Assembly: GCA_002708305.1 (NCBI GenBank)
Contig: PANE01000002.1
Location: 1-35,044, forward strand
DNA: 35,044 nt
Direction of reading: 5' to 3'
Source: Rhodospirillaceae bacterium
Lineage (GTDB): Bacteria; Pseudomonadota; Alphaproteobacteria; Thalassobaculales; Thalassobaculaceae
The notes below the pieces were generated by a model, which did no database searches, was not told the origin of the DNA, and saw only the letters and a list, made by a program, of their open reading frames with translations. Shown here one piece after another: positions 1 through 35,044 of this stretch; within the stretch, counting starts at the first letter, position 1; each line of letters starts with the position of its first letter. A program made the translations under genes and the position numbers.

Positions 1-210
1 CAGATAGTGAAAGGGTCTGGGGTGGTTGGGGAGCAGCCTATTTTAGAGCCCGGTACTAGTTTCAAGTACACCAGTGGAACCCCATTAAAAACCCCATCTG
101 GGGTGATGGTAGGTTTTTATGAAATGGCGGATGATAAGGGTGCCGCATTCGATGTTAAGGTACCTGCCTTTTCTTTAGATAGCCCTCATCAACCAAGACA
201 GTTGAATTAA
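1..210 (+). CDS. apaG: ApaG protein, 3' end only (5' end lies outside the window)
   Basis: The frame is open from base 1 to a TAA at 208-210 and encodes 69 C-terminal residues. The motif GSGVVGEQP, then [23 protein letters not shown] and a closing PAFSLDSP are the conserved C-terminal half of ApaG, a small fibronectin-III-like beta-sandwich protein of about 125-130 residues. The family is linked to stress and Co2+/Mg2+ phenotypes, but its biochemical role is unsettled. Roughly half of the protein is missing to the left. A GTG at position 7 is in frame but falls inside the conserved fold, so it is not the true start. The reading frame ends normally, with no sign of decay. The next gene is folE on the same strand. 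Confidence 0.9.
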
Positions 211-232
211 CCTAAATGTGAATTACCCTTTT

Positions 233-277
233 TGCTATAAAAAAACCACTTGGCTTTGAATTTTCTATTAAAATAAT
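233..277 (+). promoter_or_regulatory. Candidate sigma70-type promoter elements before folE
   Basis: Two possible promoters sit in the 65-bp gap after apaG. One is an extended -10 (TG at 233-234, TATAAA at 236-241) without a good -35. The other is TTGGCT (250-255), 16 bp, then AATAAT (272-277). A start from the second would lie downstream of the ATG at 276, which favours the GTG at 342 as the folE start. This was read by eye only. Confidence 0.25.
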
Positions 278-341
278 GCTTAAACTAAAGAGCAGAAAAT
301 TATACGTCTTCCGCCAACGCGCGATAAAAAAGGAAATTAAT

Positions 342-983
342 GTGGCTCCAGATGATAGTATAAAAATAAAACGTCCCAGGATTGTGAGTAGTGGCTCGAC
401 CGGGGTCAGTCGTCCCTCCCGAGAAGAAGCGGAGTCCGCTGTGCGAACTTTAATAAGATGGCTTGGGGATACGCCCGAAAGAGAAGGTCTGTTAGATACT
501 CCAAAAAGAGTAGTTAAAGCATATGAAGAGATGTTCAGAGGCTATTCAGAAGATCCATCAGAGGTTCTTCAACGTACCTTTGAGGAATCTGACAATTATT
601 CTGACATGGTTTTACTTCGGAATATAAGGCTCGAGTCTGTTTGCGAACATCACATGCTTCCGATAATTGGTAAAGCACACATAGCATATGTTCCAGATGG
701 ACGGGTGGTCGGAATTAGCAAGCTAGCTAGAACAATGGAAACATTTGCAAAAAGACTACAAATTCAGGAAAAACTAACTTCAGAAATTGCTAATGCCATA
801 AATGTATCCTTAAAGCCAAAGGGTGTTGCCGTGGTTATTGACGCTGTGCATGAATGCATGACAACGAGAGGAGTGCATAAATCTGGTGTGGGAATGGTTA
901 CTAAAATACTTTTGGGCTGTTTTAAGGACGACACTCAGCTGAGAAATGATTTTATGTCATCAATTGGGAAAAATCATTATTAA
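342..983 (+). CDS. folE: GTP cyclohydrolase I
   Basis: FolE converts GTP to 7,8-dihydroneopterin triphosphate, the first step of tetrahydrofolate and pterin synthesis in the cytosol. The zinc site is visible: CEHH gives Cys101 and His104, and HECMTTRG gives Cys172. The 71-residue spacing between the cysteines equals that of the E. coli enzyme (C110/C181). [17 protein letters not shown] is the usual N-terminal helix motif. I chose the GTG at 342 (213 residues) because GGA (332-334) precedes it by 7 bases and the length fits the family. The same frame also opens at an ATG at 276 (235 residues) with no visible Shine-Dalgarno, adding 22 basic residues unlike the family. The protein is full length with all key residues. 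Confidence 0.93.
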
Positions 984-1081
984 CTTTGAAAATAGTTAGT
1001 GATACGATCTAGCATTTAACTTGTCCTAGGTTTAAATACTAAACAATTTTTTTATGTTTAACAGAAACGATTGGAACCAAA

Positions 1082-2533
1082 TTGGTAACCATCGGGCCCG
1101 TTCTTTTTATTATCGGGTTACTTATGTCTCTTTTAGCCATTGCAATGGGCCTGCCTGCAATTGCAGATCTCGCGACAGGAAATTCAGACTGGCAAGTTTT
1201 TGCTGGTTCAGCGGCGGTTGCATTGTTTGTTGGTGTGTCACTTATGTTGGCTACGAGAGCAAGCTCCCGCTCTAACCTTAATTTAAGGCAAGCATTTCTG
1301 CTAACCACGATGAGTTGGGTATCTGTAGCAGCAGTAGGAGCGTTACCTTTTGTTTTTTCTGGACTCAATCTAAGCGTAGCAGATGCTTTTTTTGAGTCGA
1401 TGTCTGGCATCACTACAACCGGGTCCACAGTAATTGTTGGTTTGAACGAGGCTCCTCCAGGTATTTTACTCTGGCGAGCATTATTACAGTGGTTGGGTGG
1501 AGTGGGGATTATTGTGATGGCAATGGCTATGCTGCCTATGTTAAGCGTTGGTGGCATGCAGCTCTTCAGAACGGAGGCATTCGACACTCCAGATAAAGTT
1601 TTACCACGAGCGGCTCAGTTAGCTGGTGGTATATTTGCCATTTACTTAGTGATGACAGCTCTATGCGCATTAGCATTATGGATATCAGGGTTTAATGGAT
1701 TTGATGCCATAACCCACTCTATGACTACTATAGCGACTGGAGGTTATTCCACAAAAGATGGTTCTATTGGCCATTTTAATAATCCAGTTGCCGAATGGAT
1801 CATTATAGCAGGAATGATAATTGGATCCCTTCCATTTGTTTATTATCTTCGTGTAGTACGTGGTGATTTATCTCCCATTATCCATGATAGCCAAGTTAAA
1901 TGGTTCCTTGTGATTGTCTTTGTATCAGTATCGGGCATAACATTTTGGATTTGGGATGATTCTAATGTTGGCGGTGTAGATACGCTCAGGAATTCAGCCT
2001 TTAATGTCATCTCAATACTAACAGGGACGGGTTATGTTACACAAGATTTTGGCCTATGGGGCGGCTTTCCTATAACGTTACTTCTTTGCTTAATGTTTAT
2101 TGGCGGTTGCGCCGGATCAACAACATGCGGAATAAAAATTTTTCGGTTTCAAATCCTAGCGGCAACAGCTCAGGCACAATTAAGTCGATTACTAGTCCCA
2201 CACGGCGTTTTTATTCCTTATTACAACCGCAAAGTTATTCCAGAACCGGTTTCAAATGCTGTAATGGGTTTCTTTTTCCTATATATTGTTTGTTTTGCGG
2301 CTTTAGCTGCTGGGCTCTCAGCACTAGGGCTTGATTTCATAACAGCGATATCAGGAGCTGCTACGGCCATAAGCAATGTTGGGCCAGGACTCGGATCGAC
2401 AATTGGTCCTACCGGAAACTTTGCTGGACTGCCTGATGCCGCTAAATGGATATTATCGTTTGGTATGCTCCTAGGTCGGCTTGAACTATTTACTGTGTTG
2501 GTGATGTTTTCACCTGCATTTTGGAATCGATAA
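1082..2533 (+). CDS. trkH: Trk-type potassium uptake protein, membrane subunit TrkH
   Basis: This is the ion-conducting subunit of Trk/Ktr K+ uptake, an inner-membrane protein that normally works with the NAD-binding TrkA. No trkA is in the window. About ten hydrophobic segments run through 483 residues. Four P-loop/selectivity-filter segments are visible: ITTTGSTV, TTIATGGYST, LTGTGYVTQD and AISNVGPGLGS, each with the filter glycine. The C-terminus (GRLELFTVLVMFSPAFW) is typical and complete. The start is awkward. The frame is closed upstream at 1040 and the only usual start is a TTG at 1082 with GGA 6 bases before it. An ATG at 1054 is in another frame. A slightly truncated or shifted N-terminus cannot be excluded. 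Confidence 0.93.
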   Translation: MVTIGPVLFIIGLLMSLLAIAMGLPAIADLATGNSDWQVFAGSAAVALFVGVSLMLATRASSRSNLNLRQAFLLTTMSWVSVAAVGALPFVFSGLNLSVADAFFESMSGITTTGSTVIVGLNEAPPGILLWRALLQWLGGVGIIVMAMAMLPMLSVGGMQLFRTEAFDTPDKVLPRAAQLAGGIFAIYLVMTALCALALWISGFNGFDAITHSMTTIATGGYSTKDGSIGHFNNPVAEWIIIAGMIIGSLPFVYYLRVVRGDLSPIIHDSQVKWFLVIVFVSVSGITFWIWDDSNVGGVDTLRNSAFNVISILTGTGYVTQDFGLWGGFPITLLLCLMFIGGCAGSTTCGIKIFRFQILAATAQAQLSRLLVPHGVFIPYYNRKVIPEPVSNAVMGFFFLYIVCFAALAAGLSALGLDFITAISGAATAISNVGPGLGSTIGPTGNFAGLPDAAKWILSFGMLLGRLELFTVLVMFSPAFWNR

Positions 2534-2557
2534 CTCAAACTTTTAGGTATTAAATTT

Positions 2558-3733
2558 ATGTCAGATAAACTGTCAGAATCTAAGAAATGGTTAGAACGCC
2601 TCATTGCATTCGATACCACGTCACGATTGAGTAATATGGAATTAATAAATGCAATTCAATCTTACCTTACAGATATAAATATTAACACTCGTCTTACCTA
2701 TAATTCTGAAAAATCAAAAGCAAACTTATGGTGCACTATTGGGCCAACAGATATAGGCGGAATTGTTCTTTCAGGGCATACCGATGTCGTACCAATTGAT
2801 GGTCAAACATGGACCAAACCACCATTTGAGATGACTGAAGAGAACGGTAAGCTCTTTGGCAGAGGTGCTTCCGATATGAAGGGTTTCTGTGCTATTTTGC
2901 TAGCTATGGCACCCGAATTAAAAAAGAAAAGTCTCAAGACACCAATACATTTCGCATTTTCTTACGACGAAGAGGTCGGATGCGTAGGAGTAAGAGGGCT
3001 TATCACTGACGTAATAGAAAATTTGCCCCTACCTAGTGCTGTTATCGTAGGAGAACCAACTCTAATGAAAATTGTAGGAGGAAACAAAGGAGGTCGCGCT
3101 TTTAAGACAACTGTAAGGGGTGTTCCAGGTCACTCTAGCGAACCAAGCAGAGGCGCCAATTCGATAATGGCAGCCGCACGGATTATAAATTATATAGAAT
3201 CACTGCAGAATGAACTAGAAAAAGTAGCTACTCCTGACTGCTTATTTGACCCTCCTTACACTACATTCGATTTGGGGATCATAGAGGGGGGCACCGCCAA
3301 TAATATCATACCAGAATATACTAACTTTAATTGGGGATATCGGAGTTTACCGTCAGAGAACCCAGATCTTCTCGAAGAGAAGATACGGAACTTTATATCA
3401 AATACGATTGAACCTCAATTGAGAGAAGTTTCTTCTCTAGCTAATGTTGCGACCGAATTAAGAAATGATACACCCCCGTTGATACCCGACCACCAATCCC
3501 CTGCCGAGCATTTAATTCGCCATCTCACAGGTTTAAATGAATCGGGTACAGTAGCGTTTGGGACAGAGGCGGGCCTTTTTCAACAAGCGGGTATACCAGG
3601 AGTAATTTTTGGACCCGGTTCCATTCAACAAGCACACCAGCCGGACGAATTTATTGCGGTTAGCCAAATTTCTGAATGTATAGAGTTTATGGATAAGCTA
3701 TTTGATTGGGCCGAACATAATACACCCCCATAA
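2558..3733 (+). CDS. argE: Acetylornithine deacetylase (M20 metallopeptidase family, ArgE type)
   Basis: The predicted reaction is hydrolysis of N-acetyl-L-ornithine to ornithine and acetate in arginine synthesis, in the cytosol. Di-zinc ligands and catalytic residues of the M20 family are present: His74 and Asp76 in GHTDVVP, Asp106 in GRGASDMKG, the Glu138-Glu139 pair in YDEEVGC, Glu166 in GEPT, and a C-terminal His in QQAHQPDEF. The dimerisation/lid domain falls near residues 180-290, with GVPGHSSEP at its start. The length of 391 residues is normal. It starts 24 bp after trkH; AGG lies about 10 bases before the ATG. Related M20 deacylases and DapE share this fold, so ArgE is the most likely but not the only assignment. 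Confidence 0.85.
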   Translation: MSDKLSESKKWLERLIAFDTTSRLSNMELINAIQSYLTDININTRLTYNSEKSKANLWCTIGPTDIGGIVLSGHTDVVPIDGQTWTKPPFEMTEENGKLFGRGASDMKGFCAILLAMAPELKKKSLKTPIHFAFSYDEEVGCVGVRGLITDVIENLPLPSAVIVGEPTLMKIVGGNKGGRAFKTTVRGVPGHSSEPSRGANSIMAAARIINYIESLQNELEKVATPDCLFDPPYTTFDLGIIEGGTANNIIPEYTNFNWGYRSLPSENPDLLEEKIRNFISNTIEPQLREVSSLANVATELRNDTPPLIPDHQSPAEHLIRHLTGLNESGTVAFGTEAGLFQQAGIPGVIFGPGSIQQAHQPDEFIAVSQISECIEFMDKLFDWAEHNTPP

Positions 3734-3791
3734 AATAACACAATTAATTTTAAGAAAAAAGTCCTGCATATTCTAGAAAGAGGATTAGATT

Positions 3792-4997
3792 ATGAATAAC
3801 TATCGAACGTTAGATGATTTTTCCCCCAAGGGCAAACGTGTCTTAGTTCGTGTTGATCTTAATGTTCCTATGCAAGGGAAAAGAATAACAGATAAGAACC
3901 GTATCCTAAAAGTTCTTCCAACTATCACAAGGCTTTCAAAAGCTGGTGCCAAAGTTATTATTTTATCACACTTTGGGCGTCCAAACAGCCAGTATAATGA
4001 TGATCTATCTCTTAAACATCTGATGCCTACTATGCAGGATGCTTTGAAGGGTTTTAATATCTCTTTTTCCAATGACTGTATTGGAACTCTAGTTCACTCA
4101 GATGTTGATATGATGAAAGAGGGAGACATACTACTACTCGAAAATCTACGTTTCCATGCCGGTGAGGAGCTTAATGACCCGTGTTTCTCAAAAAAACTAT
4201 CGGATTTAGGCGATATTTTTATAAATGACGCTTTTTCAGTCTCACATAGGGCGCATTCGTCGATAAGTTCTTTGGCACACTTACTGCCAAGTTATGCAGG
4301 AATTCTCTTACAATCAGAATTAGAATCATTGGCGCGAGCTTTAGAAACGCCACAACGCCCCTTAGGAGCAATAGTTGGTGGAGCTAAAGTATCTACCAAG
4401 CTTAAACTACTTGAGAATCTCGTAAAGAAGGTTGATTTGTTAATTATTGGGGGGGGAATGGCAAATACATTCCTCTTTGCACGAGGAATAGGTATAGGAA
4501 AATCATTAGCAGAGAGAGATTTAGCAGAAACCGTTAAAAATATCGAAAAAGCTGCGGGAATTTCAGGTTGTAAAATAGTCTTGCAAACCGATGCCGTAGT
4601 AGCTGACGAACTAAAACAAGACCCAAAAATAGAAACCTTACCAATAACAAGTGTACCATCAGACAGTATGATATTAGATGCCGGTCCAGCATCCATTGCA
4701 GAATTCTCAGAGCAGTTAAGTAAATGTAAAACGATTATCTGGAATGGGCCACTAGGAGCCTTTGAAATTTCACCCTTCCATGAAGCTACAGTTTCTTTAG
4801 CAAAGTTTGTCGGTTATTCCACAAAAAAAAGGGGTCTCACGTCAGTCGCAGGAGGAGGAGATACTGTCGCAGCGCTAACACAGGCAGGCGTTGAAGAAGA
4901 GTTTAGTTATCTCTCAACCGCGGGTGGGGCTTTCTTAGAATGGCTCGAAGGAAAAGAATTGCCAGGAATAATAGCATTAAAAGTTCAAAATAAGTGA
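3792..4997 (+). CDS. pgk: Phosphoglycerate kinase
   Basis: Pgk interconverts 1,3-bisphosphoglycerate + ADP and 3-phosphoglycerate + ATP in glycolysis and gluconeogenesis in the cytosol. Signature segments appear in order: RVDLNVP near the N-terminus, LSHFGRPN, LLENLRFHAGEE, the basic FSVSHRAHSS loop that binds the triose phosphate, GGAKVSTKLKLLENL, GGGMANTFL, WNGPLGAFE and the nucleotide-binding SVAGGGDTVAAL. The length of 401 residues is typical. A strong AGAGGA lies about 8 bases before the ATG. No gap or fba gene is adjacent, so it stands apart from other glycolytic genes. Nothing odd is seen in the sequence. Confidence 0.97.
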   Translation: MNNYRTLDDFSPKGKRVLVRVDLNVPMQGKRITDKNRILKVLPTITRLSKAGAKVIILSHFGRPNSQYNDDLSLKHLMPTMQDALKGFNISFSNDCIGTLVHSDVDMMKEGDILLLENLRFHAGEELNDPCFSKKLSDLGDIFINDAFSVSHRAHSSISSLAHLLPSYAGILLQSELESLARALETPQRPLGAIVGGAKVSTKLKLLENLVKKVDLLIIGGGMANTFLFARGIGIGKSLAERDLAETVKNIEKAAGISGCKIVLQTDAVVADELKQDPKIETLPITSVPSDSMILDAGPASIAEFSEQLSKCKTIIWNGPLGAFEISPFHEATVSLAKFVGYSTKKRGLTSVAGGGDTVAALTQAGVEEEFSYLSTAGGAFLEWLEGKELPGIIALKVQNK

Positions 4998-5001
4998 GTC
5001 C

Positions 5002-5030
5002 TTGACTTTAGAAAACGCAATATTTATGGT
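5002..5030 (+). promoter_or_regulatory. Candidate sigma70-type promoter for the small gene at 5054
   Basis: TTGACT (5002-5007) is separated by 17 bp from TATGGT (5025-5030), a reasonable -35/-10 pair just after the pgk stop. It would place the transcript start close to 5037, a very short leader that begins almost at the Shine-Dalgarno AGGGGAG. This suggests the downstream small gene is expressed separately from pgk. Read by eye only. Confidence 0.35.
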
Positions 5031-5053
5031 TTAATAGAAGGGGAGAGATGCAA

Positions 5054-5296
5054 ATGATACAACCGGTAACGCCTCAAGCGGCAGCTAATAACGCATCGGT
5101 CACAGGTTTAACTACTCCTCCTCCAACAGAGCAAATCAAAAGTTCGGGAGTTAAGACTCTTTCTACAAATAGTGTAACGGCTACCGAAGATAATAATGCA
5201 ACAACGGCTGAAAATGAAAATAGAGATATAGAAGAATCTTCAGTGCAACGGCAGTTATCGTCTGCTCGAGGTAGCAATTTAGACATCTTGGTATAA
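5054..5296 (+). CDS. Small disordered hypothetical protein
   Basis: I do not recognise this protein. It has 80 residues and is rich in Thr, Ser, Asn, Ala, Pro and Glu. It has no hydrophobic segment, no signal peptide and no cysteine, so it is probably intrinsically disordered. The C-terminus is more ordered in character and ends RGSNLDILV. I prefer the ATG at 5054 because AGGGGAG sits about 8 bases before it; the ATG at 5048 overlaps the spacer and would add two residues (MQ). A candidate promoter lies directly upstream. The good ribosome binding site and clean frame support a real gene, but no function can be assigned. Confidence 0.6.
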   Translation: MIQPVTPQAAANNASVTGLTTPPPTEQIKSSGVKTLSTNSVTATEDNNATTAENENRDIEESSVQRQLSSARGSNLDILV

Positions 5297-5393
5297 AAAA
5301 AGAACACTTATTTCATCTATACACAATATGCCCCGTTAAAACTTATATATTATATAGCTTGATGAACCAGTACCAACGCGGCAAACTGTTGTT

Positions 5394-5930
5394 ATGTCTT
5401 CTTCAACATATGATAACCGCACCGGCGGCCCAATACACAGACAAATTCCACCAGGTGATGCTCTTGAACGGCTCGTGTGTAACGAATGCGGATTCATAGA
5501 TTATATAAACCCCAAAATCATAGTGGGAGCAGTATGCACCTGGGAAGATAAGTTCTTACTTTGCAGAAGATCTATAGCTCCAAGGATTGGTTATTGGACG
5601 ATGCCAGCTGGTTTCATGGAAGAGGGTGAAACGGCTTTAGAAGGCGCAAAACGGGAAGCTAAAGAAGAAGCATGTACCGATATCCAAATTGATGCATTAC
5701 TCGGTGTGTACAATATTGCACGCTTAAGTCAGGTTCATCTCATATACAGAGCTAAGCTTGTCTCACCAATCTATGCTCCTGGCATCGAGTCTACGGCAGT
5801 TGAATTGTTTGATTGGGAAAATATACCATGGGAAAATCTAGCATTTCCAAGTGTTCATTGGGCACTTTCACATTACAAGGAAGTTGAGGGTAAATCTGAC
5901 TTTGCTCCCTTACCAGAAGGTAATCTTTAA
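5394..5930 (+). CDS. Nudix hydrolase with a half zinc-ribbon N-terminus
   Basis: Nudix enzymes hydrolyse nucleoside diphosphates linked to another moiety, such as NADH, ADP-ribose or FAD. The Nudix box is complete in its catalytic part: G-x5-E-x7-RE-x2-EE, reading GFMEEGE then REAKEEAC. The glycine that usually follows EE-x is Cys here. Before it, [13 protein letters not shown] (Cys29, Cys32) is the second half of the zinc ribbon found in NudC-like and related Nudix proteins. The first CxxC pair appears replaced, since YDNRTGG aligns with the common YCxxCGG. The length of 178 residues is normal. No strong Shine-Dalgarno is visible. It is convergent with the methyltransferase gene, with 3 bp between stops. 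The substrate is unknown. Confidence 0.85.
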
Positions 5931-5933
5931 GCT

Positions 5934-6428
5934 TTATTTTTTAGCCACCTGATAGATAAAAATTCTATCCTTAGGGATGCTTTCTAGTGGTTGAATAAGC
6001 ATATATGACCAGCCCTCTATTTCCTGATCACTAATAATTATTGCTCTGTCCTTCATTAAATCTAGCACAAGAGGTGCGATTTGTTCTGCGAGCTGCATAC
6101 TTACTTGTTTTTCTCCGGTTCCAATATCTAAGTGTGCCAATACTGAGTTCGCACCCATAACTTGATGTGCAAACGGTAAGCTATCCCGAAAGTCACCTAA
6201 ATACTGAAAGCTCTTTTCTGGTATACAGTCGGGGTGCGCAGCTATCTCTCTCTCAAAAACATATATATCACGATCAGGCAATATTTCGCGCAAATGATCG
6301 TAGGTTCTGCCATTTCCAAGACCTAATTCTAGAACCGTACCGTCTAAGTAACGTATAATGTCCACCGCCCATTCTAATACTATTTTCTGCGACGTTAAAC
6401 GACGTATAACACTGTCAAGCCTACTCAT
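5934..6428 (-). CDS. Class I SAM-dependent methyltransferase (PF12692-like)
   Basis: The SAM-binding motif I is LELGLGNGRTYDHL at about residues 33-46, followed by an acidic end of strand 2 (VFEREIAAHP) and by HLDIGTGE. The whole protein resembles the small alphaproteobacterial S-adenosylmethionine methyltransferase family described by Pfam PF12692; this is recall, not a search. The target of methylation is unknown. The ATG at 6428 gives 164 residues starting MSRLDS, the usual family start; a TTG six bases upstream at 6434 is also open. It is the last gene of a leftward set with the CNBD protein and the ABC exporter, 39 bp after the former, which suggests a role in the same glycan or export process. 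Confidence 0.8.
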   Translation of the reverse strand: MSRLDSVIRRLTSQKIVLEWAVDIIRYLDGTVLELGLGNGRTYDHLREILPDRDIYVFEREIAAHPDCIPEKSFQYLGDFRDSLPFAHQVMGANSVLAHLDIGTGEKQVSMQLAEQIAPLVLDLMKDRAIIISDQEIEGWSYMLIQPLESIPKDRIFIYQVAKK

Positions 6429-6467
6429 TCTCAATCATTCCAAAAATTATATGTGAGAAGAATAACT

Positions 6468-6917
6468 CTATTTCCGATTTAGAGCCTCTCTGAGCTGCTT
6501 ATTAGTTTCATCCAAACGGAACGCCAACTCACGCATAATTTCAATCGAGATTTCAGGAAATTCTGTTATTAAATGGAAAAAGGTGTCTTTAGTTATACGA
6601 AGGGTTGTAAGTGAGTCTTGCGCCTGGACAGTCGCAGTACGTGGAACATCACACAAGATTGATATTTCTCCAACGACACCTCCTTTTTTCAATCTTGCAA
6701 CTTCTTGAGAGCCAGAATTTGATTCTATAGAAACCACCGCTGTCCCGCTCAAAATTATGTAAGCTGCGTCTCCATCATCACCTTCTTTAAAAAGGAATTG
6801 TTCATCATCATGCCATAAACGCTCAGACGTAAATGCTAGTAATTTTAATTTGGCAGGACTTATATTCCGAAACAATGGAATATCCCTAAGTAACTCGGCT
6901 TCTTTATTTAGACTCAT
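6468..6917 (-). CDS. Single-domain cyclic-nucleotide-binding (Crp/PKA-type) protein
   Basis: The 149 residues form one cNMP-binding beta-roll with no DNA-binding helix-turn-helix and no membrane segment. The phosphate-binding cassette is intact: GEISILCDVPRTATV, with Gly83-Glu84 and the phosphate-contacting Arg93. LFKEGDDGDAAYIILSG is the usual preceding strand-turn motif. The C-terminus is an alpha helix rich in Glu, Arg and Lys. It lies between the ABC exporter (30 bp upstream) and the methyltransferase, so the likely role is to bind cAMP, cGMP or a related ligand and control the exporter or another partner. That role is inference from context. Confidence 0.87.
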   Translation of the reverse strand: MSLNKEAELLRDIPLFRNISPAKLKLLAFTSERLWHDDEQFLFKEGDDGDAAYIILSGTAVVSIESNSGSQEVARLKKGGVVGEISILCDVPRTATVQAQDSLTTLRITKDTFFHLITEFPEISIEIMRELAFRLDETNKQLREALNRK

Positions 6918-6947
6918 TTTTTTCTCCGGTATTCCTTGAGAATAATC

Positions 6948-9596
6948 CTATTCGTCACGTAATAGATTATTAAGCGTGCTATCCGGCTGACTTTCTAGCT
7001 CTTTAAAGCTACCCGTTTCGATAACTCGTCCGCCACTCATAACCAAAACACGATCAAAAACATCCGCTAAACCAACTCTCTGAAGTACCCATAAAAGGTT
7101 CTTACCTTTTGTAGCCTCCATAATATTTTTAATCACTTTAGATTGGCTACCGGAGTCTAAGGCAGATGTTGCCTCGTTTAAGATCAATACATCCGGAGAT
7201 CTTATTAATGCCCTTGCTAACGATACTTTTTGTCGTTGTGCCGCCGACAACTTTGATCCAGCCAACCCAACCTGAAAGCCAAGCCCAACCTCCACAACTA
7301 TAGGTCTAATATTCTCAGATTCTATAACTTCTGATATTAAGTTTCCAACTTGTTCACTAGAATCTGCTTTATCCGAAGCAATTTTCCCAAACAAAATATT
7401 ATCTTGTAAAGAAGCAGACCCGTTATATTTTTCTTCCGAATAAAACTCAATGGAGCCTCTCAGACTATCTGGTATATTAGAAGCGAATTCTTGTCGCGCT
7501 TTTAAAATACGAGCTTTAATTTCGTCAGTTATCAAACCAAGTCGATGCCGCGCAGGGATCAACATAAATGGTAGTGCTAAGAACCGATCGCGATCTTCTT
7601 GCTCCATAGAGTCCAGCCCTAAACGCTCCGCTCGACCCAGAAGGATTTGGAAGTCGGGTAGGTCATCGCCAGCAATGAATGAATATTGAGAGAAATACTC
7701 ATGATCAGACGGGAGATCAGCGAATAACTCAACCATTGTTGACGCTACATCACGGCCCACCCTGACAAATTCATTTTCTAATTCAACTAACCGTAGTGTC
7801 TCCCTGACATATTCGTTTTCTGCTATCTTCTCGATGACAAAATTATCACCAACTGGGGTGCCAAATAGCAGGTTTTCAGCAACTGATGCATTATTGTTAA
7901 ATTTCTCTTTGTCAAATAACTCAACTGCTTCTGATATTTCAGGTTGCTTCAATCGTTCCTGTAGCGCCTTACGGGCAGATAATATGTTTTCTGCTAACTC
8001 TTTATTTTCGAGAGGGTTAATAGTTCCCCTCAAGCCTAAAGCGTATGTGTCATCGTCAAGATCTACAATCTTTAAAAGATCTAATAGCTTTTCCCTCAAA
8101 CCGCTATCTGAATCTGATCCTATTGCTTTATAATCAAGCCAGTTAGCCTCAAGATCATCTAACGAATTTCCTGATAATTCTGCATTACGAAAATTACGTT
8201 TCTTTTCCTCTGAACTAAGGTCCTCTTCCGCGCCAACCTCCATCGGCTGATGCATTGCACCTAAGAGGATATTTTCCTTTAAGGAGCTATTGAAGACAAA
8301 TGCTGATGGGCCAACATACGCCATCCTTCGACCAGTAGCCGCCTGAGGCAATTCTAGAGTCATTTTATCTGCCACTTTTATTTGGCCGCCGTCTGGAATA
8401 AGTAACCGTGCTAAGAGGATAGCCGCCAAGTCCTTGCCGCCACTGCTTGGACCGACAATTGCAACTTGCTCTGATTTCTCTGATTGAAATGATAGGCTTT
8501 CAATGACTGGCTGGCCCTCATCATCTAATACAGAAAGATTATTCGCACTGATTGTACCTGCTAGACTAAAGTCAGCCTCTAATTCTGCGAATTGGGCATT
8601 CTCGGGTAAAATTCCAGGAGGATCGAATTGCTCTATGACTTGATCATATTTAATTTTCGAATCTGCAAGGCGTTGGTAGTAAGTTAGCAACTCTTTCCAT
8701 GGAGCCGATAAATCTTTATAAGCCGCAAGAATAGCCACTAAGGCACCAAATGTTAAATCTCCCTTGATGACCAAATAGCCACCGATTGAATAAAAGAAAA
8801 ATGGTGTTAATTGTGCAATAAAATTATTTACAAATTTAATGAAAAACTTTCTTTGAAAGATCTCATAACGGATATCGTAAATTGTCCCTAAACGCTCGGT
8901 AAACGTTGCTAAAACTCTCCGGGCTCCATCGTTTGCATGCAACTCTTCAATGCCTGAAACAGACTCGCCAATCTTCTCTGATAATCGCCGTACATTTTGG
9001 ACACGAGCTTTTCCAAGCTGATTAACGTGCCATTGAAGCTTCGGTATAATGTACCCTTGAATTGGATATAATGCGATAGCTGCCAACCCGAGCATCCAGT
9101 CCTGAACAAACATAAATATTAGTATGGTTATTAATGTCCCTCCTTGAAAGGCTGGAAGAGCAACAGAGTCTCCCACAAAACCACCAAGAGGCTCTACCTC
9201 AGCAGTAACCATTTGAATAACTTCGCCTTGACTGACGCGCCTAAACTGCGGGAGAGGGAACCTCAAGACGCGAGCCAATAGATCAAAACGTAGTCTACGC
9301 AACATACGTTCACCCAATTGCCCGCGAAATACATTTACATAGAACTTGAAACCGCCATTGATACAAACCAGCAACAGAAAAGCGAGGCTCAGAACTAACA
9401 GGTATTCGATTTGATCAATAGGCACCCCAAAGATTTCTGAGGGTATGTTCTTACCACTTATAGCCTTATTGATAATAATTTTTGGCAGGTCTAATGAAAA
9501 ATACAAAAATGGAAATGATAGTGCGGTCATAACCAATAATATTATCTGGTCGCGTTTGCTATACCGCCAAATAAATTTAAAAAGAGTTTTTTCCAT
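6948..9596 (-). CDS. Atypical ABC exporter: membrane domain fused to a degenerate, expanded ATPase domain
   Basis: Residues 1-330 form a type-IV exporter membrane domain with about six helices. The nucleotide-binding domain starts near 345 and is unusual. Walker A reads GPSSGGKD (382-389), with Asp where Ser/Thr normally coordinates Mg2+. The Q-loop region AYVGPSAF (426-433) lacks Gln. The signature is LSAAQ (783-787). Walker B reads VLILNEATSALD, with Asn807 replacing Asp but the catalytic Glu808 kept. The H-loop position is Gln840. Between about 450 and 750 there is a large acidic insertion that repeats the post-Q-loop motif NILFG. At 882 residues it is roughly 280 longer than a usual half-transporter. 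The frame is clean, so this is not a pseudogene. I recall similar proteins in other Alphaproteobacteria beside CNBD genes. The substrate is unknown; a lipid-linked glycan is plausible. Confidence 0.85.
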   Translation of the reverse strand: MEKTLFKFIWRYSKRDQIILLVMTALSFPFLYFSLDLPKIIINKAISGKNIPSEIFGVPIDQIEYLLVLSLAFLLLVCINGGFKFYVNVFRGQLGERMLRRLRFDLLARVLRFPLPQFRRVSQGEVIQMVTAEVEPLGGFVGDSVALPAFQGGTLITILIFMFVQDWMLGLAAIALYPIQGYIIPKLQWHVNQLGKARVQNVRRLSEKIGESVSGIEELHANDGARRVLATFTERLGTIYDIRYEIFQRKFFIKFVNNFIAQLTPFFFYSIGGYLVIKGDLTFGALVAILAAYKDLSAPWKELLTYYQRLADSKIKYDQVIEQFDPPGILPENAQFAELEADFSLAGTISANNLSVLDDEGQPVIESLSFQSEKSEQVAIVGPSSGGKDLAAILLARLLIPDGGQIKVADKMTLELPQAATGRRMAYVGPSAFVFNSSLKENILLGAMHQPMEVGAEEDLSSEEKKRNFRNAELSGNSLDDLEANWLDYKAIGSDSDSGLREKLLDLLKIVDLDDDTYALGLRGTINPLENKELAENILSARKALQERLKQPEISEAVELFDKEKFNNNASVAENLLFGTPVGDNFVIEKIAENEYVRETLRLVELENEFVRVGRDVASTMVELFADLPSDHEYFSQYSFIAGDDLPDFQILLGRAERLGLDSMEQEDRDRFLALPFMLIPARHRLGLITDEIKARILKARQEFASNIPDSLRGSIEFYSEEKYNGSASLQDNILFGKIASDKADSSEQVGNLISEVIESENIRPIVVEVGLGFQVGLAGSKLSAAQRQKVSLARALIRSPDVLILNEATSALDSGSQSKVIKNIMEATKGKNLLWVLQRVGLADVFDRVLVMSGGRVIETGSFKELESQPDSTLNNLLRDE

Positions 9597-9605
9597 AATG
9601 CTACA

Positions 9606-9650
9606 GTCTAAAGGTTTAATTTTTGAGGAATTAAAAATTAAACCTTAGAC
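9606..9650. repeat. Long inverted repeat in the divergent promoter region
   Basis: The arms GGTTTAATTTTT (9613-9624) and AAAAATTAAACC (9633-9644) are perfect complements around the 8-base loop GAGGAATT. Pairing continues outward as GTCTAA (9606-9611) with TTAGAC (9645-9650), with one bulged A at 9612, for 18 pairs in all. It lies 10 bases upstream of the exporter ATG and about 110 bases upstream of the glycosyltransferase run. It could be an operator for a dimeric regulator or a 5' leader hairpin of the exporter mRNA. No T-run follows the stem on either strand, which argues against an ordinary terminator. Confidence 0.6.
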
Positions 9651-9751
9651 CATGATGTTAATAAGGTAAACAAAGTGTGTTCCCTTTCTTTTTGGAAATG
9701 GAAACTAGTTAGTTGACACAATTTGTGATAGAACCGCGTTTTCTTAATGTT

Positions 9752-9763
9752 TAGGGGCAGATT
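9752..9763 (+). promoter_or_regulatory. Shine-Dalgarno of the first glycosyltransferase gene
   Basis: AGGGG at 9752-9756 lies 7 bases before the ATG at 9764. A TTGACA at 9713-9718 lies in the same spacer, but I see no convincing -10 at 16-18 bp from it, so I do not call a promoter here. Confidence 0.5.
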
Positions 9764-10999
9764 ATGCCTATAAAACAATACAGAAACAAGAGACGGCCAG
9801 CCCGTGTGCTAATGTACAGCCACGATAGCTTTGGGTTAGGTCACCTTAGGCGTTGCCGAGAAATAGCGCACTCTCTCGTGGAGTCAACATCGCGACTTTC
9901 GGTTTTGATTCTATCTGGCTCCCCTATAATAGGCAATTTTGATTTTCGGACCCGAGTAGACTTTGTAAGAATTCCTGGTGTCATAAAGTTACGAAATGGT
10001 GATTATACATCTCTTAGTTTGCATATGGATATAGAGGAAACTCTTGAGCTTCGAGAGTCAATCATAAGACATACAGCAGATACTTTTGACCCTGATTTAT
10101 TTATAGTTGACAAAGAACCATGGGGCTTAAGAGGCGAAGTAAAGCAAACTATGGAAATGTTAAAAAGGCGCGAAACACCAATAATATTGGGGCTCCGTGA
10201 TGTGATGGATGAACCTGCAGCCCTCGCCCCAGAGTGGGAAAGAAAAAATGTTTTACCCGCTTTAGAACACCTTTATGACGAGCTCTGGGTTTATGGGATG
10301 AAGGAAGTTTGCAACCCTTTCAATGGTATTGATTTGCCGGCAGCGGTAAAACTTAAAACTAGGTATACAGGATACCTGAGACGACACGTCCCGGTCGTTG
10401 GTGCTTCGCCACAGCTAACAACACCAGAAGACCCCTTTATTTTAGTTACAGCTGGTGGTGGCGGTGATGGGGAAGGTCTTATGGAATGGGTTTTACGAGC
10501 CTATGAGTATGACGCAGACCTTCCTTATCCAGCATTAATGGTTCTGGGTCCGTTCATGGCACAAGAACGACAGGTTGAATTTATAGAAAGGGCCAGTGCA
10601 TTAGATAGAGTTCAAGTCATTACATTCGATACGAGAATTGAAAGTTTAATGGCAAAAGCTGCAGGGATGGTATCCATGGGAGGATATAATACCTTTTGTG
10701 AAATATTATCTTTTGATAAAAGGGCATTAATTGTTCCTCGAACGGAACCTCGCCTTGAACAATATATTCGCGCTCAAAGAGCGGAAGAATTAGGAATGAT
10801 AAGTATGCTTGTTGATAATGGTGACCGAGATCCAAGGGAAATGGCGAAGTCACTCAGACGACTTCCAAGCCAACCTAAGCCGTCTGAAATGTTTTCTGCA
10901 GAAATATTAGGAGGATTGCAACACGTTAACCACCTTGCTAAACGATGGCTGAAAAAGAGCCGAGACCAACGTAACCTGCACGAACTAAATAGGGCCTAA
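9764..10999 (+). CDS. MurG/GT28-like glycosyltransferase (first of the cluster)
   Basis: The predicted role is transfer of an activated sugar to a glycan or lipid-linked acceptor at the cytoplasmic face. The 411-residue GT-B architecture is visible. The N-terminal Rossmann start is LMYSHDSFGLGHLRRC (about 16-31), with the glycine-rich loop and His. VTAGGGGDGEG opens the C-terminal half. SMGGYNTFCEIL is the donor-binding helix corresponding to the GGxxT/N-xxE element of MurG. No membrane segment or signal is seen. It shares the GxGHLRR and GYNTxxEIL signatures with the gene at 14031, so the two are paralogues. It is the first gene of a tight + strand run; the next starts 2 bp after its stop. 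Donor and acceptor cannot be assigned. Confidence 0.8.
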   Translation: MPIKQYRNKRRPARVLMYSHDSFGLGHLRRCREIAHSLVESTSRLSVLILSGSPIIGNFDFRTRVDFVRIPGVIKLRNGDYTSLSLHMDIEETLELRESIIRHTADTFDPDLFIVDKEPWGLRGEVKQTMEMLKRRETPIILGLRDVMDEPAALAPEWERKNVLPALEHLYDELWVYGMKEVCNPFNGIDLPAAVKLKTRYTGYLRRHVPVVGASPQLTTPEDPFILVTAGGGGDGEGLMEWVLRAYEYDADLPYPALMVLGPFMAQERQVEFIERASALDRVQVITFDTRIESLMAKAAGMVSMGGYNTFCEILSFDKRALIVPRTEPRLEQYIRAQRAEELGMISMLVDNGDRDPREMAKSLRRLPSQPKPSEMFSAEILGGLQHVNHLAKRWLKKSRDQRNLHELNRA

Positions 11000-11001
11000 A
11001 G

Positions 11002-12285
11002 TTGTTACCCGAAGTTAGTTCCGCGAGCATTGACGAACTTGCTATTATTGTAAAAGGATATCCTCGTCTATCAGAGACATTCATAGCTCAAGAAATTTTG
11101 TCTATCCAGCAATCAGGTGTAAAAATTACAATTATCTCACTTCGGCAACCCACCGATAAAAAACAGCACCCAGTTCATGGAAAAATTACAGCCAACTTAT
11201 TGTACTTGCCAGAATATCTTCTGTTAGAACCAGTTCGAGTTTTCAAAAGTTGGATAAAAATACGGTCTAAAAAAGGATACAAGAAAGCCCTAAGCACATG
11301 GTTAAGGGATTTCATGCGAGACCCTACGGCCAGTAGAGTACGACGATGGGGACAAGCGCTGGTGCTATCAGCCGAACTCAATCCGAATATTAAACACCTT
11401 TATGCACATTTTCTGCATACCCCTGCATCTGTTACTCATTACACTGCCCTTATAACTGATCGCTCTTGGTCAGTTTCCGCCCACGCTAAAGATATATGGC
11501 TGACCCCAGAATGGGAGAAACGTGAAAAACTATTATCCTGTAAATGGGCGGTAACATGCAGTTCTTATGGTTTTAACCATTTGAATACTTTTGCACCTGG
11601 AAAAACTCAATTGAGTTACCACGGACTTGATTTAACATCTCTTCCAGAGGCACCACCTTTGAGGCCAATAAATACAGGAACCCTGGAAACTAACCCTATT
11701 TGTTTTCTTTCTGTTGGGCGGGCTGTGCCCAAAAAAGGCTTTAATATTCTGCTGAAAGCTCTTTCCTTAATTCCTAATAGCCTGAGTTGGCAATGGGTTC
11801 ATGTGGGTGGAGGTCAGGAACTACGATATCTTAAAAAGTATTCTCAGGACTTAGGTTTACAGAAAAAAATAGTTTGGCGGGGCGCATGTAATCAAGGTGA
11901 GGTATTCAAAGAATACAGAAGTGCAGACATATTTATATTGCCTAGCATAATTGCGGAAGATGGAGATCGAGATGGGTTACCAAATGTCGTTATGGAAGCA
12001 GCAAGCCAAGAACTTTGCTGTATAGCAAGTGACGTAGCCGCTTTATCAGAATTTATTATACATCAAAAAACCGGCTGGCTTGTCCCACCAAATAATCCAA
12101 GCGCACTTGCTCAAGCCATTATAGACCTATCAAGCGATCACAAACTGCGAAAAGACCTTGGGATTAACAACTATAAAAGGCTAAAAGCAGATTTTTGCCA
12201 TCGTTCAGGAATTGATATAATTCTAAAAAATCTCCAAGTTCAACAAGGAACTGTAATAGACAATACAACTGAGCATGTCACATGA
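11002..12285 (+). CDS. GT4-like glycosyltransferase
   Basis: This is a GT-B glycosyltransferase of 427 residues. The N-terminal VKGYPRLSETFIAQEI motif is typical of the colanic-acid WcaL/exopolysaccharide group. The C-terminal Rossmann domain carries SVGRAVPKKGFNILLKAL and a catalytic/donor region ending DGLPNVVMEAAS, the E-x7-E-like element of GT4 enzymes. YHGLDL is the linker. The start is a TTG at 11002 preceded by AGGG (10991-10994) at 7 bases, and 2 bp after the preceding stop. The 3' end overlaps the next gene by 4 bp (ATGA), which indicates translational coupling. It probably adds a hexose during assembly of the cluster's glycan; the exact linkage is unknown. Confidence 0.85.
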   Translation: MLPEVSSASIDELAIIVKGYPRLSETFIAQEILSIQQSGVKITIISLRQPTDKKQHPVHGKITANLLYLPEYLLLEPVRVFKSWIKIRSKKGYKKALSTWLRDFMRDPTASRVRRWGQALVLSAELNPNIKHLYAHFLHTPASVTHYTALITDRSWSVSAHAKDIWLTPEWEKREKLLSCKWAVTCSSYGFNHLNTFAPGKTQLSYHGLDLTSLPEAPPLRPINTGTLETNPICFLSVGRAVPKKGFNILLKALSLIPNSLSWQWVHVGGGQELRYLKKYSQDLGLQKKIVWRGACNQGEVFKEYRSADIFILPSIIAEDGDRDGLPNVVMEAASQELCCIASDVAALSEFIIHQKTGWLVPPNNPSALAQAIIDLSSDHKLRKDLGINNYKRLKADFCHRSGIDIILKNLQVQQGTVIDNTTEHVT

Positions 12286-13427
12286 ATATTGGCTTTTACG
12301 CGCCTTTGAAGTCACCTGACTCAAAGATACCTTCTGGGGATCGCGAGATGGCTAAATTACTACTTAAGAGCCTTCAGTCTGAAGGGCATAATATTAAACT
12401 TATGAGCCATTTCAAAAGTAGAGAATCTCTAGGCCTTAGAAAGAAACAGGAAGACCTAAAAACTCAAGCAGAAAAAATTAGCAGAGACCTTTTAGAAAAA
12501 TTTTCCAACAACAAAAATTGGCAACCTGATCTCTGGTTCACCTATCATGTATTTTATAAGGCGCCAGATTTAATTGGCCCAAAAATCTCTTCCACGCTGA
12601 AAATACCCTATGTATTAGCAGAAGCCTCGCATGCGCCAAAAAGAGCCGATGGCCGTTGGAGTATGTTTAACAGAGAGGTTGAAAAAGCAGTTGCTCACGC
12701 GGACTTAATCATTGGAATCAATAGTAACGACCGCGCCGGAATAAAACAAATACTAGGAAAAAAAACGCGATATGAGGAATTAAAGCCTTTCCTCGAAATA
12801 AGTAGAATTGTGAATAGAAGGGTGGAAAGATTAACTAATCGCCAATCACTGCAAAAACTATATGGACTTCCGTCAAATTCAGTTTGGTTATTAACTGTTG
12901 GAATGATGCGCGAAGGTGCAAAATTTGGCTCCTATAAAATCCTGGCTAAAGCCATAACCAAAATGCGCGCAGGAGAGGATTGGAATTTAATTATAATTGG
13001 TGATGGTCCATTGCGAAGTGAAATAGAGGGCCTTTTTGATGATAGAATTATTTTTACAGGTGAGCTTGCATCGGAACAGCTCGAAAAATATTATTTAAGC
13101 GCTGATATTTTTTTATGGCCAGCGATTAATGAAGCTTATGGCATGGCTCTCCTCGAAGCACAATCTGCAGGAATACCAGCTGTAGTAGGAGATTCTGGTG
13201 GGGTAAAAGATATACTTCGCGATAACAAAACTGGTCTTCTAGCTGTAGAAGGTGATGTAAATGATTTTGCGAATAAAACTTGGTTGTTAATAAACAACAC
13301 TAATCTCCGAAAAGAACTAAGTCGGAATGCACTGCGGATAACAAGCCAAGAACATAGTTTTGGGCCCAATAGCAAACGACTTAGCAGTTGGATTTTAGAA
13401 ACGCTTAACAACTTTAAAAGGGTATAA
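12282..13427 (+). CDS. GT4-like glycosyltransferase (second)
   Basis: A 381-residue GT-B protein. The N-terminus MNIGFYAPLKSPDSKIPSGDREMA contains the loop that in GT4 enzymes contacts the acceptor and donor phosphate. The C-terminal half has LLTVGMMREGAKFGSYKIL, IIIGDGPLRSEIE, LSADIFLWPAINEAYGMALLEAQSAG (the GT4 E-x7-E motif) and VVGDSGGVKDIL. It overlaps the preceding gene by 4 bp, and its TAA shares one base with the ATG of the next gene, so the three are translationally coupled. No membrane segment is evident. It is full length. Sugar specificity cannot be read from the sequence. Confidence 0.85.
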   Translation: MNIGFYAPLKSPDSKIPSGDREMAKLLLKSLQSEGHNIKLMSHFKSRESLGLRKKQEDLKTQAEKISRDLLEKFSNNKNWQPDLWFTYHVFYKAPDLIGPKISSTLKIPYVLAEASHAPKRADGRWSMFNREVEKAVAHADLIIGINSNDRAGIKQILGKKTRYEELKPFLEISRIVNRRVERLTNRQSLQKLYGLPSNSVWLLTVGMMREGAKFGSYKILAKAITKMRAGEDWNLIIIGDGPLRSEIEGLFDDRIIFTGELASEQLEKYYLSADIFLWPAINEAYGMALLEAQSAGIPAVVGDSGGVKDILRDNKTGLLAVEGDVNDFANKTWLLINNTNLRKELSRNALRITSQEHSFGPNSKRLSSWILETLNNFKRV

Positions 13428-14041
13428 TGACTAGGTTACTGGCAGTAATTCGGCACGGTCTAACAGAGTGGAATGAGTTGGGGAAAATACAAGGGAGAAC
13501 AGATATTCCACTAAGCAAAAACGGTAAAGAAACCATCAAGCACCTAACTCTTCCAAGCCTTTTATCGAATATAACTTGGTTAACCAGTCCGCTATTAAGA
13601 GCCCAAGAAACAGGGAAACTACTGGGCATAACGAACATGCGTATAGATGAGCGTTTAATAGAGACAAATTGGGGAGACTGGGAAGGTAGAACTCTTGAAG
13701 ATTTAAGGAATCAATACGGCCAAGAAATGATTGAGAATGAAAAAAGAGGTTTAGATTTAATGCCTCCTGGGGGCGAGTCACCGCGCCAGGTTTCCCATCG
13801 ACTGCAGTCATTATTGAGAGAATTTTCTCAGATTAAAAACGATGAAATTGTTGGAGCCATTACGCATAAAGGAGTAATTAGATCACTCTTATCGCTTGCC
13901 ACTGGATGGGATATGTCCGAGAAGCCTCCCATTAAATTAAATTGGAAAGCTGCTCATATTTTTTCTGTAGATCTAAATGGAAAAATTGCAACTCACCAAC
14001 TCAATTTAGAGTTCAAAAAACGAAATTTATATGATGACTAA
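13427..14041 (+). CDS. Histidine phosphatase (phosphoglycerate-mutase-like) family protein
   Basis: The catalytic RHG motif is Arg9-His10-Gly11 (His10 would be phosphorylated). Other pocket residues are Arg58 in SPLLRAQET, the acid/base Glu79 in LIETNWGDWEG, and His147 in ITHKGVIRSLL. The length of 204 residues matches the small bacterial branch that includes CobC, GpmB-like and sugar-phosphate phosphatases. Embedded and coupled between glycosyltransferase genes, it may dephosphorylate a sugar phosphate or a glycan intermediate; this is inference. It begins on the last base of the previous stop and overlaps the next gene by 8-11 bp. Confidence 0.88.
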   Translation: MTRLLAVIRHGLTEWNELGKIQGRTDIPLSKNGKETIKHLTLPSLLSNITWLTSPLLRAQETGKLLGITNMRIDERLIETNWGDWEGRTLEDLRNQYGQEMIENEKRGLDLMPPGGESPRQVSHRLQSLLREFSQIKNDEIVGAITHKGVIRSLLSLATGWDMSEKPPIKLNWKAAHIFSVDLNGKIATHQLNLEFKKRNLYDD

Positions 14042-15176
14042 ACCTCGACTAATAATCTATGTTCAAAATTTGCTTGGAATTGGCCATCTGAGAAGAGCTG
14101 CAGGAGTGTCTCGCGCCGCAGTAAACAAAGGGTTCGATGTTGCATTTGTATCCGGTGGAATACCTATTAACGAACTTGACGTAGGTGGGGCAACCTTTCA
14201 TCAGATTCCACCCGTTAGGGCACTGGATGGTGATTTTAAAATTCTTGTTGATGAAAAAAATCAGCCCATAGACGATAGATGGCGAGATAAACGGCGTCAG
14301 GCTCTCCTCGAACTATTTGATAAAATTCAGCCAAAAATCCTTCTTACTGAACTTTTTCCTTTTGGTCGCAGGCAGTTCCGTTTTGAATTAATACCGCTTT
14401 TGGAGAAAGCAAAAGCTGCTTCGTGGCAACCGCGGGTAGTTTGTTCAATGCGCGATATTCTTGTTACTAAGCCACGTCACGATAGAAATTTAGAAATAGC
14501 AGAAACACTAGACACTTTTTATGATAAAATTTTAGTACATGGAGACCAAAACATCATATCGTTGTCAGATACGTTTCCATTGGAAAAACGAATATCCCAT
14601 CTGATCGAATACACTGGCTATGTCCTTACACCAGAGCATATAGGAGACACCGGTGAAGGCGGGACAGGAGAAGTTATAGTCTCTGCCGGTGGTGGCGCGG
14701 TTGGATACGAAACTTTTCCAAAGTTATTTAAACTCCGAGATAAAGTTTCTATCAATAATATTCCTTGGCGTTTTGTTACAGGACCACATATGCCGTTGGA
14801 AATTTATAAAGAACTCAAACGAAAAGAATCGAAATACGCCATTGTTGAGAGAAGTCGGCCTGATCTGCCCGCCGTTATTGGTCGGGCTACACTGTCAATA
14901 TCTCAAGCCGGATATAATACCATCGCAGAAATACTTAATTCTGGCACTCCCGCTGTTGTTGTACCCTACGAGGGTGGCGTCGAAACTGAACAGCGCTTAC
15001 GCTCTGATTTGCTAGCTAAACGATCACTACTTCAAGTCGTTGATGAAAAAAAACTCAATGCACAGACCCTAGATAAGGCTATGTGCCAAGCATTAAAAAT
15101 AACTCCTCCTAAAAAACTAGACATCAGTCTAGATGGCGCCATGGCTACATCCGATGCTTTGTGGGCTTTGTTATGA
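14031..15176 (+). CDS. MurG/GT28-like glycosyltransferase (second of the cluster)
   Basis: This 381-residue GT-B protein is paralogous to the gene at 9764. YVQNLLGIGHLRRAAG is the N-terminal glycine/His loop. VSAGGGAVGYETF opens the C-terminal domain, and ISQAGYNTIAEIL is the MurG-like donor-binding helix. VVVPYEGGVETEQRLRS follows, with the Glu-Gln-x-x-Arg arrangement also seen in the first paralogue (RLEQYIRAQRA). It starts at either of two adjacent ATGs (14031 or 14034) inside the histidine phosphatase gene and ends in an ATGA overlap with the deacetylase-like gene. The acceptor is unknown. Confidence 0.8.
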   Translation: MMTKPRLIIYVQNLLGIGHLRRAAGVSRAAVNKGFDVAFVSGGIPINELDVGGATFHQIPPVRALDGDFKILVDEKNQPIDDRWRDKRRQALLELFDKIQPKILLTELFPFGRRQFRFELIPLLEKAKAASWQPRVVCSMRDILVTKPRHDRNLEIAETLDTFYDKILVHGDQNIISLSDTFPLEKRISHLIEYTGYVLTPEHIGDTGEGGTGEVIVSAGGGAVGYETFPKLFKLRDKVSINNIPWRFVTGPHMPLEIYKELKRKESKYAIVERSRPDLPAVIGRATLSISQAGYNTIAEILNSGTPAVVVPYEGGVETEQRLRSDLLAKRSLLQVVDEKKLNAQTLDKAMCQALKITPPKKLDISLDGAMATSDALWALL

Positions 15177-15937
15177 AATTAAATTATGGTTATGAGCGAT
15201 TAGATACGGAAATTAATATATTAAATAGGATGGGTAGATCTATAGAGATCTGGTGGCGTGATGATGACTTAGAAAGCCCCAGCCCGCAATTAGATAACCT
15301 TATTTCTACTGCGAATGATCTCAAACTACCTCCGCTACTTGCTGTTATTCCGGCACGGGTCTCCAAACAGTTAGAAAAAGTGTTGAACAAATGCGATATC
15401 AAGATAGCCATTCATGGGTTTAAACATCATAATTATGAACTTTTAGAGAATAAAAAATCGGAATTTGGCAGCATCAGAACACTCGAGGCTCAAAAAATAG
15501 ATCTCCAAAATGGCATGAAACAATTAGAGCAACTTTTTGGCAAATTATTTCTTAAATGTCTCGTTCCTCCATGGAACCATATAAATGATGAACTTCCTCA
15601 CTTACTCCCCTCATTGGGTATCACAGGCCTTTCCACGTTTGCATCAAGAAAGACAACCCCCTCAATCCCAGGACTCATCCAGGTTAATACTCATGTCGAC
15701 ATTATTGATTGGAAACAAACACGGAAATTTATCGGAGCAGACCTTATGGCCCATGAAATTGCCTCTAAGTTAAAAAATAGTCGGACTGGGGCCAAAGAAG
15801 ACCAAGAACCATTAGGACTTCTATCGCATCATTTGCTAATGTCGGGTGCAGATTGGAAAGAATTTCAAGAAGTCTGCGGTTTTTTGAAAGAAAGCTCTAA
15901 TATACAATTAACAGCTCCACAAAATTACTTTGGGTAA
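15173..15937 (+). CDS. Polysaccharide-deacetylase-like (NodB/CE4-type) protein
   Basis: This would remove acetyl groups from a sugar during glycan maturation. Metal-site motifs are recognisable but divergent: WWRDDDLE (Asp30-Asp32) in place of the usual TFDDG, HGFKHHNYE (His81, His85/86) as the H-x3-H motif, and VPPWNHIND (132-136 PPWNH) as motif 3. A late LLSHHLLM follows. No signal peptide is present, so it is probably cytoplasmic, unlike many CE4 enzymes. I take the ATG at 15173 (254 residues), which forms an ATGA overlap with the previous gene. A GTG at 15161 would add four residues. Divergent members of this fold can have other hydrolytic roles. Confidence 0.72.
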   Translation: MKLNYGYERLDTEINILNRMGRSIEIWWRDDDLESPSPQLDNLISTANDLKLPPLLAVIPARVSKQLEKVLNKCDIKIAIHGFKHHNYELLENKKSEFGSIRTLEAQKIDLQNGMKQLEQLFGKLFLKCLVPPWNHINDELPHLLPSLGITGLSTFASRKTTPSIPGLIQVNTHVDIIDWKQTRKFIGADLMAHEIASKLKNSRTGAKEDQEPLGLLSHHLLMSGADWKEFQEVCGFLKESSNIQLTAPQNYFG

Positions 15938-15944
15938 AAAGAAA

Positions 15945-16478
15945 ATGAAAAGTTTTAAGTATCCAACACGCTCGTTGAGGGGGGATTATCTTAGAGCTAC
16001 TGTAGGTCTTTTGGTTACAGTAGGGCTTTTAATTGCAGCTACAAAAATCACTATCTTTCAATATCTTTTTGCCGCTGGAGCTATTCTTTTCCTTGGTTTC
16101 TTTCTCCGCACTGCTCAACGGCATTTAACCGTGTTTCATATTGCAAATGGCGCTTTATATGCACAAGGCCCATTTGGAAGCAGTATTCAACTATGTTCAG
16201 TAACAGATATACAACTGAGATATTTTTCAACACGGAAAGATCGAAATGGCGAAGGTGGCTGGTTTGAATTAACGATAAAATGTTCCAAGAGTAAAATTTC
16301 TATTGACTCGACGATTACAGGTTTTGAGCAAATCATGCAGACCTGCAAAAATATTATTCAAGAAAACAAATTGACCCCCTCAGAAACTACGGTAGATAAT
16401 TTCTCAAGCGCTGGATTTGGCCTAGAAAACCAAACGTCTTTTAATAATGATCTAAACAAGAACCAGGACACTGTATAA
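15945..16478 (+). CDS. Small membrane protein with two N-terminal helices and a PH-like tail
   Basis: I do not recognise a named family. After a basic start (MKSFKYPTRSLRGDYLRA), two hydrophobic helices span about residues 19-60. A soluble domain of alternating short strands follows: RHLTVFHIANGALYAQGPFG, IQLRYFSTRKDRNGEGGWFEL and KISIDSTITGFEQI. This layout resembles bacterial PH-like (bPH2/YdbT-type) membrane proteins. The last 30 residues are polar and probably disordered. I chose the ATG at 15945 (177 residues); a TTG at 15930 is also open. It lies between the deacetylase-like gene (7-bp gap) and the ABC importer (its TAA directly abuts the next ATG), so it belongs to the same transcript. 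Confidence 0.7.
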   Translation: MKSFKYPTRSLRGDYLRATVGLLVTVGLLIAATKITIFQYLFAAGAILFLGFFLRTAQRHLTVFHIANGALYAQGPFGSSIQLCSVTDIQLRYFSTRKDRNGEGGWFELTIKCSKSKISIDSTITGFEQIMQTCKNIIQENKLTPSETTVDNFSSAGFGLENQTSFNNDLNKNQDTV

Positions 16479-18380
16479 ATGGATGCCCCTCCCCCTCTAT
16501 TATCTGTGAAAGGCCTCGAAGTTGGGTTCGAATTACCTGAAGGCCGTTTAATGGCCGTCAAAAAGGCCTCCTTCGAGATATTTTCTGGAAAAACAGTGGC
16601 TCTTGTAGGTGAGTCTGGATCAGGAAAATCAGTAATTAGCCAAACTATTATGGGACTGCTTCCTCCACAAGCAAAAATATATGGAGGATCCATTTCATTT
16701 GCTCCCAATCTTGAAAGTAACTCTGTAATTGACGTAGCAAAATTAGACCCAAACAGTAAATCAATGCGCGAAATAAGAGGCGGGCAAATTTCAATCATTT
16801 TTCAAGAGCCCATGACGTCACTATCCCCTCTCCATACAATTGGAAATCAAATCCTAGAAGCGTTGGTTTTGCATCGTAACCTTAACTCCAGTGAAGCTAT
16901 TCAAGTGGTGATCGATATGCTTCGTTTAGTAGGTTTCCCAGATCCTAATAGAGGGTTTAAGACATATCCATTTGAACTATCTGGCGGCTTGAGGCAACGC
17001 TCTATGATTGCTATGGCGCTTATCTGTAGACCTTGCCTTCTTATAGCCGACGAACCGACAACAGCACTTGACGTTACAATCCAAGCGCAAATTCTAAAGT
17101 TAATGAAGGACCTCCAGTCTGAATTTAAAATGGCACTATTAATGATTACCCACGATCTTGGTGTCGTTGCGAATATGGCTGATGAAGTCGTAGTGATGTA
17201 CCGTGGTGAGATAATGGAAAGCGGTTCAGTAGAGGATATATTCAGACATGCCGAACACCCATATTTAAAATCATTAATGGCTGCCGTCCCGCGTTTTCAT
17301 ATGGCAGAAGGCGAGCGATTAGTGCCAATACGGAGTATTGAGTCACAATCTAGCCATCTTTTAAAACCCGGTCCCGAAGATTTAAAAACTGAAAGCGCCA
17401 TTACTATCAAACCAATCTTGTCTATCGAGGGAATTAAAAAATCATTTTCAATCCGATCGAGTGGGCTCTTCAATTTTGGAGGGGAAAAAGTCCCCGCGGT
17501 AAACGATGTCAGTTTTGACATAAAACGGGGGACCTGCCTGGGGTTGGTGGGGGAATCAGGATGCGGGAAAACAACCTTGAGTAAGATCATAATGCGAGCT
17601 GTATCACCTGATTCGGGTTCTGTTCATTATACAGATAACGATGGCAGTATTGATGTTTTATCATTAAACGAAAGATCACTTATCGACTTCCGAAAAAAAA
17701 TCCAATTTATTTTCCAGGACCCTTTTAGCTCACTTAACCCCCGTATGACCGTATTTGATATTATAAGTGAACCTCTAGTAATTCATAATATAGGAGATCA
17801 TGAATTTAGAGTTAAAATGGTTCGAGAACTTATTAATTTGGTGGGTTTGGATATCCGCCACCTTAATCGTTATCCCCATAGTTTTTCGGGTGGACAACGG
17901 CAACGTATTGGAATTGCGAGAGCACTCGCATTGAAACCACGAGTGTTGATTTGCGATGAACCAGTGTCCGCTTTAGATGTCTCGATCCAAGCTCAAGTCT
18001 TAAATTTATTAAAAGATCTTAAAGATCAACTAGCTTTAAGTTACTTATTCATTTCCCACAACCTTGCTGTCATTGATTATATAGCAGACGATGTTGCCGT
18101 TATGTGTGCCGGTCGAATAGTGGAAAAGGCCCCTAGGGCCGAATTATTCAAGAACCCCATGCACCCGTACACTAAAGCATTGTTCTCTGCTGTTCCTAGC
18201 CCTAGCCTCGACACACGGCTCGATTTTAAAAGTATCATGGATGATAGATGCTCCAATCCAGCAGAGTGGGAGTACCCCTTCACTATCACGGATGGCACAC
18301 CGACTAAAATGCTAAACACTGGAAGTGAGCATCTAGTTCGGGTGCATGAGCCCCTATCAAATTTGAAAATCGCATCATGA
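16479..18380 (+). CDS. Fused double-ATPase subunit of a family-5 (Dpp/Opp/Yej-type) ABC importer
   Basis: Two complete nucleotide-binding domains lie in one 633-residue chain, as in YejF or GsiA and equivalent to DppD+DppF. Domain 1: Walker A GESGSGKS (44-51), Q109, LSGGLRQR (168-175), Walker B LLIADEPTTALD, His225. Domain 2: Walker A GESGCGKT (358-365), FSGGQRQR (469-476), Walker B VLICDEPVSALD. Each ends with the family tail HPYLKSLMAAVP or HPYTKALFSAVPSP. All catalytic residues are intact, in contrast to the exporter at 6948. It would energise the two permeases at 20309 and 21304. The ATG directly follows the preceding stop, and the end overlaps the binding-protein gene by 4 bp. Confidence 0.93.
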   Translation: MDAPPPLLSVKGLEVGFELPEGRLMAVKKASFEIFSGKTVALVGESGSGKSVISQTIMGLLPPQAKIYGGSISFAPNLESNSVIDVAKLDPNSKSMREIRGGQISIIFQEPMTSLSPLHTIGNQILEALVLHRNLNSSEAIQVVIDMLRLVGFPDPNRGFKTYPFELSGGLRQRSMIAMALICRPCLLIADEPTTALDVTIQAQILKLMKDLQSEFKMALLMITHDLGVVANMADEVVVMYRGEIMESGSVEDIFRHAEHPYLKSLMAAVPRFHMAEGERLVPIRSIESQSSHLLKPGPEDLKTESAITIKPILSIEGIKKSFSIRSSGLFNFGGEKVPAVNDVSFDIKRGTCLGLVGESGCGKTTLSKIIMRAVSPDSGSVHYTDNDGSIDVLSLNERSLIDFRKKIQFIFQDPFSSLNPRMTVFDIISEPLVIHNIGDHEFRVKMVRELINLVGLDIRHLNRYPHSFSGGQRQRIGIARALALKPRVLICDEPVSALDVSIQAQVLNLLKDLKDQLALSYLFISHNLAVIDYIADDVAVMCAGRIVEKAPRAELFKNPMHPYTKALFSAVPSPSLDTRLDFKSIMDDRCSNPAEWEYPFTITDGTPTKMLNTGSEHLVRVHEPLSNLKIAS

Positions 18381-20302
18381 CAAAGGGATTAACGACCCTA
18401 CGATACATCACATTTTGTATCCTCATGTTTACTCAATATGCATTCGGATATTCCGAATCTCCATTACTCAAGAAAATGGTAAAGAACGGTGAACTGCCTC
18501 CCGTTGAGTCTAGACTGCCCAAAACACCAAGAACAATTGATTACTCTAGCCGTAACCTTAGCATTGGGAAGTATGGCGGGACGATTAAGATGCTTATGGC
18601 AAGAGCAAAGGATGCCCGTCAAATGACGGTATATGGTTATGCCAGGTTATTAATTTTCAAACCAAAGACGTTCGAATTTCAACCGGATATTTTGGAATCA
18701 TTTGATGTAATCGATGGTAAAAAATTTATATTCAATCTTAGGCCGGGTCATAAATGGTCTGATGGGCATCGATTTTCTACTGAAGATTTTCGTTATTGGT
18801 GGGAAGACGTAGCCAACAATACAGAACTTTCGCCAGTAGGCCCACCGAAAGTAATGAAAGTGGAAGGTCAGTTACCTCAATTTAGAGTGTTAAATGAACT
18901 AACTATCGAATATGAATGGGAGAAGCCAAATCCTGATTTTTTAGTCGCATTAGCAGGTGCAAGTCCACTTTACATATACCGGCCTGCTCATTACATGCGG
19001 CAATTTCATAGGAATTTTGTCACCGAGTCCGAACTCCAAATACGAGTTTCTGCAGCTAAACAACGCAATTGGGCTGCACTACATAATAAAATGGATAATC
19101 TCTACAGAAACGATAATATCAATTTACCAGTGTTACAGCCCTGGGTTTGTGTCAGTAAAACATCATCAAATAGATTAAGATTTAAACGAAATCCATATTT
19201 TCATAGAATAGACCCCTCGGGCCAGCAATTGCCGTATGTTGACGAGTTTGTATTTGGTATAGCCAGTAACAAATTAATATCAGCAAAATCAGGGACTGGA
19301 GAGGTAGATCTCCAAGCACGGTACCTTCGATTCGATGACTATACTTTCTTAAAGAAAGGTGAGGACCGTTCCCCTTATTCGACTAGGCTATGGCCCACAG
19401 CGAAAGGTTCACATTTAGCGCTGTTCCCAAATTTAAATCATAAAAAAGCAGAATTACGATCAATTATCAGGGATGTTAGGTTTAGACGCGCCCTATCTAT
19501 GGCAGTCAATCGATATGAAATCAATCAAGTCATTTATTATGGTTTAGCAATAGAAGGTAATAATACGGTTTTACCAGAATCACCATTATACAAACCGTAT
19601 TACAGATCAAAGTGGGCAAAGCTTGATTTAACAGCTGCCAATCAACTTTTGGATGATATGGGTCTAACTCAACGCGACAATCGAGGGATCCGATTAATGC
19701 CTGATGGCAATCCCCTAAATTTAATTGTTGAAACAGCTGGCGAAAGCACGGAACAAACCGACATTTTGGAATTAATTCATGATAGCTGGCTGAAAATTGG
19801 GGTAAAGATTTACTCCAAACCCTCTCAACGAAACGTATTCCGTAATAGAATTTTTTCTGGTGAAACCTCTATGTCGATATGGTCCGGGATAGAAAATGGA
19901 CTTGCAACAGCTAATAGTTCGCCCGCAGAATTTGCACCAACAACCCAACAATTACTGCAATGGCCTAAATGGGGCCAAAATTTCGAAACTGAAGGGAAAG
20001 CAGGACAGCCCGTTGATGACCCAAAGGCCCAAGAACTGCTCGAATTATATAAACAATGGAGAGTTGAGCCGTTATTTGAGAAAAAAGAAAAAATTTGGGC
20101 CAAAATCTTGGCAATTAATACTGAGCAGGTTTACTCAATCGGATTAATAGCAAGAGTTCTTCAACCGGTAGTAGTATCAAATAAACTTAAAAATGTCCCC
20201 TTAAAAGCAATTTATAATTGGAATCCTGGCGCACATTTTGGAATCTACAGCCCGGATACTTTTTGGTTTAAAAAATCCAACAAAAACACTCTGGAACGGT
20301 AA
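18377..20302 (+). CDS. Family-5 extracellular solute-binding protein of the ABC importer
   Basis: This is the periplasmic receptor of the importer. An N-terminal signal peptide is visible (hydrophobic ITFCILMFTQYAFG, cleavage likely near residue 24). The mature protein has SBP_bac_5 features: FQPDILESFDVIDGKKFIFNLRPGHKWSDG, then FSTEDFRYWWEDV, and later RDVRFRRALSMAVNRYEIN. At 641 residues it is longer than DppA (about 535) and closer to YejA or AgpA-like proteins. The early motif NGELPPVESRLP also occurs in family-5 proteins that bind oligosaccharides, by recall. The ligand could therefore be a peptide or a sugar; I cannot decide. Coupled by an ATGA overlap to the ATPase gene, with 6 bp to the permease gene. 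Confidence 0.9.
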   Translation: MTKGLTTLRYITFCILMFTQYAFGYSESPLLKKMVKNGELPPVESRLPKTPRTIDYSSRNLSIGKYGGTIKMLMARAKDARQMTVYGYARLLIFKPKTFEFQPDILESFDVIDGKKFIFNLRPGHKWSDGHRFSTEDFRYWWEDVANNTELSPVGPPKVMKVEGQLPQFRVLNELTIEYEWEKPNPDFLVALAGASPLYIYRPAHYMRQFHRNFVTESELQIRVSAAKQRNWAALHNKMDNLYRNDNINLPVLQPWVCVSKTSSNRLRFKRNPYFHRIDPSGQQLPYVDEFVFGIASNKLISAKSGTGEVDLQARYLRFDDYTFLKKGEDRSPYSTRLWPTAKGSHLALFPNLNHKKAELRSIIRDVRFRRALSMAVNRYEINQVIYYGLAIEGNNTVLPESPLYKPYYRSKWAKLDLTAANQLLDDMGLTQRDNRGIRLMPDGNPLNLIVETAGESTEQTDILELIHDSWLKIGVKIYSKPSQRNVFRNRIFSGETSMSIWSGIENGLATANSSPAEFAPTTQQLLQWPKWGQNFETEGKAGQPVDDPKAQELLELYKQWRVEPLFEKKEKIWAKILAINTEQVYSIGLIARVLQPVVVSNKLKNVPLKAIYNWNPGAHFGIYSPDTFWFKKSNKNTLER

Positions 20303-20308
20303 TTTTCA

Positions 20309-21307
20309 ATGCTATCATACCTTATCCAAAGAATTTTGATCATGATACCGACCTTGTTTGCTATTAGCATCATTACCTTCGTGATTATTCAACTACCCCC
20401 AGGGGATTATCTCTCAACGTATATAGCAGAGTTACAAAGCCAAGGAGAGAATGTAGATATTGCAAAGATCGAGGCTTTGCGAGCCCAATACGGGCTGGAT
20501 AAATCTATGATAGAACAGTATTGGTTTTGGGTATTCGGCCTTCTACAAGGAGATCTTGGGTTTTCATTTGAATACCAGCTGCCCGTTTCTGAAGTGGTTG
20601 GTGATAGATTATTACTAACTTTAATCCTAAACTTTACAACGATCCTCTTCATCTGGTTAGTATCATTTCCGATCGGCATCTACTCAGCGACCCATCAATA
20701 CAGTTGGGGTGATTACGGGTTAACATTTATTGGTTTTATTGGATTGGCCACTCCAAATTTTCTTCTTGCATTAGTTCTGCTTTATTTCGCTAATGTCTGG
20801 TTTGGAACATCAATAGGAGGGTTAATGGACCCTTTTTACATTGATCAACCTTGGTCATTTGCCAAAATACTCTCTATTCTTGAGCATTTGTGGGTTCCCG
20901 TAGTTGTTATTGGAACATCGGGCACAGCAAGCATGATACGTCGTTTAAGAGCGAATATGCTGGATGAACTTCAAAAGCAGTATGTCATCACAGCAAAAGC
21001 CAAAGGACTTCATCCTCTTAAAGCACTTATCAAATACCCCCTTAGGACTTCTCTAAATCCTTTTATTGCTGATATAGGGAATATGCTGCCACAGATCATT
21101 TCTGGGTCCGCTATTGTCTCTATGGTCTTATCACTGCCAACAACTGGCCCTATGTTAATATCAGCTCTGCAAAGCCAAGATATGTATTTAGCTGGCTCCT
21201 TCCTCATATTTCTCGCAATGCTAACCGTGATTGGAATGTTTCTATCCGATTTGGCATTAGCCTGGCTTGACCCTCGCATCCGTCTTGGTGGTGGAGCAAG
21301 TAAATGA
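20309..21307 (+). CDS. ABC importer permease, DppB-type
   Basis: Inner-membrane subunit of 332 residues with about six transmembrane helices. The N-terminus MLSYLIQRILIMIPTLFAISIITFVIIQLPPGD is the signature start of DppB/OppB permeases. The EAA loop that docks with the ATPase reads AKAKGLHPLKALIKYPLR. The periplasmic segment after helix 1 is moderately long. It pairs with the DppC-type permease, whose gene overlaps its stop by 4 bp (ATGA). All expected regions are present. Confidence 0.93.
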   Translation: MLSYLIQRILIMIPTLFAISIITFVIIQLPPGDYLSTYIAELQSQGENVDIAKIEALRAQYGLDKSMIEQYWFWVFGLLQGDLGFSFEYQLPVSEVVGDRLLLTLILNFTTILFIWLVSFPIGIYSATHQYSWGDYGLTFIGFIGLATPNFLLALVLLYFANVWFGTSIGGLMDPFYIDQPWSFAKILSILEHLWVPVVVIGTSGTASMIRRLRANMLDELQKQYVITAKAKGLHPLKALIKYPLRTSLNPFIADIGNMLPQIISGSAIVSMVLSLPTTGPMLISALQSQDMYLAGSFLIFLAMLTVIGMFLSDLALAWLDPRIRLGGGASK

Positions 21308-22452
21308 GCAACACACATTTCGTCAATAAAAATCACTTTGATCCTAATAAAGAAGAAAGCCTCACACCGGAACAAGAACGTTACTACTTAGCTACACAAT
21401 GGCAGTTGATGTGGTGGAAACTTAAACGACATCGACTAGCTATGGTTTCTGGAGGCATATTAGCTTTTATGTATTTTTCAGTTATCATTGCCGAATTATT
21501 GGCGCCGTACACATTAACCTCCCGTAATACCGATTTCATTTATGCGCCACCACAAGAACTGCATATTTTTCATGAAGGTAGCTTCGTCGGGCCATTCGTC
21601 TATGGGCTAAAATATCAACTCAATATGAAAACTTTAAAGCGTGAATATACAGAAAACACTGGCATTATTCATCCCGTACGTTTTTTTTGCTCAGGTGATA
21701 GCTATCAGTTTTGGGGACTGTTTAATTCTAGCTTTCACATATTTTGCCCGGCCAAAAATGGCATGTTATTCCTTTTGGGAACTGATAGACTAGGGCGCGA
21801 TGTTCTATCCCGTATTGTATACGGGACTCGAATATCCTTAACTGTAGGCTTAATCGGTATTATTTTTAGCTTTTTAATAGGAATTACAATCGGCGGTTTA
21901 GCAGGATATTATGGGGGCTGGATAGACAATTTAACTCAAAGAACAATAGAGGTTATACGATCATTTCCTGAACTCCCATTATGGATGGCATTGTCCGCCT
22001 CTCTTCCAATCACATGGAGTCCCATCTTAATATATTTTGGAATAACACTGATTTTGGGCATGCTCGACTGGACTGGTCTCGCTCGGGCGGTAAGATCGAA
22101 GTTACTTTCTCTAAGAGAGGAGGACTTTGCTCAAGCTGCACAACTAATGGGTGCAAAACCAAGAAGGGTTATTGCTCGTCATCTACTGCCAAGTTTCACA
22201 AGCCACTTAATCGCGTCAGCCACTCTGTCAATACCATCAATGATATTAGGTGAGACGGCGCTAAGCTTTTTAGGTCTTGGGTTACGCCCTCCTATTACAT
22301 CGTGGGGAGTGTTACTAACGGAAGCCCAAAATATAAATGCTGTGGAACTGTATCCTTGGATAATGACCCCAGTGATACCTGTAATAATAGTAGTTTTGGC
22401 TTTCAACTTTTTTGGCGATGGCCTGAGAGATGCAGCCGATCCTTATCGGTAA
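21304..22452 (+). CDS. ABC importer permease, DppC-type, with long periplasmic insert
   Basis: Inner-membrane subunit of 382 residues. The first helix follows a conserved WWKLKRHRLAMVSGGIL. A roughly 95-residue extracytoplasmic segment then precedes the core LLGTDRLGRDVLSRIVYGTRISL, which is typical of DppC/OppC. The EAA loop is AQLMGAKPRRVIARHLLPS. The insert, with PPQELHIFHEGSF and two cysteines, is longer than in E. coli DppC (300 residues) and matches the larger permeases that accompany long family-5 binding proteins. It is the last gene of the 11-gene run; 21 bp later the convergent panE ends. Confidence 0.92.
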   Translation: MSNTHFVNKNHFDPNKEESLTPEQERYYLATQWQLMWWKLKRHRLAMVSGGILAFMYFSVIIAELLAPYTLTSRNTDFIYAPPQELHIFHEGSFVGPFVYGLKYQLNMKTLKREYTENTGIIHPVRFFCSGDSYQFWGLFNSSFHIFCPAKNGMLFLLGTDRLGRDVLSRIVYGTRISLTVGLIGIIFSFLIGITIGGLAGYYGGWIDNLTQRTIEVIRSFPELPLWMALSASLPITWSPILIYFGITLILGMLDWTGLARAVRSKLLSLREEDFAQAAQLMGAKPRRVIARHLLPSFTSHLIASATLSIPSMILGETALSFLGLGLRPPITSWGVLLTEAQNINAVELYPWIMTPVIPVIIVVLAFNFFGDGLRDAADPYR

Positions 22453-22473
22453 AATACTTTTTATTTAAAATTG

Positions 22474-23457
22474 CTAACTATAAAGCCCAACCTCACGAGC
22501 CTTAATGGTCAGCAATGCTAATATCCTATCAATCGTTGGGGTTCTGATATCAGCCTCCTCCGCGAATAAGCTCACTATTTTAATGATACTATCGATTTCC
22601 ATCGGCCTCTGAACATCCCAATCTTGCAACATAGACGATCTATGTTTCGATCTATATTGAACCCGTAGTAAATGATTCCAATTAAGATCCAGTCGAATAC
22701 CATGAACTAGTGCGACTTGATTTGCCTCTTTGATCATTTCTCTTGTTATTGCAGTAGTTTCAGAATTTTTGGCCAACTCCACTTCATCAACACCAGTTAG
22801 CACAGCCAGAGGGGACCGCGATAAATTTACAACCAGTTTCGCCCAAATTTCTTGTTCAATATCAATACTAACTGGCGCCAGCATTTTGGCATTTTCTAAT
22901 ATTTCAGAAACTAACTTTGCGTTTGGGTTATTTTCAGAACGGGGAACTCCGAGTGTAAATTTTCCCTTTGTGTTTCTTCTGCAAACAATTACCCCGGGTT
23001 CAGAGACTGTCGCAGGACAGTCCACAACACATCCAAGCACACGATTAATTCCAACAATCCTCCGTAATTGTCCATCTGGATCTAAAAGATTAGCCGCTGT
23101 TTTTTTTCTACGCCCCATGGCAATATCGTACCACCAAGGGATACCATTCATAGCAAACACTACCTGCGTTTCATTCTTTAATAATGGCTCGATGTTTAGA
23201 CCAATAGTCCTAAGAGCTGGGCCTTTAACGGTTATAAAAATAATATCAACCGGGCCAACTTCCTTAGTATCCGCCGTTGCAATTGGATTTACGGTGAACG
23301 TATTGTCGGCATGATTCAGAGTTAACCCATTTTTTTTAAACGCTTCCAGATTAGCCCCCCGAGATACCACAGAAACCTCATGTTTTTCCCTCGATAAATA
23401 AGAAGCCAAAAAGCCACCAATGGCACCTGCTCCAAATATACATATTTTCATTCTCAT
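22474..23457 (-). CDS. panE: 2-dehydropantoate 2-reductase (ketopantoate reductase)
   Basis: PanE reduces ketopantoate to pantoate with NADPH in pantothenate/CoA synthesis. The N-terminal Rossmann loop is FGAGAIGGF (Gly9-Gly14). The catalytic Lys207 lies in EIWAKLVVNLSRSPLAVLTG with Asn211. SSMLQDWDVQRPMEIDSI (274-290) carries the conserved Ser and Glu287 of the C-terminal helical domain. I take the ATG at 23457 (327 residues, MRMKICIFGAG). The frame is open to 23541, but the extra 28 residues are not family-like; the ATGs at 23451 and 23466 are alternatives. It is convergent with the permease gene and divergent from the dehydratase gene. PanE paralogues with other 2-oxo acid substrates exist, so specificity is likely but not certain. 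Confidence 0.87.
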   Translation of the reverse strand: MRMKICIFGAGAIGGFLASYLSREKHEVSVVSRGANLEAFKKNGLTLNHADNTFTVNPIATADTKEVGPVDIIFITVKGPALRTIGLNIEPLLKNETQVVFAMNGIPWWYDIAMGRRKKTAANLLDPDGQLRRIVGINRVLGCVVDCPATVSEPGVIVCRRNTKGKFTLGVPRSENNPNAKLVSEILENAKMLAPVSIDIEQEIWAKLVVNLSRSPLAVLTGVDEVELAKNSETTAITREMIKEANQVALVHGIRLDLNWNHLLRVQYRSKHRSSMLQDWDVQRPMEIDSIIKIVSLFAEEADIRTPTIDRILALLTIKAREVGLYS

Positions 23458-23702
23458 TAATTCCATAAATAGATTTTTATAAACTTTTCTATTTTTCGTT
23501 AGCATGAAAACGTTTGATATATGATTTCTTAAACCAATCACTTTTCAACAATACAGGTAACAAATTTTACCCATTTAACTCATATAAACTGCCACCGAAA
23601 AAAAGTATTAAGCGTTTAGATATAAGCATGAAGGAAGACAGAATAGATTGCTAATGTTATTAATATAGTCTTAGATATTTTAGGGATAAGGGGGAGCCAT
23701 TA
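23458..23702. other. Intergenic divergent region between panE and the dehydratase gene
   Basis: This AT-rich spacer of 245 bases must hold promoters for both directions. On the + strand AAGGGGGAG (23688-23696) is a strong Shine-Dalgarno 6 bases before the ATG at 23703. Upstream of it, TTGCTA (23648-23653) has no good -10 at the right distance. I see no hairpin, tRNA or riboswitch-like structure. The upstream extension of the panE frame covers 23458-23541, but I judge it non-coding. Confidence 0.5.
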
Positions 23703-25445
23703 ATGTCTAGTCAAGATTCAAGTGATCCAAATAAAGGAAAACGTCGATCGTCACAATGGTATGGGAAAGCGGACAAAGATGGTTTTGCCCACCGATCCTG
23801 GATGAAAAATCGTGGCTTACCCGCAGATCAATTCGACGGCCGTCCTATAATTGGAATTTGTAATACGTGGTCCGAATTTAATCCATGTAATGCACATTTT
23901 CGAGATATTGCCGAGCGCGTTAAACGAGGCGTTTATGAGGCTGGAGGCGTCCCAATGGAATTTCCAGTGTTTTCAAACTCTGAGAGCCAACTCCGCCCTA
24001 CTGCAATGCTCTACAGAAATCTCGCATCGATGGACGTCGAAGAATCTATCCGTGGGCTACCCATGGATGGTGTTGTTTTGCTTGTGGGATGCGACAAAAC
24101 TACACCTGCATTGATGATGGGTGCAGCATCCTGTGATCTTCCAACCCTTGTGGTATCAGGGGGCCCCATGCTCAACGGACACTATAAGGGCCAATTGATG
24201 GGTTCCGGTACGCATACATGGATATTTTCAGAAATGGTAAAAGCGGGGGAAATGACCCTTGAAGAATTTATGTCTGCTGAACAAGATAATTCGCGCTCAG
24301 CGGGCCATTGCATGACAATGGGCACAGCATCCACGATGGCTAGCTTTGCAGAATCTATTGGGATTGCACTACATTCTAATGCAGCTATCCCGGCCGTAGA
24401 CTCAAGACGTTACGTCCTAGCTCAAATGGCAGGTCGCAGAATTGTAGATATGGTAAAGGAAGATATCACCATGTCGAGCCTATTAAAACGTGAAAATTTT
24501 GAAAATGCCATCATGGTCAACGGTGCTATAGGGGGCTCAACTAATGCGGTGGTTCATATGCTAGCCATTGCTGGACGAATGGGCATGGACATTACATTGG
24601 ATGATTGGGATCGTCTCGGAAAAGATATTCCTTGCCTTGTAAACTTAATGCCTTCTGGAGAATTTTTAATGGAAGATTTCTTTTATGCAGGAGGTTTACC
24701 AGCTGTTGTCCGTGAATTAGAAGGTTTTATTCATAAAGATGCGATGACAGCAAATGGCAACACCATCTGGGAGAATTGTAAAGATACAGAATGCTATAAT
24801 AGAAAAGTCATTTTTCCTATCGATACGCCTTTCAAACCCAATGGTGGTATCGCTGTTCTCACTGGTAACTTAGCACCCGGTGGGGCAATCATCAAACCAT
24901 CCGCTGCATCCCCTAATTTAATGAAACATAAGGGAAGAGCAGTAGTATTTGAGAGTATAGAAGATTATCACGAGCGGATCGATGATCCAAATTTAGATAT
25001 CGATGAGACATGTGTGATGGTATTGAAATATTGTGGACCTAAGGGATATCCAGGCATGGCAGAAGTAGGAAATATGGGATTACCGTCCAAAATTCTCAAA
25101 AAAGGTATCACTGATATGGTTAGGATTTCTGATGCTCGAATGAGTGGAACTGCATATGGCACCGTCGTGTTACATACAGCCCCAGAAGCAGCTGCCGGTG
25201 GCCCATTAGCTTTTGTGCAAAATGGAGATATGATCGAACTAGACGTTCCTAATCGATCACTTCATCTTGATGTTCTCGAAGAAGAAATTGACAAAAGAAA
25301 GATTGAGTGGAAGGGCTTTGAAAACTCTTTCGAACGCGGTTATACAAAAATGTATGTTGACCACGTAAACCAAGCAAACGAAGGAGCGGATCTTGATTTT
25401 CTAGTTGGCAAAAGTGGAACACCACTGATGCGAGAATCCCATTAA
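23703..25445 (+). CDS. IlvD/EDD-family dehydratase, sugar-acid (arabinonate/aldonate) dehydratase type
   Basis: The family dehydrates 2,3-dihydroxy acids with an Fe-S cluster. Cys62 (WSEFNPCNAH), Cys130 (VGCDKTTPA) and Cys203 (SAGHCMTMGTAS) match the three [2Fe-2S] ligands, with the same spacing as C59/C127/C200 of Rhizobium L-arabinonate dehydratase. CDKTTPA, SWMKNRGLP and FDGRPIIGICNTWSE point to the sugar-acid branch rather than true dihydroxyacid dehydratase (IlvD), which usually has CDKxxPG. SDARMSGTAYGTVVLH is the C-terminal catalytic-serine region. The length of 580 residues is typical. It may be labelled ilvD in automatic annotation. A strong Shine-Dalgarno precedes the ATG, and panC follows after 138 bp. 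Confidence 0.85.
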   Translation: MSSQDSSDPNKGKRRSSQWYGKADKDGFAHRSWMKNRGLPADQFDGRPIIGICNTWSEFNPCNAHFRDIAERVKRGVYEAGGVPMEFPVFSNSESQLRPTAMLYRNLASMDVEESIRGLPMDGVVLLVGCDKTTPALMMGAASCDLPTLVVSGGPMLNGHYKGQLMGSGTHTWIFSEMVKAGEMTLEEFMSAEQDNSRSAGHCMTMGTASTMASFAESIGIALHSNAAIPAVDSRRYVLAQMAGRRIVDMVKEDITMSSLLKRENFENAIMVNGAIGGSTNAVVHMLAIAGRMGMDITLDDWDRLGKDIPCLVNLMPSGEFLMEDFFYAGGLPAVVRELEGFIHKDAMTANGNTIWENCKDTECYNRKVIFPIDTPFKPNGGIAVLTGNLAPGGAIIKPSAASPNLMKHKGRAVVFESIEDYHERIDDPNLDIDETCVMVLKYCGPKGYPGMAEVGNMGLPSKILKKGITDMVRISDARMSGTAYGTVVLHTAPEAAAGGPLAFVQNGDMIELDVPNRSLHLDVLEEEIDKRKIEWKGFENSFERGYTKMYVDHVNQANEGADLDFLVGKSGTPLMRESH

Positions 25446-25583
25446 GCGTTCTTAATCCAATTACATACTTGTGAATGATGGTGATGTCATAAAATAAGTT
25501 GTAACACTTAGTTGAAACTGCCGAACAAAATAGGTATCTACTGATCCAATTAGTGTTGTAAGCTAAAAATAGGTAGTTTTGGG

Positions 25584-26423
25584 TTGGATATTGTACGTAC
25601 AGTTGTGGAATTACGATCCCATGTGTCGGCATGGCGAAAAGATGGGCTAACTATCTCGCTAGTACCTACTATGGGTTCACTGCATGCAGGGCACTTATCC
25701 CTTATGAAAGTTGGTAAGGAAAAAAGTGACAAAGTAATCGCGTCAATTTTTGTAAACCCTCTTCAATTTGCTCCTGATGAAGATTTTGAAACTTATCCTC
25801 GGGAAGAAAATTGTGATATTCTTAAACTCGTCGAAGAGGGAGTAGATTTGCTCTTTGCGCCCAACGTTAACGAGATGTACCGTCAGAACTCAAAAACAAC
25901 CATTAATGTCGGAGGCTTAACTGATTGTCTTTGCGCACTATCCCGACCTGGTTTCTTCGACGGTGTTGCTACTGTCGTCACCAAGCTATTACTGCAAGCG
26001 TTACCTGACATAGCTATATTTGGTGAAAAAGACTATCAACAACTTCTTGTGATAAAACGGTTTACAACTGACCTAGATATACCCGTAGAGATTGTTGGGG
26101 CACCAACTATCCGAGAGAAAGATGGATTAGCGTTGTCATCCAGAAATATTTATCTCGACCCTAAATCTAGGTCTATTGCACCTTCTATGTTTAGCATACT
26201 AAGTCAACATGCATCCAATATATCAAATGGGAGCGATATAAAGAAAAGTCTTAAACTAGCCAGACAAAACATGCACGATTTAGGTTTCGACAAAATTGAT
26301 TATCTCGATCTCCGAAACTCACAGACCCTCGAGACCTGTAGCGACCTGAAACGGCCTAGCCGACTTTTTGCAGCAGCCTGGTTGGGGTCAACAAGATTAA
26401 TCGATAATCTAACCGTAACCTGA
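25584..26423 (+). CDS. panC: Pantoate--beta-alanine ligase (pantothenate synthetase)
   Basis: PanC joins pantoate and beta-alanine with ATP to form pantothenate. The HIGH-like motif VPTMGSLHAGHLSL holds His34 and His37. FVNPLQFAPDEDFETYPR and FFDGVATVVTKLL bind pantoate and ATP. FGEKDYQQLLVI and the KMSKS-like GLALSSRNIYL complete the active site. The length of 279 residues is normal. The start is a TTG (MDIVRTVVELR is the usual family N-terminus), supported by AGG at 25571-25573, about 10 bases upstream; I see no in-frame ATG. It is convergent with acs, with only 5 bp between the two stops. panB is not in the window. Confidence 0.95.
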   Translation: MDIVRTVVELRSHVSAWRKDGLTISLVPTMGSLHAGHLSLMKVGKEKSDKVIASIFVNPLQFAPDEDFETYPREENCDILKLVEEGVDLLFAPNVNEMYRQNSKTTINVGGLTDCLCALSRPGFFDGVATVVTKLLLQALPDIAIFGEKDYQQLLVIKRFTTDLDIPVEIVGAPTIREKDGLALSSRNIYLDPKSRSIAPSMFSILSQHASNISNGSDIKKSLKLARQNMHDLGFDKIDYLDLRNSQTLETCSDLKRPSRLFAAAWLGSTRLIDNLTVT

Positions 26424-26428
26424 CAGTT

Positions 26429-28375
26429 TTATTGACTTCTATTCTCTCGATTTTCGATTAAATCATCAACAACCGCTGGATCAGCCAGGGTTGAAGTATC
26501 GCCTAAACTTCCAAAATCATCCTCCGCAATTTTGCGCAGAATACGGCGCATTATTTTCCCTGACCGCGTTTTTGGTAAGCTCGGTGCCCACTGTATTAAA
26601 TCAGGGCTCGCTATAGGACCAATTTCCTTTCTAACCCATTTAATAAGTTCGGCCTTTAATTTCTGAGATGGATGCACTCCTGCATTTAAAGTGACATAGG
26701 CATAAATTCCCTGTCCTTTTATGTCATGAGGATAACCAACGACTGCTGCTTCAGCTACTTTTTCATGAGCCACAAGTGCTGATTCCACCTCAGCTGTCCC
26801 CATGCGATGACCAGAAACATTTATAACATCATCAACTCGCCCTGTAATCCAATAATACCCATCATCATCACGTCGGCAACCATCCCCAGTGAAGTATTTG
26901 CCTGGGAAAGTTGCAAAATATGTTTGATAAAATCTCTCATGATCTCCATAGACAGTTCGCATTTGACCCGGCCAGCTGTCGTTCAAACATAGGTTTCCGG
27001 AAACGGCACCTTCCAGAAGCTGGCCATCACCGTCCACAAGGACCGGTTCAATGCCAAAAAATGGCCTAGTCGCAGAACCTGGCTTCAAATCTGTTGCCCC
27101 AGGCAAGGGTGTAATCAAAATACCACCCGTTTCCGTCTGCCACCAAGTATCAACTATCGCACATCTGCCATCACCGACGACATTATAATACCAAAGCCAT
27201 GCCTCAGGATTGATCGGCTCTCCGACGGACCCTAAAATTCGAAGCGATTTTCTACTAGTAGATTTTACTGGTTCATCGCCCTCTCTCATCAAGGCCCGTA
27301 ATGCAGTGGGTGCAGTATAAAAAATTGAAACCTTGTGTTTGTCGCAAACCTGCCAAAATCTACTATTATCCGGGTAATTGGGCACTCCCTCAAACATAAG
27401 TGTTGTGGCGCCGTTAGCCAAAGGGCCATAAAGAATATATGAATGCCCGGTCACCCAACCAACATCAGCGGTACACCAGTAAATTTCGCCCGGTTTATAA
27501 TCAAAAACGTATTGATGCGTCATCGAGGCATACACTATATATCCACCAGAAGTATGCATAACACCTTTCGGTTGCCCAGTTGAGCCAGATGTATACAGAA
27601 TAAACAACGGATCCTCAGCATCCATTTCTTCTGGAGGGCAGTCGTTCGATGCTGTTGACATTATCTCATCGTACCAGTGATCCGTATTCTGCTTCCAATC
27701 GATCAGCCCCCCAGTCCTTTTTACAACAACAACTGTTTTACACATGGGGCATGATTTCAAAGCAGCATCAACATTAGCTTTCAACGGGATAAACTTCCCT
27801 CCCCTAATTCCTTCATCGGCGGTAATAATTAAATTACTATCACAATCTTTAATGCGGCCTGCGAGAGCCTCTGGCGAAAATCCACCGAACACAACTGAAT
27901 GGATGGCCCCAATGCGAGCGCATGCTAACATTGCTACTGCAGCCTCTGGGATCATGGGCATATATATAGTAATTCGATCACCCTTTTTTGCTCCAAGTGT
28001 TTTTAAAGCGTTTGCAAATTTACAAACTTCACCATAAAGCTCGCGGTAACTAATTTTTCTATCCTCTTCAGGGTTGTCGCCTTCCCAAATTATTGCAGTT
28101 TGATCTCCCTTATCATCGAGATGCCTATCAAGACAATTTGCAGCAACATTTAATGTCCCATCATGAAACCACTTTATATGCAGGTCTTTTTCTGAAAAAG
28201 AGACATCCTTTATCTTTGAATATGGTTTTACCCAGTCTATTCTTTTACCTTCTTCCTCCCAAAACTTCACCGGATCTGAGACAGATCGTTTATACATATC
28301 CAGGTAGCCAACATTGTCTATCATTGCCTCAGCTTGTCTTTCAGCTGTAACTTTAAATAAATTTTGGTCCGACAT
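26429..28375 (-). CDS. acs: Acetyl-CoA synthetase
   Basis: Acs makes acetyl-CoA from acetate, ATP and CoA through acetyl-AMP. The 648-residue protein has the full ANL-superfamily pattern: the P-loop [15 protein letters not shown], the acetate-pocket region [42 protein letters not shown] at the hinge, and the catalytic lysine in [14 protein letters not shown], which is the known acetylation site in this family. GGGAG-type Shine-Dalgarno (GGGAG) lies about 6 bases before the ATG. It is divergent from sdhC across 258 bp and convergent with panC. No acetate permease gene is adjacent. Confidence 0.97.
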
Positions 28376-28633
28376 AAAAATCTCCCAATGAAATAATATT
28401 TAGCCATCTAAATTGTTAAATTTCTGCGAATAGTATGTTAATATCTCCCGCGAGGGGATTCAAGCAACTATGCAAATCAAAGGTTTGACATCGCACGACA
28501 TTGAGATGTTTTATTCGAGACCCAAAGAAAACTAACGATTTGGCAGGTAGTCTTCGATAGTTATACCCTTTCGGCGCAACAAGATATCGTTGTATATGTT
28601 TAAAAAAATAGTTACTTATAGGGAAAATGACAC
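28376..28633. other. Divergent intergenic region between acs and sdhC
   Basis: The 258 bases separate acs (leftward) and sdhCDAB (rightward). The acs side has a clear Shine-Dalgarno. The sdh side has a candidate -35 (TTGACA, 28485-28490), a loose -10 and GGGA (28621-28624) 9 bases before the sdhC ATG. Minus-strand open frames here do not look like genes. I see no RNA gene or strong hairpin. Confidence 0.5.
28485..28514 (+). promoter_or_regulatory. sdhC: Candidate promoter for the sdhCDAB operon
   Basis: A consensus TTGACA (28485-28490) is followed after 18 bp by TTTTAT (28509-28514), four of six -10 matches. It would give a leader of roughly 110 bases before sdhC. Read by eye only, and moderate at best. 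Confidence 0.3.
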
Positions 28634-29020
28634 ATGAACGGCTCCAACCGTCCCCTCTCTCCGCATCTACAAGTCTATAAACCCCAGTTGACCTCGGTAC
28701 TATCAATTACGCACCGTGCCACTGGTGTTGCACTAGCAGCAGGCACCCTGCTACTAGTTTGGTGGATAGTGGCTGCCGCCACTGGAGAGGAATATTTTAA
28801 TTTAGTGCAGGGGTTAATGGCCTCATGGCCTGGCTTAATTGTACTGTTGGGGTTTTCTTGGGCAGTTTTTTATCATCTCTGTAACGGAATAAGGCATTTG
28901 TTCTGGGATGCAGGGTATGGATTCGAATTGGAAACTGCATATAAATCGGGATGGGCCACAGTGGTAAGCTCTCTCGTATTGACAGGCGCAGCCTGGGCTG
29001 TAGGTTTCTTGGGTAATTGA
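28634..29020 (+). CDS. sdhC: Succinate dehydrogenase cytochrome b556 subunit
   Basis: Membrane anchor of complex II. RPLSPHLQVYKPQLTSVLSITHRATG is the family signature, holding the Ser and Arg28 of the ubiquinone site. Three hydrophobic helices follow. His81 in YHLCNGIRHLFWDAGYG is the expected heme b axial ligand, matching His84 of E. coli SdhC. At 128 residues it is full length. It opens the operon, with sdhD 10 bp downstream. GGGA lies 9 bases before the ATG. Confidence 0.95.
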   Translation: MNGSNRPLSPHLQVYKPQLTSVLSITHRATGVALAAGTLLLVWWIVAAATGEEYFNLVQGLMASWPGLIVLLGFSWAVFYHLCNGIRHLFWDAGYGFELETAYKSGWATVVSSLVLTGAAWAVGFLGN

Positions 29021-29030
29021 GGATTTAAAA

Positions 29031-29414
29031 ATGATTGATAAAGGCATGAGGAGCGACTTAGGTCGTGTAAGAGGATTAGGCTCAGCAAAAGAAGGGGTAA
29101 ATCATTGGTGGATGCAACGGCTTACCGCGATTGCACTAATCCCGCTCACACTATGGTTTATCATTTCAATAGCATCTCTTAGTGGAGCTACCCACGCCCA
29201 AACCATCGACTGGTTATCCGCGCCTCTTGTCGCGGTATTTATGATTTTATTGGTAGCTTCAACTCTTTATCACGCCCTCTTGGGTGTTCAAGTGGTTGTT
29301 GAAGACTATATTCACCATGAAGGGTGCAAGTTTGTACTGTTAATAGGTTTAAAATTTATATTTTTAGTCTTAGGTGTTTCGGCCATTTTCTCACTTTTAA
29401 AGATAGCATTATAG
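29031..29414 (+). CDS. sdhD: Succinate dehydrogenase hydrophobic membrane anchor subunit
   Basis: Second membrane anchor of complex II, with three hydrophobic helices in 127 residues. WWMQRLTAIALIPLTLW is the typical first helix. His81 is the probable second heme ligand, and Asp92-Tyr93 match the quinone-site pair Asp82-Tyr83 of E. coli SdhD with identical spacing from the His. It lies between sdhC and sdhA with short gaps (10 and 12 bp), so it is co-transcribed. Confidence 0.94.
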   Translation: MIDKGMRSDLGRVRGLGSAKEGVNHWWMQRLTAIALIPLTLWFIISIASLSGATHAQTIDWLSAPLVAVFMILLVASTLYHALLGVQVVVEDYIHHEGCKFVLLIGLKFIFLVLGVSAIFSLLKIAL

Positions 29415-29426
29415 GGGTTCAGTAAA

Positions 29427-31217
29427 ATGAAATCATATGAAGTAATCGATCACACGTACGATGTGGTGGTGGTTGGAGCAGGCGGTGCAGGATTGCGGGC
29501 TACATTAGGGATGACCATGGAGGGTCTGAAAACTGCTTGCATAACAAAGGTATTTCCAACCAGAAGCCATACGGTAGCAGCCCAAGGCGGTGTTGGAGCA
29601 GCATTGGACAACATGGGTGAAGGTGATAATTGGCAGTTCCACATGTACGACACAGTAAAGGGATCAGACTGGCTAGGAGATCAGGATGCAATAGAGTATA
29701 TGTGCAGGAATGCGATACCAGCCGTTATAGAATTAGAGCATTATGGTGTACCATTTTCCCGCACTGAAGAAGGAAAAATATATCAACGGCCATTTGGCGG
29801 CCATACGCTGGATAATGGTCAAAGAATGGCAAAACGCGCCTGTGCAGCTGCCGACAGGACAGGGCATGCAATTCTCCACACTCTTTATCAACAATGCCTA
29901 AGTAACAATGCTGAATTTTACATTGAGTATTTTGCCTTGGATTTGATCATGGATGACACTGGTGCTTGTAGAGGAGTAATGGCGCTGGACCTTGCAACAG
30001 GCACATTACATCGATTTAGGGCACACAAAACTGTGCTGGCAACTGGTGGTTATGGTCGAGCCTACTTTTCATGTACCTCAGCCCACACTTGTACGGGCGA
30101 CGGAAATGGAATGGTCTTGCGAGCTGGTTTACCACTTCAAGATATGGAGTTTGTTCAATTTCACCCGACTGGCGTTTATGGTGCGGGTTGTCTAATTACC
30201 GAAGGGGCAAGAGGCGAAGGAGGCTATGTCACTAACTCTGAAGGTGAACGATTTATGGAACGTTACGCCCCAACCGCTAAGGACCTTGCCTCACGAGATG
30301 TTGTAAGCCGGTCGATGACTATTGAAATCAACGAAGGTAGAGGAGTTGGTCCAAAGAAAGATCATATCAACCTGCATCTAGAACACCTTGATCCAGAGGT
30401 CCTCGCACTGAGACTGCCAGGTATATCGGAAACGGCAAAGATTTTTGCAGGCGTTGATGTTACCAGAGAGCCTATCCCTATAATGCCAACTGTTCACTAT
30501 AATATGGGTGGGATACCCACCAATTATCACGGGGAAGTATTAGCTCCAACACACGAAGATCCAGATCGCATATGCCCAGGGCTAATGGCTATTGGAGAAG
30601 CTGCCTGTGTGTCGGTCCATGGAGCTAATCGGCTCGGGACAAATTCCCTATTGGACATTGTCGTTTTTGGAAGAGCTGCCGCATATCGAGCAGCAGAAAC
30701 AGTTACGTCAGGTGAAACTCATAAGCCTCTGTCGGCAAATGCGGGAGATTTCTCAATTGAACGTTTGGAGCGTATTAGAAATGCTTCTGGTTCAAAGAAA
30801 GCCTCTGAAATACGACATGAAATGCAATTATCCATGCAACGACACGCCGCGGTCTTTAGAGATAACGAGCTTCTCGATGAAGGAGTTAAGAATATTTTGC
30901 AAATTGCGGGAACCATGCCGGACATGTCTGTTAGTGATCGTTCTCTTATTTGGAATTCAGATCTAGTCGAAGCTTTGGAGTTAGACAATTTAATGGGACA
31001 GGCTATTGTTACTCTTACATCAGCTAACTTAAGAAAAGAAAGTCGAGGGGCGCACGCACATGAGGATTATCCTGACCGTGACGATGAAAATTGGATGAAA
31101 CACACTTGTATGTGGCTTGATGAGAAAAATAATTATGATGTTATATATCGAGACGTTCATCAGAACCCACTTTCCAATGAAATTGAGCCAATACCGCCAG
31201 CGGCGCGAGTTTACTAA
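29427..31217 (+). CDS. sdhA: Succinate dehydrogenase flavoprotein subunit
   Basis: Catalytic subunit that oxidises succinate to fumarate. The FAD-binding [13 protein letters not shown] lies at about 14-26. His48 in [11 protein letters not shown] is the residue that carries the covalent [33 protein letters not shown] and [10 protein letters not shown] form the substrate site. [21 protein letters not shown] is the second flavin contact region. The length of 596 residues and the C-terminus are normal. The gene order C-D-A-B is the usual proteobacterial one. Confidence 0.98.
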
Positions 31218-31255
31218 AATATTGTGCACAAAAATCTATAGAGAGAGAAATACAA

Positions 31256-32035
31256 ATGGCTGAATTTACGTTACCAGCTAACTCGAAAGTAAAAATCGGT
31301 GATACTTATAAAGGCCCTGCTGACGCAGCAGAAATGCGAGCTTTTAAAGTGTACCGATACGATCCAGATAATGGCGAAAACCCCCGGTTAGATACCTTTG
31401 AGATAGATCTTGATGATTGCGGCCCAATGGTGCTCGATGCCCTAATAAAGATTAAGGATCAAGTAGATACATCACTAACATTTAGACGTTCTTGTCGGGA
31501 AGGTATTTGTGGTTCTTGCGCGATGAATATTGATGGTACAAACACCCTGGCATGCCTTAAACCAATTGACGAAGTTAGGGGCGATGTAAAGATATACCCT
31601 CTTCCCCATATGGAAGTTATAAAAGATCTAGTCCCAGATTTATCAACAGCATACGCGCAATTAGAATCTGTAGAGCCATGGTTGAAAACGAAAACACCGC
31701 CCCCACCAGACTCTGAGCGACTACAATCAATAGACGAGCGAGCTAAGTTAGATGGTATGTGGGAATGCGTATTATGCTTTAGTTGTTCGACATCTTGCCC
31801 AAGTTACTGGTGGAATGAGGAGCGCTATTTGGGACCAGCAGTATTACTGCAGGCTTATCGTTGGATAGCGGATTCAAGGGACGAGTATACAGGAGAGCGC
31901 TTAGATAACTTAGAAGATCCATTTCGGCTATACCGGTGTCATACTATTATGAATTGTACAAAGACTTGTCCTAAAGGTTTAAATCCCGCCAAAGCAATTG
32001 CAGAAATCAAAAAAATGATCGTAATGCGGCAATAG
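31256..32035 (+). CDS. sdhB: Succinate dehydrogenase iron-sulfur subunit
   Basis: Carries electrons from FAD to quinone through three clusters. [2Fe-2S]: Cys80, Cys85, Cys88 (CREGICGSC) and Cys100. [4Fe-4S]: Cys171, Cys174, Cys177 (CVLCFSC). [3Fe-4S]: Cys181, Cys228 and Cys234. Cys238 closes the [4Fe-4S] set in [24 protein letters not shown] matches the quinone-proximal Trp region. It is complete at 259 residues and follows sdhA by 38 bp, with a purine-rich GAGAGAGAAA ribosome site. Confidence 0.98.
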
Positions 32036-32181
32036 GTCTAACCACTGCTAGTGTCACTATAACTTTATATTGCCAAAATTATCCATAGAGCCTACTAGAC
32101 AATTACATGTTTTTTCGGTTTTTGCTTGGGAATTACAGTAAGCTTGATCATTTTGCTAGCTTAGTTAACTTTAATGTCTGC

Positions 32182-32196
32182 GAGGAGTATCCAGTC
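32182..32196 (+). promoter_or_regulatory. Shine-Dalgarno that sets the TTG start of the ThDP enzyme
   Basis: GAGGAG (32182-32187) lies 9 bases before TTG at 32197. It is the best ribosome site near this gene and favours a 577-residue product over the open frame reaching back to an ATG at 32107. Confidence 0.6.
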
Positions 32197-33927
32197 TTGT
32201 CAACAATAAATGAAATGACGGGTGGCGAAGCTATAGCCCGGTTACTGCGCGCTCAAGGAATCGGGCCTATGTTTGGAATGGGTGGTTTTCAATTACTGCC
32301 CTTTTATGATGCAGCTCGCCGTCTGGGTTTAACACACTCGCTTATAAATGATGAAAGATGTGGTATATTTGCCGCCGATGCATATGCAAAAATTACCGGT
32401 AGAGTAGGTGTGGTTGACGCTACTCTTGGACCTGGTGCAACTAACTTAGTTACGGGGCTGATAGAGGCATTAAACGCTGGCACTCCTATTGTGGCTATAG
32501 TTGGTAATAGTCATAGATTACATTCCTGGAAAAATATGACGCAAGAAAGTAAACAAGTTGAAATTTTAAGACCCGCTGTAAAAGAGTTAATCAAAGTGGA
32601 GATGATTGAACGGTTACCAGAACTTGTTAGACGTGCATTTCAAATCGCCACAACAGGCCGCCCTGGACCAGTAGTATTGGATATCCCCGAAGACATTTGC
32701 CATGCGAGCTATCCTTTTGATCCCGAAGAGTTGGACGTGCCTCAGTTGTATCAGAGGATACCAAATTTAAGAACCAGACCAGATCGTCAATCCATAGATG
32801 AAGCAGTCCAGCTTTTAAAATATTCCAAACGCCCTCTAATCCTAGCGGGAGGCGGTGTCCACCTAAGCGATGCGGCTCAAACACTTGAGACTTTTGCCGA
32901 AACATTCTCTATTCCTGTAGCACATACAATGACTGGTAAGGGCTCTATATCGTGTTCTAACACATTAAGTGCGGGTTTATTTGGACGATATGATCGTATC
33001 GCAAACCAATTCATTGAGACTAGCGACTGTTTGCTTGTTATCGGCTGTAAATTGGGAGAGATTGCAACAAAACGATTTACACTACCACCTAAAAATGTAC
33101 CCGTAATTCATTTGGAAGTTGTTGCTGAAGAAATTGGTAGAACGTTGCAACCAACCGTCGCTTTATGGGGTGATGCCAAAGAGGGCATTAACGATCTAAC
33201 CTCTGCTATGTCCACCCATGCTGAAAAACAACGAACAGAGCGTGCCGGTTATATAAAAGATATAGAAAAACATATGAACAACTGGCGTATCTCAGTGAAG
33301 GGACGCCTAACCTCAGAAGAAATACCAATAAATATGGCAAGACTGATGCACGAGCTTAATAATGAATTACCCAAGCAAGCGATTCTTGTCGCCGATGGTG
33401 GGTTCGCTGCTCATTGGGGAGGCTTGTTGTATGATACTAAACGTGCTGGTCGAGGGTTTTTACCAGACAGAGGTTTTGCATCGATTGGGTATGGATTACC
33501 TGGCGCTATCGGAGCAACGTTAGCAAAATCAGGGCCCGTTATTGCTATCACAGGTGATGGTGGTTTCAACATGACTTTGGGTGAGTTAGAAACTGCAAAG
33601 CGTATGCACCTAGAATTTGTTATTATAGTTGTAAATAACGCAGCTTCAGGATACGTCAAAGCACTTCAACATCTAATGTATGGGGAGGGTGCCTATCAAT
33701 CAAGCGATCTAGAAGAAACAAACTATGCTGAAGCCGCAGAGTCCCTGGGTTGCAAGGGAATTCGAGTAGAGGATCCAAGTAAGATCAGAGAAGCTATCTC
33801 AATTGGCTTGAGTCAGAAGGGTTGTCCTACAATCATTGATCTAGTCGTCACACGAGACCCAGCTAAGATGTTGCCTGGTGTAGACAACAGAGCAGCGACC
33901 ATAAAAAAAGGAGATAGGGTTGCATAA
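32197..33927 (+). CDS. ThDP-dependent acetolactate-synthase-like enzyme of unknown substrate
   Basis: The three-domain ThDP/POX-type architecture is visible. The N-terminal PYR domain has Glu53 in NDERCGIFAADAYAK, the glutamate that activates the cofactor. A central domain with LAGGGVHLSDA follows. The PP domain has the ThDP motif GDG (453-455) to NN (480-481). Instead of the acetolactate-synthase NNxxLGMV it reads NNAASGYVKALQH, and no ilvH regulatory subunit is adjacent. This suggests a related carboligase or decarboxylase, for example of the sulfoacetaldehyde acetyltransferase, glyoxylate carboligase or oxalyl-CoA decarboxylase type; none is assignable. Start TTG 32197 (577 residues) is chosen by ribosome site; the upstream extension (MFFRFLLGNY...) lacks family character. 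Confidence 0.85.
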   Translation: MSTINEMTGGEAIARLLRAQGIGPMFGMGGFQLLPFYDAARRLGLTHSLINDERCGIFAADAYAKITGRVGVVDATLGPGATNLVTGLIEALNAGTPIVAIVGNSHRLHSWKNMTQESKQVEILRPAVKELIKVEMIERLPELVRRAFQIATTGRPGPVVLDIPEDICHASYPFDPEELDVPQLYQRIPNLRTRPDRQSIDEAVQLLKYSKRPLILAGGGVHLSDAAQTLETFAETFSIPVAHTMTGKGSISCSNTLSAGLFGRYDRIANQFIETSDCLLVIGCKLGEIATKRFTLPPKNVPVIHLEVVAEEIGRTLQPTVALWGDAKEGINDLTSAMSTHAEKQRTERAGYIKDIEKHMNNWRISVKGRLTSEEIPINMARLMHELNNELPKQAILVADGGFAAHWGGLLYDTKRAGRGFLPDRGFASIGYGLPGAIGATLAKSGPVIAITGDGGFNMTLGELETAKRMHLEFVIIVVNNAASGYVKALQHLMYGEGAYQSSDLEETNYAEAAESLGCKGIRVEDPSKIREAISIGLSQKGCPTIIDLVVTRDPAKMLPGVDNRAATIKKGDRVA

Positions 33928-33992
33928 TTTGATTATTAGTATGCTTTGGTCAAAATAATAAATAGCTCACACACCACTTCGATTTTGGTCGA

Positions 33993-34748
33993 TTAATATT
34001 TAAGCGACCTTTGTCTGCAAGCCTCTCCAAAAGCCTTAAATATTTTTGTATTGACTGTATTCAGTGGACGAGGCCACTCGGGATGCCATTGGACCCCCAG
34101 AGCAAATGTATCTGGGTCGGTCGAGCTTATCGCTTCCACAACCCCATCAGGAGCGACCGCATCAATTCTCAAGCCGTTACCCAATTGATCTATTCCTTGT
34201 GCATGAAGAGAATTCACATTAGTTCTGGTCAAACTTGTAATTTTTTCTAAAAGCCCACCTGATATAATATCAATATTATGCGCTAACCTATAGCGTTTCT
34301 CATGATCCTCTTCATCCCGTCTCATACGATGATCAAATTTATCATCTAAATCGGCTATTCTTTGGTGCAGAGTTCCCCCACATGCCACATTTAGTTCCTG
34401 AATTCCAAGACATAAACCAAGTATAGGAATTTTTCTTTTCAAACATTCCTTAACCAATGGAAGTATAGTGCCGTCACGATAAGTGTCATGCCTTGTTCCT
34501 TCCTCGCTCTCTTTTCCTCTATATTGAGCAGGCTCAACATTTGATGGGCTTCCAGTTAGGAGGAGGCCGTCTATATAATCAGCAAACCCCTCGAGGTCAG
34601 GCAATGCTGGTAAAATAACTGGAGTGCCGCCGATGGGATTTATAACAGCCAATAAATATTTTTCACTGCAACGATGAAAAGGATGCATAGAACCCAGTTC
34701 GCGGCATCCAGAAACACCGATTAATGGCCGTTTATTAATTGTATCCAA
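33993..34748 (-). CDS. Gamma-glutamyl-gamma-aminobutyrate hydrolase-like class I amidotransferase (PuuD type)
   Basis: The Peptidase C26 / class I glutamine amidotransferase triad is present: Cys113 in ILGLCLGIQELNVACGGTL, His222 and Glu224 in GVQWHPEW. The N-terminus RPLIGVSGCRE and GLLLTGSPSNVEPAQY are typical of PuuD and related gamma-glutamyl hydrolases that release free amine or GABA from gamma-glutamyl compounds. PuuD-type proteins often have CRGxQE; here it is CLGIQE. The start is a TTG at 34748 with AAAGGGA about 9 bases upstream. No other putrescine-pathway gene is nearby, so the substrate is open. It is convergent with the ThDP enzyme across 65 bp. Confidence 0.88.
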   Translation of the reverse strand: MDTINKRPLIGVSGCRELGSMHPFHRCSEKYLLAVINPIGGTPVILPALPDLEGFADYIDGLLLTGSPSNVEPAQYRGKESEEGTRHDTYRDGTILPLVKECLKRKIPILGLCLGIQELNVACGGTLHQRIADLDDKFDHRMRRDEEDHEKRYRLAHNIDIISGGLLEKITSLTRTNVNSLHAQGIDQLGNGLRIDAVAPDGVVEAISSTDPDTFALGVQWHPEWPRPLNTVNTKIFKAFGEACRQRSLKY

Positions 34749-35044
34749 TGCTTCAAGTCCCTTTAATGTATTAAGATTATATAATATAGAAATATAGATT
34801 TTTTAGAAAAGGTACCCATTTATCTTTTATAAGCGATATTTTTCAAACAATTATACAATATAAAATAAAAATCGTACTGTCATGGTTGTGCGCTATTATC
34901 GGTTTGGAATTCCTTTACCTTCTAGTTACAACATCTAAGAATTGGTTACAGAGTGTCAAGAACCGTAGTCTTTGGATTTTAAATTCAATTATATCCATTG
35001 GAATTATCTTATTAGATGTACTGATCTATTAGTGGCATCGGGCT
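34749..35044. other. AT-rich intergenic end of the window
   Basis: The last 296 bases hold the upstream region of the leftward amidotransferase gene. Beyond that I see nothing supportable. The longest ATG frame on the + strand (from 34882) is 18 codons and closes, and there is no tRNA-like fold or hairpin. A gene reading in from the right may begin beyond the edge. Confidence 0.5.
34776..34781 (-). promoter_or_regulatory. Candidate -10 element of the amidotransferase gene
   Basis: Read on the minus strand, a perfect TATAAT lies about 28 bases upstream of the TTG start and is followed by the AAAGGGA ribosome site. No good -35 is seen, and the region is very AT-rich, so this is weak. Confidence 0.25.

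Follow-up and report, generated by a model that had tools for sequence, protein, structure and literature searches.

A conserved 14-gene alphaproteobacterial locus related to the Sinorhizobium PPP cluster and its probable role in a protective cell-surface glycan

Gene content and organization of the locus

Within the window, i.e., the whole 35,044 nt stretch of DNA from a Rhodospirillaceae bacterium that was analysed, we find a real set of 14 genes that is conserved as a unit (Table 1). MT17, CNBD and ABC are read leftward and the genes from GT28a to OppC rightward, in the order of the table. Neighbouring ORFs mostly overlap or abut (12282/12285, 13427/13427, 14031/14041, 15161/15176, 15930/15937 and 16478/16479), and the sole sizeable gap is the 167 bp divergent region. 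These positions agree with the ORF coordinates and the near-absence of gaps given in an earlier, sequence-only reading of this DNA. Its right boundary at 16478 was wrong, as OppDF begins at the next nucleotide and the rightward operon extends into a dipeptide-type ABC importer, OppDF-A-B-C, that ends at 22452. The set is therefore larger than that reading had it, which missed the importer as well as the PPP locus, already published but as yet uncharacterised.

Table 1 Genes and features of the locus in window coordinates
Feature	Position	Strand	Description
MT17	5934..6434	-	small SAM methyltransferase, Methyltransf_17 (PF12692), Pfam 1.6e-48
CNBD	6468..6917	-	stand-alone cyclic-nucleotide-binding domain protein, PF00027 6e-18, no other domain
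ABC	6948..9596	-	MsbA-fold half-transporter, apparently degenerate ATP site, ~300-aa insert with duplicated helical segment
Divergent intergenic region	9597..9763		presumed promoters of both units
GT28a	9764..10999	+	GT-B glycosyltransferase-like, PF04101 1.4e-08
GT4a	11002..12285	+	family-4-type glycosyltransferase, PF00534 3.9e-34
GT4b	12282..13427	+	family-4-type glycosyltransferase, PF00534 6.8e-28
HP	13427..14041	+	histidine phosphatase (branch 1), PF00300 (His_Phos_1) 3.4e-37
GT28b	14031..15176	+	second GT28-like glycosyltransferase, PF04101 2.7e-11
PDA	15161..15937	+	polysaccharide-deacetylase-like protein, metal-site motifs intact
PHM	15930..16478	+	membrane protein, two helices and PH-like domain
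OppDF	16479..18380	+	fused double ATPase, dipeptide/oligosaccharide-type ABC importer, PF00005 x2, oligo_HPY x2
OppA	18377..20302	+	large family-5 solute-binding protein, PF00496 4e-52
OppB	20309..21307	+	importer permease, PF00528
OppC	21304..22452	+	importer permease, PF00528 and OppC_N

The divergent region contains a 14 bp inverted repeat (9611-9646) that is absent in congeners, and a scan for promoters and terminators gave a result at chance level. A CRP-type operator (TGTGA-N6-TCACA, two mismatches) was rejected, with 13 matches in the window versus 14.6 expected by chance and none in 9597-9763.

Pfam agrees with the earlier assignment of two GT28-like and two GT4 transferases, the histidine phosphatase, the methyltransferase, CNBD and ABC. 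GT28a is highly conserved (60-90% identity in relatives), and the active-site region of HP is conserved. The window proteins PDA and PHM have no Pfam match. The RDDD, HG..H and PPW[N] motifs of PDA are conserved in 56 sequences and the Sinorhizobium orthologue has a sub-threshold Polysacc_deac_1/DUF2334 match, which bears out the deacetylase-like call; no signal peptide is apparent in PDA, which is thus probably cytosolic. The AlphaFold model of PHM (pLDDT 91.6) shows two membrane helices and a beta domain whose best Foldseek matches are weak and mostly PH domains, and these results, together with sub-threshold bPH_6 matches of PHM relatives, uphold its description as a PH-like membrane protein. 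A small-thiol pathway of the mycothiol/bacillithiol kind (glycosyltransferase, phosphatase, deacetylase) was dropped because four transferases and the importer argue otherwise.

Co-occurrence across Alphaproteobacteria

Among 192 sampled alphaproteobacterial genomes from 168 genera, GT28a was present in 69, ABC in 71, GT28b in 69 and OppA in 66. GT28a and ABC occur together in 68 of the 72 genomes having either (Fisher p ~4e-47, uncorrected for phylogeny), and the pairs formed by GT28a, ABC, GT28b and OppA gave p values of at most 5e-46 in the 192 genomes, likewise uncorrected. The MT17 family is found in 54 of the 192 genomes, 52 of which have GT28a; DUF3095, tried as a linked core gene, was discarded since it is present in only 15. 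In a survey of gene neighbourhoods, at least five of ten families stood together in 72 of 80 loci, and in 38/38 of the long loci. Gene order is conserved across many genera, indicating that the grouping is more than chance.

Linkage is not a precondition for this association: GT28a and ABC are separated in 21 of the 68 genomes, in some on different contigs, and both are still retained. Local contigs had suggested that the exporter was missing from beta-type genomes, but in all of those with the glycosyltransferase block and no ABC at the locus (10/10) the gene lies unlinked elsewhere. Joint switches between presence and absence occur inside the families f1, f15, f20, f60 and f134. The parts of the 14-gene set are thus gained and lost together, and the earlier proposal of one system is strongly supported. 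It was to be abandoned if homologues of the exporter and glycosyltransferase sets were mostly apart in other genomes; because GT28a and ABC are kept together even when unlinked, this comparison does not refute it.

The ABC protein and its cyclic nucleotide-binding partner

The ABC protein has ABC_membrane (PF00664 1.3e-22) and ABC_tran domains, and its fold matches PCAT1 and MsbA in Foldseek (TMt 0.64). It shares the ABC_membrane fold and half-transporter form with type IV exporters of the MsbA/PglK type and differs from them in its degenerate Walker A and B motifs, its insert of ~300 aa with a duplicated NBD segment and its CNBD partner. In 53 aligned ABC rows, one of which (L103) is in the wrong frame and represents noise, the residue following the Walker A lysine is Asp or Glu in 42 and Ser in one, with Thr not listed, while for Walker B the Asp is retained in two and the glutamate in 39. 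Most members still have Lys or Arg at the Walker A lysine position, but the lysine is lost in those of R. etli, A. ramasamyi and Ruegeria. The family therefore departs from the ATPase-competent combination of GKS/T in Walker A and Asp in Walker B. Judging from these motifs, the ATP site appears degenerate across the whole family and parts needed for ATP use have apparently been lost, which makes a nucleotide-gated permease or regulator more likely than a normal ATP-driven pump. The locus contains no partner half-transporter with an intact ATP site, and our literature search found no description of degenerate ABC exporters of this sort.

In CNBD (149 aa), cNMP_binding alone was recognised. G83 and R93 of its phosphate-binding cassette are present in 46/46 homologues and E84 in 43, with Asp in the other three, so that the cassette Glu and Arg of the CRP type are in place. 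ABC-CNBD gene fusions exist in several lineages, three of them inside the glycosyltransferase operon at the deacetylase position, and cyclase genes lie near CNBD in rhizobia. The sequence-only reading had proposed export under second-messenger control: the putative control is supported by the CNBD motif, the fusions and the nearby cyclases, whereas the export part is doubtful because of the degenerate ATP site. The S. meliloti annotation of CNBD as a Crp/Fnr transcription factor was rejected, as the protein has no C-terminal HTH and is fused to ABC elsewhere. Anti-phage defence was also rejected, including Pycsar, in which a cyclase neighbours a CNBD effector that has a TIR or membrane killer domain; the PADLOC matches cover just the CNBD part of effectors, and neither effector nor cyclase lies in the locus.

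The importer and known export schemes

The importer is a core part of the system. It has the composition of an Opp/Dpp-type importer, with a family-5 binding protein, two permeases and paired ATPases, both Walker A and B motif pairs of OppDF being intact and conserved. OppA matches the solved structures 5ipw (2.3e-80) and 7ver (9.5e-68) and is similar over its full length (9.5e-68) to SPH1118, the pectin-binding protein of Sphingomonas sp. A1, of which it retains the Trp used for stacking (W615) and an Arg (R485) but not the acid-binding Arg57 and Arg438. SPH1118 binds pectin and hardly binds peptides (PMC9314435).

Like Wzx/Wzy and KpsMT/Wzm-Wzt systems, the locus pairs glycosyltransferases with membrane translocation, but it has none of their marker proteins. 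A Pfam scan found no Wzx flippase, Wzy polymerase, priming transferase or co-polymerase among the window genes, in line with the earlier statement that the locus matches neither the Wzx/Wzy nor the capsule scheme, and no outer-membrane exporter of known kind is present in the locus. Export by KpsMT or Wzm/Wzt (ABC2-type permease with separate ATPase) was rejected, since nothing in the locus resembles an exporter except the ABC_membrane half-transporter.

Related loci in rhizobia

The Sinorhizobium orthologue of the locus is the pSymB cluster smb21252-smb21271, already published under the provisional name PPP, phazolicin-protecting polysaccharide (PMC10128002). Nine S. meliloti genes gave the phenotype in a transposon screen with phazolicin; disruption of two cluster glycosyltransferase genes led to eightfold higher sensitivity, and disruption of cyaA likewise sensitises the cells (PMC10128002). 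This phenotype supports an envelope glycan as the product, as the sequence-only reading had supposed. The PPP cluster has orthologues of OppDF, OppA, OppB, OppC, GT28a, GT4a, GT28b, ABC and CNBD, with those of GT4b and PDA upstream, all in one 22-kb stretch. Locus L089 has counterparts for 11 of the 14 genes; GT4b, 34% identical there, is the orthologue of SMb21252, the gene numbers having been inferred by a count that starts at the anchors SMb21247-21249. HP, PHM and MT17 have no match in the Sinorhizobium locus, which has other methyltransferases and, in addition to the window set, a cyclase, UDP-glucose dehydrogenase, DUF3095, a polysaccharide lyase (PF14099) and a mechanosensitive channel. 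A class III cyclase and UDP-glucose dehydrogenase are found inside orthologous loci, and no lyase or cyclase within the window's own.

A similar arrangement exists in the redA/redB region of Rhizobium etli CIAT 652 plasmid pA (RHECIAT_PA0000036-46), where OppDF-A-B-C, GT28a (redA), GT4a (redB), GT28b, ABC and CNBD run in one direction with MT17 nearby. Unlike the window's locus it has cyclase genes and UDP-glucose dehydrogenase alongside, and the stretch that was read showed no GT4b, HP, PDA or PHM. Literature searches found no description of the Rhizobium red genes and, by family names, nothing on this gene set.

Proposed function and alternative explanations

We consider it somewhat probable that the locus is a surface-glycan system orthologous to PPP, with a glycan built by the glycosyltransferases, a nucleotide-controlled ABC step and fragment retrieval by the Opp-type importer. 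The two GT28-type and two GT4-type transferases would assemble the glycan on the cytosolic face of the inner membrane. Its modification would fall to the cytosolic deacetylase and the histidine phosphatase, perhaps with MT17, while anchoring of the assembly may be helped by the PH-like membrane protein. The MsbA-fold ABC protein and CNBD would then let the product pass the inner membrane, or control that step, once cAMP or cGMP is bound, with ABC acting as a nucleotide-gated permease or regulator rather than a normal pump. The importer, whose OppA is related to a protein that binds uronic-acid oligosaccharides and not peptides, would retrieve fragments of the same glycan. The product is probably a protective cell-surface sugar polymer whose fragments are taken up again. 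A more specific version, a widespread ABC-exporter-fold family that does without ATP hydrolysis, has a triplicated Q-loop-like NBD segment and is opened by cAMP or cGMP via a CNBD, either attached or separate, for release of a surface glycan, is speculative and fairly unlikely.

The nature of the product could be different. A small glycolipid or oligosaccharide, e.g., a membrane glycolipid made via GT28-type transferases, is a lesser but appreciable possibility: GT28/MurG-type enzymes often use lipid acceptors, four transferases fit a short fixed oligosaccharide, and the polymerization and priming functions are absent from the locus. The polysaccharide lyase of the Sinorhizobium locus argues for a polymer, as does the description of PPP as a surface polysaccharide, for which no chemistry is given (PMC10128002). 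Ordinary ATP-driven export of the glycan or a glycolipid by the ABC protein, which would then work with an unusual ATP site and be merely tuned by CNBD, would be consistent with the membrane domain and overall fold of the protein (MsbA, PCAT1, P-gp), with the basic residue kept in Walker A of most members and with the frequent Walker B glutamate; we regard it as unlikely given the replaced Walker A Ser/Thr, the nearly lost Walker B Asp, the members without the lysine and the lack of an intact partner.

A peptide or muropeptide importer merely sharing the operon with glycan genes appears quite unlikely. Peptides are the usual cargo of family-5 binding proteins and Opp permeases, the best-scoring solved OppA relative (5ipw) is T. 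maritima OppA, and the related YejBEF-YepA takes up muropeptides (PMC9790009). Against this, glycosyltransferase genes are present in 66/66 genomes with a close OppA, OppDF adjoins them in 60 of 80 loci, in L019 and L034 OppDF and OppA even have GT28a between them, and the pectin-binding relative had itself once been mis-annotated as peptide-binding (PMC9314435). It is extremely unlikely that two unrelated adjacent operons co-occur by common descent alone. Many relatives do share a chromosomal site near xthA, lolA and ftsK (identified by eye), which suggests vertical inheritance, but the co-occurrence persists when the genes are unlinked, on rhizobial and azospirilla plasmids and in beta-type genomes, gains and losses within families are joint, and ABC lies within the glycosyltransferase operon in L038, L054 and L057.

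Conclusions

New here are the core importer with its pectin-binding-like OppA, the intact and sometimes ABC-fused CNBD and the family-wide degeneration of the ABC ATP site. The system fits no standard export scheme and is carried as a unit by 59-60 of the 168 alphaproteobacterial genera sampled (~1/3), plus beta-type genomes. It links the provisional polysaccharide that one rhizobium needs against the peptide antibiotic phazolicin to an envelope system of general occurrence, which possesses its own importer as well as an input by cyclic nucleotides. Should its ATP site really be dead, ABC would present the unusual case of an exporter fold turned to another use, and if nucleotide-opened release without ATP hydrolysis were true, the family would be a bacterial parallel to gated-channel or regulator ABC proteins such as CFTR and SUR.

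A conserved gene set for a probable surface glycan

The ten genes between 5934 and 16478, which the sequence-only reading took for a single glycan system, are real and lie where it placed them (window ORFs, Pfam), and at least five of these ten families, which that reading had set as its mark of one system, occurred together in 72 of 80 GTDB loci retrieved with GT28a and in all 38 loci longer than 20 kb. The right edge at 16478 was drawn too early: the rightward operon runs on into an importer, with neighbouring genes overlapping or a few bases apart, and OppDF is also present in 37 of the 38 GTDB loci above 20 kb. The commonest order is MT17<CNBD<ABC< GT28a>GT4a>GT4b>HP>GT28b>PDA>PHM>OppDF>OppA>OppB>OppC; in two loci (L019 and L034) GT28a is placed between OppDF and OppA. 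The inverted repeat of the window (see table) is absent from four congeneric sequences, and both flanks encode ordinary metabolism (GTP cyclohydrolase, TrkH, PGK, Nudix, ketopantoate reductase, dihydroxy-acid dehydratase, pantothenate synthetase, acyl-CoA synthetase, succinate dehydrogenase and a TPP enzyme).

Features of the window locus and of homologous loci (L numbers)
Feature	Position	Direction	Description
MT17	window:5934-6434	leftward	small methyltransferase, PF12692
CNBD		leftward	stand-alone cyclic-nucleotide-binding domain, 149 residues
ABC		leftward	half-transporter, 882 residues
GT28a, GT4a, GT4b, HP, GT28b, PDA, PHM		rightward	HP, histidine phosphatase; PDA, deacetylase-like; PHM, PH-like membrane protein
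OppDF, then OppA, OppB, OppC	from one base after 16478 up to 22452	rightward	importer
Inverted repeat	window:9611-9646		perfect, 14 bp, 8-nt spacer; divergent intergenic region
Flanks	window:1-5930 and 22474-34748
ABC-CNBD fusion, A. ramasamyi	L093:15001-18150
ABC-CNBD fusion, Ruegeria	L094:14001-17096
Cyclase and lyase genes, Sinorhizobium pSymB	L089:9335-11661		class III cyclase directly followed by PF14099 polysaccharide lyase, just upstream of importer
ABC gene, Sinorhizobium pSymB (CP140934.1)	L089:22593-25300		split over two frames, unannotated in that strain
GT28a and GT4a orthologues, R. etli	L092:14189-16678		annotated redA, redB

Among 192 alphaproteobacterial genomes from 168 genera, GT28a was present in 69, ABC in 71, GT28b in 69 and OppA in 66. 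GT28a and ABC shared 68 of these genomes, with GT28a alone in one (a weak 34% match) and ABC alone in three (Fisher's test ~4e-47, uncorrected for phylogeny); the exporter and glycosyltransferase sets thus do not occur mostly apart, the pattern that the sequence-only reading named as refuting it. Plain common descent as the source of this association is disfavoured, because in five families of genomes (f1, f15, f20, f60, f134) some members carry both genes and others neither. Wider sampling of the phylum gave 15 genomes with ABC, exactly those with a close GT28a, and one additional, distant GT28a match (33%). The two genes lie within 10 kb of each other in 47 of the 68 genome pairs, 44 of them head to head; in the other 21 they are apart, often on different contigs, and both are nonetheless kept. 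Similarly, ABC seemed to be missing from the beta-type loci (assigned by record title, several of them metagenome-assembled), yet whole-genome searches located it elsewhere in 10 of 10. MT17 is dispensable to the system, and 52 of the 54 MT17 carriers also have GT28a. The PF12692 family is nearly limited to genomes carrying the system, sometimes in at least two copies (noted in genomes G013, G058, G066, G077, G079, G084, G168 and G176).

Pfam gave no match for the window copies of PDA and PHM. The PDA metal-site motifs RDDD, HG..H and PPW[N] are retained over 56 sequences, and the Sinorhizobium orthologue scores weakly against Polysacc_deac_1. PHM is confidently predicted to fold into a beta domain plus two membrane helices. 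Foldseek gave it weak matches, for the most part to PH domains, and relatives reach bPH_6 only below threshold.

A decayed ATP site and an intact phosphate-binding cassette

The membrane domain and core of ABC resemble MsbA-type exporters, and its nucleotide-binding domain is degenerate across the family. In 53 aligned rows, one of which (L103) is in the wrong reading frame, the Walker A lysine position is occupied by K in 35 rows and by R in 12. At the following position, where Ser/Thr is the norm, 42 rows have Asp or Glu, and two rows retain the Walker B aspartate (Asn in 37, Ser in 10). The lysine is absent from the Rhizobium, A. ramasamyi and Ruegeria members. This decay is specific to ABC, since both ATP sites of OppDF, encoded in the same locus, are intact. 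An insert of ~300 residues separates the first Q-loop segment from the signature. Two similar copies of a helical segment bearing the motif [ED]N[IL]LFG occur in it (hhalign probability 98.9, E 2.5e-17), and a third, shorter match is to the canonical position. Several insert residues are invariant, whereas the catalytic motifs are not. Additional divergent ABC paralogues (33-37% identity) were noted in G143 (three matches), G305 (two matches) and L094.

The phosphate-binding cassette of CNBD is intact, with E84 in 43 of 46 sequences (Asp in the remainder), R93 in all 46 and a following Thr in 44. With 149 residues and no further domain recognised by Pfam, the protein is misleadingly annotated as Crp/Fnr in S. 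meliloti. CNBD is fused to the ABC C-terminus in L038, L054/L101, L057/L100, A. ramasamyi and Ruegeria, in lineages that include Rhodobacterales and Azospirillum; in L038, L054 and L057 the fusion gene sits within the glycosyltransferase operon at the usual PDA site. The Ruegeria fusion is solitary, with no glycosyltransferase genes nearby. Cyclase genes occur within rhizobial loci and immediately adjoin ABC in two genomes (G045, G124); the window genome has eight class III cyclases on other contigs.

Rhizobial orthologues and a described phenotype

In plasmid searches, the same gene set turned up in azospirilla and on plasmids of Sinorhizobium (pSymB) and Rhizobium. The S. meliloti locus (at 837 kb in strain 1021) comprises GT4b, PDA, OppDF-A-B-C, GT28a, GT4a, GT28b, ABC and CNBD, together with a UDP-glucose dehydrogenase, a class III cyclase, a PF14099 polysaccharide lyase and a methyltransferase. 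Taking the published genes SMb21247 (deacetylase), SMb21248 (aminotransferase) and SMb21249 (sulfotransferase) as fixed points and numbering genes along the record from there, we infer that GT4b corresponds to SMb21252 and that SMb21265 must be either GT28a or GT28b. Nine genes within smb21252-smb21271 are reported to be required for an uncharacterised surface polysaccharide provisionally named PPP (phazolicin-protecting polysaccharide); the phazolicin MIC of 1.47 µg/mL drops to 0.18 µg/mL when smb21252 or smb21265 is disrupted and to 0.74 µg/mL when cyaA is, and in Agrobacterium the orthologues matter for pyocyanin tolerance (PMC10128002). Under Myxococcus attack, seven of the nine PPP genes are up-regulated (PMC10315480). 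The two-frame ABC gene of CP140934.1 may reflect a frameshift or sequencing error, since in other strains ABC aligns in one piece. A search for a paper explaining the names redA and redB found none.

The importer and a proposed glycan cycle

Full-length similarity links OppA to T. maritima OppA (5ipw) and to SPH1118. SPH1118 had been annotated as peptide-binding, yet it takes galacturonan oligosaccharides as ligands and shows hardly any binding to peptide mixtures (PMC9314435). In the alignment, its stacking Trp594 and its Arg466 correspond to W615 and R485 of the window OppA and are mostly retained in the family, while Arg57 and Arg438 are not. An oligosaccharide ligand is plausible given this likeness and the two kept residues, and the importer together with the Sinorhizobium lyase suggests retrieval of glycan fragments.

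The window locus is orthologous to a polysaccharide cluster that already has a provisional name, so it is not categorically new, and the PPP data gave a partial description of its function class in 2023. The open-licence papers searched contained no description of the wider system; new, as far as our searches went, are how widely it occurs, the core status of its importer, the fusions of ABC with CNBD, and the decay of the ATP site alongside a segment duplication. The gene set, its co-occurrence, the state of the motifs and, through the work of others, the S. meliloti phenotype are demonstrated, while the product, the way it travels, the part played by each enzyme and the recycling loop are inferred. 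ABC may act as a pump, as a gate or solely as a regulator. In the best-supported reading, the four transferases would build a glycan on the cytosolic side, the phosphatase and deacetylase would trim it, it would be moved or released under cyclic-nucleotide control, and the importer would take its fragments back.
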